A stretch of 54,873 nucleotides of DNA from a virus: the IMG/VR virus record IMGVR_UViG_3300031576_000054, positions 1 through 54,873 of that record; one strand, written 5' to 3'. The translations under genes and the position numbers were made by a program. This document shows positions 1 through 54,873 of this stretch, in pieces (position 1 is the first letter of the stretch; every line of letters starts with the position of its first letter). Below the pieces are notes generated by a model. That model searched no databases. It saw only the letters and a list, made by a program, of their open reading frames with translations, and had not been told where the DNA came from.

Positions 1-270
1 CCCTGCTCCATGCGCCGGTTCACGGCCGCTTCGATCACCAGCCACCGCGCTGACCTCCTGCGTGGTAAACTTCCTGAAAAAAAATCAACCGCGTGTGGAG
101 ACAATGATGTTACGCGTGGGAGCGGCTGACCTGGTGCCGCCTTTGGACCGCCCCCCGGGGGTCTGGGAATGCACGTTTTGTAGTGGAGCCGTGCATTCGC
201 CCGTTCCGGCACCTGGACCTACGGGCTATGTAGCCCGCGCGGCTCCTACTGTGCGGGTGCGCCTGCGGAG
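1..270. repeat. Left copy of the terminal redundancy
   Basis: Bases 1-270 recur at 54604-54873. By eye the copies differ by one C/T substitution near position 63, one base in an A-run (8 versus 9) and one base in a C-run (6 versus 5). The two indels cancel, so both copies are 270 bases. This is what a circular or headful genome looks like when assembled linearly from error-prone reads, or it may be a true direct terminal repeat. Confidence 0.93.
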
Positions 271-464
271 CCTACATCGTCCTCCACTCCAGGACGTCAT
301 TCCTTCGTGTGGTGATCCGGTCGTACATGTACATCATCGGCGCGGGTTGCTGCGCCTGTCGGTTCAGCCCCACGTGCGTCGGGAACGGACGACCCGACAG
401 CGGTGGGTGAGTGGCCCTCGCTTGAGGCTCGCTGCGGCTCGCGGATGCTCGAGCGTAGCACTCA
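228..464. other. Cluster of three stem-loops in the non-coding control region
   Basis: Three inverted repeats follow one another. ATGTAG 228-233 and GGCTCC 241-246 face GGAGCC 267-272 and CTACAT 272-277. GTCGGG 378-383 faces CCCGAC 393-398. TGAGTG 408-413 faces CACTCA 459-464. A shorter palindrome, GGGCTATGTAGCCC, competes at 224-237. No gene with a ribosome binding site is visible on either strand. Such structure is typical of an origin, packaging site or transcription control element, and which one applies here is not known. Confidence 0.5.
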
Positions 465-480
465 TATTATGAGAAGTCAA
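442..480 (-). promoter_or_regulatory. Leftward promoter-like sequence with a palindromic spacer
   Basis: On the minus strand a TTGACT -35 box (475-480) and a TACGCT -10 box (452-457) are separated by 17 bases. The spacer contains the palindrome CTCATATTATGAG at 461-473. Transcription would run left, across the terminal join, towards the regulator genes near 54.5 kb. The palindrome in the spacer is a natural repressor site. The -10 match is only moderate. Confidence 0.4.
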
Positions 481-560
481 GGTCAAAGATGCTACCATTA
501 CCTTTCCGTGCCATAATGTTACCTTTTCGGGACCACTTTGTTACCGTTCGGTATACCACC
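481..560. promoter_or_regulatory. Iteron-like TTACC array (operators or origin)
   Basis: Three direct copies of a/gTTACC begin at 497, 518 and 540, with 21 and 22 base spacing (two helical turns). Each is followed by a TTTCCG- or GTTCGG-like tract. A GCTACC at 491 and GGTATACC near 550 continue the pattern. The complement, GGTAACA, reappears at 5.4 kb and within the 19.5 kb promoter, so it may be a phage repressor site; regular phasing also fits initiator iterons. Confidence 0.5.
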
Positions 561-566
561 GTTCAA
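538..566 (-). promoter_or_regulatory. Leftward promoter TTGAAC-N17-TAACAA
   Basis: On the minus strand TTGAAC (561-566) and TAACAA (538-543) are 17 bases apart, and the -10 box lies inside a GGTAACA motif. The same layout, TTGAAC-N18-TAACAT with the -10 inside GGTAACA, occurs at 5372-5401. That makes a shared promoter and operator class likely. Confidence 0.42.
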
Positions 567-782
567 CTGAAGCCGTTATCTCTCACGCCCTGCGTCCGCA
601 GGCTGATTATCGAGTTGGTACACCAATTGCTACCACTCTCAATCGCGTCCGGCAATAGGGCCGCCGCTGAAGGAGAAGGGGTAACAGTTCCGCCCCGCCC
701 CGGGGCATGTACCGGGGCTCCCGCCCGCTCCCGGAGGGAGCGCGCGAGACTGGCGCGCCGGGACGCTCTCCCGGCAACGGCT

Positions 783-801
783 CATCGGAGGCTACCCGAT
801 G
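783..801 (+). promoter_or_regulatory. RBS hairpin, copy 1 (repeated at 2407-2425)
   Basis: This 19-base element is CATCGG, AGGCTAC, CCGATG. The outer hexamers pair, putting the SD in the 5' stem and loop and the ATG of the 67-residue gene in the 3' stem. An identical 19-mer carries the start of the gene at 2423. It could act as a translational switch. Confidence 0.6.
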
Positions 802-1002
802 GACGCCAAAACCCCACTGCGACGCTACATGGAATTGCTCGCGCAGGCGGATTGCTGCGACCGCCACGCCGTCGACCTGGAGCGGTGCGGCTGCGACCGG
901 CTGGCGTCGTACGCCCGCGCGCGCGCGTGTCGGCTCACTGGCGAGGCGCTCGACCTGCACGACCAGATGCTCGCCGGGACCACCGGCGGGGGTGCGGCAT
1001 GA
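799..1002 (+). CDS. Small hypothetical protein (67 aa), first gene of the plus-strand block
   Basis: This is the first gene of the rightward accessory and lysogeny block. The ATG has GGAGG nine bases upstream and sits inside the repeated RBS hairpin. The product is Cys-, Arg- and Ala-rich, with a Cys-Cys pair near residue 20 and a Cys-Gly-Cys near residue 31, and is predicted mostly helical. The stop overlaps the next ATG (ATGA), so translation is coupled. No family was recognised and no function is assigned. Confidence 0.7.
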   Translation: MDAKTPLRRYMELLAQADCCDRHAVDLERCGCDRLASYARARACRLTGEALDLHDQMLAGTTGGGAA

Positions 1003-1235
1003 GCCTACTCGCGCTTGTCCGTCTCAACTGGTCCGATTCGTCGGGGCGGACGTACCGTGTCCGACTCCCGCGTTACGCCGCATACGAGCTTGCCGAGGCG
1101 CTCGTGTCGCGCTGCGCAATTCCCGATGTAACCCTCGATCTTGGTAACAGACTCACGGTCTGCACCATCGAGCCGCAACATGGCGGCTTCCGTTGGATCG
1201 ACCCCGCCAGCGGGCCGGTAGGGAGGATTGCATGA
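999..1235 (+). CDS. Hypothetical protein (78 aa)
   Basis: The start ATG overlaps the preceding stop (ATGA), with a G-rich SD just upstream, and the end overlaps the next start in the same way. The product begins with a beta-like stretch and has an Arg/Tyr-rich middle. It has no signal peptide, membrane segment or recognised motif. Coupling on both sides is the best evidence that it is real; its function is unknown. Confidence 0.65.
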   Translation: MSLLALVRLNWSDSSGRTYRVRLPRYAAYELAEALVSRCAIPDVTLDLGNRLTVCTIEPQHGGFRWIDPASGPVGRIA

Positions 1236-1474
1236 CCTCGCCCGACGGACTCGTCACGCTCGCCCTGGATGACGCGCCGGCCGACGCGCGAGAGCACCTA
1301 CAGGCGGCGGTTTACGCGCACGTGTGCCGCGAATGGCCGTGCGCGACGGCTGGCGAAAGGGAATGCATCCTAACCTCGCTTCTCCTGTCCGCCCGGTTCG
1401 TGATGGACGGCCAAGCCGGGACCGAGGACCACCGCGCCGCTCTCGAAACCCATTCGTGGAGGCTCGCAGCATGA
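1232..1474 (+). CDS. Hypothetical acidic protein (80 aa)
   Basis: The ATG has a good SD (GGGAGG) and an ATGA overlap with the upstream gene. The predicted product is soluble and helical, with two cysteines and an acidic N-terminal half. Small proteins of this kind are common in phage accessory operons. No family was recognised. Confidence 0.65.
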   Translation: MTSPDGLVTLALDDAPADAREHLQAAVYAHVCREWPCATAGERECILTSLLLSARFVMDGQAGTEDHRAALETHSWRLAA

Positions 1475-1653
1475 GCGCCACTAACTACGCCGACAAGTGC
1501 GCCGCCACGAAAGCCCGGTACTTGGCCGTGGCGCGGGCGCGGTACGAAAACGCGCTACGGGTGTGGGTGCGTTCTGACGCCCGCGTCGAAATCTGTGAAG
1601 GCGGGTGCTTCGTCGCCGCGCTTGTGTGGATCGACAAAACCGAGGTGCCGTAG
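1471..1653 (+). CDS. Hypothetical protein (60 aa)
   Basis: It begins four bases before the end of the preceding gene (ATGA), with GGAGG upstream. The N-terminal half is a basic, tyrosine- and alanine-rich helix; the C-terminal half is short and beta-like, with two cysteines. No function can be assigned. Confidence 0.6.
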   Translation: MSATNYADKCAATKARYLAVARARYENALRVWVRSDARVEICEGGCFVAALVWIDKTEVP

Positions 1654-1665
1654 GAGATTCAGACC

Positions 1666-2325
1666 ATGACTCCCGAATCCGCAACGTTCCACGGCGCGCC
1701 CGCCGTGTTCGACACCGCCGGAGCTTTCCGGCTGATTCACCTCGACAACCCGGACGCCGACACGCGCGCGCGCCGCATCGGGATGGTGTCCGACGGCTCG
1801 TACTTCGTCGACGACTGCCCCGTCTGCCGGGAACAGAAAGAGCGCGGCGGCGATGTCGTATTCGAGGCCGAGGAGGAATGGGACGAAATCGCCGACGAAC
1901 CGCCGGACCTGCCCGAGCCGATCCCGTCGGGCCTGTGGACTCGAACCTACATCGACGCCGGCGCACCGTACGCCAACGCACGCGAGGAAATCCATGCGCT
2001 CTGCGCTGGCGTCGCGTTCTGCGGCCTGGAACTCATCGACGACCTGGCCGGAACCGAGAACCCCGAACGTTGGACGGGCTCGCTGTCGTACTTCGCCAAG
2101 GGCTTCGCGCGGTTCGCGCCCGCGCTGGCGGGAGTGGATCGGCTGGACCAGGTCGAATCCCGCAACCTAGGCGGCCTGTGCTTCCAGGTCCGGTCGTTCC
2201 TGGGATGGTTCGGCGAGGGTGCGCCCACGCTGGCGACCAAGTGCGCCGACCTCGACCGCACCTGTGCGCGCTTGGTCGATGCGCTCAAGCGCTTCGAGGA
2301 TGAGGAGACCTCCAAGGCGGGGTAA
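1666..2325 (+). CDS. Hypothetical protein with a CxxC motif (219 aa)
   Basis: This is one of the largest plus-strand accessory genes. It has an ATG with GGAGA nine bases upstream and sits 12 bases after the previous gene. The N-terminal third is beta-like and contains a Cys-Pro-Val-Cys motif around residue 51, a possible zinc or redox site. An acidic stretch follows, then a helical C-terminal half. There is no membrane segment. No family was recognised; a host-takeover or lysogeny accessory role is only inference from position. Confidence 0.72.
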   Translation: MTPESATFHGAPAVFDTAGAFRLIHLDNPDADTRARRIGMVSDGSYFVDDCPVCREQKERGGDVVFEAEEEWDEIADEPPDLPEPIPSGLWTRTYIDAGAPYANAREEIHALCAGVAFCGLELIDDLAGTENPERWTGSLSYFAKGFARFAPALAGVDRLDQVESRNLGGLCFQVRSFLGWFGEGAPTLATKCADLDRTCARLVDALKRFEDEETSKAG

Positions 2326-2406
2326 CGGCGTCCCATGCCTGCCGCCCGGGGGCGGAAACCGGACGGCAGTTTGAGACGCCGCGCGCCGTGCGCGGCACCC
2401 AACACC

Positions 2407-2425
2407 CATCGGAGGCTACCCGATG
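2407..2425 (+). promoter_or_regulatory. RBS hairpin, copy 2 (identical to 783-801)
   Basis: This is an exact repeat of the 19-base SD/start hairpin at 783-801, placed before the gene at 2423. Upstream, 2327-2400 is non-coding and holds further inverted repeats (CTGCCG and CGGCAG; GCCGCGC and GCGCGGC). The two transcription segments may be co-regulated at translation. Confidence 0.6.
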
Positions 2426-2665
2426 AAAACCAGACTCGGACCCCTGAATCGGACGCAGATGGCGGAGCGGCTCTTGGTCGCGGAGGCCCTGCGCTCCCTG
2501 CTCGCCCTGGGTGCCGCCGTGACCGTCACCCATCACACGGGATTCGTATGGGTGCGTGTGCAGGTGGGCACCGACTTCGACCGCACCCTGTCCGGCGACG
2601 GCATCCGCTCCGCCTTGGTCAACGCCCTGCTCGCCGTCCGCCCCGGACGCCAGGAGGCCGCATGA
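2423..2665 (+). CDS. Hypothetical protein (80 aa)
   Basis: The ATG lies in the second copy of the repeated RBS hairpin (2407-2425). The product has an amphipathic helix rich in Leu and Ala at residues 14-33 and then beta-like valine-rich strands. The end overlaps the next start (ATGA). Its function is unknown. Confidence 0.65.
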   Translation: MKTRLGPLNRTQMAERLLVAEALRSLLALGAAVTVTHHTGFVWVRVQVGTDFDRTLSGDGIRSALVNALLAVRPGRQEAA

Positions 2666-3018
2666 GAATCTTCCAGGAAGCAACGAGACTAGCCATGCAA
2701 AAAGTGCCGCGCGGCACCGTGGCGGCCCAGTCGCAGGCGTTCGGCCGAATTCACCGCGAACCACTCCTCTACGGACTGGACGGACTGCTCCGGTACGCCC
2801 TCGCGTACCGGATGCACTTTGGCTCTCCGCTCGCGGATGACAGCGTGCTCGGGCCGAGCTGGCTCCGGGCCGCGAAAGGCTTGCGTGGCCTGCTCAACGG
2901 GGATGGCGCGGCGGCTATGGAGCACGACCGCTCGACGGACTCGAAAGATAATGGTGCCTTGGAGGATATCTTTTGGGCCGCGATGGAAGCGGCAGGATTC
3001 GGCGAGGAGGCATCATGA
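2662..3018 (+). CDS. Hypothetical protein (118 aa)
   Basis: The ATG overlaps the previous stop, with AGGAGG seven bases upstream. The product is mixed and mostly helical, with an Arg/Tyr-rich central part and an acidic C-terminus. Comparable proteins of about 120 residues beginning with a basic N-terminus are common in phage accessory operons. No function is assigned. Confidence 0.7.
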   Translation: MRIFQEATRLAMQKVPRGTVAAQSQAFGRIHREPLLYGLDGLLRYALAYRMHFGSPLADDSVLGPSWLRAAKGLRGLLNGDGAAAMEHDRSTDSKDNGALEDIFWAAMEAAGFGEEAS

Positions 3019-3209
3019 CCATTCTCATCGAAATCTGTTGCGACAACGCCGCATTCGAGAACGAACCCGGCCGCGAGATAGCACGCATCCTGTGTCGCCT
3101 CGCCTATGATTTCGGCAGGTGGGATGGGGCCGTCTATCCCGAGGTTCCGCAGCTCCGCGACATCAACGGCAACGCCGTAGGCAAAGTGACTTGGAGAACG
3201 GAGACATAG
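3015..3209 (+). CDS. Conserved phage hypothetical protein (64 aa)
   Basis: The start is coupled to the previous gene by ATGA and preceded by GAGGAGG. The product shows a pattern recalled from many phage proteins: a beta-strand start, an NAAF segment at 11-14, a helix with ARIL, and a C-terminal LRDINGNAVG segment at 47-56. The family is widespread in temperate phages and has no known function. Confidence 0.75.
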   Translation: MTILIEICCDNAAFENEPGREIARILCRLAYDFGRWDGAVYPEVPQLRDINGNAVGKVTWRTET

Positions 3210-3273
3210 CGCACCCGACCGGACGCCCCGGCACAGCGGGACGCCCCATCGGTTGCATTTTGGAGGATCGACC

Positions 3274-3459
3274 GTGTACGTCATTCAACGCACCGACCAA
3301 CGCAGAGGATTCGTCGCGCGCTCGGGAAGCGCGCGATCCTACACCAAGGATCTACGCCAAGCCCGCGTGTACACGACGCGAGAGCAGGCGGAGGCCGACC
3401 GATGCCCAGGGAACGAAATCGTTCGCTCCGTCAATTCCCTTTTGGAGGACCGACCGTGA
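3274..3459 (+). CDS. Hypothetical protein, GTG start (61 aa)
   Basis: The start is GTG with TGGAGG upstream. The leader TTTTGGAGGATCGACCGTG (3257-3276 region) is nearly repeated before the next gene, where it reads GGACCGACC. The product is Arg/Gln-rich with a beta-like N-terminus. The end overlaps the next GTG (GTGA). No family was recognised. Confidence 0.65.
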   Translation: MYVIQRTDQRRGFVARSGSARSYTKDLRQARVYTTREQAEADRCPGNEIVRSVNSLLEDRP

Positions 3460-3971
3460 CACGCAAAGCCGCACCGCTTCCGCCCTGCCCGTTCAAGACG
3501 GGCGAGCGGGTCAGATGGACGACGAAGGACGAAGAGGGGACGGGTGCCGTGAGCTTGGTCGGCTGGCTTCCGTTCCCCGGATGCTGGAGCTTCGAAGTTC
3601 GGGACGACGCGACGGGCGAGACGGTCCGACCGAGGAGCTTGGAGATCCTCGACAACCCGACCGCCGGGACGGTTGCGCCGCCCGCGCCGGACAGTGAGCC
3701 CCCGGACGAGCACGGCGGGGAGCCGGAGGAGAAGCCGGAGCCCCGCGCGAAGGCAACCGCCAAGCGTGCCTCCGGCTCCAATTCGTGGGGCGCTCATCCG
3801 TGGAACCGGCGCGACTACTGCGCGTCGGCGTTCTGCGGGTCGGCCAAGGAGAGGCCCGGCCCGGACGGGGAAGGCTACTGCGCATTCCACGCCGACTTTC
3901 TGACCGACCTGGAGGAGAGCCGGAAAGCCAAGGCTGCGGCGAAGGGTAGCCGCAGAAAGGGGGCTGCATGA
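3456..3971 (+). CDS. Hypothetical protein with a Cys-rich C-terminus (171 aa)
   Basis: The GTG start overlaps the preceding stop and follows TTGGAGG. Residues 10-65 look like a small beta-barrel of SH3 type (GERVRW, then GTGAVSLVGW and a later RSLEIL strand). A Pro/Glu/Lys-rich linker follows, then a C-terminal segment with cysteines and histidines (YCASAFCG, then YCAFHADF) that could bind zinc. The tail is Lys/Arg-rich. A nucleic-acid-binding role is plausible but inferred. Confidence 0.7.
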   Translation: MTRKAAPLPPCPFKTGERVRWTTKDEEGTGAVSLVGWLPFPGCWSFEVRDDATGETVRPRSLEILDNPTAGTVAPPAPDSEPPDEHGGEPEEKPEPRAKATAKRASGSNSWGAHPWNRRDYCASAFCGSAKERPGPDGEGYCAFHADFLTDLEESRKAKAAAKGSRRKGAA

Positions 3972-4027
3972 CAGCGACCGAAATCAAGACCACGCTGGAC
4001 GGGTTCTCCGGGACGGATGGCGAGTAA
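3968..4027 (+). pseudogene. Truncated remnant of a DUF6876-like gene (19 codons)
   Basis: An ATG coupled by ATGA to the previous gene encodes only 19 residues (MTATEIKTTLDGFSGTDGE) before TAA. The LxxFSGT pattern is what I recall at the N-terminus of DUF6876 phage proteins, which normally continue for about 100 residues through a YRHW/YTDGV region. The rest is absent. It is either a degraded gene or a leader peptide; the family link is from memory. Confidence 0.4.
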
Positions 4028-4089
4028 CCGCGTCCGCTGCGCCGCCCCCGTGCGATGGGGACGGCACGGCAGGCTCGGAAAGGAGTCCC

Positions 4090-4314
4090 ATGAAAACCCG
4101 ATCACCGTCCCGCCGTCGCACGGCGACGATCACGGTCCGCTTGCCCATCGCCCTGCGAGAGGCCGTCCGCGCGCGCGCCACCACGAGAGGCCAGACCCTC
4201 AACGCCTGGCTCGTGCGCGAGCTGGCCGCGCTCGTGGGCTGGACGGCGCCCGAGGCCCTCGCGCCGATCGCCCCCCGAGAGGCCGACCTGGCCGGCGAGG
4301 GGAGGCCACGATGA
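4090..4314 (+). CDS. Ribbon-helix-helix (Arc/CopG-like) DNA-binding protein
   Basis: This 74-residue protein has AAGGAG six bases before its ATG. A TITVRLP strand at residues 13-19 is followed by a helix (REAVRARATTRG) and a second helix (TLNAWLVRELAALVG), the order of a ribbon-helix-helix fold. It overlaps the integrase start by ATGA, so it is co-expressed with it. It is a good candidate for an excision factor or lysogeny regulator, though a toxin-antitoxin antidote role cannot be excluded. Confidence 0.65.
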   Translation: MKTRSPSRRRTATITVRLPIALREAVRARATTRGQTLNAWLVRELAALVGWTAPEALAPIAPREADLAGEGRPR

Positions 4315-4964
4315 GCAAGCGCAAGCCCTGGATCGTTAAGCGCCAAGACGTCCCCGAGCTCGACGACTTCCGCCGCCTGGAAGCCGCCGGAGAGGCCGAC
4401 AGCGCCCGCAACCGCGCGCTCCTCGCGCTCCTCGCTCACTCCGGCCTGCGCCGCCGAGAGGCCAGCCGCCTGGACTGCCAAGACCTGCACCTCGCCGACC
4501 GCCCGCCCTACCTGATGGTCCGCGACGGAAAGGGCTCGAAGGATCGCCAGGTCCCGCTCGCCCAACACGTAGCCGACGACCTCCTTGTGTTTCTCGGTGC
4601 CCGCCGGCAGGGGCCCGTGTTCGTGTCCCGAGGCGGCGGGAGAGGCCGGAGAGGCTGTCGGCTGTCGGGCTCGCAGGTCTACCGCGTGGTCAAAGCGCTC
4701 GCCGCGCGCGCCGGCCTGCCCGATGTCCACCCCCACAGCCTGCGCCACCTCTACGCCACGACCCACATCCTCGCCGGCACCCCGCTCCACACCGTCAGCC
4801 AGTACCTCGGCCATGCCGGCATCGGGGTGACGAAGACCTACCTCCACACCCTCGACACGATGAATGCCGTCTACCCAGAACGCCAAGCGCAGGTCCTGCG
4901 CGACGGGCCGTCGATGTCCGACCTGCTCAAGGGCGGGGCAGCGCAGGCATCGACCGCGCCGTGA
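4311..4964 (+). CDS. int: Tyrosine recombinase (integrase), compact
   Basis: This enzyme would catalyse site-specific recombination between attP and attB. The catalytic set is visible: Arg47 (SGLRRRE), Lys77 (GSKDR), His142-x-x-Arg145 (HSLRH), His168 (YLGHAG) and the nucleophile Tyr177 (TKTYLH). At 217 residues it has only about 35 residues before the catalytic domain, so the usual arm-binding and SAM-like core-binding domains are missing. I chose the ATG at 4311 because it overlaps the upstream stop by ATGA; a longer reading from 4017 has poor coding character. It could be a phage integrase or a XerC/D-like dimer-resolution enzyme. The gene converges with, and overlaps, the minus-strand gene ending at 4927. 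Confidence 0.9.
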   Translation: MSKRKPWIVKRQDVPELDDFRRLEAAGEADSARNRALLALLAHSGLRRREASRLDCQDLHLADRPPYLMVRDGKGSKDRQVPLAQHVADDLLVFLGARRQGPVFVSRGGGRGRRGCRLSGSQVYRVVKALAARAGLPDVHPHSLRHLYATTHILAGTPLHTVSQYLGHAGIGVTKTYLHTLDTMNAVYPERQAQVLRDGPSMSDLLKGGAAQASTAP

Positions 4965-5205
4965 CGATCCCGGGCTCTGGCGCCGCCGTCTGCTGCAGCG
5001 TCGGCACGATGACGGTGTGGACGCGGGCGACCTCGAGTAGCCCTCCAGCACCGATGGGCGACGGCGCGTTGGTCCTGACCGCGATCGCGCCGTCCACGCA
5101 CGCCGCAGCCAAGACGAAATATGCTACCCTTTCGATCCTGCAGAACTCCGTCCCGTCAGGCCGGTAGACGATCACGCTGAACTCGGGCGGGAGCGGGAGT
5201 CCCAT
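4927..5205 (-). CDS. Hypothetical protein (92 aa), last gene of the early module
   Basis: The ATG has an excellent SD (GAGGAGG, six bases away). The product is beta-rich (FSVIVYRPDG, then FCRIERVAYFVLAAACVDGAIAV), suggesting a small beta-sandwich. A longer in-frame TTG start at 5286 would turn the terminator hairpin at 5222-5247 into coding sequence, so I prefer 5205. It overlaps the integrase tail to tail by 38 bases. Its function is unknown. Confidence 0.65.
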   Translation of the reverse strand: MGLPLPPEFSVIVYRPDGTEFCRIERVAYFVLAAACVDGAIAVRTNAPSPIGAGGLLEVARVHTVIVPTLQQTAAPEPGIVTARSMPALPRP

Positions 5206-5221
5206 CGCGTCCTCCTCGTAG

Positions 5222-5247
5222 AAAAAAGGCCGCCCTTGCGAGCGGCC
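5222..5247 (-). terminator. Intrinsic terminator or attenuator before the 92-aa gene
   Basis: On the minus strand GGCCGC (5242-5247) pairs with GCGGCC (5228-5233) around an 8-base loop, followed directly by TTTTTT (5222-5227). The SD of the gene starting at 5205 follows about ten bases after the U-run. A promoter-like sequence lies at 5372-5401, so this may be a leader attenuator. Confidence 0.72.
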
Positions 5248-5371
5248 GAACGGCCTGGCACCACCGGGTTCCAGGGTGACGGTCAAGCCCGTCTGCAGGA
5301 CCGGCTTCGACCTCCCCCACCGGGAGAGGCGGGCTTCCGCATTGCGGCTGCGCCGGACCCGAGTCCGCTGG

Positions 5372-5401
5372 ATGTTACCATATTGATACTTTCTGGTTCA
5401 A
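5372..5401 (-). promoter_or_regulatory. Leftward promoter TTGAAC-N18-TAACAT with a GGTAACA site
   Basis: The -35 is TTGAAC (5396-5401) and the -10 is TAACAT (5372-5377), lying within GGTAACA. A second GGTAACA is present in the opposite orientation at 5418-5424, giving an inverted pair (TGTTACC 5373-5379). The intergenic stretch 5206-5483 holds this promoter and the terminator at 5222; I see nothing else in it. Confidence 0.5.
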
Positions 5402-5483
5402 GGCAATGTTGCGCTACGGTAACAAATCCTGTCGAGCGCCACAATGCCCCAGGATCAACGAGCCAGACGAGAAGGGAATTCCC

Positions 5484-5696
5484 CTACAACTCCCCCGTCA
5501 AGTCTCGGCTTTTCCCCGGTTCCCGTGCCCTGTGTCCCCCGAGCCGCCTCCGGTAGTCCGACACGGCCTGCCGACTGATCCCCAGCGCCCGGGCAACGGC
5601 GGCGTCAGGGTAGCGGCCAAACCCGGCCAGCCGGTAGCGCAGCGCCGTCGCCTTGTCCCGCCCCGGCGGACGGCCGGACCTTCCTTTGCGGCCCAT
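5484..5696 (-). CDS. Small helix-turn-helix DNA-binding protein
   Basis: This 70-residue protein starts at an ATG with AGGGGG seven bases upstream. After a basic N-terminal arm it has a clear helix-turn-helix: YPDAAVARALGISRQAVSDYRR (about residues 29-50), where the ALGIS turn and RQAVSDYRR recognition helix are typical of homeodomain-like or Cro-like phage regulators. It sits just upstream of the GGTAACA operator pair at 5373-5424 and is the best candidate for its ligand, which is inference. The preceding 55-residue gene ends within its SD. Confidence 0.75.
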   Translation of the reverse strand: MGRKGRSGRPPGRDKATALRYRLAGFGRYPDAAVARALGISRQAVSDYRRRLGGHRAREPGKSRDLTGEL

Positions 5697-5698
5697 CT

Positions 5699-5866
5699 TC
5701 ACCCCCTGCCGGATCGCACGTCCTCGAACCGGCCGCAGGTCCGACGGAAAAACAGCTCCACCGTCTTGCGCACGCCCTGCGCCCAGCCCTCCAGCCGGTT
5801 CACGTCCTCGTCGGACGACAGCGGCGCCGATTGGTCGCGCAGGAATTTCGCGGTCTGTAGCGGCAC
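5699..5866 (-). CDS. Hypothetical protein, GTG start (55 aa)
   Basis: The GTG has GGAG about nine bases upstream, and an in-frame TAG closes the frame just before it. The product is charged and helical (a DVNRLEGWAQGVRKT segment near residue 21). Its stop lies within the ribosome binding site of the HTH gene, so translation of the two is likely linked. No family was recognised. Confidence 0.55.
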   Translation of the reverse strand: MPLQTAKFLRDQSAPLSSDEDVNRLEGWAQGVRKTVELFFRRTCGRFEDVRSGRG

Positions 5867-5880
5867 CAGCGCCTACTCCA

Positions 5881-5976
5881 TCAAACCAAGAAACTTATGA
5901 ACACGCTTTCGCGGTTGATCGCCTTCAGGAGGAGCGGACCGTAGATCTTGGCCACCAATCTGTCAAGCGGCGTCAA
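5881..5976 (-). CDS. Mini-gene, TTG start (31 aa)
   Basis: A TTGA overlap with the preceding stop starts a 31-residue ORF whose product has a leucine-rich middle and a hydrophobic end (YGPLLLKAI, then SVFISFLV). The SD is weak. Coupling and composition favour a real peptide, possibly membrane-associated. The evidence is limited. Confidence 0.4.
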   Translation of the reverse strand: MTPLDRLVAKIYGPLLLKAINRESVFISFLV

Positions 5977-6176
5977 AGGCGGCCTGCGCTTGCAGAGGAA
6001 ACGCCCCGTCCGCCGGCTTCCGTGTAGTAGACCAGGACGCGCGGGGCCGTCCCCGTCACGTCCACGTAGATGCCCAGGGGCGACTCGACGAAATCGGCCC
6101 CCGGCGGCCCGATCCAGACGGCGGAGCCGTCCTGCGACCGCCCGGCCGCGATCGCGCGCCCGCTGCGGCCTCCCAT
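5973..6176 (-). CDS. Hypothetical protein (67 aa)
   Basis: The ATG has GGGAGG five bases upstream. Residues 20-50 look like a small beta-structure (AVWIGPPGADF, then LGIYVDVTGTAPRVLVYY). The short Gly/Ser/Arg-rich N-terminus may be flexible. It lies between the PD-(D/E)XK nuclease and the HTH gene in the same transcript. Its function is unknown. Confidence 0.6.
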   Translation of the reverse strand: MGGRSGRAIAAGRSQDGSAVWIGPPGADFVESPLGIYVDVTGTAPRVLVYYTEAGGRGVSSASAGRL

Positions 6177-6216
6177 TGTCCTCCCGATCGCACACTCACA
6201 CGATTGCTTCACTCAT

Positions 6217-6783
6217 TTACCAGAACCGGTGCGCCCATGCCTCCTGATAGGCTCTCTCCAATCTTGGATCATCGCCGTTTGCGCCGTCATCGGTTTCGAT
6301 ACCGCATGCCCTACGGCATATTCTTTCGCCCCTTCCCTCAAACTCAAACCCGATCTTCCCGCATTTAGGACACAGGCAAAATCGGTGGTCGCAATCCCAA
6401 CACACTATCCTTTCACCGTCCCGAGGGCCGCTTTCCGCCACGTAAAAGTCCCAAACCGCAGCGGAACCCGACTCGATCATGGCGCAAGATTGCGGGAAAG
6501 GGCCATGCTGCAAGCCAACATCCTTCTCCGTCATCGCACACAATTCGCCACAGAACGCCGACTCCAAGGCGTTGGGCCTCTCCCACTTGATCTCGAACCA
6601 CATTCCTCCACGCACGGTCGGCAGGAAGAAATCGGGGACATACCAGCCCGACGGAACCTGGAAACCTTCGGCCTCGTACTGCCAAGGAAGCCGAATGAGA
6701 TCGAAGAACAGTGCCCATCGAGCTTCCAGCCGCGAGCGGAACTCGACGCCGGCATACGTCGTCGGGATGTTCTTGAGTTTCAT
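6217..6783 (-). CDS. PD-(D/E)XK nuclease with a C-terminal zinc ribbon
   Basis: This 188-residue protein has the layout of phage endonucleases of the T7 gp3 / Vsr-like PD-(D/E)XK group: FRSRLEARWA at 15-24, Pro50-Asp51 (VPDFFLP) and Glu64-Ile-Lys66 (FEIKW) as the catalytic core. A C-terminal part with CWDC and CLCPKCG (about 135-155) would bind zinc. It would cleave DNA, perhaps branched DNA. The ATG overlaps the primase-helicase stop (ATGA), linking it to replication. Codon use looks AT-richer than in its neighbours. Confidence 0.8.
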   Translation of the reverse strand: MKLKNIPTTYAGVEFRSRLEARWALFFDLIRLPWQYEAEGFQVPSGWYVPDFFLPTVRGGMWFEIKWERPNALESAFCGELCAMTEKDVGLQHGPFPQSCAMIESGSAAVWDFYVAESGPRDGERIVCWDCDHRFCLCPKCGKIGFEFEGRGERICRRACGIETDDGANGDDPRLERAYQEAWAHRFW

Positions 6784-8519
6784 GCGGTCTCCGTGAATCG
6801 TTCCTCGCCGGCGCGGTAGTAGAGCAGCACCTCGCCGGGAGGCCCATACCGGCTCGCCACCACCGAGAGGACCGTCGGCACGCTCGGCTGGACCGCCGGC
6901 GGTCCAGCCCGCGCTCTGTCCACCGCCTGATCCACGTCGCGTTGTCGCGTCGAGCGGGTGAGCACAACGAGACTGTCGCAATCGCTCGCCACGGCGGCGG
7001 TTCCGCGCGCCGCGTAGAGGCCCAACATCTTCGACGTGTCTTCCATTCGCGGCTGCGCGATCAGGAGCACGCACAGATCCAGCTCCATCGCCAGTTCTTT
7101 CAGGTACTTCGTGGCCGATGCCAGGATCGCGTGCTCGTTCTCCTCGCCACGGGATAGGTAGTGCAGGTTGTCGAGCACCATGAGCTTCGCGCCGAAGACC
7201 CGCCCAGCCGCCCGCATCTGCCGGTAGGCTTCCTCTGGCGAGCGCAGCGCCCCGAATCCCAGGTAAAGAGGCTTGTCGTCGAGAAAATCGCAGAGCAGGT
7301 CCATCTGAACATCGTTGATTTCGCCCCACGGCTTCTCGAAATGCTGCGCCGCGATGCGCTTGACGATCTCCGTGGGCGGCATTTCCAGGCACCAGAACAC
7401 GCTCGGTCTACCCGCAATCGCGTTCGTAAAGGCGACCTGAAGCGCGGCCGTCGTCTTTCCGGTCTTTGGGTGTCCGACGAAGACGACCAGGTGTCCGTAG
7501 CCCAGCCGCAGAAATTGGCGCGCGTTCGACCACGGCACGGCGAGGTCCGCCGTTTGTGGCTCCTCCCGCTCCCTGCGCATCCGCTCGATCATGCCGCGCA
7601 GGATCTCGCCGACGTGCTTGACGCCGTCGATCTCGCACGGCTTGGCCGTCGTCACGCAGCCCCGCAGGGCTTCCGCACCCATGCCGACGAGAACCGCGTT
7701 GGCGTCCTTCGTCTCCCACTCGCGGTCGAAGTCGAGAACCCGGCACCTGTCCGGTCCCAGACGGCGGATCAGTTCCGCCAACGCCGCCCGCCCGGCCTCG
7801 TCCTGGTCGTAGTTGAGGACGACGTAGTCGAGCTTCGACAGGGCAACGATTTCCTCCGGCGCCGCCCCCTGCGGACTGGCAGCGCCGACGGAAACGGCGT
7901 TGGACACGCCGGCAGCGACCCAGGACGCCGCGTTGATCTCCCCCTCGCAGAGAATCGCCCACTTCTGGCCCACGAGCGCGCCGGCGTTGAACAGGCCCGC
8001 CGCGGACGATCCGATGCAGCGGAAGCGGTCGTCATGCGCAACCGCGGATCCGACGGCTCGGAGCTTGACGCTGGCGACCTTGCCGTCCCGCCAGCGCGGG
8101 AGCGCGACGTGTTTCGCGCCGGCGTGGACGTGAAGTCCGATCCCAAGGCCCCGAATCAGATCGGGGTTGGCCAGTCCGCGTTCGGTGAGGTAGGCCATCG
8201 CTAGGTCGTCGGCGAGCAGCGCGGACGAAGCGGCCTTCGCGTCGAAGCAGATCGGCGGCTTGGTCGCCGGACGCGGACCGAATGCGGATGCCGCGGCGAC
8301 GGGCAGCGCCTGCCCAAACTTGGCCGCGAGTTCGGCGAGGTTGCCCTTGCGCCCGCAGGCGGCGTGGTAGCAAATCCAACCACCATGCTCGGCGTTGATC
8401 CAAAGTTTGCGCCGATGCCCGCAGAAGGGGCAGGCTTCGAGGATGAGCTGTGGCCCGTTCTGGCCTGTCGATAGCATGAACTGGACGCCGCTGCGCCGGA
8501 GGATTTCCGCGGCCATCAT
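6780..8519 (-). CDS. Bifunctional primase-helicase (T7 gp4-like)
   Basis: This 579-residue replisome protein has an N-terminal zinc finger of primase type (Cys30, Cys33, Cys50, Cys55). A TOPRIM-like segment follows (ILCEGEINAASW, then VVLNYDQDEAG, about 190-250). The C-terminal DnaB-like RecA domain has Walker A GHPKTGKTT (about 347-355) and Walker B LMVLDNLHYL (about 445-455). It would prime the lagging strand and unwind the fork. The start overlaps the replication-initiator stop (ATGATG). The ATG at 8519 has GGGAG upstream; 8516 is an alternative. No phage DNA polymerase is seen, so it probably works with the host replicase. Confidence 0.9.
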   Translation of the reverse strand: MMAAEILRRSGVQFMLSTGQNGPQLILEACPFCGHRRKLWINAEHGGWICYHAACGRKGNLAELAAKFGQALPVAAASAFGPRPATKPPICFDAKAASSALLADDLAMAYLTERGLANPDLIRGLGIGLHVHAGAKHVALPRWRDGKVASVKLRAVGSAVAHDDRFRCIGSSAAGLFNAGALVGQKWAILCEGEINAASWVAAGVSNAVSVGAASPQGAAPEEIVALSKLDYVVLNYDQDEAGRAALAELIRRLGPDRCRVLDFDREWETKDANAVLVGMGAEALRGCVTTAKPCEIDGVKHVGEILRGMIERMRREREEPQTADLAVPWSNARQFLRLGYGHLVVFVGHPKTGKTTAALQVAFTNAIAGRPSVFWCLEMPPTEIVKRIAAQHFEKPWGEINDVQMDLLCDFLDDKPLYLGFGALRSPEEAYRQMRAAGRVFGAKLMVLDNLHYLSRGEENEHAILASATKYLKELAMELDLCVLLIAQPRMEDTSKMLGLYAARGTAAVASDCDSLVVLTRSTRQRDVDQAVDRARAGPPAVQPSVPTVLSVVASRYGPPGEVLLYYRAGEERFTETA

Positions 8520-9319
8520 GAGTGACTCCCGGCCGGTCGGCCTTCAAGCTGCCGGATCTTGCGGTCCACGTCGTCTAACCCTATTGAGGCTGGTGATTTC
8601 GGTAAATGGATAAGTGCTTTGTTTGCGTGCCAAGACGGGCGACCGGGGTTGGCGCGGTGCCAGTTCAGGTATGCCATGGCCTCGATCCCGGCGGCGCGTG
8701 CGGCCCCGTAGTGACGGGCGAAGGCTTCGTAGCCGTCCGTCCCATGCGCCATCCGATACTCCTGGTAGGCGGCGACGTGGACCTGGTCGGCCCCCGGAGG
8801 GGGTTCTCTGCGATCCGGTAACGGTGATGCTTCCGGTATCTCGTGAGCATGCGCGCCGTTCGTCAGTAACGCGTTGCGTGACGCATTACGTGATATATCA
8901 CGTGATGCGTCACCTGTTGCTGTTGCTGTTTCGGTAGACAGTAGTGGTGTATGGGGAGGAGGAGAAACGGCACCGAGAACCGCTTGCTGTTTCAGGCGCC
9001 ATGTCTTCATGTACTCGGCATGCCGTGATCTCTTCGCCGGCAGCTTGGCAATTTCCTCGCCGTTGTGGTGCATCCAATCGTGAAGCGTGCAACCGTCGCC
9101 CTCGAGGAAACCGGCCTCAATGAGCGCGGCCGCGGCATGACACCGAGCGGCCAAGTCTATTTCGCCTGGGCGGAATCGCCCATCGCGACGGATGCGTCTG
9201 GCCCAAGACCAGATTCGCAGCAGCACGCGCGCAGCCCCGGGTCCAAGCCGCGCTTCAAGAACGTCCAACTTCGGATGATCGGCCAATGAGGCATCCACGC
9301 GGAACCATTCGTCACCCAT
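8516..9319 (-). CDS. Replication initiator or replisome organiser, winged-helix N-terminus
   Basis: This 267-residue protein begins with the WFRVDASLADHPKLDVLE pattern seen at the N-terminus of phage replisome organisers of the DnaD/lambda O-like group. A helical, winged-helix-like domain follows to about residue 110, then a flexible Thr/Ser/Pro-rich linker and a small helical C-terminal domain. It would recognise the origin and load the helicase, and it lies directly upstream of the primase-helicase. The ATG has GGAGG five bases away. Repeats of RDISRNASRN in the linker are a likely low-complexity feature. Confidence 0.8.
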   Translation of the reverse strand: MGDEWFRVDASLADHPKLDVLEARLGPGAARVLLRIWSWARRIRRDGRFRPGEIDLAARCHAAAALIEAGFLEGDGCTLHDWMHHNGEEIAKLPAKRSRHAEYMKTWRLKQQAVLGAVSPPPHTPLLSTETATATGDASRDISRNASRNALLTNGAHAHEIPEASPLPDRREPPPGADQVHVAAYQEYRMAHGTDGYEAFARHYGAARAAGIEAMAYLNWHRANPGRPSWHANKALIHLPKSPASIGLDDVDRKIRQLEGRPAGSHS

Positions 9320-9478
9320 GCCGACCTCCGGCGTGGCGATCCCCGCTCACCTGGCCCTGGCCCGGCGCTATTGCTCGACCGACTCCCCGAGGGAAGGCGG
9401 GTAGCGTCAAGCGCAGGGCCATGTGGCCGGGGATCATTGTTGAGATCTCGGGGAACAGGATTCAGTCGAGCACCGTCC

Positions 9479-9506
9479 ATTCTACGGATTCGGTTGGGGG
9501 AGTCAA
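9479..9506 (-). promoter_or_regulatory. Sigma70-like promoter for the replication genes
   Basis: The -35 is TTGACT (9501-9506) and the -10 is TAGAAT (9479-9484), with a 16-base spacer. The start site would be near 9472, leaving a leader of about 150 bases before the initiator gene at 9319. It lies in the 226-base gap between the methyltransferase and the initiator, where I see no convincing gene. Confidence 0.6.
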
Positions 9507-9545
9507 GGGCTTTCGTGCCGCGCCCGCCAGTGGTTGCACGCCAGG

Positions 9546-10628
9546 TCATGGTTTCATCTCCACCTGCGTCAGCACCCCAGCTTCCTCGACGATCCTTGCG
9601 CGCGCCATCTCGGCGTATTTCGGGTTGAGCTCGATGCCGATGCAGTCGCGGCCCAGCTTCGCCGCGACGACGCCGACCGTCCCCGTGCCGAAGAACGGAT
9701 CGAGCACCGTCCCGCCCGGAGGACATCCGGCGGCGATGCAGGGATGGACGAGGGCCTCCGGGAACGCGGCGAAATGCTCTCGCCTCGTCGGTTGCGCTGG
9801 GATCGTCCACACGGTGCGTCGGTTGCGCATGAAACCGATCTCGCCATTTGCCTCGGCTTCGTTCCAACGCTCGTTGAGTCCGCTTGGTCGTCGGTCGCCG
9901 CTGCATTCGTTCTTCGCGCGCCCCTTGCCCGGGCCCCCGTCCCGACGGAGCTTGGTGAGGCCCGACTGGCACGCTTGACCTGGCGCGTGCACCTCGCACC
10001 CATTCCTATTCCTGCGATGGTCTCCGTAGACGGCGGGTTCCGCGAAGGCGGCCGAGTCGAAGTGGTAGCGTTCGCTCTTGGCCAGAAGGAACACGTACTC
10101 GTGCGAGTGCGTGGGGCGATCCTTCACGCTCTCTGGTATGCAGTTAGTTTTCGCGTAGATAATGTCGGACCGCAACCACCATCCGGCGTCGCGCAGGGCG
10201 AAGGCAACCATCCACGGAATGCCGATCAGGTCCTTGACCTTCACGCCGGGCGACGGCCGCCGCGTGCATTCTCGCATTGCCACCGCGTCACGAACCGCCG
10301 TGAATCGACGGTCGGCGCGCTGGCCGTTCTTGCCCTGCCAGCCCGGGCCCCCGGCTTGCGCGTAGGTATCCCCGAGCACCACCCACGCGGTGCCATCGCC
10401 CCGCAGCACGCGCCGGACTTCCTCGAAGACCTCGACCAACCTACACACGTAGCACTTCCCGCACTCCGCCCGCCCGCACGAGGGCGTCGCCTCCAAACCC
10501 ATCTGCCCCTCGACGCCATAATCGCGCTGCGCCCAGTACGCGGGCGAACTCACGCAGCAATTCACGGACTCGTCCGGCAGCTCGCGCAGTCGCGCGAGGG
10601 CGTCGCCAACGAGAATGCGCACGTTCAC
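9546..10628 (-). CDS. DNA methyltransferase (N4-cytosine/N6-adenine, beta class)
   Basis: This 360-residue enzyme would methylate exocyclic amino groups of bases using S-adenosylmethionine, probably protecting phage DNA from restriction. Catalytic motif IV appears near the N-terminus as SPAYW (28-32) and the SAM-binding motif I near the C-terminus as DPFFGTGTVG (about 308-317), the beta-class order. The usual motif is SPPY, so Ala30 replaces a normally conserved proline. A Cys cluster (CGRAECGKCYVC) could bind zinc. The GTG at 10628 follows GGAGG closely; the GTG at 10622 has better spacing. Confidence 0.87.
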   Translation of the reverse strand: MNVRILVGDALARLRELPDESVNCCVSSPAYWAQRDYGVEGQMGLEATPSCGRAECGKCYVCRLVEVFEEVRRVLRGDGTAWVVLGDTYAQAGGPGWQGKNGQRADRRFTAVRDAVAMRECTRRPSPGVKVKDLIGIPWMVAFALRDAGWWLRSDIIYAKTNCIPESVKDRPTHSHEYVFLLAKSERYHFDSAAFAEPAVYGDHRRNRNGCEVHAPGQACQSGLTKLRRDGGPGKGRAKNECSGDRRPSGLNERWNEAEANGEIGFMRNRRTVWTIPAQPTRREHFAAFPEALVHPCIAAGCPPGGTVLDPFFGTGTVGVVAAKLGRDCIGIELNPKYAEMARARIVEEAGVLTQVEMKP

Positions 10629-10641
10629 GGTCCTCCGCTCA

Positions 10642-11082
10642 TTATCGTGGGCGCGCTTGCCCGCTCCGTGCAACGCAGCGCCTCTCGCCGTCCGACAGGA
10701 CGGGCTCCACACTTCCGCGTCGATAGCAAAAATGGCACTGACTTGAGATCCTTGTTCCGCGGCGTCTCCATTCCTGCCCGCACACTCGACAGCGGACGCG
10801 CGAATACTTTGCATTCCTGCGCAGCGAAGCGAGGTGTCTTAGAACCCGGATCTGCGGTCGCGCAGTGGTGCCGTTAGATCCTCTCGGGATCGCTACAAAA
10901 TGATCTAGCGCCCATTCGATTTTCGTCTCAACCGCCCGTCTATCGTCTGGCGGCAGGTTCTTGGCCTTCATCTTCTCAACCCACAAGGGATGATCCTTGT
11001 CGAGCCACACCGGACCACGCGTGTCCTTGAGTATTTTCTTCACCATTGAATACGCGATCGCCTCCGCGTGGGCTTCGGTCAC
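10642..11082 (-). CDS. Hypothetical zinc-finger protein, GTG start (146 aa)
   Basis: The N-terminal half is helical and charged. The C-terminal half has CRVCGQEW and CHFC (about 98-122), a four-cysteine zinc ribbon. The GTG follows GGAGG at ten bases and overlaps the previous stop (GTGA). A nucleic-acid-binding role is plausible but unproven. Confidence 0.68.
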   Translation of the reverse strand: MTEAHAEAIAYSMVKKILKDTRGPVWLDKDHPLWVEKMKAKNLPPDDRRAVETKIEWALDHFVAIPRGSNGTTARPQIRVLRHLASLRRNAKYSRVRCRVCGQEWRRRGTRISSQCHFCYRRGSVEPVLSDGERRCVARSGQARPR

Positions 11083-11294
11083 GTCCGCCTCCGCTCGTTG
11101 TCGCCGGCGAGCTGGTGCGCGCGGCGCAGCCAGCGACGCAGAAAGGACGGGCGGAAAACCATTCGCCGCTCACGCGGCGTCAGATTTTCCCACAGCGCGT
11201 GGTCTGCAATCATTTCCAGCACGAGCCGGATCGCTCTCTCGCCCAGCTCGCGGTCGTCAACGGGTTTCATCTTTCCTCCCTTGCGCGTCGTCAT
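11079..11294 (-). CDS. Hypothetical basic protein (71 aa)
   Basis: The ATG has an excellent SD (GGAGG, four bases away). The product is helical (LGERAIRLVLEMIADHALWENLT) with a basic C-terminus (RRMVFRPSFLRRWLRRA). The end is coupled to the zinc-finger gene by GTGA. No family was recognised. Confidence 0.65.
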   Translation of the reverse strand: MTTRKGGKMKPVDDRELGERAIRLVLEMIADHALWENLTPRERRMVFRPSFLRRWLRRAHQLAGDNERRRT

Positions 11295-11322
11295 CGATCC
11301 TCCTACGTTGTTCGGCTATGCC

Positions 11323-11622
11323 TCACACACCCACCCCATGGCACGGAGTTCCATCGCTTTTCATGCGCCCGCAGGTGTTACCGGGCATGTTCACGCTCAC
11401 CGATCGGCACAGGGGGCACGTTGAATTTATCGGGCATCCGTGTAAATGGCGAGTCATGCACACCGGCCGCTCGGCGAGTCGTCCTTGTGCATTCTTGTGG
11501 TACGACGTGTATCCACGTCCTTGCACAAAAGTTCCCTTATCGTATCCGAGGCAGTAACACGGACGCGAGGCGCATTTTTCGTCGAGCACATCAACTCGAA
11601 GTTTCCCGATGTTTATTATCAT
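11323..11622 (-). CDS. Hypothetical Cys-rich protein (99 aa)
   Basis: The ATG follows GGAGGAGG and overlaps the preceding mini-gene (ATGA). The product has about nine cysteines (SRPCYCLGYDKG, then CPINSTCPLC, then a late Cys), consistent with metal binding, and a beta-like N-terminus (IINIGKLRVDVLDEK). Its function is unknown. Confidence 0.68.
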   Translation of the reverse strand: MIINIGKLRVDVLDEKCASRPCYCLGYDKGTFVQGRGYTSYHKNAQGRLAERPVCMTRHLHGCPINSTCPLCRSVSVNMPGNTCGRMKSDGTPCHGVGV

Positions 11623-11711
11623 GCGTCCGCCTCCTCCCGAATCCGAGCGGACTTCTTCCCGGCCCGGCCGCTGCAATCGGGCGCGCAGACGTGGACGGTG
11701 CGCTTCTTCAT
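11619..11711 (-). CDS. Mini-gene, 30 aa
   Basis: This ORF is joined by ATGA at both its start and its end. The product is basic with two cysteines (VHVCAPDCSGRAGKK). An AAGGAA element is upstream. Double coupling makes translation likely despite the size. It could be a zinc-knuckle peptide. Confidence 0.5.
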   Translation of the reverse strand: MKKRTVHVCAPDCSGRAGKKSARIREEADA

Positions 11712-11899
11712 GTTCGTTCCTTCACACCCGCCGCGGATTCGGGTTCATCGCCCACCAGTCCGTCGCCCGTCACGTCGCGCACGGTGATCTTCACGTTCGA
11801 CGTGTGGGTGTTCGTCGTCAGGCACCACAGAAGAGTCGACGTGTTCATCCACAGTGGCCCCAACGAACCGGGAAACTCGATCTCGAAGATTCGCTTCAC
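11708..11899 (-). CDS. Hypothetical protein, GTG start (63 aa)
   Basis: I chose the GTG at 11899 because it sits seven bases after GGAGG; the GTG at 11905 touches the SD. The product is beta-rich (IFEIEFPGSLGPLWMN, then SNVKITVRDV). It may be a small beta-sandwich. The end is coupled to the 30-residue gene. No family was recognised. Confidence 0.6.
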   Translation of the reverse strand: MKRIFEIEFPGSLGPLWMNTSTLLWCLTTNTHTSNVKITVRDVTGDGLVGDEPESAAGVKERT

Positions 11900-11901
11900 G
11901 T

Positions 11902-12369
11902 TCACTCCTCCAGCCACGCAACCGCCTGCTCGATCAGCCACCACTGGGAATCCGTAAACTGGAATCTCTCACGCTGTTTGGACAAACTGTCTCGCAGAGA
12001 AGTCTTTCCATACGTCGCGCTGGCCGCACTCCAGTCGATCACCATTTCGATGATGTCGAGGAAACCCATTGCGTCCGCGCTCCCGTGAAACTCCGGGTGA
12101 TGGCTGTTACGGGAGAAGTGTAGTGAGATACAACCTCCGGGTTGCTTCTCGCTGTCCATGCTGGCGTTGTATTCCACCGATCCGTATGGGTGTTCGCGCG
12201 CCGCCCGGTTGATCCGGCAGAATCCGAGAATCTCGTCTGTGGTCAGTTTCGATTCGTCATGCGCTATTGCCCTGCGCTGCAATTCGGCAACGAGGCGGTG
12301 CAGGCGCAAGCGCACGAAGTCGCGGTGTCGAATAATCGTTGCCAAAGCAAGAACTTGATCATCGTTCAT
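11902..12369 (-). CDS. DUF5662-like protein (155 aa)
   Basis: The product matches what I recall of DUF5662, a family of unknown function common in phages. It is all-helical with conserved His/Asp and Asn/His-rich motifs: IAHDESKLTTDE near residue 35, LHFSRNSHHPEFHG in the middle and a DIIEMVIDW helix. The HD-like pattern suggests a metal-dependent hydrolase, which is inference. The ATG at 12369 follows GGAGG at ten bases; the GTG at 12372 is possible. Codon use is AT-richer than in the neighbours. Confidence 0.78.
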   Translation of the reverse strand: MNDDQVLALATIIRHRDFVRLRLHRLVAELQRRAIAHDESKLTTDEILGFCRINRAAREHPYGSVEYNASMDSEKQPGGCISLHFSRNSHHPEFHGSADAMGFLDIIEMVIDWSAASATYGKTSLRDSLSKQRERFQFTDSQWWLIEQAVAWLEE

Positions 12370-12374
12370 CACGC

Positions 12375-12767
12375 TCACTCCTCCGACAGCTTCTCGGGTT
12401 TGACCTTCGGCCGCTCGATCTCTATTTCCACACCGTATTCTCTGGCGAGTCCGCGTCGTTGACCGTAGACCCACTCGAAGCCGTCGCGGTCATTCGGGGC
12501 ACCCAGGCATTCGGCTACCTGATCGCGTATGGCTTTCAGCGCGCCGGCGAGGTTGTCGTCATCGAGCGCTCTCGGCGCTATCCTGGTCAATTTTACTTTC
12601 CACGGTCCAGCACGCTGAAAGGTCCCACCCATGAAAGCCCACACTGCCATACGCTGCTCTTTGGTGCGTCGTTGTCGCACGCGCCAATGCTCGTGCGACG
12701 CGCGGTTCGTCTCGCTCACAGTTCGTATCGGGACGTATAGTGCGTTGTACATGTGCTGGCGATTCAT
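12375..12767 (-). CDS. rusA: RusA-like Holliday-junction resolvase
   Basis: This 130-residue protein has the RusA-type core: a strand (KVKLTRIAP) leading into the acidic cluster Asp69-Asp70-Asp71-Asn72, a helix with Lys78 and Asp82, and a later NDRD motif (92-95). RusA enzymes resolve recombination junctions in late replication. GGAG is eight bases before the ATG, inside the overlapping 31-codon mini-gene. Confidence 0.8.
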   Translation of the reverse strand: MNRQHMYNALYVPIRTVSETNRASHEHWRVRQRRTKEQRMAVWAFMGGTFQRAGPWKVKLTRIAPRALDDDNLAGALKAIRDQVAECLGAPNDRDGFEWVYGQRRGLAREYGVEIEIERPKVKPEKLSEE

Positions 12768-12859
12768 GGATCATACTCCGACGTGCGGTTGCCTCCTCTC
12801 CAACAGCTCCTTTTCCTCCCAGGCGGCAGGTCGGACAGCGAGACGGCGCGCTTACTCAC
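12764..12859 (-). CDS. Mini-gene, GTG start (31 aa)
   Basis: The GTG overlaps the upstream stop (GTGA) and the stop overlaps the RusA start (ATGA). The product is basic with no recognisable motif. Its main role may be to carry ribosomes across the gap to rusA (translational coupling). Confidence 0.45.
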   Translation of the reverse strand: MSKRAVSLSDLPPGRKRSCWRGGNRTSEYDP

Positions 12860-13260
12860 GGCTTTTCATATTCCTCACCACCGTATTCCTCGCGGTCCTT
12901 CTTCTGCTCTTCCAGCACGTCGCGCACTTCGTTCTGCTGGTAGTGCGTGCCGGTCTTCGGATCAACGTTGGCCAGATCGCCCGGATTCTTCGGCGCACCA
13001 TAGCCGAAGACGCCTTGTAGCCCCGGTTCGCTCGCGCATGGTCGGTCTACGATGTCGGGATCGTAGACGTGCTTTGGATCGCCGCAACTCGGCCGCAACA
13101 TCCCACGGGAGACAAATTCAATCAGATCCGCAATCTCTCCCTGACTGGGCTTGCGCCCGGCCTTGTCCTGATAACACTTGACGATCTCCTGGATGGCGCT
13201 CCCGAGGAGATCCGCAGGATGATCGCCGAGGATCCCGTGTTCCGATTCCCACCATCCCAT
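12856..13260 (-). CDS. Hypothetical acidic protein (134 aa)
   Basis: The ATG follows AGGAGG at six bases. The product has a helical N-terminal half (LGSAIQEIVKCYQDKAGRKPSQGEIADLI) and a charged Glu/Lys-rich C-terminus. The KPSQGEIADLI part resembles the start of a helix-turn-helix. No family was recognised. Confidence 0.65.
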   Translation of the reverse strand: MGWWESEHGILGDHPADLLGSAIQEIVKCYQDKAGRKPSQGEIADLIEFVSRGMLRPSCGDPKHVYDPDIVDRPCASEPGLQGVFGYGAPKNPGDLANVDPKTGTHYQQNEVRDVLEEQKKDREEYGGEEYEKP

Positions 13261-13277
13261 AGCATCCTCCTATTCTG

Positions 13278-13379
13278 TTATTGGCGCGAACGCTTCCCCC
13301 GCGACGTGCGAGTCGCCTTGCGTTTGGCGTTGGCAACGAGGCGTTTGAACTCGGCGGCCGACATGCTGGGTGTAGTCAT
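13278..13379 (-). CDS. Mini-gene, 33 aa, basic
   Basis: The ATG overlaps the nuclease stop (ATGA), with GGGAG ten bases upstream. The product is strongly basic after a short helix (SAAEFKRLVANAKRK, then RTSRGKRSRQ). It resembles a small nucleic-acid-binding peptide or the start of a longer gene that was lost. No stronger statement can be made. Confidence 0.5.
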   Translation of the reverse strand: MTTPSMSAAEFKRLVANAKRKATRTSRGKRSRQ

Positions 13380-13906
13380 CTCGGTATGGCTCCCCTGAAC
13401 ACGGCGTCCCAATAGCGCAGGCTCGCCAGCCGCCACACGCGGTTGCGGAGGTCGCCGGGCGAGACGCTCATCTTCGACGGCAGGCGGTGGGCGCAGCGCA
13501 GGCGTTCGACGACGGGCAGCCGATCGCCGTCCGGCGGTGCGCTGGCGACGAACAGCCCGGCGTGGAGCGCCTCGGCGCGCCGCATGCCGTCGTCCCGCAG
13601 GGCGGCGGGCACGGCAAGCCAGTAGTAGTCCGTGCGGGCGTCAGCACTCCAAAGCCAGCGGCGTTTTTTCTCATCGGCCCGCAGATCGCCGCGACTGCAC
13701 TTGATCTCGATTTCGTGCAGTTTCCCGCTGGAGGATACCGCGATCACATCGGCCTCGCCGAGGAGCGGCAGACCCCAGCTCACGTTGGGGCACACCGCCC
13801 ACCTGCGCGGCGGAAACCAGGCGTGCACCACGGCGGCCGCGATGCCGGCCTCGGTGGGCACCCATTTCGCGCCTTCTTTGGCGGCTGTTATGCTGCGCTG
13901 CGTCAT
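13376..13906 (-). CDS. MmcB-like PD-(D/E)XK DNA repair nuclease
   Basis: This 176-residue protein resembles the MmcB family of repair nucleases: Glu51-x-Asp53 (GEADVIAV), Glu67-Ile-Lys69 (IEIKCSRGD) and a downstream DEKKRRW basic segment. The pattern is that of a PD-(D/E)XK active site. It could process damaged or branched DNA during phage replication. The ATG has GGAGG seven bases upstream. Confidence 0.75.
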   Translation of the reverse strand: MTQRSITAAKEGAKWVPTEAGIAAAVVHAWFPPRRWAVCPNVSWGLPLLGEADVIAVSSSGKLHEIEIKCSRGDLRADEKKRRWLWSADARTDYYWLAVPAALRDDGMRRAEALHAGLFVASAPPDGDRLPVVERLRCAHRLPSKMSVSPGDLRNRVWRLASLRYWDAVFRGAIPR

Positions 13907-14103
13907 TCCGTCACCTCCGGTTCGAAGAAACTCGGATGCCAATAGCTCTCTGTCACCCTCCCATCCATCAGCACGACGAAATGTCCACGGCGCGAAATAC
14001 GAATGAGTGTTCCCTTCGTCCCAGGTCCGTACCTCAACGAAGGAGAATGAAGCCCTTGTGCGATTGCCTCGGCCGTAAGCTGTACGCGATCACCAGGTTT
14101 CAT
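13903..14103 (-). CDS. Small SH3/KOW-like protein (66 aa)
   Basis: The ATG follows GGAAGG and the end overlaps the nuclease start (ATGA). The product has the strand-and-glycine pattern of a small barrel: GDRVQLT, GTKGTLIRI, GHFVVLMDG, then ESYWHPSFFE. Proteins of this type in phage operons are often of unknown function. Confidence 0.65.
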   Translation of the reverse strand: MKPGDRVQLTAEAIAQGLHSPSLRYGPGTKGTLIRISRRGHFVVLMDGRVTESYWHPSFFEPEVTE

Positions 14104-14513
14104 TCCGCACCTTCCGCCGCTCCCGGCTCCGCAGCTTTGTGCGCGTCTTCCGGTTCCATGACACTCCACTTCTTGCACAGCGCAAGATGCCCTTCCTGTG
14201 CCTGTTGCGCGGTATTGTAAGAGTCTACCTCTAGGTCACTTCCGTTGCCGAGAGGAGCCCCACAACCGCAGTTTGCCCCCGCACAATGGTGGTGAACGCG
14301 GAATACCATCGTCTCGTAGAGCCTTCGCCATCCGATTTGCTCTGCCTTGGTGTTTCCTCCGTTCTTGCGGATCGACGGGACGCTGTGATAATCTCCCACC
14401 GTCGAGACGTAGTAGCCGTTGCCGAGGTCGGTGCAGAGATGGAAACGGCACCACGGCGCGCAGATGAAGTGCCCCGCCATCCCGTACCACTTCCATTCAC
14501 TAGGCTGCGTCAT
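14100..14513 (-). CDS. Conserved phage protein of unknown function (137 aa)
   Basis: The N-terminus (WKWYGMAGHFICAPWCRFHLCTDLGNG, given here as a pattern of Trp, Cys and His, residues 7-33) matches a family that I recall in many temperate phages. Further Cys/His residues (HHHCAGANCGCG) suggest metal binding. The ATG follows GGAG and overlaps the upstream TAA (TAATG). Confidence 0.72.
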   Translation of the reverse strand: MTQPSEWKWYGMAGHFICAPWCRFHLCTDLGNGYYVSTVGDYHSVPSIRKNGGNTKAEQIGWRRLYETMVFRVHHHCAGANCGCGAPLGNGSDLEVDSYNTAQQAQEGHLALCKKWSVMEPEDAHKAAEPGAAEGAE

Positions 14514-14749
14514 TACTCGATCTCCGGATGCGCTATGATCCGCTCAATAGTCACTCGGACGACTTGTAGGGGAGGATACTTGTAGGGCCTCCTGCGAAGA
14601 TACGTCTTTGCATCCGCTCGACTCGCGAACGGTCCCGTATACAGATCGCGGACGCGCCGATAGGATTTCGCAAGCCACCATTCCACAACTGCGGGCCCCT
14701 TCATGCCCTTCTCCGCCAGTGCGACATCGATCTGTTGGCGAGTCATCAT
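14513..14749 (-). CDS. Hypothetical protein (78 aa)
   Basis: The product contains the segment EKGMKGPAVVEWWLAKSYRRVRDLYTG, which looks like a short helix pair, and a basic, Tyr/Pro-rich second half. It starts in an ATGATG overlap with the upstream gene; GGAG is five bases away. No family was recognised. Confidence 0.6.
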   Translation of the reverse strand: MMTRQQIDVALAEKGMKGPAVVEWWLAKSYRRVRDLYTGPFASRADAKTYLRRRPYKYPPLQVVRVTIERIIAHPEIE

Positions 14750-15174
14750 GCCTTCTCCCCCTCAACCTGGGCGCGGCGCTCCAATTCCGCCGCCGCGTCT
14801 TCGGTGTTGTCGTAGCGGTGGACGATCTTCCCGGCCTCCCTCCACGTCTCCGCGCGGACGCGGGCTTCGAGGCGGGCGAGGGCGCGAAAATTCCACATCA
14901 AATCCAGCCTCGTGCGCGCAGCGGCAACGGGGCACGGGAGCAGGAACATCGAGTTCGGGTGCGCACAATAGCCGTACCGCTTCTCCCTGTCGCTACACGG
15001 ACCGATTTCGTCGCATATGAATCCCAGCACCTTGCGCAACTCGTCGAACTCCGCCGCCATTTCGTCGCGCGCGCGCTCGGCGGATTCGGCCCGGTCGCGT
15101 TCACGATGGAGCGCGCAATAGGAACAGTCCTGGCTCCCCGCGCCGGAGGCGGCCGGATGGTTCTCGCACGTCAT
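14746..15174 (-). CDS. Hypothetical coiled-coil protein with cysteines (142 aa)
   Basis: The ATG follows GGAGGAGG. Cys residues at the N-terminus (MTCENHP, then CSYCALHRERD) could bind zinc. Residues 25-55 form a heptad-like helix rich in Arg, Glu and Ala, and another long helix (LMWNFRALARLEARVRAET) is near the C-terminus. Its function is unknown. Confidence 0.65.
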   Translation of the reverse strand: MTCENHPAASGAGSQDCSYCALHRERDRAESAERARDEMAAEFDELRKVLGFICDEIGPCSDREKRYGYCAHPNSMFLLPCPVAAARTRLDLMWNFRALARLEARVRAETWREAGKIVHRYDNTEDAAAELERRAQVEGEKA

Positions 15175-15377
15175 ACCTCCTCCTCCGAACCGGATTCTTC
15201 TTCTTCGCATTCGAGTTCGGACAGCCGCATTTTCAATCCCGTCACGAACACGTCCAGCACGCTAAGGGCAACCTCGCAGTAATCCTTCTCCCACTTGATA
15301 CAATCCGCCAGGGTATCTAGGGCGTCCCTGATGGCCTTTCCACAGACTTCCGCCGGTTTCTTGGTCTTGGTGTTCAT
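15171..15377 (-). CDS. Hypothetical acidic protein (68 aa)
   Basis: The ATG follows AAGGAGG. The product is helical with an acidic tail (ELECEEEESGSEEEV). It is coupled on both sides by ATGA overlaps. No family was recognised. Confidence 0.6.
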   Translation of the reverse strand: MNTKTKKPAEVCGKAIRDALDTLADCIKWEKDYCEVALSVLDVFVTGLKMRLSELECEEEESGSEEEV

Positions 15378-15763
15378 GCCTTCTCCTCCTTCGGGAGCAG
15401 GCCCAGGGTGCGGGCACGCTCAACGAGAGCGTCCTGCAACTCCGCATCGCTGTCCTGCGTCGTTCCGCGTCCGCCCGGCGCAAGCCATTCCGCCGCCTCG
15501 CGCGACCAGGCCAGGAGGGCGGAACCGGCGCTGGATGCCAAAGCCGCTTGGGCAGCCGAATATTGATTGTGGCACGTCTCGCAAAACCCACTTCCTGCGT
15601 GCTTCTCGGCGGACTCGACCTCCCCCCGCGCGCTGGTCAGCCAAGCTGCCTCTGCCGCGCCGGGGAAGTGCCGGAGGATCTGCGCGACCTCCGCGCTACC
15701 GGACTTCTCCAGGTACGCCCGGGCGCGGTTGATCGCGGACTCGGTTTCGTGGGGCATGGTCAT
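15374..15763 (-). CDS. Hypothetical helical protein with a CxxC (129 aa)
   Basis: It is likely to start at 15763 or at the nearby ATG 15757; the SD (GGAG) is far, 13 bases, and comes from the upstream stop region. The product is Ala-rich and helical, with CETCHNQ in the middle as a possible zinc knuckle. Function unknown. Confidence 0.6.
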   Translation of the reverse strand: MTMPHETESAINRARAYLEKSGSAEVAQILRHFPGAAEAAWLTSARGEVESAEKHAGSGFCETCHNQYSAAQAALASSAGSALLAWSREAAEWLAPGGRGTTQDSDAELQDALVERARTLGLLPKEEKA

Positions 15764-15779
15764 GGAAAGTATGATGCTC

Positions 15780-16352
15780 CTATTGCGGCACCTTGGGGAT
15801 GAACTTGCGAATGATCTTAGCCATTGCTGCAAAGGCGGCTGCGCGGTTGGCACCGTAGCCGGTGGCGCAGAACACGGCTGCGCGAGCGTCAAGGGCGGCG
15901 TCGGTGGGGTTGCCTCGTGCGTAGGCACAGACGGTGTAGCCTACGCAGGCCGCGGCGTGGGCTGTGGCGCGGGCGCGGAGGCTGACGCTAGCGCCGGTGT
16001 AGCCTGCGCGGCCTGCGGCGTGGGCGGCATTTCTTACCTGTTCAACCGTTACTTTCTTCCCACGCGCCCACTTCTCGCTTATTTCAATGGCGAGGCGCGG
16101 CCGGTCCTCTCCCGCGCGCACATGGTGGAGAACCGTTCGCACGCAGGCGCATGTGACGAGCACGATGCGGCGGTGTTGACGCAAAGTTCTCCAGAACCGC
16201 ATCGCGGCGTACTTTACCATCCAGTCCGCGCGCAGGCAGCGAGACCACATCGCCTGCACGGAACCGGATTGGGATTCGACCCAGGCCACGGCGTCCTTGC
16301 AGGCGTTGAGTTGGTCGGGTGCGAGCTTGGTGAGCAGTTCGGTTTTGGTCAC
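15780..16352 (-). CDS. Imm5-like putative immunity-family protein, GTG start (190 aa)
   Basis: The N-terminal pattern ACKDAVAWVES, then W-(S)-RC-RADWM at about 17-45, is like the helical family listed as putative immunity protein (Imm5-like), which recurs in phages and polymorphic toxin loci. The rest has many alanine-rich, repeat-like helices (AAHAAGRAGYT, then TAHAAACVGYT). The GTG follows GGAGGAG. Any immunity function here is speculative; the phage copies may serve another purpose. Confidence 0.58.
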   Translation of the reverse strand: MTKTELLTKLAPDQLNACKDAVAWVESQSGSVQAMWSRCLRADWMVKYAAMRFWRTLRQHRRIVLVTCACVRTVLHHVRAGEDRPRLAIEISEKWARGKKVTVEQVRNAAHAAGRAGYTGASVSLRARATAHAAACVGYTVCAYARGNPTDAALDARAAVFCATGYGANRAAAFAAMAKIIRKFIPKVPQ

Positions 16353-16433
16353 GTCTTCTCCTCCTCCAACGCATCGAGTGCCCGCGCCATCACACGCTCC
16401 TCACGCTCAAGCTGCGTTCGGCGAAGGTGTCAT
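16349..16433 (-). pseudogene. Possible frame-disrupted mini-gene
   Basis: A frame at 16349-16430 encodes a clearly protein-like helix (LERE, then ERVMARALDALEEE) and ends in a GTGA overlap with the gene starting at 16352, but its only well placed start with an SD (ATG at 16433) is in a different frame and stops after eight codons. A one-base indel in the ACAC tract would join them. This could be a sequencing error or true decay. An internal ATG at 16390 would give 13 residues. Confidence 0.3.
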
Positions 16434-16445
16434 TGTGTCTATCTC

Positions 16446-16523
16446 CTAGTCGGCGCGGAGGCGGGCAATCTCGGCGGTAAGAGCACGAGTCAAGTCCGTG
16501 CCGAACACCGGATCGGCAGCCAA
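16446..16523 (-). CDS. Mini-gene, TTG start (25 aa)
   Basis: A TTG just after the ATPase stop, with a weak GAGG in front, starts a 25-residue reading frame of plausible helix (DLTRALTAEIARLRAD). The size and weak signal make this uncertain. Confidence 0.3.
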   Translation of the reverse strand: MAADPVFGTDLTRALTAEIARLRAD

Positions 16524-16525
16524 CC

Positions 16526-17812
16526 TCAGAATTTGACTTCCTCGCTAATCGCCTCGGCAATCTGCGCCAGCGCCGCGTCATCGCCCTTCGCGGCCTTCGC
16601 CAGGACGTGCCACACTTGGCCCGCCTCCTCTGGCGATATTTCGGACAGGTGCCGCACCTGCCGTGCGATGATGCGGGACACCACCACCTCGCGCGTTGCG
16701 GCCGGGATCTTCACCGCGTCGCACAGTTTCTCGATGGAGTCGAGCAGCTTCGGTGCGGGTCCGCGCTTCGTCGTGGGCGTCTCCGGCTCCACGTCCGGCG
16801 GCGGGGGTGCGGCGCCCGCGTGGACCTGCATCCGGTGGACGATGGCGTCGATCTTGTCCGCGGGGATGTCCTTGCTCGATGTCAGCCCGAACTCGGCCAG
16901 GATCTTCTTCCCCAGGACCTCGTCAATGTCGAGTTCCTTCCGCACCGCGTGGAAGACGTGCCGCGGTAGCCCAGGCGTCGCAGGCGCCTTAGCGGGCGCA
17001 GACGACGAGGGTTGTGAAGCGGGCGTAGGGTCCGGCTTCATGGGCACCCCCGTCCCGCCCGGAGCGCCGGCCGACCAGGCGGCGATGAGTTTGCCCGCCT
17101 CCTCATCAATAGGTTTGCCAGCCGGGAACATCGGCCGGTGCTGTTCCTGGACCTTGATCGGCAGCGGAATCCCCGGCTTGGACGCGAGCAGAAGGAATGA
17201 GCACGTCAACTCGTAGGGCAGCGTTTTCTCGCAGATCGGAAACCAGCCGTCGATGCCGGTCATCCCCTGCTTCTGCACGATCTTCATGCGCCCATCGTCG
17301 CCCTTGGTCATCTCGATCTTCTCCTCGGCGCGGAAGCACAAGATCAGGTGTGCGCGCACTTGGAGGAGTTTCTGGACCATCGCCTTGTGCTCGGTCTTTG
17401 GCTTGATCCAGGCGGCCATTTTGCACTGTTCGCGCTTCTTCCAATCGTCCTTCGCCATGCGGTCGAGTTCGGCGTCGTGCATCTCCAACAGGCCCCCCTC
17501 CCCAGCGTGCTCGTGCGACATGGAATCGACGACCACCACCGAGTATCCGGCCTTGTCGGCCGCTTGGATCGCCTCGACGTACGCCCCCGGCGAGAAAGGC
17601 GGTCTAAGGTCGCCGTGGTCGAACCGAAACTGACCGGCGTAGTGCTTCGCGCGTCCAGCCTCGGTGTCGATCAGGGCGAACGGCTTGCCGCCCGCGATCC
17701 CGGTGGCGAGGCGCAGGGCGGAGAACGTCTTGCCGCTCCCGGTCCCTCCGCACACGCCGATGAGAAGCCCGACCGCCTCGCGTTTTGCAGGCCGAAACGA
17801 GAAGTTACTCAT
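16526..17812 (-). CDS. Sak4-like RecA-fold ATPase (single-strand annealing partner)
   Basis: This 428-residue protein has a P-loop ATPase core with Walker A GGTGSGKT (22-29) and Walker B VVVVDS (92-97), ending near residue 225, as in the phage AAA ATPases (AAA_24/Sak4 group) that act with an exonuclease. A Pro-rich linker (about 255-330) and a helical C-terminal domain follow. It would load or anneal single-stranded DNA. Its start overlaps the exonuclease gene by eight bases, with GGAGG nine bases before ATG 17812, so the two are co-translated. Confidence 0.75.
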   Translation of the reverse strand: MSNFSFRPAKREAVGLLIGVCGGTGSGKTFSALRLATGIAGGKPFALIDTEAGRAKHYAGQFRFDHGDLRPPFSPGAYVEAIQAADKAGYSVVVVDSMSHEHAGEGGLLEMHDAELDRMAKDDWKKREQCKMAAWIKPKTEHKAMVQKLLQVRAHLILCFRAEEKIEMTKGDDGRMKIVQKQGMTGIDGWFPICEKTLPYELTCSFLLLASKPGIPLPIKVQEQHRPMFPAGKPIDEEAGKLIAAWSAGAPGGTGVPMKPDPTPASQPSSSAPAKAPATPGLPRHVFHAVRKELDIDEVLGKKILAEFGLTSSKDIPADKIDAIVHRMQVHAGAAPPPPDVEPETPTTKRGPAPKLLDSIEKLCDAVKIPAATREVVVSRIIARQVRHLSEISPEEAGQVWHVLAKAAKGDDAALAQIAEAISEEVKF

Positions 17813-18722
17813 CGGCAACTGCCTCCGACTTCGCCTTCAGGACCGCTCTCCCCGCTTCCGCCGCCTGCCGCTCGCCGGCCTCGCGTTCCTCGAAACCGCC
17901 CAGCAACCAGGGCGGCGGACTCGCCCAATGGATGCGCGGATCGTACCCCGGCCACTCGCCCGACGCGAGGCAGCGCGCCCACACGCGCGTTGCGAACCGA
18001 CACCTCCGATGCGCCAGTTCGGCGTACTCGGGATCAAGCGCAACCAACGCCGTGGAGAAGGGCGGCTCGATCTCGACCAGGAGGAACGTGAACACGCCGT
18101 GATCCGAGGAGAGAATGCCGAGTTTGCGCAGCCCCTCGAGGTAGTGCGCCGATTGGATGTCGTACCCGCCCGCCGATAGGCTCGTGCGAATCCACGACTC
18201 CGGGTCAACCGATTCCATCGTCTTGATGTCGATCACCTGGTCAGCCGTTGGGATCAGCACGTCGGGGCGTCCGCGTTTCCAGGTCTCCCCGTCGCGCCAG
18301 ACGACGGTGCTTTCCATCCCCATCGCGTGCCTCCCGGCGATTTCGTCCAGCCGCTTGCGCCCGGCCGCGGCGGCGCACTCGATAACCGCGCGCTGGCGAG
18401 CAAGCAGGGGCGTTTTCCCCTCCGCGCGAGCGGCGTCGCGGAATGCCTGCGCGTCCTTCTTCCGCCAGTCCTCGAATTGGGCCGGGGCATAGATGATCTC
18501 CGCGCCCCCCATGATCGCGGCGTGTACTGCGGTCCCGATCTCCGCGCGCGCCGAGTCCTCGCGCTTCCAGCCCGGGTTGAGGCGCGGGTGTTCGACCCAA
18601 GCGTGCGCCGGGGAGCGCGTGACGAGCGTGTGCATGAGCCCCGCCGACAGGCTCGGAGACTCGCACGGGTCGGCTACATAGTCCCAGAGAGGTATTCCGG
18701 CGTGCAGCCCTTCGCGGATCAT
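17805..18722 (-). CDS. RecE-like exonuclease (DUF3799, PD-(D/E)XK)
   Basis: This 305-residue protein has the pattern of RecE/exonuclease VIII-like nucleases: an N-terminal GTAVHAAI helix with His67, Pro153-Asp154 (RPDVLIP), Asp165-Ile-Lys167 (IDIKTM) and Gln190/Tyr194 (YDIQSAHYLEGL). It would resect double-stranded ends to give 3' single strands for the adjacent ATPase. The ATG follows AGGAGG. Confidence 0.82.
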   Translation of the reverse strand: MIREGLHAGIPLWDYVADPCESPSLSAGLMHTLVTRSPAHAWVEHPRLNPGWKREDSARAEIGTAVHAAIMGGAEIIYAPAQFEDWRKKDAQAFRDAARAEGKTPLLARQRAVIECAAAAGRKRLDEIAGRHAMGMESTVVWRDGETWKRGRPDVLIPTADQVIDIKTMESVDPESWIRTSLSAGGYDIQSAHYLEGLRKLGILSSDHGVFTFLLVEIEPPFSTALVALDPEYAELAHRRCRFATRVWARCLASGEWPGYDPRIHWASPPPWLLGGFEEREAGERQAAEAGRAVLKAKSEAVADE

Positions 18723-18731
18723 ATCGTCCTC

Positions 18732-19052
18732 CTAGTCCCAGCCCTGTTCCCGTCGTTTGTCGTCCGCGTCTTCGCGCGCCGCGTCGGCCCTGTCCTTCCT
18801 TGCCTCGGCAAGCTGCACCAACAGGTCGTCCTCGTCGATCAGTCCCTCCCACACCGCGTCCGGCACCAGCCTGCCGTTCTCGTCGCGCACTTCGTGGATC
18901 TTGATCTCCGGCGGATTGCCGGGATCGCCGAACGCGGGGTGGTCATGGTCCTGGCACGGAGGCGGCTTGCGGCCGGGCGTCCAGTCGCCGGACACCGCGC
19001 AGTCCTGCTCGACGTTATAGACTTCGAGCGTGAGGACGACGGAGAACTTCAT
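18732..19052 (-). CDS. Hypothetical protein (106 aa)
   Basis: The ATG follows GGAGG at seven bases. The product starts with a beta strand (KFSVVLTLEVYNVEQ), has a Pro/His-rich loop, then strand and helix parts and an acidic/basic C-terminal helix (ARKDRADAAREDADDKRREQG). The end is nine bases before the exonuclease gene. Unknown function. Confidence 0.65.
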   Translation of the reverse strand: MKFSVVLTLEVYNVEQDCAVSGDWTPGRKPPPCQDHDHPAFGDPGNPPEIKIHEVRDENGRLVPDAVWEGLIDEDDLLVQLAEARKDRADAAREDADDKRREQGWD

Positions 19053-19216
19053 GGCTTCACCTCCAGCTTGTCCTTCGCGCACTTCTGGCAGGGCCCGACG
19101 CGCAACTTCCACCACGGTTCATTGGCGCGCTCTGCATGGACGGGTTCGCCACACTCGGCACAGACGATGATGAGCACGATCTCGACCTCGTTCCGGACGC
19201 GCATAATCTCGCTCAT
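19049..19216 (-). CDS. Small zinc-ribbon protein (55 aa)
   Basis: The ORF has a CAECGEP motif and a CQKCAKDK motif, a four-cysteine zinc ribbon, separated by a Trp-rich segment. The stop overlaps the next ATG (ATGA). The SD is weak, with a GGCGGC. It is probably a small nucleic-acid-binding protein. Confidence 0.6.
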   Translation of the reverse strand: MSEIMRVRNEVEIVLIIVCAECGEPVHAERANEPWWKLRVGPCQKCAKDKLEVKP

Positions 19217-19346
19217 AGAGTAGCCGCCAAGGGCATAGAAGGAGCAAGGTGCATGGCTCCTCCTGGGGGAAAAGTGGGCCGCGCGCAGGCTCTTTGACGC
19301 GCGGCCCGGAGAATCGGCCGGACGACAAGCCCGGACGACTTGCTGA

Positions 19347-19493
19347 TTACTTCTTCGGCCTGTTCCAGCGTGGACTCTTGCACTTTCCGCAGCAGAGCGG
19401 CGGTCTCCCGTCCCGTGTCCTGGTTGCGTGTCCGCACCGGCGACAGACGTAGACCCGAACCGACCGTTTCAGCGACGCGATTTCGTTCTTCAT
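19347..19493 (-). CDS. Zinc-ribbon protein (48 aa), first gene of the early module
   Basis: The product has CRRCGHA and CGKCKSPRW motifs and a basic C-terminus, the pattern of small phage zinc ribbons. There is no SD. The predicted start site of the promoter at 19500-19527 falls on the ATG itself, suggesting leaderless translation. It would be the first gene of the minus-strand early transcript. The 130 bases between this gene and 19216 contain no further gene that I can support. Confidence 0.65.
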   Translation of the reverse strand: MKNEIASLKRSVRVYVCRRCGHATRTRDGRPPLCCGKCKSPRWNRPKK

Positions 19494-19499
19494 GCCGGA

Positions 19500-19527
19500 A
19501 GTATACCATTGGTATTACCATTGTCAA
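19500..19527 (-). promoter_or_regulatory. Strong sigma70-like early promoter with palindromic operator
   Basis: The -35 is a consensus TTGACA (19522-19527) and the -10 is TATACT (19500-19505), with a 16-base spacer. The spacer and -10 contain ATACCATTGGTAT (19503-19515), an inverted repeat around one base, and a GGTAAT motif. A repressor bound there would block the polymerase. This probably drives the recombination and small-gene block from 19493 down. Confidence 0.75.
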
Positions 19528-19538
19528 GCACAATAAGC

Positions 19539-19580
19539 CGAAAAAGAAGCGACTCCCGAATCGCTCCGGGAGCCGCTCGC
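19539..19580 (-). terminator. Intrinsic terminator of the late transcript
   Basis: On the minus strand GCTCCCG and CGGGAGTCG form a stem around an 8-base loop (within 19550-19575), followed by TTCTTTTT (19541-19548). It lies between the last late gene (19600) and the early promoter (19527), so it separates the two units. Confidence 0.8.
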
Positions 19581-19599
19581 GGTGCTTGGTGGTGTCAGT

Positions 19600-19833
19600 T
19601 CACTTCTTCTCGATCCGGCGGGTTGGCGTGTCGTTGCGGACGTAGACGTAGACCCAGAGTCCGGGTACCGTGTTGCTCTGCTTCATCCGCTGGTAGAGCG
19701 CGTTGCCCTTGGCGGGATCGTGCGGGTCGGCGGCGGTCACCAGGTCGGCTGGCGGATGTTCGAACGGGAGCGTCAGGACTTCGCCGTCCCGGCGCCCGCC
19801 GACGAGTTCGACCTGGATCTTGGCCTGGTCCAT
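19600..19833 (-). CDS. Hypothetical protein (77 aa), last late gene
   Basis: The ATG follows AGGGGGA. The product begins with beta strands (KIQVELVGGRRDGEVLTLPFE) and has a beta C-terminal part (LWVYVYVRNDTPTR). It resembles small single-domain phage proteins of unknown role. It sits directly before the late terminator. Confidence 0.65.
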   Translation of the reverse strand: MDQAKIQVELVGGRRDGEVLTLPFEHPPADLVTAADPHDPAKGNALYQRMKQSNTVPGLWVYVYVRNDTPTRRIEKK

Positions 19834-19841
19834 CTTTCCCC

Positions 19842-20396
19842 CTACCGCGGCGGGACGGGGCTACCGCCGCCGTTGCCGTTCTCGATGCGCTCCACGGGAA
19901 TCTTCAAACCAAACGCTTTCCGGCCGAGGGCCTTGAGCGTCCCAACGCCGGCGGCCCCGATCCCGGAGGCATAGACGAGGTACATGAACCAGTCCATCGG
20001 CGTCGCCTTCCCATCGGCGATCAGCTTTTCCAGGCGTGCACGTTCCTCTTCGGATTTCCTCTCGAGCCGGTCACCTAGGGCGTCGATCTTGCGATCGACC
20101 AGTTCGCCCACGGCGGCCTTCGCCTCACCGGCGACGAGCGCCCCGAGCCCGTCCAGCCTGCCTTCGGTCTTACCCATGCTGACCTCGATCTTGCCGGCGG
20201 TTGCGAGAACAATCTCGCCGGCGACCTTCCCGGCCTCGGCCGCGATCTTGGGACGGAGGTCGTCCCACTTCGCATCGAGGCGCTTCTCAAACTCCTCGAA
20301 AGCTCCCGCCGCTGCTTCGCGGCCCCCCCTCTGAAAAGTCGAGGTGCAACCCGTCACCAGGAAGAGAAGAGCGAGGATGCCCGCGAGATTCTTCAT
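19842..20396 (-). CDS. Lipoprotein with coiled coil and C-terminal membrane segment
   Basis: The N-terminus has a signal peptide with a lipobox (LVTG, then Cys17). Residues 25-120 form a long amphipathic helix. Near residue 140 is a hydrophobic stretch (MDWFMYLVYASGIGAAGVGTL). It could be an envelope-spanning or lysis protein (a spanin-like role) or a lysogenic conversion lipoprotein. The start at 20396 gives the cleanest signal; the ATG at 20405 has a closer SD. The 20397-20504 region upstream holds no gene and is AT-richer. Confidence 0.62.
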   Translation of the reverse strand: MKNLAGILALLFLVTGCTSTFQRGGREAAAGAFEEFEKRLDAKWDDLRPKIAAEAGKVAGEIVLATAGKIEVSMGKTEGRLDGLGALVAGEAKAAVGELVDRKIDALGDRLERKSEEERARLEKLIADGKATPMDWFMYLVYASGIGAAGVGTLKALGRKAFGLKIPVERIENGNGGGSPVPPR

Positions 20397-20504
20397 AGCC
20401 AACATATCCCCCAAGGATCGTGCCCAGGATCGGGAGTTTGACCTCCGCACGTGCACCGATTGACGTAAAATCACGATTGTGAACACACCCAGAACAAATA
20501 AATA

Positions 20505-21128
20505 TCAAGGCAAATGCCGCCAAGTGCGATGTCGCACAATTTTGTAAACAGCATTCTTGCTGACCTGAAATTGATTTGCGATTGAACATATACTTTGCCC
20601 TCTTGCCTGCCTCATTCTGATTTCCAGAACGTCGTCCTCGCAAAATCGTGCGTTGAAGCGGTCTTGGCCATGCTGAAATCTCATTCTCACGACCGCGTCC
20701 TGCACATTGTCTTTCCTGGTGCCCACGTAGAGGTGGCTCGGATTGACACACCTCCGATTGTCACAGCAGTGGAGAACCCATAGCCCCTGCGGAATTGTCC
20801 CGCGCCACATTATCCAGGCCAACCGATGTGCCGATTGCTCGATACGACCGCCGCAAACCGTACCATAACCGTTGCTCCCCACACGCCCAGTCCATTCCCA
20901 GCAGCCTCTAGGAGAGGCAACCGTACCAGCGATCAGGGTGAGCCGTGGATCTTTGAGATGGGAGCATCCGCACGAACGTGTATTTCCATTTCTTAGATCT
21001 CGAACACGCACTGGCACTACGGTACCACATGCGCATCTACACATTGCGCCCGCACAGAGCTTCCTGCCATTGGGCAAATGCAATCCAACGCGCACAACTG
21101 TCAACCTGCCGTGGACGTTGCCGACCAT
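20505..21128 (-). CDS. Free-standing HNH homing-type endonuclease
   Basis: This 207-residue protein has an N-terminal four-cysteine zinc element (CAGAMCRCACG, then SCGC), an HNH_3-type core (CWEWTG at 76-81, AHRLAW at 100-105, LHCCDNRRCVNPSHL at 119-133) and a C-terminal helix-turn-helix (SICSIANQFQVSKNAVYKIVRH). Enzymes of this type nick or cut a specific site and spread by gene conversion. The sequence is AT-richer than the flanks, which suits a mobile gene. GGAGG precedes the ATG. Confidence 0.85.
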   Translation of the reverse strand: MVGNVHGRLTVVRVGLHLPNGRKLCAGAMCRCACGTVVPVRVRDLRNGNTRSCGCSHLKDPRLTLIAGTVASPRGCWEWTGRVGSNGYGTVCGGRIEQSAHRLAWIMWRGTIPQGLWVLHCCDNRRCVNPSHLYVGTRKDNVQDAVVRMRFQHGQDRFNARFCEDDVLEIRMRQARGQSICSIANQFQVSKNAVYKIVRHRTWRHLP

Positions 21129-21159
21129 GGATTTCCTCCAATCTAAGTGCCCAGTCCAG

Positions 21160-21363
21160 TTACTCGACGAAGAAAAACAGTATGACTGCCACGAGCGCCA
21201 GCGCGAGCAGCAGCAACGCCACGAGTTGCAGCGGCGTTCCTCGAGCGGATCGGCAAATCGGGCAGGGCTTGGGCTCGCATCGGCAGAGGCCCGCCGAGCT
21301 GACCCAGCGCGGACACGTCGGATGATGGGCCTTGCCCGTTCCCCGGCAGAGATTGCAATTCAT
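21160..21363 (-). CDS. Small zinc-finger/membrane protein B (67 aa)
   Basis: The N-terminal half has CNLCRGTGKAHHPTC and CRC/CPIC motifs, like a DnaJ-type zinc element; the C-terminal half is one long hydrophobic segment (LQLVALLLLALALVAVILFF). It is a tandem paralogue of the gene just upstream (21360-21536). GAGGAA precedes the ATG. It could be a holin-type or envelope protein. Confidence 0.7.
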   Translation of the reverse strand: MNCNLCRGTGKAHHPTCPRWVSSAGLCRCEPKPCPICRSARGTPLQLVALLLLALALVAVILFFFVE

Positions 21364-21536
21364 GGCAACTTCCTCGCCAGCCACCATGCGGCACCGACCA
21401 CGGCCAGCCACGGCCGACCAGTCGCCCGACAGAGCGGGCAGGGGGGTAGCCCGCAAGTGCATGTCCGCCCTCCCACCCACGACGGGCAGGACGAATGGTG
21501 CTGGCGTCCGGTGCCAGCGCATCGTGAACACCTCAC
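21360..21536 (-). CDS. Small zinc-finger/membrane protein A, GTG start (58 aa)
   Basis: The GTG overlaps the preceding stop (GTGA) and the stop overlaps the next ATG. The product reads CSRCAGTGRQHHSSC, then CTCGLPPCPLC and a short hydrophobic end (PWLAVVGAAWWLA). Cysteine and HH positions align with the gene at 21160-21363, so this is a duplicated pair. It is shorter than many gene callers accept. Confidence 0.65.
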   Translation of the reverse strand: MRCSRCAGTGRQHHSSCPSWVGGRTCTCGLPPCPLCRATGRPWLAVVGAAWWLARKLP

Positions 21537-21994
21537 GGCATTCTCGCTGCGCGGAACGGAGCCGAAAGGTACGGGTCGTCGCTATAGGCGCCCGCGCCCC
21601 ATCCCGTGATGACCGCGCCGCCCGGCCGTCGCACCCACTCCTCGATCGGGGCCTGAAATTTCGCCCAGGGATTCGGTCCTGGCGGCTGGACCGGCGGTGG
21701 AGGAGGGATGGGCGGTCCGCCAGCCGTCGGCAACGTCTCGCCCATGACGCCGATCCGCGGTGTCGCGAGCGTAGGCCCGCCCAAGGTGACGAAGTCCGGG
21801 CCAAGACCGCTGGCGGAGCCTGGACCGACCGATGCGCCCAAGCGGCTCATATTGACCAAGTCGAGTCCGGTCGGCCCAAACCTGCCAAACGCAGGCGGGA
21901 CGACAGGGCCACCACCAGCACCAGGCGGAGGCATCAGGGAGAGTCTGCGCGACAAGTCGTGCACGGTCGCACCCATCCCAGGCGGCCAAGCCAT
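21533..21994 (-). CDS. Proline- and glycine-rich virion-type protein (153 aa)
   Basis: The ATG follows AGGAG. The product is mostly disordered, Pro/Gly-rich, with a block of seven prolines (PPIPPPPPVQPPGP) near residue 105 and a short structured C-terminal end. Such linkers occur in phage structural or tail-tip proteins. No family was recognised. Confidence 0.6.
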   Translation of the reverse strand: MAWPPGMGATVHDLSRRLSLMPPPGAGGGPVVPPAFGRFGPTGLDLVNMSRLGASVGPGSASGLGPDFVTLGGPTLATPRIGVMGETLPTAGGPPIPPPPPVQPPGPNPWAKFQAPIEEWVRRPGGAVITGWGAGAYSDDPYLSAPFRAARMP

Positions 21995-22025
21995 GGTTCG
22001 ATCTCCTAGCTGCAACCCGGACAAC

Positions 22026-22343
22026 TCACGGGAACACCGCTCTCTTGATGAAGTACACGACGGCCGAGATCAACAGAAGGATCAGCGTCCCGGCGATCGC
22101 TCGGTGCTCGCTCCGGTGCCGGTCCATCCCGGCCTGGTGCTGCGTCACGAGGGTCTCGACCGCCGTCAGTCGTCGGTCGAACGCCATCGCCTCCGTGAGT
22201 TTCACGATGGCCTGGGCAATCCCGGAAAGCGCGATGGCCGTCGTCTCTCCGGACTTCGCCATCGCGCCGACGCCAGCCGAGATCGCGCCGAGCGCGTCGA
22301 CGATGATCTTGTCGCGGAGCGTTCCATCATCACTAGGTGGCAT
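22026..22343 (-). CDS. XhlA-like small membrane protein (candidate holin or accessory)
   Basis: This 105-residue protein has an N-terminal soluble helix, a coiled-coil-like middle (RRLTAVETLVTQHQAGMDRHRSEHR) and a C-terminal transmembrane segment (AIAGTLILLLISAVVYFI) followed by KRA. This is the layout of XhlA/hemolysin-accessory phage proteins. It is a candidate holin partner; its SD is weak. Confidence 0.6.
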   Translation of the reverse strand: MPPSDDGTLRDKIIVDALGAISAGVGAMAKSGETTAIALSGIAQAIVKLTEAMAFDRRLTAVETLVTQHQAGMDRHRSEHRAIAGTLILLLISAVVYFIKRAVFP

Positions 22344-22388
22344 TGAACCGACCCTTCTTCCTGTCAAGTGTCGCAATCGCCGTGTCTT

Positions 22389-23126
22389 CTAGCCGGTAAA
22401 GCTGTTCCCCGCGCCGCCATTGAACAGGTCGCTGATCTCCTGTGCGGACAAGACCTTCTTCCACACACCTAATTCATCAATATCGTGATTTGGGACAGTA
22501 TGTCCCGCTCCTATATCCCCCACTTGGAAATCAAATGGTCCGGCAAAAACTCCTGACGCATAAGCTAAAGTTCCACCGAGAACCCCATCGACATATATTT
22601 TGATTGTGTCCCCTACGCTATCATGTATTGCGATGATGAGATTGTAGGTTCCCACAGAAAGATTCTGCGAACTTATAACGGAAAACGAATCTACACCATT
22701 GGGAGACACGGCGAATCCTGCTTTATCGGGATGCCCAGTACCAGCCATAGCAAGGGCGTACGCTTTTTGTACAGAGTCTTCCCATGAACCGCAATGACCA
22801 TAATGGTCTAGCGTGGCCACCCGCCTTTTCACCCAATACGCTATCGAGAAGTCGATGTTCCCCATCGTGAGATCGGCTGTGATTGCTCTGGACAGGTGTT
22901 TTAGTCCGGTCGTCTCGCACATCAACGCATTGCCGCGTTTCCCGGCGACGTTTCCAGGTGCGTTGACCGGAGACAAGTGGTTGGTCCCCTTCTGATCGAC
23001 GCGAGTGCCGCTAGCCTCCTCAAGTTTCCAGTAGGCTACGAGCCCTGTCGTGAGGGTACCGGCCGTGTCGAGAATCCAGCCAACCCCAGCCGCCCGCCTC
23101 CGTCTGTCGCGCCCTCTACGTCTCAT
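22389..23126 (-). CDS. LamG/concanavalin-like jelly-roll protein (245 aa)
   Basis: After a short N-terminal basic tail the product matches the laminin-G-like jelly-roll pattern: LVAYWKLEEASG near 29, FSIAYWVKR and GTYNLIIAIHDSVGDTIKIYVDG, then DELGVWKKVLSAQEISDLFNGG at the end. Such domains bind carbohydrate and are common on phage tails and decoration proteins. Codons are AT-richer than the surroundings. GAGGAG precedes the ATG. Confidence 0.8.
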   Translation of the reverse strand: MRRRGRDRRRRAAGVGWILDTAGTLTTGLVAYWKLEEASGTRVDQKGTNHLSPVNAPGNVAGKRGNALMCETTGLKHLSRAITADLTMGNIDFSIAYWVKRRVATLDHYGHCGSWEDSVQKAYALAMAGTGHPDKAGFAVSPNGVDSFSVISSQNLSVGTYNLIIAIHDSVGDTIKIYVDGVLGGTLAYASGVFAGPFDFQVGDIGAGHTVPNHDIDELGVWKKVLSAQEISDLFNGGAGNSFTG

Positions 23127-23304
23127 TCCGGTCTCCTCGAGCGTGGGTCGTTCCGAACCTCGGTTCCAAACCTACCGCACCAGTTCGCGCGATTACAAGT
23201 CGCTCGGCACCCGCTACTCCCGGCAGCGCACCCGCCGTTTCTGTCGCACTCGGAGCGGTTCCAGTTGTAACGATGGTGAAATCTGCTTCGACTTTGTTCG
23301 CCAT
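23116..23304 (-). CDS. Small beta-rich hypothetical protein (62 aa)
   Basis: The ATG follows GGGAGG. The product is Thr/Ala/Gly-rich with short strands (ADFTIVTTGTAPS, then AERLVIARTGAVG). The end overlaps the LamG gene by 11 bases. It may be a minor virion protein. No family was recognised. Confidence 0.55.
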   Translation of the reverse strand: MANKVEADFTIVTTGTAPSATETAGALPGVAGAERLVIARTGAVGLEPRFGTTHARGDRNET

Positions 23305-23325
23305 AAATTCCTCCCACGTTCCAAT

Positions 23326-23529
23326 CTATGGAGGTACTTTCACGAGTTTGTCAAACGCGGACGCAACCGCGTTGTTGACCACGGTCTGTTCGCCCGGGTT
23401 GAGCGCAGACGAGCATTCCAGCCAGATCGACGCACCGCTGATTTTGACAGCCGTGACCTTTGGGCTCGCCGCCTTCACAGCAAGTTCGATGGCGTTCTTG
23501 TCGAAACCCCACCGGTAGATCGTCGGCAT
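23326..23529 (-). CDS. Hypothetical protein (67 aa)
   Basis: It starts directly after the tail-spike stop. The product has helix and strand elements (KNAIELAVKAASPKVTAVKISGASIWLECS) and a C-terminal helix (NNAVASAFDKLVKV). It is likely a small tail-associated protein. No family was recognised. Confidence 0.6.
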   Translation of the reverse strand: MPTIYRWGFDKNAIELAVKAASPKVTAVKISGASIWLECSSALNPGEQTVVNNAVASAFDKLVKVPP

Positions 23530-25440
23530 CTAGTACATCTCCACCTGAACGTACACATCGGTCGTGCCGGTCGCAATAGCCGAGACCGCCTTGAGGCTGA
23601 TGTCGTCTCCCGGCTCGAGATCCACGGAGAGCGTCTGATTTTCGACGTACGTGTTTGCGTCCGAGAGCGAGACCGTGAGTACAGTATCGACACCGTTCTT
23701 CCGCAGCGTGAACACGTCCGTCTTGCCCGCACCCGGTGCTATCACCGCGCGGACGACGAGTCCCTTGATGACATACGGGCGGTTCACCTTGATCTTCGTT
23801 TCGGCCACGCTTGAAGTCCCAGTACCGGGCCGCATGAACCGCGTCACGCCTCCGAGCAAGGCCCCGTCGTCGCCCCAGAAGAAAACCGACGAGTTCTCGA
23901 CGGCCTTGAACGCGAGTCCGTTCGCCGCCTTGTTCACGAGAACGCACGAGCCGAGTTCGAGCGTCCCGGCGGTCTGCGAGAGGTCGGCGGTCGTTCCGTT
24001 GACTGCCCCGCTGTCCATCGAGAGCAGCGCGCCCGCTTGATTCACTTCGGCACCAATGGCCGTCCCGGTTGTCGCGGCCGTAATCGCGGACAGCATGTTC
24101 ACGTCACGCGTGTGGAAGTTCTGCACGTTCGTATCGACCAGAAGGGCGCGGACCTTCGCGGCCCCGACGCCACGGGCAATGAGAGTCGTTGCCCGAACCG
24201 CGCTCGTCTCCCGGCCGGGAAGCCCCGTGGATTGCGACCGAACCGCGAAAACGTTCTTCGCCACCGCACCAGGCGCGGCACTGGCGTCGGCCGTGACGAC
24301 GGTGCGCCGGAGTTTCGCGGTTGCAGAGGAGGTTCCGGTGTAGAGGATGGTCGTGATATTGACATCCGTGGTCGTCGTGAGTTTCGGGGTCACGTCCTCC
24401 AAGCGCGCCGACGCGGGGAACGTGATGAGAACGGTATCAACCGTGGCACCGAGCATCTGGATCGTCGTGTTGAAGCTCGACAGCCCCTTGAGCGTAACGC
24501 CCGACGGGATCGTGATTCCGGCCGCGAGGTTGTAGGTGTTAGGCAGGAGCAGGGTCGTGTCGCCGGCCAGCGCTGCCGCCAGCGCCGCCGGGATCGTCTT
24601 GAACGGCCTGGACAGCCGCTCGCGTTGGCCGGTTGCATCGTCGCCCCAGGCTCCGTCCACCCAAACGGTATTCCCGGTGATGAGGTCTGCCTCGCCGGTG
24701 ACCTGGGGGCGGAACTGGAAGGCGGTCTGCCCACGGGTCAGGATGACGTTCGTGAAGCACATCCCCAGGCCGCCGAAGCTGCCGTCGATCTCCAGCCGAA
24801 CCCGGACGCTCGTCGTCGTCGGCTGCGTCTCGAACCGAAGCGCGTCGGCATGCAGGCCCGGCGCCCGGTCCCACAGGTTGGCCGGGATGAAGTCGGAATT
24901 GAGCGACAGGACGTGGGTGGTGGCCGCGCCGTCGTTCTCGATGACGCGGACCTGCGCGAAGAGGACGGACCCCGGATTCGACTTGAACCAGAACGCGAGC
25001 GTGTGCATCATCTCTCCGCACACCGCCACGTCCTGGTAGATCCCAGCCGGGTTGTTCGGGAAGAAGCACTGGAGGCAGACCGCACAGTGCGCACAATCGG
25101 GGAGACCGACAGTGTCCTTGGTCAGGGTTGGAATCGAGAAGACGGTCCAGTCCCGTGGCGCGGCCGGCGGCACGAAATCGCAAAAGTCCGAGTTCTTGAG
25201 CAGGTTCTCGCCGGTCTCGGCCAGGAGGCCGGTGTTCAGCCGCCCGAGCGAATCGGCCGTCCTGCGGAAGGTGCTCTTGAGCCGCTCGCCCGCGTTCGTC
25301 ACTTTGGCCTTGAGCGTCTCTAAGCCCTGACGGATCCTCTCCTGCTCCTTCAACCCCAGCGTCCCGCGGAGTTCGAGCAACCGGTCGATCTCGGTCATCC
25401 CTAGGTCGATGGTCGCCAAGTCGTCGTCGGAAGGCGTCAT
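23530..25440 (-). CDS. Tail spike or tail fibre with beta-helix domain (636 aa)
   Basis: An N-terminal helical part (to about 75) is followed by a jelly-roll-like module (about 80-240) and then a right-handed beta-helix region (about 260-560), introduced by FKTIPAALAAALAGDTTLLL and GITIPSGVTLKG, a pattern of pectin-lyase-like tail spikes. The end is another beta module. It would bind or degrade the host surface polysaccharide. The start overlaps the giant gene stop (ATGA). Confidence 0.75.
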   Translation of the reverse strand: MTPSDDDLATIDLGMTEIDRLLELRGTLGLKEQERIRQGLETLKAKVTNAGERLKSTFRRTADSLGRLNTGLLAETGENLLKNSDFCDFVPPAAPRDWTVFSIPTLTKDTVGLPDCAHCAVCLQCFFPNNPAGIYQDVAVCGEMMHTLAFWFKSNPGSVLFAQVRVIENDGAATTHVLSLNSDFIPANLWDRAPGLHADALRFETQPTTTSVRVRLEIDGSFGGLGMCFTNVILTRGQTAFQFRPQVTGEADLITGNTVWVDGAWGDDATGQRERLSRPFKTIPAALAAALAGDTTLLLPNTYNLAAGITIPSGVTLKGLSSFNTTIQMLGATVDTVLITFPASARLEDVTPKLTTTTDVNITTILYTGTSSATAKLRRTVVTADASAAPGAVAKNVFAVRSQSTGLPGRETSAVRATTLIARGVGAAKVRALLVDTNVQNFHTRDVNMLSAITAATTGTAIGAEVNQAGALLSMDSGAVNGTTADLSQTAGTLELGSCVLVNKAANGLAFKAVENSSVFFWGDDGALLGGVTRFMRPGTGTSSVAETKIKVNRPYVIKGLVVRAVIAPGAGKTDVFTLRKNGVDTVLTVSLSDANTYVENQTLSVDLEPGDDISLKAVSAIATGTTDVYVQVEMY

Positions 25441-28400
25441 CTGGCTTGGGCCTCCTCGCGAGCACGCAGCGCCCGGCCGCGTAGCATCTGGATCTTTTCC
25501 TTCGGGATCCGTTCCATCGCCATCGCGCGCGCCATCTCCGGGTTCTCGGCCGCGATCTCGCGGACCGCCTGCCTGCGTAGCGCCATCATTATCTTGCGGA
25601 ACACGAATTTCCGCTCCGGGAGCGACAGCGCGCGGTACTTCTCGCGCCCAATCACGCCCGGCATGACGCGCTCGGCCAACTCCCCGGTCCGTTGGGTCAC
25701 GGCCAAGTCAACGTCCGCGACCCCCACCCTACCGCGGAACTCCTGCTCGGTCAAACCCAAACTCGCGGCCTCGCTTTCGACCGGGTGGATGGTCTCGATC
25801 GCGGCCGCTGGCGGGACGAGCCCTCTGGTAAGCGGCCGCTCGATGGTCCTTGGCTCGGCGCGGAAGGGGCTCGGGAGCGCGGGCAGCGCACGCGCCACGC
25901 CCGGCACGTTGACCATCGCAGGCCCAACCACGCGCCCGGCCCACTCGGGCAGCGCCTCCGGCCCCGTCCGCGCGGCCCTGACCACCGCCTCCTCCTCGAC
26001 CCCGGCACCCGCCAAGAGGAGCCGGATCTGGTTGAAGGGAACCGTGAAGCGCGCGAGGTACTGGCCGATGAACGACGCGACGTAGTCGGCCGCCGTGTCG
26101 GGATTGATGTCGGGCCGCAACATCTCGATCAGGACCAGCGACGTCCCGGCGATCCGGTTGATCGGGAGGACTCCCTGGATCGCGTCGGCCCAACTTATGT
26201 TCCACTCCTGCCGCACCGCGTCCTGGAGTTCGGCCCCATTGGCCCAATGTTTCCCGCTCTTGATCGCGATCCGCAGGAGTTCGGCGAAGAAGAGGTACTG
26301 GGCGAACGGGGCGAATGGTCTCATGTCGATCTGCTTGTCGCCGACCTTGATCTTGTACCACTTGTCGCCGCCCATGTACTCGCGGAGCGCGTACGCACCA
26401 GCGAGGAGGACCGTCCCCGTAAGCGCCTTCGATGTGATCTCGGCGAACCTAGCCTTAGCCTCCGGCGTCGCCTTCCCCACCAGCGCGGCCGCGGGCAAAT
26501 CCCTCCACGACCTCTTGGCCCCCGGCCAGAACAGCGCCAACGCGCCCAGCGGGTTGTGCTCGAGGAGTTTCTGGTATGTCCAGGCGAAGAACCGCGGGAA
26601 CGCATAGATCGTGTCGAGCATCGGAACCGCGCGGTACATCCCGGCGATCACGTTGCCGAGCCTATCGCCTTTCTTGACCAGCGCGGCCGACACGTCCAGC
26701 CCGGCCTCGACTGCCTCGCTGATGTAGGACTCCGGGATGATGGAAGGCGTCCGGTAGGCCTCGCGCACGGCCCCTTGGCCCGTGACCCTCGTGCCCGCCA
26801 CATCAACCCCGCGCTCCGCGATGATCGACCGCAGCATCGCGTCAGCCCCGAAGTTGCGGCTCCAATTCTCTTGCAACCGCGCCGGCGTCGTCACGAGGTT
26901 CATGAACTTCTCGCCCAGGGTTGCGGCGGCCGCAACCGCGCCCGTCCGGCCCGGGTCGCCTACGCCGAGTTGTGCGGCCAAGTAGGGGAAGGTCCTCATC
27001 ACGCGGTCGAACTGCGCGCGTCGGTCGGCCTTCGCGACGTGGCCGATCATCGCGCTCACCATTTCGAGCGCCACGCGATTGCCCTCCGGGCGCCCGCCGA
27101 GCCTTCCTTCGATCGCCCGGTCGAGCGCGATCCAGAGCGCGTTGGCGACCCCGGCCTCCGCGTTGCGGATTTGGGTCGGAACGCCGGCGATCATGAGTCG
27201 GATCGACGCCCGCGAGATCGGGACGTACCCCGGCCACCAGGACCAAGGCTGGATCCGTGCGCCGCCGTACTTGACGTGCTGCCACCAAGTCAACTCAACC
27301 TCGCCGAGTTCCTGGAGAACCCGAAGGGCGTCGCGGTTCGACACGAAGAGGTCGGTGTACTGTCCCGCGTCGAGCTCGCCGAACGCCCGGCCCGAGCCGG
27401 ACCAGTGGCGGCGGACCGGTCCGGGTTGGGTGCCCGAGACCGTCACGCGCGCCGGCTCCTGCGGGAGCGACTCGACCCTCCGGCGCGCACCCCGTTCGTC
27501 CACGACGGCTTCGAGAAGCGTCCGGCCTTCGGCATCCTCTGCCACGATCCGGACCGGTCCGCGCTTCAACACCTCGCGGTTGAGCCAGCGACGGACCTGC
27601 GACAGAACGTTCAAGGTCTGGCCCGCCAGCGTCGCCGACCACTTGAGCGCCCCGCCGGCGGTCAGGGCGTACTTCTGCTTGAGCCAGGTCATGTACTGGT
27701 GGGCGAAGTCCGGCATCGTGGTACCGAACATCTCGATCACCGCCGGTAGGCTCTCGACCGGGACGGTCCCGTCGTCCATCAACTCGGCCATCTGGCGGTT
27801 GATCCGCTCCTTACCGCGCGCCGCCTCGGTGCCGGCGAGCAGGTCCGCGGCCTCCTCGGCCGAACGCGCCATGAAAGCGTCGCGTACATCCTTCACCCGC
27901 TCAACCTTGAGCGTCTTGGTCCAGACGCCGGGAGCGGGCTCGCCAGGAGGGCCTGCGGGCGACGGCGTGGGCGGACCAGCCGGAGGCGCCGGGGGCTTCG
28001 CGGGCGGCGGCGTGGGCGGCGGGACTGCCCCAGCCGGGGGGCGCACGGGCGGGGCCGGAGCAGGTTCCGCGGCCGGTGGCCGAAGCACCGGCGGTGCGGC
28101 GGGCGGAGCTGCCTCCGGAGGCCGCGGGGCGCGCGCTTCGGTCAGCGGGACGAAATCGTCGGTCAACGGCCCCGCTTCCGTCAGGTCGGCGTAGAGCTTC
28201 GACATGTCCTCCGGCTTGGCTTCCTCGGGAACCGGCGGGGTCGGTGCGGCCTTCGGCTTGGCTTTCCGGAGCGTCCCGCCCTGGACGACCACAACCTGAC
28301 CTGGCCCCAGGTCCGCGCCGGTGCCGTCCGGTCCGACGACCCGAATGAACCCAGGCGCGATCCCCTTCTCGGCGCGCCACTTCTCTTCGCCGATCATCCA

Positions 28401-31400
28401 GGTGTCGCCCGGCGACAGCTTCTCGGACTCCAGGTTGATCCACTCGGGCTCCTCGGCCGCCGCTCGAATTGCTTCGGCAGCGGTCACTGGGGGCCTCTCC
28501 GGCGGAACCCTCGGTGCCTTCTCACCGAACGCCGCGGCTTGGCTCTGCGTGGCCGGCGGGGGCGGAGTGCCTTCCGGCGGTTCCGCTCCAGGAGGACCCG
28601 GGGCGGCGGGCGGCGCCGGTGGCCTCGGCGGCTTGATCGGAGGCGCTCCAGCGACCGGCGGGGCAGGCGCTTCCGGCGGTCTGGCTGGTGCGGGTACCGC
28701 TGGGACTTCTGGCGGTCTGGGTTCCGGTACCAGCGCTGCTGCTCGGATCGCCTCCGCTGCGGTGCGGGGGGGCGGGCGCGCGGCCTCCGGGGCTGTCGGC
28801 GGGCGGCCTGCCTCGGCCGGGACGCGCTCGCCCGGTTTCAACTTGGCGGCGATTTCCAACGCCTCCTCGATGTCCTTCCCCATCGCTTCAAGGATCTCTT
28901 CGGGCACGTCCAACACGGAGACGTCGCCCGACACGACCGCCTTGAGCGTCTTCATCTTCGTGCCGAGGATCGAGGCGTTGACCCTGTCGATGTTCGTGTC
29001 GCCGAACAGCCAGTAGATTCTGGGGTTCGATTTCGTGGTGAGACGCCAGATGCGCCCGGCTGCCTGGACCGCCGGAACAGCCGAAAACGGGGCGGTCACG
29101 ACGATCATGGTCCGCGGCGCGTTGCCCACGCGGTCGTCCAGGTTGATCCCGGTCCCGCCGGATTCAATGGTGGCGATCAGCACCTTGGCACGCCCGCTCT
29201 GGAACCGCTCCATCGCCTCGCCTCCGGTCATGTCGGCGCCGCCGTGCATCTCGGCGATGTCGCGCACACCGCGTTCCTCGAGTGCGGCCTTGAGCGAAGC
29301 CGCCGTGCCCTCGCTGGCGTGGATGATCTCCCGGAAGCGTTCTCCACCTGGTCCCCTGCGCCAGACCCCAACCTCGCTCATGTTGACGCGTTGGATGAAC
29401 AGCACGACCTGGCGACCCTCGCCCAGTTCGGCCTCCGCGATCCGCACGGACTCGGCGATCTTGTAGGGCTCCTGCTGTAGCCTCTGGTGGATCCGCACCA
29501 TCCGCTTCGGCAGACCAGCCTGCTCGATCAGCGCCATCGTCCGGTGCGCCTCGGCCGGCAACGGGATCGTCCGGAACCGCACGTCGACCCCGTCCATGCC
29601 GATCTCGCGCTTGATCGTCTGGCCCGCGGCGGTCAGCCGCTCGAACACCCCGCTGAGCCGACGGTACGCCTCCTCGGCGCCGATGTGAGGCGCGATCACC
29701 CAGCGCTGCTGCGTGCTGCCGGGGATCCGCTGAAGCCGCAGGCCCATTTTCCGGTACGCTTCCTGGGCCGACATGCCTTCCAAGATCCCGGTGCGCGCCA
29801 GGTACTCGATGTGGTAGGGCTTGTCATACGGCGTCGCGCTGGCGAAGAGGACGGACTTAGCCCTTTCGACCGCACCCATAATGACCGCGCCCTGGCGGGT
29901 GGCGTCGAGGTTCTTGGCGGCGTGCGATTCGTCCAGGATCAGGACGGTCTCGGGCGTGATCGCCTGCGCAACCTGATGGATCTGGCTGTAGTTCGTGACG
30001 TGGATTCGGCCGGGCGTGAGGACCGGGTCCCGCGGACGATTCGGGCCGAGCCAACTCGTGATCTCAACGCCCATCGCGGCGGCGTCGTCGCGGAAGGATC
30101 CGCGAATCACGCCGTCTGGTGCCTTGAGGACCTCGGCCTTCGTGACGATCAGGACGGGCGCGCCGCGGTCTGCGTACGTCTGCGCGACCGCGAGCTCCTG
30201 GCGCGTTTTTCCAACGCCGGTTCCGTCAGAAAGAAGGAATCCGCCGTCGGGCTTGGGGCGATCCATGGCGGCTAACGCCTTGGCAACGCCCTGTTGCTGC
30301 GCGTCGGTCAGGTGTTGAGAAACGCGCGGAGCAATCCCAGAGGCATCGACTCGAGCGGTAAGGTTCGGTCGGACCGTGAGGACGGTTCCAATCCCTGCCG
30401 GACCAGGAAGGCGTCCAGCGCCTCGGCCGCCAACTCCTCCTGCGACATCGCGAACTCCGGCAACTCCGGGTTCTGCGGAGGGTTCGGCTCCAGCGGGGAC
30501 GGTTCGGGCGGGTTGTCGTTTCGCATCGGCGACCTCCTTGACGGTGGGGCCCTCCGCTGCCCGCAGTGTAACCGGTTCGGGCTCCGGTTTCAAGGGCGGT
30601 GCTTCGGCGGCAGCGCGAATCGCCTCGGCTGCGGTCTTTGGCCGTCGGACCGTCACCGGCTTCCAGTCCGCCTCAGCGATTCCACGCAGTACGTCGAGCA
30701 TCTCGTCAACATCGCCGGTCGGCGTGAGCGACGGCCGTTCCATGCCGCCCGCCCCCCTCGGCGGTCCGAGGCGGGCGGCCGCCTCGTCGATCACGACGCC
30801 GTCGATCGACCTCATGAAGTGTGGAACCGACATGAATTCCTCAAGGCCACGGATCGCCCGCACCTTCCCGGCCTCGTCCCTGATGACGAAGTTGAGCAGC
30901 TTGTTGCCTGGAGCGTCCACGAAGTAGGCCGCAAGCCCCTTCGCGATGGTGCTGACATCGCCTCCTTTCGTCCGGATCAGGCGGTTCGCTGCGATGACTT
31001 GTCCCGGTGTCAGACCCGGCCGCACCCCCTCGGGGCGGATGCGGTTCGTCTCCAGGAGCCGCAGGACCAATTCGGCATGCTCTTGTCGTCCGACAGCCGC
31101 CTCTTCCTCGAACGGAGCCCGCTCCCGCGCGTCGTCCAGCGAGAGCTCACCCGACGGTCTCCGGCTGCCCTCATCCATCGGGATCTGGTCGCCCGATTGG
31201 ACCAACCGATCGGTCTCCGGCCCGACGATCCGCAGCTTCGCGGGGTTCTTCGTCGGCTCGACCTCGTACTTCTGACCGCTGATCGTGAACTCGTCGCCGG
31301 GCGCAAGGTCGCCGCCGCGGACGTTGACAAACCGCAGGGCAGGCGGCAGCTCCGGCTCTCTCGGAGGTGTCGGTACGGGCGGTTCCGGGATCCGTTCGGT

Positions 31401-32894
31401 CGGTGGCGGGACCGTTTCGCGTGGCGGGGTAGGCTCGAACATCTTCGTCCGCGCGGCTTCGGCAAGTCGTTTCCCCTGTTCCCAGAATTCCCTATCCGCA
31501 ATCCGCTCTTGGGTGGGTGCCTCTTTTACTTGTTCGAGGAGTGTCTTAGGAATCTCTTTTGACCATCTGACAACGGGATGGCCAGCCTGCTGCCAGAACG
31601 TAAACCGCCCCCATGCTGGTGCTTCGACCCGATACTGACCAGGAGCCCACTCCCGGACAAACGGATCTCCACGTTCCGCAGCATCTCGCAGCCATTCCAG
31701 GGCTTTGCTGAAAATAGTGCGATGGTCCGGTCTGGAGCCGATCAAGGTCTCTTGATCACCAACGATATCAGCGAGATCGGACAGGGGCTTCGGCATCTTG
31801 GGGCCGATTACTTCGATGGTCGGGGCGGGCGCAAAGCCGGGCAGCCCGCCGGGCCTCTCCGCCCCGGCGGGAGCAGGGCGAGGAGGCACCTCCGCTCCCA
31901 CCGGGGGCCGCTCGGGGACAGGGGCCGCAACGGGAGCTTCCGGCACCGCAGGTCGCTCGGGCAGTTCGATGCCCCCCCGTTCCCCCGCGGCGACCGCGGG
32001 CGGACCCGCGCGTCGAAACCCGGGACGGCGGGCCTCTGCCATCGTGGTCATCGCGTCGGCGGCCACGCGGCCGACCGTTTGGATTCCGCCCTTGACTCCG
32101 TCGGCGAGGCGATTCAGCCGGTCGAGCGAGGTCTGGTAGCGCGCGATCTGGCCTTCGATCTTGGCCGCCTGCGCGACGTTCCCGAGTCCACGCGCCTTCG
32201 TCGCCGTTTCGCTAAGCGTCCTGACGATCTTCGACAGGTCGCCGCGCGCGCCCAAAGCAAGCGTGGGATCGGTGAACGTGCTCCAGAGCCCGACCCCGAT
32301 CCCTTCCGCGAGCGCGTCCAGCTCCTCCTCGGGAGTCTCCGGCTGGAATTTCCGCAATCCCTCCTTGATCGCGTCACGGAACCCTAGTTCCTTGACGACG
32401 TGCCTGGCCACGTCCTCGCTGGGCATGTGGGGTACGGCGGCCGGATCAAGCGTTCGTTGGACGAGCCCCAGCCCCTCCTTGCCGAGTTTGCGCCAGAACT
32501 GCGTTTCCTGGCCCTGCAGCGCCTTGCCGATCTCGCCCCCCACGATCGACAGCGCACCCTGGGCGGCGGCGAAGGGTGTTCCGAAGCCGACCATCGCTTG
32601 GCCCAGAACACCGCGGGCACCCGGACGCGCGTATGGGCGCGTCACGGCCTCGAACGTCGGGGCTCTCTCAAAAAGTGCCGCCGTCGTGATCGGGAGTTCC
32701 GGGCCCTTCGGACCGAGGAGACGGCGAAACCACTGGAGCGTCGGGTGGCGTCTCTCGAGGGCTTCGGCTGTGATCTCCTGCGTGCCAGCTGGCAGGCCTC
32801 GCCACTCCATTTCGCCACCGACCGGCGGAGTGGTCGGGGCCAAGGGCGCGGCCCCCTGCTGCTGGAGGCGGAACGCCCGCAGGAACCGGCTCAT
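25437..32894 (-). CDS. Giant virion-type polyvalent protein with an SF2 helicase core (2485 aa)
   Basis: This single frame of 7.4 kb is the largest gene. A soluble N-terminal region leads to disordered Pro/Ala-rich linkers. The helicase core has Walker A DGTGVGKT (about 890-897), a DESH box (about 987), IATIESGGTGINL (about 1240) and QAAGRIWRL (about 1280), typical of superfamily 2. Two similar beta modules (APGDEFTI near 530 and SPGDTWMI near 1485) flank the linkers, in which TAAEAIRAAA occurs three times (about 757, 1380, 1475). The C-terminal 800 residues are helical, with a hydrophobic segment (about 2160). The layout resembles DarB-like antirestriction and polyvalent proteins packaged in the virion and ejected with the DNA. 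A helicase role in the host cell is inferred. Confidence 0.75.
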   Translation of the reverse strand: MSRFLRAFRLQQQGAAPLAPTTPPVGGEMEWRGLPAGTQEITAEALERRHPTLQWFRRLLGPKGPELPITTAALFERAPTFEAVTRPYARPGARGVLGQAMVGFGTPFAAAQGALSIVGGEIGKALQGQETQFWRKLGKEGLGLVQRTLDPAAVPHMPSEDVARHVVKELGFRDAIKEGLRKFQPETPEEELDALAEGIGVGLWSTFTDPTLALGARGDLSKIVRTLSETATKARGLGNVAQAAKIEGQIARYQTSLDRLNRLADGVKGGIQTVGRVAADAMTTMAEARRPGFRRAGPPAVAAGERGGIELPERPAVPEAPVAAPVPERPPVGAEVPPRPAPAGAERPGGLPGFAPAPTIEVIGPKMPKPLSDLADIVGDQETLIGSRPDHRTIFSKALEWLRDAAERGDPFVREWAPGQYRVEAPAWGRFTFWQQAGHPVVRWSKEIPKTLLEQVKEAPTQERIADREFWEQGKRLAEAARTKMFEPTPPRETVPPPTERIPEPPVPTPPREPELPPALRFVNVRGGDLAPGDEFTISGQKYEVEPTKNPAKLRIVGPETDRLVQSGDQIPMDEGSRRPSGELSLDDARERAPFEEEAAVGRQEHAELVLRLLETNRIRPEGVRPGLTPGQVIAANRLIRTKGGDVSTIAKGLAAYFVDAPGNKLLNFVIRDEAGKVRAIRGLEEFMSVPHFMRSIDGVVIDEAAARLGPPRGAGGMERPSLTPTGDVDEMLDVLRGIAEADWKPVTVRRPKTAAEAIRAAAEAPPLKPEPEPVTLRAAEGPTVKEVADAKRQPARTVPAGAEPSAEPGVAGVRDVAGGVGGRGAGRLPGPAGIGTVLTVRPNLTARVDASGIAPRVSQHLTDAQQQGVAKALAAMDRPKPDGGFLLSDGTGVGKTRQELAVAQTYADRGAPVLIVTKAEVLKAPDGVIRGSFRDDAAAMGVEITSWLGPNRPRDPVLTPGRIHVTNYSQIHQVAQAITPETVLILDESHAAKNLDATRQGAVIMGAVERAKSVLFASATPYDKPYHIEYLARTGILEGMSAQEAYRKMGLRLQRIPGSTQQRWVIAPHIGAEEAYRRLSGVFERLTAAGQTIKREIGMDGVDVRFRTIPLPAEAHRTMALIEQAGLPKRMVRIHQRLQQEPYKIAESVRIAEAELGEGRQVVLFIQRVNMSEVGVWRRGPGGERFREIIHASEGTAASLKAALEERGVRDIAEMHGGADMTGGEAMERFQSGRAKVLIATIESGGTGINLDDRVGNAPRTMIVVTAPFSAVPAVQAAGRIWRLTTKSNPRIYWLFGDTNIDRVNASILGTKMKTLKAVVSGDVSVLDVPEEILEAMGKDIEEALEIAAKLKPGERVPAEAGRPPTAPEAARPPPRTAAEAIRAAALVPEPRPPEVPAVPAPARPPEAPAPPVAGAPPIKPPRPPAPPAAPGPPGAEPPEGTPPPPATQSQAAAFGEKAPRVPPERPPVTAAEAIRAAAEEPEWINLESEKLSPGDTWMIGEEKWRAEKGIAPGFIRVVGPDGTGADLGPGQVVVVQGGTLRKAKPKAAPTPPVPEEAKPEDMSKLYADLTEAGPLTDDFVPLTEARAPRPPEAAPPAAPPVLRPPAAEPAPAPPVRPPAGAVPPPTPPPAKPPAPPAGPPTPSPAGPPGEPAPGVWTKTLKVERVKDVRDAFMARSAEEAADLLAGTEAARGKERINRQMAELMDDGTVPVESLPAVIEMFGTTMPDFAHQYMTWLKQKYALTAGGALKWSATLAGQTLNVLSQVRRWLNREVLKRGPVRIVAEDAEGRTLLEAVVDERGARRRVESLPQEPARVTVSGTQPGPVRRHWSGSGRAFGELDAGQYTDLFVSNRDALRVLQELGEVELTWWQHVKYGGARIQPWSWWPGYVPISRASIRLMIAGVPTQIRNAEAGVANALWIALDRAIEGRLGGRPEGNRVALEMVSAMIGHVAKADRRAQFDRVMRTFPYLAAQLGVGDPGRTGAVAAAATLGEKFMNLVTTPARLQENWSRNFGADAMLRSIIAERGVDVAGTRVTGQGAVREAYRTPSIIPESYISEAVEAGLDVSAALVKKGDRLGNVIAGMYRAVPMLDTIYAFPRFFAWTYQKLLEHNPLGALALFWPGAKRSWRDLPAAALVGKATPEAKARFAEITSKALTGTVLLAGAYALREYMGGDKWYKIKVGDKQIDMRPFAPFAQYLFFAELLRIAIKSGKHWANGAELQDAVRQEWNISWADAIQGVLPINRIAGTSLVLIEMLRPDINPDTAADYVASFIGQYLARFTVPFNQIRLLLAGAGVEEEAVVRAARTGPEALPEWAGRVVGPAMVNVPGVARALPALPSPFRAEPRTIERPLTRGLVPPAAAIETIHPVESEAASLGLTEQEFRGRVGVADVDLAVTQRTGELAERVMPGVIGREKYRALSLPERKFVFRKIMMALRRQAVREIAAENPEMARAMAMERIPKEKIQMLRGRALRAREEAQAR

Positions 32895-35470
32895 CGAATA
32901 CCTCCGCCGGCAACCGCCTCCTGGAGCGCTTCGAGTTCCGTCTTTCGTTGGACGGGGTCGGCGCGAAGAGCGGCTTCCTCTTGGTCGGTCAGACCCTCTT
33001 CGTCGCCAATCGCATCGAGCAGCGCCCTCATCGTCGCGATGTCGGTGTCGGCGTCAACGTCGGCTCCTTGGGGTGTTGCCGGAGGGGACGGGGCCGCAGA
33101 CGGGGTTGGCGTTGGACGCGGCGCTGTCGGCGGTGCAGCTCTCGGTCCCGCAGCCTCCGCCGGGCCGATCCCGGCCATCTCGCGGATCAACTGGATGTCC
33201 TGGCTGGGCAATAGCCGGTAGCGGCGCCAGCCCTCGACGATCTGCTCCTCCTCGGGAGTCTGGGGACCTCCCCTGCCCTCGATCGCTGCGGCCTGCTCTT
33301 TGAGTTTGCGCGCCGGACGCACCCGCCCGGAAATCGTGGCCCGCACTTCCTGCTCGGTTCGGCCCGACTTTTCGGCGATCTCCTCGACGATGTCGTCGCC
33401 CGTCGCGCTGGCGCCGTTCTCGTACGCCTGGACCGCAATCTTCTCCATGTCGGCAAGTGCCCTGCTGCGGACAACCTCATCACGCGCAGCGGCCAAGTCT
33501 TGCGACAGCTTGAGCCGCGCCTGCGCGATCCCCTGCATGACGTTCGCCCGTTCGGTTCGCTCGCCTGCGGCCTTCACCTTGGCTTCGCGCTCGGCCTTGC
33601 CCCTTGTCGCCATCGCCATCACCCAGTCGCTCCACTGTTGACGCTGCGCCGGGTCCGTGTACCCCGCGTCGTCAAGCAGCTTGTCGAGTGCCTCGGGTTT
33701 GATCTGCTCCGGGTCGAGTCGCGGAAGCTGTTCGAGGTCCCGCTGGGCGGTCCGCTGGACTCTCCCGGCCTCGACGCGCGCTCCCGTCGCAGCCGCACGC
33801 GCGGCCGTATCCTCGCGCGCCAAGCGCGCACGCGCGGCCGTAGCCTCGATTCCAAACTCCTGCCGTTTCTTCGCGCCGACCAACGTCCTGCCCTGCATCA
33901 CGAGCTGCTTGACGATCGCAAGGCCCTCGCGCCGAGTCTTCGGATTCGTTGACCGGAGCATCTGGTTGACCTCCTTGGTCAACTGCGTCTCGGGATCGAC
34001 GATCCCCATGACCGCGTGGAGCGCCGTGATCGCCTGCTTCCTGCCGGCGGTCGCACCGCGCACCAAGGCGGCAAACTCGCCAGTCCGCATCCCCAACTGC
34101 TTCTGGGCGTTCGGGTCGAACGCGAGGTACTGAAGCCGCGGATCGCCCGATTCGAGCGCGATCTTCCGCACGTCCGCTTCGGCCGCCTGGGCGCGTTCGC
34201 CGATCGGTCGCGGCAGCTTCGCACCCTCAGCAGCACCCATCCGGTAGCCCGTCGCGGCCGACGGAACCGGCGACGGCATTTCTTTCATCATGGCCGCCGC
34301 GTTCCGATCAGCCTCCTCCTGCCGCATCCGCGCCTCGATCGCCAAGAGGGAGGGCCGGGCCTCTGGCTCAACGCGAGGAGGTTCAGCCGGAACCGCGGGC
34401 ACGCCGGCAGGGGCGGCGGGCCGAGCAACACCTTCCGGTTCGTTCTCGACCGCAGAAACACCTGGCGCACCCCTCTTCATTTTGAGTTGGAATTCCCTTT
34501 CGACAAACTCGGCACGCGACTGCTGGTCGGCATCCGGGAATGCCGTGTCAAACCGTCGTTCGATGTCGCCGAGCGCCTCCTCTTCGGTCGGGGCGACCGG
34601 CCTAGGGGGCAACGGTTCGTACTGTCCCGGCGGTTCTGGTTCCGGTTGAAGCGTTAGCGGCTCGCCGAGCGCCTCGCGGGCCTTGCGGGTCCGCTGTTCC
34701 AAGTCGGCATCGGCAACGGCCTTGCCCCATTTGGCGACGGCAAATTGGTATCGTTCGTCGCCGACCCGCGGGCGACCGGCGGGCGACTCCGGCGACACAC
34801 GAGCGGGCAGCACGGCCGACGGCTCGGCCGGGGCCTCGCGCAGCTCTTCCTCTGGCCTCATCTGAACCGCACCGGCCTCTCGGCTTTTTCGTTGACGATG
34901 AGCCAGATCGGCCTCGGCAATTTTCTGGTCCCACTGCCTTTCCACCCTCTGGTACCGCATGTCGCCGCGCTCCGGCATCGCGGATGGCAAAGCTGGTACC
35001 GGAGGGGGTGGCGGTGCGAGCCGGGCCTCGCGCGGTTTCGTCTCCGGTTCGGTCGTCTCCAGCTCGGAGCGCAACTGGTCCAGTTCTCTTCGCATCGGAT
35101 TGAGAATTGCGTCCGACTTCCTGGCCTCCGCGATGCTCGTGCTCGGCGGGTAGACCTTCAACCTGATTTCCAGATCGCTGATCCGGTTTGTTAAGGCGAC
35201 GCGCCGATTCAGGGCATCTTCTTCCTCCGGGGACAAATCGAACTTCAAGCGTGGACCTTCGACCGGAACGCCAAACATCCTGGACTTCTCTTCCCACGCC
35301 CGCTTTTCCGCAGCTCTATCGGGAGGCGGGGGAGCCGGAAACCTGGTGTCGACCTCCGGCGGAGCCGCGAGAGTCTCGTCGTCCCGGCCGAGAACCGCGC
35401 GCGCGAACTTGGCGTACGGACGACGCGCGCGACGCCCGGCAATGCTGGCAAAGTCGATGAAGTGCGGCAT
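32891..35470 (-). CDS. Internal virion protein, Pro/Glu-rich and coiled coil (859 aa)
   Basis: The real start is the ATG at 35470, after AGGAAA; a longer frame to 36436 has poor coding character. The product has Pro-rich linkers, then long coiled-coil helices (about 480-720) and an acidic C-terminus. Two similar units of about 75 residues (RYQRVERQWDQKIAEADL near 165 and RYQFAVAKWGKAVADADL near 240) point to an internal duplication. It is probably a packaged ejection protein. It is coupled to the giant gene by ATGA. Confidence 0.7.
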   Translation of the reverse strand: MPHFIDFASIAGRRARRPYAKFARAVLGRDDETLAAPPEVDTRFPAPPPPDRAAEKRAWEEKSRMFGVPVEGPRLKFDLSPEEEDALNRRVALTNRISDLEIRLKVYPPSTSIAEARKSDAILNPMRRELDQLRSELETTEPETKPREARLAPPPPPVPALPSAMPERGDMRYQRVERQWDQKIAEADLAHRQRKSREAGAVQMRPEEELREAPAEPSAVLPARVSPESPAGRPRVGDERYQFAVAKWGKAVADADLEQRTRKAREALGEPLTLQPEPEPPGQYEPLPPRPVAPTEEEALGDIERRFDTAFPDADQQSRAEFVEREFQLKMKRGAPGVSAVENEPEGVARPAAPAGVPAVPAEPPRVEPEARPSLLAIEARMRQEEADRNAAAMMKEMPSPVPSAATGYRMGAAEGAKLPRPIGERAQAAEADVRKIALESGDPRLQYLAFDPNAQKQLGMRTGEFAALVRGATAGRKQAITALHAVMGIVDPETQLTKEVNQMLRSTNPKTRREGLAIVKQLVMQGRTLVGAKKRQEFGIEATAARARLAREDTAARAAATGARVEAGRVQRTAQRDLEQLPRLDPEQIKPEALDKLLDDAGYTDPAQRQQWSDWVMAMATRGKAEREAKVKAAGERTERANVMQGIAQARLKLSQDLAAARDEVVRSRALADMEKIAVQAYENGASATGDDIVEEIAEKSGRTEQEVRATISGRVRPARKLKEQAAAIEGRGGPQTPEEEQIVEGWRRYRLLPSQDIQLIREMAGIGPAEAAGPRAAPPTAPRPTPTPSAAPSPPATPQGADVDADTDIATMRALLDAIGDEEGLTDQEEAALRADPVQRKTELEALQEAVAGGGIR

Positions 35471-35478
35471 GGCGTTTC

Positions 35479-36483
35479 CTACAAGCCCCCGACGCCCGGA
35501 ATGTAGTTCTGAAGGAGGTTCAACGCGAGGTCCGAGGACTGCGCCTGCGCGCGTCGCTGCTGCTCGGCCCGGATCACGGAGGCGGTCAGTTGCGCGCCGG
35601 TGTTCATATCCGTGTACCGCTGCCGTGCCATCGGACTGGCAAGGAGGCGCTCGAGCGCCACGTCGTCGAGGTCGTCGAGGTTCACGGGCCCGGGTGGCGG
35701 CAGCCCCGTCGGCTCGCCGAATCCGCTGATCCCCGCGCCGACCGTTCCGCCGCCCGCGAAACCACCGCCGCCGCCTCCGGTCAACCCTTGGGCGCGCTGC
35801 TGGCTGGCCTCGATCCTGGCCGCAAGCGTCGCGGCCGTTTCGCGCTCCCCGGACTCCGCCCGCGCCCTCTCCTGGTCGCCCCGAAGGATCTCCAGCCGTT
35901 CGCGTTCCAAGTCCATCGCTTCCTGACGCGCCAAGAGGTCGATCACGCCCTTGGAGATCACCTCGTCGGCCAGCGACCCGGCGTAGGCCGAAACCTTGTC
36001 GTAGACACCGCCCGGCATCCGCGATCCCAGGGCCGAAATCGTCCCTTCCTGCGCGGCCGACATGGTCCGGGCCTTCTGGGGCTGCATCGCCGCGATGTAC
36101 TGGGCGACGAGGTCCTGACGCGGCCCGCGGGCGATCGACTCGGACAGCGACCGAATGGCGGTCGGTGCGACGGTCGGTGCAACGCCCGGTTGCGGGCGCT
36201 GGCCGGGGATCTGGCCCGCCCTGTAGAGCTCCGAGACCCCCGCTGGGGCCCCCGCTCCGATGCCGTAGCGGGCCGTCATCTGCTGACCGCTCGAGAACGG
36301 GTCCATCAGGTCGGGCCGATACTTCTCGGTTCCGCCCGGCAGCCCCAAGAGCGCCTCGGCCTGCGTTTTCGGCGCGCCAGCGAACGCCAAGTTTTCGATC
36401 GGCTTCTGGACGTACTGCCTGATGTTCGGATCCCAAACGGTCTGGTAGCCCGTTGGCATCCCAATCCCGACTTGGTAGGTCAT
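35479..36483 (-). CDS. Internal virion protein (334 aa)
   Basis: The N-terminal third is Pro/Gly-rich and likely disordered. The central part is a long helix (LLARQEAMDLERERLEILRG and onward to about 235), followed by a Gly-rich linker and a helical end. The composition matches ejection proteins of podoviruses. GAGG lies upstream of the ATG. Confidence 0.65.
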   Translation of the reverse strand: MTYQVGIGMPTGYQTVWDPNIRQYVQKPIENLAFAGAPKTQAEALLGLPGGTEKYRPDLMDPFSSGQQMTARYGIGAGAPAGVSELYRAGQIPGQRPQPGVAPTVAPTAIRSLSESIARGPRQDLVAQYIAAMQPQKARTMSAAQEGTISALGSRMPGGVYDKVSAYAGSLADEVISKGVIDLLARQEAMDLERERLEILRGDQERARAESGERETAATLAARIEASQQRAQGLTGGGGGGFAGGGTVGAGISGFGEPTGLPPPGPVNLDDLDDVALERLLASPMARQRYTDMNTGAQLTASVIRAEQQRRAQAQSSDLALNLLQNYIPGVGGL

Positions 36484-36497
36484 TGCAGGATCCTCGA

Positions 36498-37145
36498 CTA
36501 CAGTCCGGCGCGCAAGCGGCGTCTGCGTTCTTCTTCAGTTTCCCATTCGGATTGCGTATCGCGCAGAACCGTCGGCGCCGTCAATCGGAATGGTGCTGGC
36601 GCCGCACCAAGAGCGGGCATCGTCGGCAACGGAGGCGGCGCGGCAAACGGCAACGTGGTCGATGGGAACGTCGGGGCCGGCATCCCCATCGCCGCCGCCC
36701 GCTCCGCCATAGCCTCTGGCGTCCTGCCGGTTGCGCCCCAAGGATCAAGGGTTGCGATGGGCGGTGGACCGACCGGCGCTCTGAGCGGTACGCCGGACGC
36801 CAGACCTTCGGCGAGTTTGCGAGCATAACTCGGCTGGGCATAGGGATCCTCGAACTGCGGAGCAGGTTCCGACTTGAAATCGCCAAACGGCATGACGTTG
36901 CCGCCGTAGCCGATCTCTCCACTCGGCTTGATCCCGTAATCACCAGACGTGGAGGCCGCAACCGGCTGCTGCCGCACGAGCGGTTTGTCCCAGGAGCCAA
37001 ATACGCGGGTCATCGGCTTAGGTGTCACCATTGGGCTTGCGAAATAGTCGGCATAAGGATCCCTCGCCGGCACAAGACCTCCTCCTAGGCCGCTGACGGG
37101 ATCGTAGGGCGCGAACGACAGAGCCCGTGTAACTGCAGGAGGCAT
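36498..37145 (-). CDS. Proline-rich structural protein (215 aa)
   Basis: The ATG follows GGAGGGG. The product is Pro/Ala-rich and largely disordered, with a basic, Glu-rich C-terminal helix (SEWETEEERRRRLRAG). It lies between the stabilisation protein and the internal proteins and is probably a minor internal component. No family was recognised. Confidence 0.6.
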   Translation of the reverse strand: MPPAVTRALSFAPYDPVSGLGGGLVPARDPYADYFASPMVTPKPMTRVFGSWDKPLVRQQPVAASTSGDYGIKPSGEIGYGGNVMPFGDFKSEPAPQFEDPYAQPSYARKLAEGLASGVPLRAPVGPPPIATLDPWGATGRTPEAMAERAAAMGMPAPTFPSTTLPFAAPPPLPTMPALGAAPAPFRLTAPTVLRDTQSEWETEEERRRRLRAGL

Positions 37146-37149
37146 CTCG

Positions 37150-38703
37150 TTACCCCTCCGTCAAAGACGGGCTGTCGTCCTGGGCGTACAGGAGCGCGCG
37201 TCTCAAAACCATCGCCTTCTTGTTGACGGCGCGGAACCGCATCCGCCAGTAGTTCGCTCGGCGCGGATCGCCGTCGCGCACGACGTTGGCCGGATAGTCT
37301 ACCACGCCGTTCCGGTCCACCACAACATCGCCCCCGTAGTCGCCCCACCTGGGGCCGGTCGCTTCCAAAGTGATCGCTCCGGCCGGGATCTCCCGCCAAT
37401 CCACGTCGGTGTCCGGGTCGGCGTCGTTTGGCCCCAAGCTGACCGTGATGGTTCCGCCAGCCGACACGTCGCACATGATCCTGGCGCGCAGCGCCGCGTA
37501 GTCGCCGAACGCCTCCTGAAACGCAAGCGCGGCCGTGATGATGTCGTTATCGACGTCGGCTCCCTCGTCGTCGAAGACGGTCGTGTCGTACTTGACGACG
37601 AAGGCGCGCAGAGCATCGCCGAACAGGATCTGGCCGGTCAGGAAATACTTCACGAACAGGTTCACGTTCCAGCCGGTGAAGATCGTGACCGGCAGCCAGG
37701 GCTTCCGCAGGTGGAACACGTACACCCGGTTGGGCGTCGTCTGGCCGGTGCCGAACGGAACCGCCACCCACAGCCGATCGTCGTCGATGACCGAAGCGCA
37801 TTTGTCGATCGCCGCCTTGTTGACCGACTTCCAGTCGGGCTCGATCAAGCGCGACAGGTACTTCGGGGTCTGGCCCTCGAGCGCGTAGATCCCATCCTTG
37901 GCGACGTAGTAGATCGTCCCGCCCGCCGACCCCTTGTCGTCGAGCACGATCGAGTACGGCGCGATCGCACCGTGGTACCGCGTCCCTACCTTCCGCGTCA
38001 CCAAGTTGACCCCGGGCGGGTCGGGGTTGTTTCCAAAGATGAGGAAAACACCGCCCTCGGTGAACGCGACCAAGTAGTCCTCTAGCGACACCAGGCCGGT
38101 CGGGATCCCGTCGGCCGGCTGGACGAACGGCAGGAAGTTCGACAGATCCCAGGTCTCGCCGTCGTCCCGGTTCGAAAGAAACATACCGTACAGCGTCGGT
38201 CCGAACGCCCACAGCCGCCGCTTGTGCCACGCGAGGTATCGGAGGCTCGTCGGCGCGCCCGGCACCGCGATCGTGGCGGCCGCTACCCCGTCCCACTTCC
38301 GCATGGCCTGGCCGTTGGTCGCCATGTAGATGAAGTTCGTCCCGCCCTTGAGTGCCTCGGCGAATCCGTAGCGCGCGCCCACCAGGAGCCCACCGGTCAG
38401 GACGGTCTCGACCCCGCCGGTCAGGTTCGAGATCGTGGCCCCGTGCGTCACCACCAACTTGTCGGTGAACATCCCCTGCGACCAGTAGAGCGACTGCGGC
38501 GCCGCCCCGGTCGATAGCGCGACCGCGTTGTATTTCGAGGTTCCGAACCGCTTGACCGCATCCGAGTTTTCGATCGTGCAGTTGAGCGCACGGGTCATGG
38601 CATTCGGCGGCAGGCGCTCGGACTTGAGCCGCGACACGTACCCCATGTCGAAGCCGTCGATCCGCGCGATCGGATGGCCCGTATCGGCCGAACGGACGCC
38701 CAT
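37150..38703 (-). CDS. P22 gp10-like packaged-DNA stabilisation / tail protein (517 aa)
   Basis: The product has the repeated beta strands of a propeller-like phage tail protein (WHKRRLWAFGPTLYGMFLSNRDDGETWDLS; GGVFLIFGN; IYALEGQTPKYLS), as seen in P22 gp10-type head-completion proteins. It would bind at the portal exit and seal the packaged DNA. The start overlaps the upstream TAA (TAATG), and GGGAGG precedes it. Confidence 0.7.
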   Translation of the reverse strand: MGVRSADTGHPIARIDGFDMGYVSRLKSERLPPNAMTRALNCTIENSDAVKRFGTSKYNAVALSTGAAPQSLYWSQGMFTDKLVVTHGATISNLTGGVETVLTGGLLVGARYGFAEALKGGTNFIYMATNGQAMRKWDGVAAATIAVPGAPTSLRYLAWHKRRLWAFGPTLYGMFLSNRDDGETWDLSNFLPFVQPADGIPTGLVSLEDYLVAFTEGGVFLIFGNNPDPPGVNLVTRKVGTRYHGAIAPYSIVLDDKGSAGGTIYYVAKDGIYALEGQTPKYLSRLIEPDWKSVNKAAIDKCASVIDDDRLWVAVPFGTGQTTPNRVYVFHLRKPWLPVTIFTGWNVNLFVKYFLTGQILFGDALRAFVVKYDTTVFDDEGADVDNDIITAALAFQEAFGDYAALRARIMCDVSAGGTITVSLGPNDADPDTDVDWREIPAGAITLEATGPRWGDYGGDVVVDRNGVVDYPANVVRDGDPRRANYWRMRFRAVNKKAMVLRRALLYAQDDSPSLTEG

Positions 38704-39821
38704 TACCAGCCTCCCAGCCCGCTCCACATCATTTGGTCACCCGCATCGACCTCGCGGACTTGGTGGCCTTCGGTCAGGACGTAGCGGCGCACCGCTTCCT
38801 TCTGGACCTTGAGCCGTTCGGCCTGGTGCTTCTGCTCGTAGACCTGCATCATCCGCGCGTTCCCGTACCGCCCGTACGCGCGCGTCATCGCGAAGTAGAG
38901 GACAGCCGTCGCGTCGCCATAGTTGAGCGGCACCGGGTCGGTCGCGATGTAGAACGCGGCCGCTGCCGTCTCTTCCCGGTACTGCTGGTCCAGCGTTACC
39001 TCTCCGTCGCCGACCACCGACTTGATCCGGTAGAACCGGCTCGGCTCGGCGCTAAACTGCTTTCCCTTCCCGATCCACTGGCCGGGTCGGAGCTTTTTGG
39101 TCCACAGGTTCGTGACCGGTCCCGTCACGGTCGGCGAGTTCTGGGTGAACGTCGCGGTCCCCGTCGTCTCCCTGACGAGAAGGACCGGATCGGGCAGGCC
39201 GACGTACCAGACCCGCACCGCCCCGTCGGTGATGACGAACGCCGATCCGGCCGCCGTGTCCTCGTCCCAGGTACCTTCCATCGTGAGCGACGTCGCCGAC
39301 TCGACCGACAGCACCCGGCGGTAGCGCGTCGGGTCGGAGGTCCGTCCGATCGCGAATCCGGCCGCGATCCCGGCGGCAACCAGGTCGGCCCCGCCGGCGA
39401 ACGTCACGACGGCCAAACCGCGCGTGAACGTCGCGGTGCCGGTCGAGTATTCCACGACCGTCGGCCGTTGCCAGAGCCCGAACCGGCTGGCGTCGAAGAA
39501 GTAGGCGACCGGGAGCGACGTGGTCGGGAGCACGAGGCTGTAGCCGGTGAATTTCGTGTCGATCAGCCGGAGCTCGCGGTCGCGGTACCAGACCATCTGG
39601 AGCTTGTCGAGGTAGCCGGGGATGATGTCAGGCAGGTCGTAGAGTTGCTGGTTCGACTTGGCCGGAAAGATCCACTCGCGCCGGAAGCACATCGACTCGC
39701 GGGCGAGTTCGGCGGCCTCTTCGTTGATCCACGACAGGATCTCGGAGTCGTGGATGAGGGCGGCGGACTTCTCCTTGGCGACTCCGCGTACCTCGCGGAC
39801 CATTTCGTACAGCGTTCGCAC
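38703..39821 (-). CDS. Phage adaptor / head-tail connector, GTG start (372 aa)
   Basis: The N-terminal 75 residues are helical (SEILSWINEEAAELARE; MCFRREWIF) like phage adaptor proteins that bind the portal, and the C-terminus continues that helical fold (YGDATAVLYFAMTRAYG). Between them are two similar beta modules, beginning TGTATFTRGLAVVT (about 125) and TGTATFTQNSPTVTG (about 220). The GTG follows GAGGA. It is placed between the portal and stabilisation proteins by function. Confidence 0.68.
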   Translation of the reverse strand: MRTLYEMVREVRGVAKEKSAALIHDSEILSWINEEAAELARESMCFRREWIFPAKSNQQLYDLPDIIPGYLDKLQMVWYRDRELRLIDTKFTGYSLVLPTTSLPVAYFFDASRFGLWQRPTVVEYSTGTATFTRGLAVVTFAGGADLVAAGIAAGFAIGRTSDPTRYRRVLSVESATSLTMEGTWDEDTAAGSAFVITDGAVRVWYVGLPDPVLLVRETTGTATFTQNSPTVTGPVTNLWTKKLRPGQWIGKGKQFSAEPSRFYRIKSVVGDGEVTLDQQYREETAAAAFYIATDPVPLNYGDATAVLYFAMTRAYGRYGNARMMQVYEQKHQAERLKVQKEAVRRYVLTEGHQVREVDAGDQMMWSGLGGW

Positions 39822-39833
39822 GGGCAGTCCTCT

Positions 39834-40190
39834 CTACGACTGCCACTCCGAGGTCGGGTCGTGAGCCATGTCGGAGTATTGGGCCTCGACGTGGATCACG
39901 GCCGTTCCGGTCTGGATCAGTCGTAGCTTGGCCGCGTTCTGGGTCACCTTCCCGTGTCCGGCCCAAGGCCATACGTCGAATGCCGCGGTCGCAGTGTCGC
40001 CCCGAGCGAAGATCCGCGGCGTCGAGCCGGTGTCCTCGATCCGGTACTTCCCGGCCGCCCCCGTCACGACCGAGACCATCAAGGTCTTGACCCAGTAGCG
40101 GTTCGACCCGTCCGGGTTGGCAACGGGCGTCGACGCGATGACCGCACTCGTAGCGGCCGAAAGCGTCACGTTCCTGTTCAGGAGCCCCAC
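39834..40190 (-). CDS. Small beta-rich virion protein, GTG start (118 aa)
   Basis: The GTG follows GGGAGG. The product is beta-rich (NRNVTLSAATSAVIASTP; KYRIEDTGST; AAKLRLIQTGTAVIHVEAQY). The pattern is that of a small tail or decoration protein. No family was recognised. Confidence 0.65.
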   Translation of the reverse strand: MGLLNRNVTLSAATSAVIASTPVANPDGSNRYWVKTLMVSVVTGAAGKYRIEDTGSTPRIFARGDTATAAFDVWPWAGHGKVTQNAAKLRLIQTGTAVIHVEAQYSDMAHDPTSEWQS

Positions 40191-40201
40191 GGGATTCCTC
40201 C

Positions 40202-41095
40202 CTACCGAATCGCCAAGATCGGCACGCTCGCCCTGACTGCCTCGATCAATGCGTCGAATCGCGGCAATGTCTCGTCCGCCGAAGGACCAGCGCCGACCAG
40301 AACGAGGTCCTCTCCGACGCGCGTCCGCAGGTCGTCCAGCAAGACGCAGGGCGGAACCGGGTTTGGGAAAAGTGCGTTGGCCCGGGCAGACCCGCGCCAG
40401 CGGGCGCCGAAACGCGACACCGAATTCCTCGTGAGCTGGGCCTCGATGTCCGGCCCCAGGATCGGATCGGCCTCGACACCGCCATCCTTCGGCCGGTCGG
40501 CGTCCGGCATCAACCTGATGCGAATTGGGAGAATCGACCTTCCGTGCATGTAGCACCACCCTTCGGTCGCACGGGACCACTCTTCGATCCGCGAAAGGGC
40601 GCGCTGCGCCTCCAGGACGAATCCGTGGTTCGTGTGGCAACGCTTGCCGGTGTGGTCGTTCGCCTCGAGGACCGGCATCGCGTAGTGCGTCCGGAACGTC
40701 GCGTCGGCCGCGTGCTCCGGGCCGCCGATCTCCCATGAGTAGTCGTACCCGAACAGGTGCAGCCGCCGGACCGACGGAAATTCCTTCAAGGCCAGCGAGA
40801 GAAGCGTGCCGCCAACGGTCCTGGCGTTGTCGATCACGAGTTCCGGATCCCGCCACGCCGAATCCGTGAAAGCCCGCATCGACAAGGCTGCGTGGACCCA
40901 GAACGCTACGGCGCCGCGCCACGCGAACGTCAGTGCCGGATCGGCGGACGCTGCGGCCAAAAGCGGAACGTCCGGGAACTCGTCTGGATAGACGTAGCCC
41001 GCCCCATCCACGGCGAACACGAGGTCCGGCCGGACGCCGTGGCGCGCGAGCGCGGGTACGGCGTGGTCGCACGCGAGAACAACCGGCTTATCCAT
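40202..41095 (-). CDS. DUF115/MptE-like protein, apparently permuted (297 aa)
   Basis: The N-terminus (PVVLACDHAVPALARHG-VRPDLVFAVDG) and the middle (VGGTLLSLALKE; LFGYDYSW; HTNHGFVLEAQRALSRIE) match the second half of the DUF115/MptE-like fold. The nucleotide-motif segment that normally comes first, LVLVGAGPSADE, is at the C-terminus (about 265-276). So the order of parts is permuted relative to the usual family. It might modify glycans or act as a structural cofactor; its presence in the head gene cluster is unexplained. Confidence 0.68.
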   Translation of the reverse strand: MDKPVVLACDHAVPALARHGVRPDLVFAVDGAGYVYPDEFPDVPLLAAASADPALTFAWRGAVAFWVHAALSMRAFTDSAWRDPELVIDNARTVGGTLLSLALKEFPSVRRLHLFGYDYSWEIGGPEHAADATFRTHYAMPVLEANDHTGKRCHTNHGFVLEAQRALSRIEEWSRATEGWCYMHGRSILPIRIRLMPDADRPKDGGVEADPILGPDIEAQLTRNSVSRFGARWRGSARANALFPNPVPPCVLLDDLRTRVGEDLVLVGAGPSADETLPRFDALIEAVRASVPILAIR

Positions 41096-41104
41096 CCTGC
41101 CCTA

Positions 41105-41587
41105 CTACGCCACGCGCACGCCCGAAACGTAGACGATGCACGATTCGTCGGTCGAGGCCGTTCGGGTCCGAGTCACCCGGAGCGTGCCACCGGCCGCGAT
41201 CTCGTGCGCCGCATCGTCGATCGTCGTCGCCCTGGCGATCGTCGTGTCGGCGATGTCGATCGACATGGCGTTGGAAATGACGGATGCACCGTTCTTGACC
41301 TGGATGGTGCCTGCGCCGCCTCCCGCCGCCGTGGTCTTCTCCAGATGAACGTCGGTCACGCGGATCTTTACTCCGGCCGGCGTCGTGAAATCCACATCGC
41401 CGGTCGTACCGGCCGGGATCGTGAGCATGAGACGGAACGGCAGGCCAAAGTCCGACGCGGCCAGTGCGCCGGCTGCCTTCTGGGCGATGTCGGCCGACGA
41501 CCGAGTCGTGAGTTGCCGGGCCAGACGATCTTCGCCGACCACCCCGGCCAAGGCGAAGGCGTCCAGTTCCGCTTCGGTTGCGTACAT
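41105..41587 (-). CDS. Small virion protein (160 aa)
   Basis: The ATG follows GGAGG. The product has a helical N-terminus (ATEAELDAFALAGVVGEDRLARQL) and a beta-sandwich-like rest (GLPFRLMLTIPAGTTGDVDFTTP; GTIQVKNGASVIS; ESCIVYVSGVRV). It is probably a capsid-associated or tail protein. Confidence 0.65.
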   Translation of the reverse strand: MYATEAELDAFALAGVVGEDRLARQLTTRSSADIAQKAAGALAASDFGLPFRLMLTIPAGTTGDVDFTTPAGVKIRVTDVHLEKTTAAGGGAGTIQVKNGASVISNAMSIDIADTTIARATTIDDAAHEIAAGGTLRVTRTRTASTDESCIVYVSGVRVA

Positions 41588-41599
41588 GTTGACCTCCTG

Positions 41600-42952
41600 C
41601 TACCAGCCGGTCGTGTGCCTGCGGAACGCCACCTTGACGCGCACAACGTTCGCGGCGTCGCCGCCACCGAATTCACCGTCCCCGGTGTTGTGGAGAACCA
41701 GCGACTTGACCTCGGAGGCGGTCTTGGCGGCGATCACGTCGGGCTTGGGGATCGCGGTCGTCATGGTGTCGACGGCCGCATCCACGAAACCTGACGCCTC
41801 GATCGTCTGCGACACCTGAACGCCGGAACCGGAATCGTACTTGACCGCCAAGTTGTCGTCCGACTCGGTATACGCCGCGGTCCGGTCGAAGATCAGAACC
41901 GCCGAAACGAACTCCAGGACCTTGCCCGCTGCCGGAGCCGCGACCAGTTCCTTCGGGGTCGCCCGGAGCGCCAGCATCTGGGCGTTGGTGATCGTCACCT
42001 CGGCGTACTGGATGGTGTTTTCCTGGAGGATCGCGGTATCGACCGACGCGAGCTGCATGTCGGTCTTGCCGATCTTGCGGTCCTCGCGGTCGAGCAGATT
42101 GAATTCAATCACACCGGCAACCGCGGCCACCGCGATCCGCCCAACGACCTGCTGGACCGAATCGCCCGTCGGGGCCGTGAGGGTGAAGCCCCCGGCGGTT
42201 GCCGAAAGGTACACGGGGTCGCCGACCACGCCGGCCGAGGTGTCGACCCCGGTCTTGCGAAACGCCTTGACGACCGTGCCGTTCGAGACGTCGGCAATCG
42301 CCGCCGACAAAACGTAGTCCGCGCGTCGCCCAGTCGCGGCGTCCGCATCCGCCTTCGCGATCGTGAAGCGCGTGTTGGCTTCGTTCCACGACGAGATCGC
42401 GACCAAGTCGCCCGCCGCCAGCGGCGCGCCGGTCACGTTACGGACGTCCAGCCCGATGTCGACGGGCTGCGTGCCGCCAGCCGGTAGGAACCCGCCGCCC
42501 TGCGCGACGATCGTATCGGCGTCGAGCATCCACACGATCTGGCCGACGCTCGCCGAGACCACCGCGATCCGCCCGACGATCTGGGCGAGCTGCATCGAGC
42601 CGGTCGGCTTGGTCAGCGTGAAGCCGCCTGCCGTGGCCGACAGGTAGACCGGATCACCCACCGCGCCGGCCGACGTGTCCTTGTTGGCGGCCGAAAGCGC
42701 GAACTTCTTGACGAACCCGATCTCGCCGTTGGCGATGTCGCCGGTCACGACGTACTGGGTGCGGGTCGTCGGATCGTCGGCATCGCCCTTCGCGACGACC
42801 GGCATTTCCTTCGCAGCCGACCAGCTCGAGATGTAGACCAGCGTGTCCCTGGTCAGCGTCCCGCCGCTGGAATTGAGGACTTCGAGGTTGGCGGTGTCCA
42901 TGCCCGACCCGACCCCGGCGGCGACCGACGTGGCAAGCGAAAGTCTGCTCAC
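41600..42952 (-). CDS. Duplicated capsid-decoration-like protein, GTG start (450 aa)
   Basis: Two modules of about 135 residues repeat: each contains DPVYLSATAGGFTLT, followed by VGRIAV (about 102 and 247). A third part, from about 290, is different and ends in a basic beta sheet. Proteins with such repeats decorate capsids. The GTG follows GGAGG. Confidence 0.7.
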   Translation of the reverse strand: MSRLSLATSVAAGVGSGMDTANLEVLNSSGGTLTRDTLVYISSWSAAKEMPVVAKGDADDPTTRTQYVVTGDIANGEIGFVKKFALSAANKDTSAGAVGDPVYLSATAGGFTLTKPTGSMQLAQIVGRIAVVSASVGQIVWMLDADTIVAQGGGFLPAGGTQPVDIGLDVRNVTGAPLAAGDLVAISSWNEANTRFTIAKADADAATGRRADYVLSAAIADVSNGTVVKAFRKTGVDTSAGVVGDPVYLSATAGGFTLTAPTGDSVQQVVGRIAVAAVAGVIEFNLLDREDRKIGKTDMQLASVDTAILQENTIQYAEVTITNAQMLALRATPKELVAAPAAGKVLEFVSAVLIFDRTAAYTESDDNLAVKYDSGSGVQVSQTIEASGFVDAAVDTMTTAIPKPDVIAAKTASEVKSLVLHNTGDGEFGGGDAANVVRVKVAFRRHTTGW

Positions 42953-42970
42953 GGATGATCCTCCTGGAGC

Positions 42971-43009
42971 GGGGACGGAGCCCCGATAGGCCCCGTCCCC
43001 GGCTATCGG
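42971..43009 (-). promoter_or_regulatory. Two mutually exclusive hairpins in the capsid gene cluster
   Basis: CCGATAG (42983-42989) pairs with CTATCGG (43103 is not involved; the partner is 43003-43009), and GGGGACGG (42971-42978) pairs with CCGTCCCC (42993-43000). The two stems overlap, so only one can form. They sit between the stop of the upstream gene (43010) and the RBS of the gene starting at 42952, an arrangement typical of an attenuator or translational control. Confidence 0.5.
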
Positions 43010-43495
43010 TTACGCGCGAACGACGGTTTCCCGGGCAATCAGGAAGCCGGTGACACTCGTGACGGTCGTGCCGCCGGTCTCGATCGCGAAGAAGTCGTGC
43101 GGCAGGCCCGTCGCGCCGGAGAGCGTGGTCTGCGCACCACTATCGACAATCGCGGCATCGGACGCATCGACGAGGAGCCCGTTGCCTGCGGTGTACGTGG
43201 CGGACGGCACCGTGAGCGAGATCCCCGGCCCTTCCTTGAAGAACAGGCCATAGGCCCCATCAGCAACCGCTTCCTGCGCGATGACAAGTCGCTGACGCTC
43301 GCCGACCGCCACGGTCTTCGCGATGACTGCAGCGCGCCCGTTCTTGCCCGCCGTCTTGAGCCACGTGACGCGCATCCCGTCGCCCGCCACGATCGCCGAA
43401 CCCGTGTTGTTGAACAGCCGTTCCATCGTGCGGCCCTGACCGTCGACCAGCACTTCGTACTGGTTGATGTCCCTTTGGACGCCTGCACCGTACAT
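43010..43495 (-). CDS. Head decoration-like protein (161 aa)
   Basis: The ATG follows GGAGG. The product is beta-rich (AIVAGDGMRVTWLKTAG; GISLTVPSATYTAGNGLLVDAS) and ends in SVTGFLIARETVVRA. It directly follows the major capsid gene and is a likely capsid-stabilising or decoration protein. Confidence 0.68.
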   Translation of the reverse strand: MYGAGVQRDINQYEVLVDGQGRTMERLFNNTGSAIVAGDGMRVTWLKTAGKNGRAAVIAKTVAVGERQRLVIAQEAVADGAYGLFFKEGPGISLTVPSATYTAGNGLLVDASDAAIVDSGAQTTLSGATGLPHDFFAIETGGTTVTSVTGFLIARETVVRA

Positions 43496-43564
43496 GGTGG
43501 TCCTCCGTTTTCATCGGGGGCCCGGGCGAGCCGAGCCCCCGTGGCCGTCGAATGCACCCGAACG

Positions 43565-44539
43565 CTACGCGTCCGGGTCCAAACCCTTGATAACCAGTTG
43601 CCGGTCGCGGCGCGAGGTCGCGATGTTGCCGGAGAACAGGATCCGCCACGTCTTGGCCCACATTTCTGGCATCTGGATCGGACCTTCGACCGAGAAGTTG
43701 AGGTCCGGGTGGATGAACATGTCGAGGTAGTCGGTCTGGAGCAGGTACAGGTTGGCCGACGCGTCGGACACCGGGCAGTACGTGTCGGCGTAGATCGGCA
43801 CGCCTTGGTAGACGAGGCTGGTGAAGCCAGCCTTGCGCGTCTCGTCGTCCGAATCGGTGACGTACCGTTCCTGGGGCTGGAGCAGGCTGTGGAACTTGGC
43901 CCAGAGCAGCGGCCGGGTGATACCCAGGTTGGACTTGTCGGTTCCGCCGTCCCACGTCCGCGCCCACTGCTTGGTGAAAAGGGCCAGCGTGAAGCTCGCG
44001 ACCGTCACGGTCTTGGCGGCCCAGACGGTCGTGCCGGTCGGCCCGATCACGTCGGCCGCGGTCAGCTTCCCGTACGGGTCGTTGTCGGTCACGGCCCGGA
44101 GGCCGATCAGATCCTTGGCGCCGTCGGCGGCCGATGAATAGACGGCGGTCCCAACCAGGTCCCACATCGTGTCCATCGCGTTCTGTTTCCGGACCGCGAT
44201 GAATTCCTTGATGGCGTCCTCGCCCGTGACCTTCGCGGCGTCCGTCCCGTAGCACGGGATCGGGCACACGCCGAACTTGTAGTCGTACTGGGCGGACGTG
44301 ACCGCAGGATTCTGCGGGTTGGGCAGCGGGTCGTCCTTCGTGAACCACTTGGCGCCGCCCTGGGAGGTGTAGAACAGCGGGTACTTGACGCCGTCGGTGT
44401 AGCGCCGCATGATCGGGGCCTTGCGGCCCTCCTTCATCAGTTTGATCGCCAGAACCGACTTGTTCTTCCAGTTGGTCTGTACTTTGGGGACGATCGACGT
44501 CTTGATGATTGCGGTGACGTCGTCAAACGTCAGGGCCAT
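43565..44539 (-). CDS. Major capsid protein (324 aa)
   Basis: The product starts with MALTFDDVTAIIKTSIVPKV and ends with IATSRRDRQLVIKGLDPDA, a form seen in HK97-fold capsid proteins of podoviruses, with a central region (DPLPNPQNPAVTSAQYDYKFG) typical of the E-loop and P-domain. It follows the scaffold gene, as usual. The ATG follows GGAGGAAC. The 43496-43564 gap has a GC-rich hairpin near 43520-43545. Confidence 0.85.
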   Translation of the reverse strand: MALTFDDVTAIIKTSIVPKVQTNWKNKSVLAIKLMKEGRKAPIMRRYTDGVKYPLFYTSQGGAKWFTKDDPLPNPQNPAVTSAQYDYKFGVCPIPCYGTDAAKVTGEDAIKEFIAVRKQNAMDTMWDLVGTAVYSSAADGAKDLIGLRAVTDNDPYGKLTAADVIGPTGTTVWAAKTVTVASFTLALFTKQWARTWDGGTDKSNLGITRPLLWAKFHSLLQPQERYVTDSDDETRKAGFTSLVYQGVPIYADTYCPVSDASANLYLLQTDYLDMFIHPDLNFSVEGPIQMPEMWAKTWRILFSGNIATSRRDRQLVIKGLDPDA

Positions 44540-44572
44540 CTTGTTCCTCCTTGGGCACCGAAACGGCGGACG

Positions 44573-45688
44573 CTATTTGATCCAGCCCTTCTTCTGCATC
44601 CACAGCTTCTCGGCCAGGTTGAAATGTTCCTCCGGGAGTTTGAGTTTCTCGGCTTCCGTGTACTCGTCGAGCGGCCGAATCGTCGCGGACGCCGCAGCCG
44701 GGGGCGAAACGCCTGCGGGTGTCGATCCGGCGGCCTCCACGGTCGCCGCAACCTTCACGGCGGCCCCGTTCTGGGCCTCCTTGAACGCAGCAACCCGGGC
44801 GGTCCGGAAGTCGTCCGTCAACACCGTCAGTCCGACTCGCAGGGGATCGCACGACAACCGCCAGAGACGCGCGCGTTCCGGGTGACTCTCCGGGTACCGC
44901 TGGGCATCGACCTGGAGTTTGTGGCACGCCTCCGCGACCTTCCCGAGTTGCGTCTCGGTCAGCGACACGCCCGCGACTTCCGCGGCCTTCGCGAGATCCC
45001 CGAACGAGCTCTCGATCGCGTCGGTAAGCGCGTTGCGCTCCTGCGCGACCTGCTGTGCGCGTTGCTGGCCCTCGATGTATTCGACGGCCTTCGCGACGCG
45101 GTCGGGAATCGGTTGCGCCTTCGGATCCTTGGGCTTGTCGGCTAGGGTTTCGCCCAGTTCGGCGAGTTGAGATTTCGTGAATTCCGCGATCTTATCGAGC
45201 AGCCCTTGGGCCGCTTCGGACCCGTGGGATGCGGTCACCGCTTTCACCGCACGGTCGATCTCGAGCCCACCGCGCGCGTCGTCCATGAGGAACTGGTGTT
45301 TCAGTCCCATCTGGACGAAGGGGAGCGCCTGCTCGGCGGTGAGATAGAACGACTTCCCGTCCACCACGTACTCGCGGACCACCGGCCCTTCGGGCTCGGT
45401 CTTGGGCGGTTCGGGCGGCGGGGCGGGGGCGACGGTTGGGGCGGGCGGCGGCGTTACGGCTTTCGGGGTTTCCTTCGTGGGTTCCGGCGTCGTCTTGGCG
45501 GCCTCCGGCTTTGCTGGCGGAGGTGCAGCGGCCGGTGGGGTGCCGAATCTGCCGGACTCGTCGGCGTGGTCGCCCGACAACAGACGCGCGATTAGGTCCT
45601 GTTGGCCCGGCGGATCGTCCGATGTCGACGTCGGCGGCGCCGCTGGAGCCGGCGGGGACGCGACAGCGGAAGCGAACGGATCGGCCAC
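44573..45688 (-). CDS. Scaffold protein, GTG start (371 aa)
   Basis: The GTG at 45688 follows AAGGAGG by six bases and is the best start. The product has a long Pro/Ala-rich N-terminus, an acidic-helix middle and a C-terminal helix (EYTEAEKLKLPEEHFNLAEKLWMQKKG) typical of capsid scaffolds that bind the coat protein. It is directly upstream of the capsid gene in the transcript. Confidence 0.78.
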   Translation of the reverse strand: MADPFASAVASPPAPAAPPTSTSDDPPGQQDLIARLLSGDHADESGRFGTPPAAAPPPAKPEAAKTTPEPTKETPKAVTPPPAPTVAPAPPPEPPKTEPEGPVVREYVVDGKSFYLTAEQALPFVQMGLKHQFLMDDARGGLEIDRAVKAVTASHGSEAAQGLLDKIAEFTKSQLAELGETLADKPKDPKAQPIPDRVAKAVEYIEGQQRAQQVAQERNALTDAIESSFGDLAKAAEVAGVSLTETQLGKVAEACHKLQVDAQRYPESHPERARLWRLSCDPLRVGLTVLTDDFRTARVAAFKEAQNGAAVKVAATVEAAGSTPAGVSPPAAASATIRPLDEYTEAEKLKLPEEHFNLAEKLWMQKKGWIK

Positions 45689-45700
45689 GAGATCCTCCTT

Positions 45701-45756
45701 GCCGAAAACGAAAACGGGCCGGTTGGAGTTGTTGGCCTCCAACACGGCCCGTTTTC
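45701..45756 (-). terminator. Strong terminator-like hairpin between portal and scaffold
   Basis: CGAAAACGGGCCG and GTTGGAG (45709-45728) face CTCCAAC and CGGCCCGTTTTCG (45737-45756), giving a 20 bp stem with one bulge and an 8-base loop. On the minus strand the stem ends in TTTTCG and is followed by TTTTCGGC. It lies within the long late transcript, so it may set the ratio of portal to capsid, or mark a second promoter downstream. Confidence 0.75.
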
Positions 45757-45833
45757 GTGTACGTCTCCGGGAGCTACCCGTGGACGCTTCGGTTTCGTCT
45801 TACGATTTTCGACCCAGTAAAGTCAAGAAGATT

Positions 45834-47783
45834 CTACACCGCATTCTGGACGAACGCCGGAGGCGCTTGGGTCGGCACACCCGACCCCATCTCCGACCCG
45901 ACCGGTACCTCCGGTTCGGCCCCGGCCTCGGGGATCGCCGGCACGCCCGCGGCGGCCGGAAGCTGCGGCGCCTGACCCCCCTGTTTCATCGCCGCCATCT
46001 GCTGCTGTTGCGCCATCGCTTCCCGCCTCATGCGCTCGAATTCGGCCATCATCCGCACCTTCTCCTGTTCCGGGACGTCCAGGAGCTTCCAAACGTACTG
46101 GCGATCGACCGCCCCGATCTTGAACAACTCGATCGCCTCGACCAGCATCGCGCGCCGGGACAGCGGGCGACCCGACACGCCGTTGACGCGAACGACGTAC
46201 TCGCCGATCGACACGTCGTTGAGCATGATCGGCTGCGGCTTGTCGCCCGGGAACTTCGGCGGAATCACGTCGAGCACGCGATTGACGACGAACGCGGTTA
46301 CCTCTTCGTTCCGGCCCAGCACGAGGCCCTTGGGGTCCAACGATGCCAGACGTTCGGGCGGCGGTGGTCCCACCAAAGGCAGGGTCTTCTCCTCGGTCCA
46401 GAACTGCTGGATGTCCGACACGATCTGCTCGCCCAACCGCTTCATCGCGACCTCGAGGTTCCGGGCCTTCTGGCGCACCCGCGTCTGGGCGGCCTCGCGC
46501 ATCTGGGCCACCAAGACGCCCGACGCGCCCTTGAACGGCAACGCGCCCTCGGGCGCATCGCCCTGCCCGGTCAGCGCGCGGATGTGGCCCTCGTTCATCG
46601 ACAAGAGCGAGAACATGACCGGGCTGATTGGGATCGGCGGCATCCAGTACGGCTTTCCGCCTCGCTCGTCGTACGGCAACGCGAGCCCCGGTTTCACCAT
46701 CCAACTCGTCGAATCGAAGCCGGACAGCGCACCGAAGAGGAGCGGCGGCATCATACCGACCCGGATGCAGTCGAGGATCATGCCGTGCGTCAGGTTGTGG
46801 GTCGTGTTCGGGCCCTTGATGTCGTGGATCTCGGGCCGGCCCCAGAACTCGCTGTCCCAGTCAAAGTTGTTGAACTTGACCAGCGGGATCCGACCGTTCC
46901 GCCGGCGGATTGGACGGTCGGCCAGAACCACGTCGCCCGACAGCGTGATGTGACGCCACGTCGGGTACCGGTCGCGGTTGGGGTCGCGCATGTAGAACTG
47001 CCAGACGCTCGCGCCCTGGGCAAATTTCGTGTCGCCCGATCCGCTCTCCGGCGTCAGCGTGTAGAACTGCATCGGGTTTTTGCCCGCGAGGTCGTACATC
47101 GTCGCCGCGTTGCGGAGAAAGTGCCCGCCCGGCACCGACTCGCGCGGTCGGCGTTCGCCATCGTAAATCGGCTCGGTCAGGACGGCCTCGGCTTTTACCC
47201 GCGGGCCCTGGCGCGGGTAGAGTTGGCGGATCCGGTAGAGCGGCAGCCACGATCTCACCAGCACGAACTCGCACTGTTCGACGTCGATCCCGCCCAGCAC
47301 CATCACGTCGTACGTGTCGCGCTGGCGGACGATGATCCGCTTCCGGAAGGGATCGTAGTCGGTCTCGAAGAAACCGGTCCCGAGGATTGCGGCTGAAAGG
47401 AGCACCTGGGGCAAGAGCAACTCGAAGTCTTGGTCGCGCAGAACCCATTCCATCGACTCGTGGAGCGCGGCGGCCGTGTGATAGTTGGACGGATCGAGCG
47501 CCATAACCTCAGGTCGCGGCCGATTGTCGGTGAGGAGCGCGATCGACGGGATGATGGCGGAGGCGCAGAAGTTCGTGGTCGGGGCCGATTTCCACAGCGG
47601 GCGGTTCCAGGGCCAGTGGTTGCCCTGGAAATACCGTCCGTTCTCCCACCAGACATGATCGAACCGCCGTCGCTCGGCGCGCGCGTGGTCCTTGATCTCG
47701 CGGAACAACCCGACGGCCCGTTCCTCGGCCGCCTTGTTCGATCCGACGGGCGCCGTCACGTCGATTTCGGCAATCGCCTCCAC
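45834..47783 (-). CDS. Portal protein, GTG start (649 aa)
   Basis: The product has the portal pattern: a helical N-terminus (FREIKDHARAERRRFDHVWWENGRYFQG), then NFCASAIIPSIALLTDNRP, a stem-like helical middle and a long C-terminal helix (AMAQQQQMAAMKQGGQ) with a disordered end. It forms the dodecamer through which DNA is packaged. The GTG follows GAGGAG. Confidence 0.87.
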   Translation of the reverse strand: MEAIAEIDVTAPVGSNKAAEERAVGLFREIKDHARAERRRFDHVWWENGRYFQGNHWPWNRPLWKSAPTTNFCASAIIPSIALLTDNRPRPEVMALDPSNYHTAAALHESMEWVLRDQDFELLLPQVLLSAAILGTGFFETDYDPFRKRIIVRQRDTYDVMVLGGIDVEQCEFVLVRSWLPLYRIRQLYPRQGPRVKAEAVLTEPIYDGERRPRESVPGGHFLRNAATMYDLAGKNPMQFYTLTPESGSGDTKFAQGASVWQFYMRDPNRDRYPTWRHITLSGDVVLADRPIRRRNGRIPLVKFNNFDWDSEFWGRPEIHDIKGPNTTHNLTHGMILDCIRVGMMPPLLFGALSGFDSTSWMVKPGLALPYDERGGKPYWMPPIPISPVMFSLLSMNEGHIRALTGQGDAPEGALPFKGASGVLVAQMREAAQTRVRQKARNLEVAMKRLGEQIVSDIQQFWTEEKTLPLVGPPPPERLASLDPKGLVLGRNEEVTAFVVNRVLDVIPPKFPGDKPQPIMLNDVSIGEYVVRVNGVSGRPLSRRAMLVEAIELFKIGAVDRQYVWKLLDVPEQEKVRMMAEFERMRREAMAQQQQMAAMKQGGQAPQLPAAAGVPAIPEAGAEPEVPVGSEMGSGVPTQAPPAFVQNAV

Positions 47784-47786
47784 CCG

Positions 47787-48209
47787 CTACTCCTCTTCGG
47801 CCGGAGGACGTTCGAGGCGGGCACGGAAGGTCGTTGGTCTTGCGGGCGGCGGGGGTGGGCTGAACTTTCCGCCGACCAGTCCTTCGGCGACCCGGCGTCT
47901 GGTCGATTCGCCCGCGACTTGGCGCTCGATCTGCTCCGGCTTGACGAACACGAACGTCTCGCCATCCTCCTCGTAGCGTTCGGCCCCTTCGGCCCGGACC
48001 TCGACCTTGTCGCCGACCTCGTACTCGCCCGCCACGTCGGGCCCGACGGCGCAGACCTCGCCGGAGGTCGCGTCCGGAGAGTCCAGGCAGACCGTCACAT
48101 GGCCCGACAAATCCGGCTCGGTTTCGGGCTCGGTCTTGCCGGGTGCGGCTGCGGGGGGCGGAGCGCCGGCGTCCGGGGCCGGCGTCATCATGTCGTCCAT
48201 GTGGGGCAT
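47787..48209 (-). CDS. Hypothetical protein near the portal (140 aa)
   Basis: The N-terminus is Pro/Ala/Asp-rich and disordered. Residues 38-95 look like a small beta domain (GHVTVCLDSP; YEVGDKVEVRAEGAERYEEDG; FVFVKPEQIERQ). The rest is Pro/Arg-rich. It may be an accessory packaging or virion protein. Confidence 0.62.
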   Translation of the reverse strand: MPHMDDMMTPAPDAGAPPPAAAPGKTEPETEPDLSGHVTVCLDSPDATSGEVCAVGPDVAGEYEVGDKVEVRAEGAERYEEDGETFVFVKPEQIERQVAGESTRRRVAEGLVGGKFSPPPPPARPTTFRARLERPPAEEE

Positions 48210-48210
48210 G

Positions 48211-48351
48211 CTATTCCCCCTTCTTGCCGTAGCCAGTCATTTTCGTCCCGCCACTCAGCCGGCGCTCGATCCATGCGGCGAGTGCGCCGGGATCGCGTAC
48301 GCCCTTGCGTTTGGCGAGCTTTGCCTTGAGTTTCGCAAAATCTTCCGGCAT
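48211..48351 (-). CDS. Small conserved phage protein (46 aa)
   Basis: This product, with AKLAKRKGVRDPGALAAWIERR (about 10-31, given as a pattern), is of a type recalled upstream of portal and terminase genes in phages. The ATG follows AGGAGG. The end is two bases before the start of the next gene. Its function is unknown. Confidence 0.68.
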   Translation of the reverse strand: MPEDFAKLKAKLAKRKGVRDPGALAAWIERRLSGGTKMTGYGKKGE

Positions 48352-48362
48352 CCCGTATCCTC

Positions 48363-48659
48363 CTATCCGCCACCCACTCGACCCGTCGGCTCGACGCCCA
48401 TCTTCTTACAGATGTCGTCGTGCTGCTTGACCGACGAGATCCAGCGGCCGAGCGACCGATTGTAGTACGTCGCGAATCCGCCGCCCTCGATCAGGAGTCC
48501 GCGGCGACCGGCCGAAAGATCCTGTGCCATGCGATTCCCACAGGGACAGACCGGAAAGTTCTCCGGCCGGTATTCGGCCATCGTCAGGAACACGTCGCGA
48601 ATGGTCGCCGGGCAGCAGCGCGCAAAAAAGTCGTGGGTCGGCATCGCCATTCCATCCAT
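48363..48659 (-). CDS. FmdB-type zinc-ribbon protein (98 aa)
   Basis: Cys residues around 15 (ARCCPATIR) and CPCGNRM near 38 suggest a zinc ribbon; GGGFATYYNRSLGRWISSVKQHDDICKK follows. Similar proteins are small zinc-binding regulators often found in phage structural clusters. The ATG is in a TGATG overlap. Confidence 0.62.
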   Translation of the reverse strand: MDGMAMPTHDFFARCCPATIRDVFLTMAEYRPENFPVCPCGNRMAQDLSAGRRGLLIEGGGFATYYNRSLGRWISSVKQHDDICKKMGVEPTGRVGGG

Positions 48660-48916
48660 CAGCCGCCGTTGTTCATGAACCCTTGGTCGCTCGCCCCCGG
48701 GCGCCTGGCCGCCGCCATCTGTTCGGCGAACCGCTGCATCATCACCTTCTCCATCTCGGCCATCTGTTCCTCGCTCGGCGCAGATCCGAGGACAGGCCCC
48801 ATCCGCGGCGGCGACGCGGCGCGCCGGCCGATCCAGAATCCGGCGATGAAGGCGAGGAGGAGGAACGCGAACGTCGCGGCGCCGGAGAGCGCACCGACCA
48901 TGGCGGTCTCGTTCAT
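48659..48916 (-). CDS. Single-pass membrane protein (85 aa)
   Basis: An N-terminal transmembrane helix (ALSGAATFAFLLLAFIAGFWIG) is followed by a Met/Glu-rich helix (EEQMAEMEKVMMQRFAEQMAAARR). ATGA coupling and a GGGAG SD support it. It may be a membrane-targeted virion or lysis accessory protein. Confidence 0.65.
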   Translation of the reverse strand: MNETAMVGALSGAATFAFLLLAFIAGFWIGRRAASPPRMGPVLGSAPSEEQMAEMEKVMMQRFAEQMAAARRPGASDQGFMNNGG

Positions 48917-49134
48917 TCGGCGTACTCCCGACCGGTGTTGACGTTTCGGATCGGCAGGTTCGGCTTGGGAAACTCGGCCATCTCGTCGGTCTGGATCGAG
49001 ACGTGGGGCGGCGTGTAGACCCGTTCCATCTTGCCGCCGCAGGTGCAGGCCACCGAGTCTTTCGGCTCATCCCGGATCGGACGCCATTCGTCGGCGGTCC
49101 GGCCGCAGGCGCAACGATACCCGTCACGAACCAT
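48913..49134 (-). CDS. Small zinc-ribbon protein (73 aa)
   Basis: CACG (near residue 8) and CTCGGKMERVY (near 30) form a FmdB-like zinc ribbon. The rest is Pro/Glu-rich. The ATG is in a TAATG overlap with the upstream gene. Function unknown. Confidence 0.62.
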   Translation of the reverse strand: MVRDGYRCACGRTADEWRPIRDEPKDSVACTCGGKMERVYTPPHVSIQTDEMAEFPKPNLPIRNVNTGREYAE

Positions 49135-49652
49135 TACCCGACCTCCTCGGCGGAGTAGCCGGCGGCGTAGAGCCCGACCGTGTCGGCGTTCCAGAGTTCC
49201 ATCCGGGTCAGCCGGTCCTTGACGTCCTGGCGAACGGTCTCGGGGACCGACATAACCTTCTGGGCATTGGGGTACGGCGCCTCCCAGAGCACCTTGCCTA
49301 CGATCGCGATCCCCTCCTGCCTCACGCCCCCTTCGGTCCACGGTCGCGCGTGGAGTTGGCTGGCGTCCTCGATGTAGACGGGAAACCGCTTGGTCGGGGG
49401 CTCCCCGGTCCACCGGACGACTTCGACCGGCGTGTACTCATCGACCGGCTTGGTGCAGAACGGGCAGCGAACCAGCACCTCGTGGGCCGGGCTGCGCTTC
49501 CGCAACTTGTCGCGCTCATCCACCAAGAGCTTCCGCAACTTGGGGTCGGCCTTGACGTGGTCGCAGTCCTCGAGCGGCTTCCGCAAGACCTTGAGGCAGT
49601 CGGCGACCCGCACCGGGACTCCGTAAACCAGCGCAACCATCGACATCGACAT
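49134..49652 (-). CDS. Hypothetical protein with CxxC motif (172 aa)
   Basis: The product has a helical first half (PLEDCDHVKADPKLRKLLVDERDKLRKR) and CPFCTKP at 63-69, then a beta-rich second half. It lies just after the terminase, like small packaging accessory proteins. The ATG follows AGGAG. Confidence 0.62.
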   Translation of the reverse strand: MSMSMVALVYGVPVRVADCLKVLRKPLEDCDHVKADPKLRKLLVDERDKLRKRSPAHEVLVRCPFCTKPVDEYTPVEVVRWTGEPPTKRFPVYIEDASQLHARPWTEGGVRQEGIAIVGKVLWEAPYPNAQKVMSVPETVRQDVKDRLTRMELWNADTVGLYAAGYSAEEVG

Positions 49653-49671
49653 CGGGATTCTCCTATCCGGC

Positions 49672-51297
49672 CTACCCAGGCCATCTCTCTGTTACATTCC
49701 GATCGGCCTCCGAGTCAAGAGGATTCAGCTTGTCGAGGTCGATGAACGTCTCGGAGTTCCGGTCGCCCCCCATCCGGACCGGCTCCTGGGGCCCGAACAC
49801 ATCGGACGGTTGGAGTTCGTAAACCGGTCCTTCGTGGGGCATCGGCACGCCGGACTCGTTCTCGACCAGCCAGCGGATTGCGGTCGCCATGACGTCCGGC
49901 ACGTCGTCGCCCCGGCACGCCGGGTAAGCGCAGAACTTCATCAGGGCCGACTCGGGCACGGCCGTCGTGACCAGGAGATCGCCGCGGCTGACGTACGGCA
50001 CGATCGATTCGATGCGGTCCTCCTTGGGGATCGAGATTTCCTGGCGGATCGGCCGGATCGGCAGACGCCCCATGCCGGCACGCGCGGCCTCTCGTTCGAC
50101 CGCGGCGAGCAGGTCCTCCGCGCGGTTGGACTCGGGCAAGAGATACGACGGCAGCCACCTCTGGTAGAACGCCAGCGTCCGCGCGATCCTCTGGTTCGGA
50201 TCCCATCGGCCGTGCTCGGCGTCCAGCCAGACGAACTTTCCCTTTCGTTCGCCCGACCGGTAGAGCCCGACCGCCACGATCGCAGTCTCGTCGGCGGTGT
50301 CGGACGTCGTCGAGGCCGGATCGACCGCCATGACGATGAGGAGGTCGCGCGGCCTGGCGCGCGGCTGGACCGGATCGACCAAGCAGCTCTGGGCCCGGAG
50401 GGTGGCGATCGGGAACCACGCCTCGGAGTCGGGCACGTCCTGCATCAGGTAGTCCCGACCGAAGAGGATGGGCCCCATCTCGCGCTGCTGGTCGCGGAGG
50501 AAGTCGCGTGGGCATCGTTCGGGCCACAGGACCTCGCAATCCGAATCGTCGAGCGAGCCCTTCCGGACGCAGGAAAAAATCCGCGCGAGCCAGCCATCCC
50601 GCGGGGCGCGGTCGCGACCGTTGCCGGCGTACAGCGACACGAGGCTGTCGGGATGGACGAGCGTACCGTCGAGGACGATCTGGGTGTCCTTGCGGCGGGC
50701 GCCGATGGCGGTCTGACGCCACCACTCATCAAGGTCCCGGCAAAGCGACGCGCTGCGGCACTGCTTGATGTCCTGTGGGTCGTCGAACACCAAACGGTCG
50801 GGGTGCTCGCCCAAAACCTCGCCGCCAATCGGACGCGCCAGGATCGTGACCGACCGACCGCCGACGTCGAAGTTGATCTCCTCCTTCTCCATCCACGGGC
50901 TGCGCGGCGTAATCGAGTACAGCTTCGCCAAGAGCGGGTTGTCGGTAATCTCGCGGCCGACCCGGATCAGCCACTTCCCGGCCGCCGATTCGGTGCGCTG
51001 GAGTAGGAGCGGTCGATTCTTGCGGCCGTTCAGCGTCTCGAAGAGGACGAGCACGACGTTGAACAGCGTGGACTTGGCGTGGTCACGGGCGACGGCCGCG
51101 ACGAGCTTCGGGTTGTCCAGCGCATCCTGGGCCAGGACATAGTGGCACTGGGCGGGGGGAGTCAGGCAGTGGCGCGGCAGGTACGCGGCACCCCAATCGA
51201 CGGGGCTCTTGACGACGCGGTCGCGGTAGGTCTTGGCGTGCCGGTCCCAGTCGATCGCGCGTTCAGGGTCGTACGTGAGGCCCGTTTTAACTTCCAT
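49672..51297 (-). CDS. terL: Terminase large subunit (541 aa)
   Basis: This packaging motor has a Walker A variant VARDHAKST (69-77), a Walker B motif RLVFDD (168-173) and a nuclease domain with VMAVDPAST (around 325) and later conserved acidic residues (VESIVPYVSRGD and DVPDVMATAIRWL). It would translocate and cut the genome at the portal. The ATG at 51297 overlaps the upstream gene by 11 bases; ATG 51306 is an alternative. Confidence 0.88.
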   Translation of the reverse strand: MEVKTGLTYDPERAIDWDRHAKTYRDRVVKSPVDWGAAYLPRHCLTPPAQCHYVLAQDALDNPKLVAAVARDHAKSTLFNVVLVLFETLNGRKNRPLLLQRTESAAGKWLIRVGREITDNPLLAKLYSITPRSPWMEKEEINFDVGGRSVTILARPIGGEVLGEHPDRLVFDDPQDIKQCRSASLCRDLDEWWRQTAIGARRKDTQIVLDGTLVHPDSLVSLYAGNGRDRAPRDGWLARIFSCVRKGSLDDSDCEVLWPERCPRDFLRDQQREMGPILFGRDYLMQDVPDSEAWFPIATLRAQSCLVDPVQPRARPRDLLIVMAVDPASTTSDTADETAIVAVGLYRSGERKGKFVWLDAEHGRWDPNQRIARTLAFYQRWLPSYLLPESNRAEDLLAAVEREAARAGMGRLPIRPIRQEISIPKEDRIESIVPYVSRGDLLVTTAVPESALMKFCAYPACRGDDVPDVMATAIRWLVENESGVPMPHEGPVYELQPSDVFGPQEPVRMGGDRNSETFIDLDKLNPLDSEADRNVTERWPG

Positions 51298-51988
51298 CAG
51301 GCGCATCCAGCAGGGGCGGCCGTTTGCCCGCGGTCGCAAGCCAGTTGTCGAAGCCCTGATCGAACGCCTTGGTGACCTCGCTCGCGGGCACCACGACTTT
51401 CAGGACCTGCGCGCGCGTGTCGATCTTCTTGACGGCGTCGCCCATCAGGTCGGTCAGGAGTTTGATCGCGTCCTGGCGGATCCCGTGGACGTTCGTGTTC
51501 TCAATCTGCCACAGGCAAATCTGGATCCGCCAGTCCTTTGACCCGGCGACGAATCCGCGCGCAGGCAGGCCGCGGACGTAGTCGCGGAGCCTTTTCTGGT
51601 ACGACCGCTCCTTCTCGTAACGGGCCGGGTCCTGGATCTTGAGTCCGAGCCACCGGCGCGCCGTCCAGTATCCGTACTTTTGTGAGCACTCGTCGAGAAA
51701 TTGCCGGAGCGTCTGGCCGTTCTGGTCCGTGAACTCATCCAGACGGCCATCGGAAATCACCTTGTCGGTGAGTTCGCTGGTCGCCGCCTGACCGTCCGGG
51801 CCCCTGGTGTCGCTGTAGATCATGCTGTCGGTCTGGCCCATGCAGGGCTCGCCGGCTTGGTCGGCCAGGATGCGCGACGCGACCGCTTCGTAACGAGACT
51901 TCGCGGTTCCGGGCGGATTGGGCGGACGGGCGACCGATTCACCGACGGGCGGGCTGTCGGTCGGTTCGAGGCTGACGTCGGAACTCAA
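51287..51988 (-). CDS. Probable terminase small subunit, TTG start (233 aa)
   Basis: A TTG start with AAGGAG upstream. The product has a disordered N-terminus (about 40 residues), then a helical part (ELTDKVISDGRLDEFTDQNGQ; QFLDECSQKYGYWTARRWLGL) and another helix set (IKLLTDLMGDAVKKIDTRAQVLKVVVP). Position and helical content suit a terminase small subunit that recognises the packaging site. Not certain. Confidence 0.6.
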   Translation of the reverse strand: MSSDVSLEPTDSPPVGESVARPPNPPGTAKSRYEAVASRILADQAGEPCMGQTDSMIYSDTRGPDGQAATSELTDKVISDGRLDEFTDQNGQTLRQFLDECSQKYGYWTARRWLGLKIQDPARYEKERSYQKRLRDYVRGLPARGFVAGSKDWRIQICLWQIENTNVHGIRQDAIKLLTDLMGDAVKKIDTRAQVLKVVVPASEVTKAFDQGFDNWLATAGKRPPLLDAPDGS

Positions 51989-52235
51989 GAACCATCTCCT
52001 TCGGGCCGATCTTCTGGTCCAGGCGACAGAAGAGACCGAGCATCAGGATCCCACCCGTGATCTTGTCCCGGAAGCGCTTGATCGCCGGCAAGGCGCACCA
52101 CGCTTCGAAGATGGGCACCCACAGGTCATAGCCGAGGCGCGCTGGCGTGAGTCGATGGTTCTCGGGGTAGTGGCCCGAGAGCGACGCGGACCACAGCCGC
52201 TCCGCGACAAACGCCGCCGCTTCGTCCAGCGTCAC
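51939..52235 (-). CDS. Hypothetical protein, GTG start (98 aa)
   Basis: The GTG follows GGAG and overlaps the previous stop (GTGA). The product is helical with cysteines and tryptophans (DLWVPIFEAWCALPAIKRF; ILMLGLFCRLDQKIG). Its end overlaps the terminase-small-subunit start by about 50 bases. Its role is unknown. Confidence 0.6.
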   Translation of the reverse strand: MTLDEAAAFVAERLWSASLSGHYPENHRLTPARLGYDLWVPIFEAWCALPAIKRFRDKITGGILMLGLFCRLDQKIGPKEMVLEFRRQPRTDRQPARR

Positions 52236-52792
52236 GACGGAGACTCCGACTTCTTCGTCGGCTTGGAGTTGATGTCGTCGATCATCGCCGGCAGAACATG
52301 CCGCGCGACGATTTGACCGGCCTGCTCCATGGTCATGGGTCCGGGCTTTTTCGCTATCTTGTCGAAAAGCGCCGTCCGAGCCTTGAAGTTTTCCACCAAG
52401 GGAGGCACGAGGCACTCCGCCGCGATCTTGGAGACCGTCGCGAGATCCAGGACGCCGACCTTGTGGAACGCGATCGCGCCGTCCTTCGAGATCGACGCGC
52501 GACGGACCTCGAGGTTCCACTCCTCACCGCTGCGCGTCCACGACTGGATCTCGAAGATCCGCAGGCCTGCTTCCTTTTCCTCGTCGCCTTCCAGCCACGC
52601 GCGGATGAACTTCGCGCGCTGCGAGGCCGCAAGCAACGCGACCTCCGCCAGCTCGTCGGTCGAGACGACCATGACGACGACGGTCTCGCCCCGGCGAAAG
52701 GCCAAGAACAGCGGGCCGGTCAGCGGCTCGACCGTGTAGCCCTGGTCGGTCATGACGTGCCGGGCTCGGTCAAGCGCGCTGTTGTCGGCCAT
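52232..52792 (-). CDS. Hypothetical protein (186 aa)
   Basis: The ATG follows AGGAGG. The first half is beta-rich (FLAFRRGETVVVMVVSTDELAEVALLAAS; GLRIFEIQSW) and the second helical, with a Lys/Ser-rich end. It may be an early packaging or host-interaction gene. No family was recognised. Confidence 0.65.
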   Translation of the reverse strand: MADNSALDRARHVMTDQGYTVEPLTGPLFLAFRRGETVVVMVVSTDELAEVALLAASQRAKFIRAWLEGDEEKEAGLRIFEIQSWTRSGEEWNLEVRRASISKDGAIAFHKVGVLDLATVSKIAAECLVPPLVENFKARTALFDKIAKKPGPMTMEQAGQIVARHVLPAMIDDINSKPTKKSESPS

Positions 52793-52801
52793 GGCGGCCT
52801 C

Positions 52802-53170
52802 CTACGTGCACAGGATTCGGACCGGGACATCGGACGTCGGGCTCACGATTCCAGCGGTTCCGCCGACCGTGACGGTGGCGAACGAAAGGGCGGTTCCGAA
52901 AAGCGTGCCGGCCAACCCCAGCGTGTGGACCGTGCGCTTCGCGGCCTCCGTCATCAGCACGAAGTCGGGCACGCTCGTCCCGATCACCGGGGCCGCCGCA
53001 TTGTAGAGCTTGGTATACGAGGGGGCCACGTTGGCCGTGTTATCCACGTCCACTTGGAACACCGTCGAGCCGGCGCCGCGGACGTTGTTCTCGCCGGTCG
53101 CGTCGGAGTCCAGGTCGGTCACGATCGCGGCGCCGATCGGGTTGGACAGCGGAGTCGTCGTCACGGCCAT
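52802..53170 (-). CDS. Beta-rich small protein (122 aa)
   Basis: The ATG follows AGGAG. The product is mostly beta (STVFQVDVDNTANVAPSY; VHTLGLAGTLFGTALSFATVTVGGTAG) with a hydrophobic end. It is probably a structural accessory. No family was recognised. Confidence 0.6.
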   Translation of the reverse strand: MAVTTTPLSNPIGAAIVTDLDSDATGENNVRGAGSTVFQVDVDNTANVAPSYTKLYNAAAPVIGTSVPDFVLMTEAAKRTVHTLGLAGTLFGTALSFATVTVGGTAGIVSPTSDVPVRILCT

Positions 53171-53236
53171 GCCGGGTGCTCCTTACACGTTCGAACGGAC
53201 GCGATCCTTCGGCTCGTCGGGCTCCTGCGGGCTCTT

Positions 53237-53353
53237 CTACTCCGCCGGCGGCTTCGTGTCAAGCCCGGGCCGCGGGTCGTCGCGCAGCAACAACTCCTCA
53301 CACACCGGGCAAGTCCTCCACCTCGGCGATCGCCACCCGCCGCCCCACGTCAT
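53237..53353 (-). CDS. Mini-gene with a CPVC motif (38 aa)
   Basis: A 38-residue frame starts inside the end of the gene at 53298 and holds RTCPVCEELLLRDD, a zinc-knuckle-like segment, then LDTKPPAE. There is no clear SD. The composition looks protein-like, but this is uncertain. Confidence 0.35.
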   Translation of the reverse strand: MTWGGGWRSPRWRTCPVCEELLLRDDPRPGLDTKPPAE

Positions 53354-53522
53354 GCCGCACTACGCGCCCGACGACAAGGACGATCTCCCCAACTCGGGTC
53401 GGCGCCCACAGCCGGTCACCGCGGTAGACCGGGTCGCCCACCACAGGCTTCCGTCGCTCGACCACGGGCTCTCCGGCAAAACCCGACCGGATCGTCGTCA
53501 GCCGAAACTCAACCGTTCGCAT
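53298..53522 (-). CDS. Small beta-rich protein (74 aa)
   Basis: The ATG follows GGAAGG. The product is a small beta barrel pattern (TVEFRLTTIRSGF; KPVVGDPVYRGDRLWAPTRVGEIVLVVGRVVRHDVGRRVAIAEVEDL split into strands). It resembles KOW/SH3-like phage proteins. Its function is unknown. Confidence 0.6.
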   Translation of the reverse strand: MRTVEFRLTTIRSGFAGEPVVERRKPVVGDPVYRGDRLWAPTRVGEIVLVVGRVVRHDVGRRVAIAEVEDLPGV

Positions 53523-53592
53523 CGCCTTCCACTCTCCCGTCAAACCACGCCAAGATAGCCGAAGATCCGCGCCTCCGCTTCGTCCCAAATCC

Positions 53593-53700
53593 TCACACCC
53601 ACCCCCGCACCCACACCGACCAAGGCCGCAAACAGCGAGTCACGTCCCCGGTCGCGAACGACTCCTGGTACGCAAGCGCATTGCGCAGCCGGCAACTCAC
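53593..53700 (-). CDS. Mini-gene, GTG start (35 aa)
   Basis: A GTGA overlap with the previous stop gives a 35-residue reading frame rich in Arg, Trp and Cys (LRNALAYQESFATGDV; RCLRPWSVWVRGW). A competing frame from TTG 53695 to 53540 (51 residues) ends nearer the next gene. Third-position GC favours the first option. Confidence 0.35.
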   Translation of the reverse strand: MSCRLRNALAYQESFATGDVTRCLRPWSVWVRGWV

Positions 53701-54113
53701 GCCCCGTACTCCCCGTCGTCGTCCCCCTCGACCGCCACCCCAAGAAACATCACCCCACCCTTCTCCGCGTACCGCAACTTCCTCAAGTCCACCTCCCCCG
53801 CCTCCTTCATCTTCCCCCGCATCCACCGCACCAGCACCGCCAACACCTTCGGCTTCACCCACACCCGCCGCACCTTCCCGGGCCCGAGGCGCAGGACCTG
53901 CCCAAGAACCCACTCCCCGAACGCTTTCACCGCCTCGACGTCCGCCCCGGTCGCCTCCCCCACGGCATCCGCAGCCCACTCGCCAAGCTGATCCTCGAGC
54001 CCGCGCCAACGCTCGACCACCTGCCCGGCCCGCGCCGCCCTCTCCACCTCAAAACCCGCAGCGTCCGCCTCGTTCATCGCCCTCAACTGCGCCTGCGTCC
54101 GGAAGCGACCCAT
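53697..54113 (-). CDS. Hypothetical helical protein (138 aa)
   Basis: The product is helical (AMNEADAAGFEVERAARAGQVVERW; EAVKAFGEWVLGQVLRL) with a basic middle and an acidic end. The ATG has GGAG far upstream (11 bases). It may be a regulator or a packaging accessory. No family was recognised. Confidence 0.62.
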   Translation of the reverse strand: MGRFRTQAQLRAMNEADAAGFEVERAARAGQVVERWRGLEDQLGEWAADAVGEATGADVEAVKAFGEWVLGQVLRLGPGKVRRVWVKPKVLAVLVRWMRGKMKEAGEVDLRKLRYAEKGGVMFLGVAVEGDDDGEYGA

Positions 54114-54118
54114 CGCGC

Positions 54119-54274
54119 TTACGCTCCGACGCCGTTGCCGACCAGCCGCCCAACCATCGAGAGCAACAGGTCGCGAAAAGGAACGGGCGTGGCATCGCGC
54201 CTCTCGTCCCAGGGATCCACGTCGGGCAGCCCGAAGTAGACCCCGTTCGTCTCAACAAACAGCGCAGCGATCAC
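54119..54274 (-). CDS. Truncated member of a conserved phage family (51 aa)
   Basis: The N-terminus, ALFVETNGVYFGLPDVDPWDE, with GTG start after GAGG, matches a phage family that I recall as continuing after this point with a KYAGPHPVVAHPPC segment. Here it diverges after DERRDA and stops at 51 residues. It is either a natural short form or a decayed gene. The function of the family is unknown. Confidence 0.55.
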   Translation of the reverse strand: MIAALFVETNGVYFGLPDVDPWDERRDATPVPFRDLLLSMVGRLVGNGVGA

Positions 54275-54278
54275 CCTG

Positions 54279-54482
54279 TCACCTCGCCACCTCAACCGGA
54301 TCCGCCACCACAACCGAGTACCCCGCCGCCTTCGCCCCAGCCTCCATCAGCATCCGCGCCACCGTCGCCCTCGTCGGTCGCCACCCTCCCTCCCTCCGCT
54401 TCTCCCTCTCCGCCTCCAGCACTCGCAGCATCCCCGCGCTCACCCTCACCCCAACCTGCCCCGCATCCCTCTTCTCACTCAT
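54279..54482 (-). CDS. Ribbon-helix-helix regulator, first gene of the late module
   Basis: This 67-residue protein has a short strand (QVGVRVS) and two helices (GMLRVLEAEREKR; TRATVARMLMEAGAKA), the pattern of ribbon-helix-helix DNA-binding proteins. The ATG at 54482 follows GAGGAGAGAGGGG. The promoter at 54510-54538 overlaps a CCAAT/ATTGG inverted repeat, so autoregulation is likely. Confidence 0.7.
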   Translation of the reverse strand: MSEKRDAGQVGVRVSAGMLRVLEAEREKRREGGWRPTRATVARMLMEAGAKAAGYSVVVADPVEVAR

Positions 54483-54509
54483 CCCCTCTCTCCTCAACAG
54501 ACGCTACCA

Positions 54510-54538
54510 ATAATAACATTGGGATTGTCCGATGTCAA
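54510..54538 (-). promoter_or_regulatory. Late promoter TTGACA-N17-TATTAT with an operator
   Basis: The -35 is TTGACA (54533-54538) and the -10 is TATTAT (54510-54515), with a 17-base spacer. The inverted repeat CCAATAATAACATTGG (54507-54522) covers the -10. It would drive the ribbon-helix-helix gene and, unless others exist, much of the late module. Confidence 0.75.
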
Positions 54539-54708
54539 GGCGAAAGTTGCCGGGATTCGGGCTCCCGGGCAGGCCTCTTCTTCGGAGTCCGGGCGATCGC
54601 GGGCCCTGCTCCATGCGCCGGTTCACGGCCGCTTCGATCACCAGCCACCGCGCTGACCTCCTGCGCGGTAAACTTCCTGAAAAAAAAATCAACCGCGTGT
54701 GGAGACAA
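54535..54708 (-). pseudogene. Frame-disrupted HTH_17/excisionase-like gene at the genome join
   Basis: One frame reads FTAQEVSAVAG and another, one base away, continues RWLVIEAAVNRRMEQG; together they resemble the start of an HTH_17/MerR-like excisionase or regulator (TxQEVxxxxGVxxxTVxRxxxxG). A single indel near the GGCTGGTGATC tract would restore it. Both terminal copies share the same sequence there, so it may be real decay, but the A-run and C-run differences show that this region is error-prone. Confidence 0.35.
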
Positions 54709-54873
54709 TGATGTTACGCGTGGGAGCGGCTGACCTGGTGCCGCCTTTGGACCGCCCCCGGGGGTCTGGGAATGCACGTTTTGTAGTGGAGCCGTGCATT
54801 CGCCCGTTCCGGCACCTGGACCTACGGGCTATGTAGCCCGCGCGGCTCCTACTGTGCGGGTGCGCCTGCGGAG
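54604..54873. repeat. Right copy of the terminal redundancy
   Basis: This is the same 270-base sequence as 1-270, with one substitution and two homopolymer length differences. It joins the late module to the control region, so minus-strand transcription starting near 450-570 would run across the join into the genes ending near 54.5 kb. Confidence 0.93.

Follow-up and report, generated by a model that had tools for sequence, protein, structure and literature searches.

Phage polyvalent proteins were described in 2017, with Strawberry-notch-like ATPases found "in a few instances" and with fusions of InPase and portal already known (PMC5512222). A winged helix-turn-helix (wHTH) is said to mark out the Strawberry-notch enzymes (PMC5512222). 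DarB of phage P1 is a head protein co-ejected with the DNA (PMC9024508, PMC12810830), and JC1 gp69, a Bcep22-like DarB homologous to BcepIL02 gp70, is present in virions, being represented by 51 unique peptides in mass spectrometry and listed second in the proteomics table (PMC9144972). Also, the virion RNA polymerase of phage N4, a protein of ~3500 aa, is ejected, and a beads-on-a-string architecture has been proposed for it (PMC12633501).

Here, we analyzed IMGVR_UViG_3300031576_000054, the record of a bacterial virus from a metagenome, over its whole stretch of 54,873 nt (the window; all coordinates refer to it). The feature under study is a giant ORF, P0001 (Table 1), for which a sequence-only reading had proposed a single unbroken frame of 2485 residues within the late structural genes. 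The frame proved to be real: it lies on the minus strand, with stops in the plus-strand translation. Its codon-position GC content of 0.71/0.53/0.81 is the coding pattern of the other genes of the virus, and the chance of a frame of this length was estimated from base composition at ~1e-23; an artefactual ORF is ruled out by composition and conservation. Because ATGA overlaps connect P0001 with both the upstream and the downstream gene and a GGAGG is located just before its start, it is probably translationally coupled inside a minus-strand block. This late block leads from terminase, portal and major capsid protein via a weakly head-closure/internal-virion-like protein to P0001, followed by a weakly beta-helix-like protein and a laminin-G lectin. 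The late structural position thus held, all three marker genes being on the same strand, and P0001 is encoded with portal and terminase genes as polyvalent proteins are. The proposed flanks fared less well, as the downstream tail spike is a weak beta-helix match and the upstream internal virion protein one weak PHROG match (E 5e-4).

Table 1. Features of P0001 and of its surroundings in the window (residue numbers refer to P0001)
Feature	Position	Strand	Support or remark
Integrase	4017-4964	+	phrog_216, phrog_1
Stand-alone N6/N4 DNA methyltransferase	9546-10814	-	PF01555, 2.9e-40
HNH endonuclease with resolvase-type HTH	20505-21128	-	
Laminin-G-like lectin protein	22389-23126	-	
Downstream coupled gene, 636 aa, beta-helix (spike/fibre-like; weak)	23530..25440	-	DUF1565, E 0.013
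Giant ORF P0001, 2485 aa	25437..32894	-	open frame; ATGA overlaps at both ends; SD-like GGAGG upstream
C-terminal orphan region, residues 1674-2485	25440..27875	-	weak LPD38-like signature, not significant
Pro-rich linker, residues 1527-1673	27876..28316	-	
Small beta module copy 2, residues ~1484-1525	28320..28445	-	
Pro/Ala-rich linker after helicase, residues 1345-1490	28425..28862	-	TAAEAIRAAA repeats 2 and 3 (residues 1378, 1471)
SWI2/SNF2-type (Strawberry-notch-like) SF2 ATPase module, residues ~838-1345	28860..30383	-	Pfam, PHROG, AF2, Foldseek, 22-row alignment
Motif VI QAAGRIWRL with arginine finger, residues 1277-1285	29040..29066	-	Q, GR and last R invariant
Motif V IATIESGGTGINL, residues 1240-1252	29139..29177	-	
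Motif III SATP, residues 1019-1022	29829..29840	-	
Walker B DESH, residues 988-991	29922..29933	-	D and E invariant in 22 rows
Walker A DGTGVGKT, residues 890-897	30204..30227	-	
Pro/Ala-rich linker before helicase, residues 743-796	30507..30668	-	TAAEAIRAAAE repeat 1 (residue 754)
Small beta module copy 1, residues ~520-562	31209..31337	-	identity to copy 2
N-terminal orphan region, residues 1-288	32031..32894	-	
Upstream coupled gene, 859 aa from ATG at 35470, long linker-rich protein	32891..35470	-	
Head-closure/internal virion-like protein (weak)	37150..38727	-	phrog_511, 4.8e-4; phrog_578, 0.048
Major capsid protein	43565..44539	-	phrog_9953, 1e-20
Portal protein	45834..47783	-	phrog_156, 8.8e-33
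Terminase large subunit	49672..51339	-	phrog_38, 6.3e-53

As judged from sequence profiles and a structural model, the ATPase module is genuinely SF2: it belongs to the SWI2/SNF2 clade and has two RecA-like lobes with motifs I-VI. In Pfam it matched AAA_34 (E 4.7e-10; 33.9 and 39.3 bits, above the cut-off of 27) and Helicase_C_4 (E 4.6e-7; 28.2-30.3 bits, just below the cut-off of 30.5), and among the PHROGs the DNA helicase family phrog_62 (2.9e-31). In the PDB, a profile built from 22 relatives matched SsoRad54 (E 1.5e-17) as well as numerous chromatin remodellers. The AlphaFold2 model of the module reached a pLDDT of 88.4 and a pTM of 0.87, and its Foldseek matches were CSB, Mot1, CHD4, INO80, ZorD and RapA, which at 12-16% identity reflect the common SWI2/SNF2 fold. 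In the alignment of the 22 relatives, which were picked by Walker A, the catalytic positions of the motifs are invariant or nearly so. The complete helicase core of the sequence-only reading is thereby confirmed by Pfam, the SsoRad54 match, AF2 and Foldseek alike.

By its sequence the core is Strawberry-notch-like: the Strawberry-notch helicases (SBNO; AAA_34 plus Helicase_C_4) are its best Pfam match and have a similar Walker A and C-terminal motif context. P0001 differs from them in the C-terminal part, and the wHTH appears to be missing, because the Helicase_C_4 match ends at position 154 of 271, where a Pro-rich linker begins. Strawberry-notch proper was rejected as its identity, since this wHTH region is missing and the full Helicase_C_4 cut-off is not reached (30.3 vs 30.5 bits). 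In the scanned relatives the Helicase_C_4 matches likewise end between about 152 and 172.

Relatives of the whole protein were not found in phage records, viral contigs or bacterial genome contigs, and among 50,697 phage records P0001 had no match at E 1e-5. The helicase alone gave only weak matches to SNF2-type helicases in these records (~23-29% identity); the helicase of one relative gave two weak matches there and that of another none. The rare 8-mers that seeded the whole-protein searches did not cover the conserved motifs, and a Walker A DNA pattern was used afterwards. Scanning the viral contigs for DGTGVGKT yielded 46 loci, nearly all inside giant ORFs, and about 40 of them align with P0001, the best with 47% identity over 519 aa. 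All of these alignments are confined to residues ~837-1357, i.e. the helicase module, and the giants read more fully (about 1211-5557 aa) have only this module in common with P0001. Bacterial genome contigs supplied nine more module loci. Their ORFs measure 1206-4975 aa, two being truncated where the contig ends, and the metagenome assemblies concerned were attributed to Verrucomicrobiota, Elusimicrobia, Calditrichota, Planctomycetota, Bacteroidetes and others. We rejected the view of P0001 as a generic SNF2 replication helicase, since nearly all relatives are giants and not enzymes of 500-700 aa. Records related to the virus by portal, capsid or terminase are distant, and the 22 portal-related ones held no match to P0001; also, searching the viral contigs with the C-termini of two relatives gave no useful new relatives.

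The domains fused to the module vary. According to Pfam, a single 1742-aa ORF of IMGVR_UViG_2786546467_000001 (6422-11650, minus strand) combines a Mu-type portal, InPase and the helicase module; this record also holds an open ORF of >3600 aa. Other relatives combine InPase, helicase and RadC or helicase and LPD38, and two larger giants combine helicase, PBECR5, ART-PolyVal and LPD38 (5557 aa) or DarA_C, helicase and ART-PolyVal (4094 aa). Such partners belong to the repertoire of phage-type polyvalent proteins. Between P0001 and the giants with these partner domains the module is 36-48% identical, and a methyltransferase was not found in the relatives scanned with Pfam. Structural genes near the giants of relatives comprise phrog_3287 in two records and the portal phrog_156 in one. 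Because otherwise unrelated giants align through the helicase only and carry such varied fused domains, the module behaves, as far as these sequences indicate, as a mobile cassette moving among giant virion-linked polyvalent proteins. Since portal and DarA_C are virion-linked, these two fusions give the best indirect support for packaging of the module.

Outside the ATPase, P0001 is largely orphan sequence; one catalytic domain and the duplicated beta modules are all that was recognized. An orphan N-terminal region is followed by a Pro/Ala linker, a mixed region with the first beta module, and the linker preceding the ATPase; behind the ATPase a linker, the second beta module and a further linker lead to the orphan C-terminus. 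The two small beta modules announced by the sequence-only reading exist and proved to be one module in duplicate (33% identity over 39 aa, pairwise E 1e-8), and the linkers it named are proline-rich stretches amounting to ~600 residues. TAAEAIRAAA occurs three times, each time in linkers bordering modules, and was not seen in the relatives checked; a docking helix or a processing site is a possible role. Residues 1-288 had no significant Pfam match, no relative match and no PHROG match. The long helical C-terminus of that reading is no more than plausible, as the single-sequence AF2 model of this part had a pLDDT of 38 and was uninformative. Near residues 2155-2205 it contains a weak, non-significant LPD38-like signature, WYKIKVGDKQIDMRPFAPFAQ. 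LPD38 was not detected by Pfam, by sequence search of genomes, by two home-made profiles (one with 16 members) or by shuffles; the best match of two independent C-terminal profiles, likewise non-significant, fell on the same segment KIKVGDKQIDM. As the similarity is local and non-significant, LPD38 was rejected as unproven for the C-terminus. Stx-converting phages are further carriers of an LPD38-type C-terminus.

Compared with the phage polyvalent proteins (PMC5512222), P0001 is likewise a giant of the late module with a SWI2/SNF2 ATPase, and its module recurs, at 36-47% identity, in giants with LPD38, ART-PolyVal, PBECR5, InPase, RadC and DarA_C, so that it shares a module with established polyvalent proteins. 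It differs in having one recognized catalytic domain, orphan termini and no known LPD, including LPD38, a phage-type polyvalent domain which is not obligatory. P0001 most likely works like a polyvalent protein. With P1 DarB and the Bcep22-like DarB proteins (BcepIL02 gp70, JC1 gp69) it has in common the giant size and an SF2 ATPase, and with the podophage members a similar late slot. The DarB-type proteins were found in virions where tested; DarB carries an adenine methyltransferase before the helicase, whereas neither a Pfam methyltransferase nor an [NDS]PP[YFWH] motif was found in P0001. BcepIL02 gp70, composed of SLT, Eco57I, helicase, LPD3 and LPD38, has three further domains (SLT, LPD3, LPD38) absent from P0001. 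For lack of the methyltransferase domain and motif, P0001 was rejected as a DarB, and "DarB-like" does not stand as a homology claim. Giants of 2502-4667 aa occupy a comparable gene slot in BcepIL02, Ruegeria 45A6, ctsTn925 and Vibrio K248, each directly preceded by a protein of ~400-530 aa. The N4 virion RNA polymerase resembles P0001 as a giant ejected enzyme with domains on flexible linkers; it is another enzyme without sequence relation to P0001.

On balance we favor P0001 as a phage-type polyvalent-like ejection protein, which would be packaged, co-ejected, translocate on the incoming DNA and protect it. Its synthesis would be late, alongside that of the particle proteins; after packaging into the head it would pass through the short tail as a chain of domains on Pro/Ala-rich linkers, and the linker-separated modules would fit such N4-like threading. 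Delivered with the DNA and refolded in the cell, its SWI2/SNF2-type ATPase would then translocate on the incoming double-stranded DNA and in the first minutes of infection displace or block host proteins on it, restriction enzymes first. Packaging and ejection are quite likely, because P0001 lies in a late operon with ATGA overlaps, its relatives carry virion or injected domains, and giants in a comparable slot are virion proteins. The packaging and injection proposed earlier thus stand as the best reading, by way of the portal and polyvalent fusions of relatives and of JC1 gp69 (PMC9144972), although P0001 has no second recognized polyvalent domain, no LPD38, no methyltransferase and no known capsid-targeting signal. 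Moreover, the upstream proteins are called virion proteins by position only, and the orphan parts might serve another role. For anti-restriction in particular, the least certain step, we put the chance somewhat below even.

These readings overlap in part, so that their probabilities need not sum to one. A packaged and ejected P0001 might instead remodel nucleoprotein for early expression or replication, clearing RNA polymerase or host DNA-binding proteins in the manner of RapA or CSB; polymerase- and nucleosome-remodelling ATPases are indeed the top Foldseek matches, but a common fold at 12-16% identity says little on the substrate, and we consider this role unlikely. We judge it very unlikely that the ejected ATPase serves DNA entry, taking hold of the leading end and pulling the genome into the cytoplasm. 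SWI2/SNF2 enzymes are translocases, and the gene sits in the slot of the last ejection-type protein or giant of other podophages; however, nothing specific in the data on P0001 indicates entry, so that the DNA-pulling motor of the sequence-only reading found no specific support. Furthermore, the slot contains no such giant in phages whose capsid protein is related and whose genes are similarly ordered, and relatives join the module to conflict-type domains (ART, RNase, DarA_C), not to channel proteins. That P0001 is not packaged at all, but acts late in the cell in packaging, recombination or replication and stands in the structural operon by chance, seems quite unlikely: the window contains separate recombination genes (exonuclease VIII-like and Sak4-like), yet P0001 is tightly coupled to late genes, one relative joins the module to a Mu-type portal, and the giant in the comparable slot of JC1 is a virion protein (PMC9144972). 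Finally, the mostly orphan sequence would accord with a structural giant whose helicase has degenerated and lost its activity, but this is scarcely credible, as every SF2 motif is intact and conservation extends over 22 diverse proteins at 25-48% identity.

The sequence-only reading had regarded the domain combination as undescribed. Its kind was described in 2017 (PMC5512222); what appears to be new against the 50,697 phage records is a coherent module subfamily without wHTH or fused methyltransferase in many giants of uncultivated viruses, including one module fused to portal and InPase and the orphan-flanked P0001. Tentatively, and with considerable doubt, the subfamily may represent virion-delivered DNA translocases, in which a stand-alone cassette in giant ejection proteins or portals protects or remodels DNA without a methyltransferase; anti-defence would then be mechanical rather than chemical, or the module would even be an entry motor. 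If P0001 is packaged, an ATP-driven double-stranded DNA translocase would sit on the genome just as it enters the cell. In DarB, which protects DNA, methylase and ATPase are joined, whereas a natural family whose proteins contain the ATPase module but no methylase takes the two apart, so that one can ask if translocation by itself is protective; the fusion of portal, InPase and helicase offers a compact system for this question.

Regarding the virus itself, an imperfect direct repeat of ~270 bp (1-270 and 54604-54873), with identical flanks and a shifted middle, occurs at both ends of the window; because of it, the record may be terminally redundant or circular, ~54.6 kb in size and nearly complete. 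Given the integrase gene, the virus is probably temperate, and with its stand-alone methyltransferase it may methylate its own DNA separately from P0001. The exonuclease VIII-like and Sak4-like genes are likewise separate from P0001. A homologue of the laminin-G lectin (29% identity) is encoded just downstream of the helicase-bearing giant in one relative record (G026), the lectin gene being a neighbour common to two otherwise unrelated giants. The HNH endonuclease has ~36% identity to HNH proteins of Myxococcus phage Mx9, and the capsid proteins are only ~24% identical.
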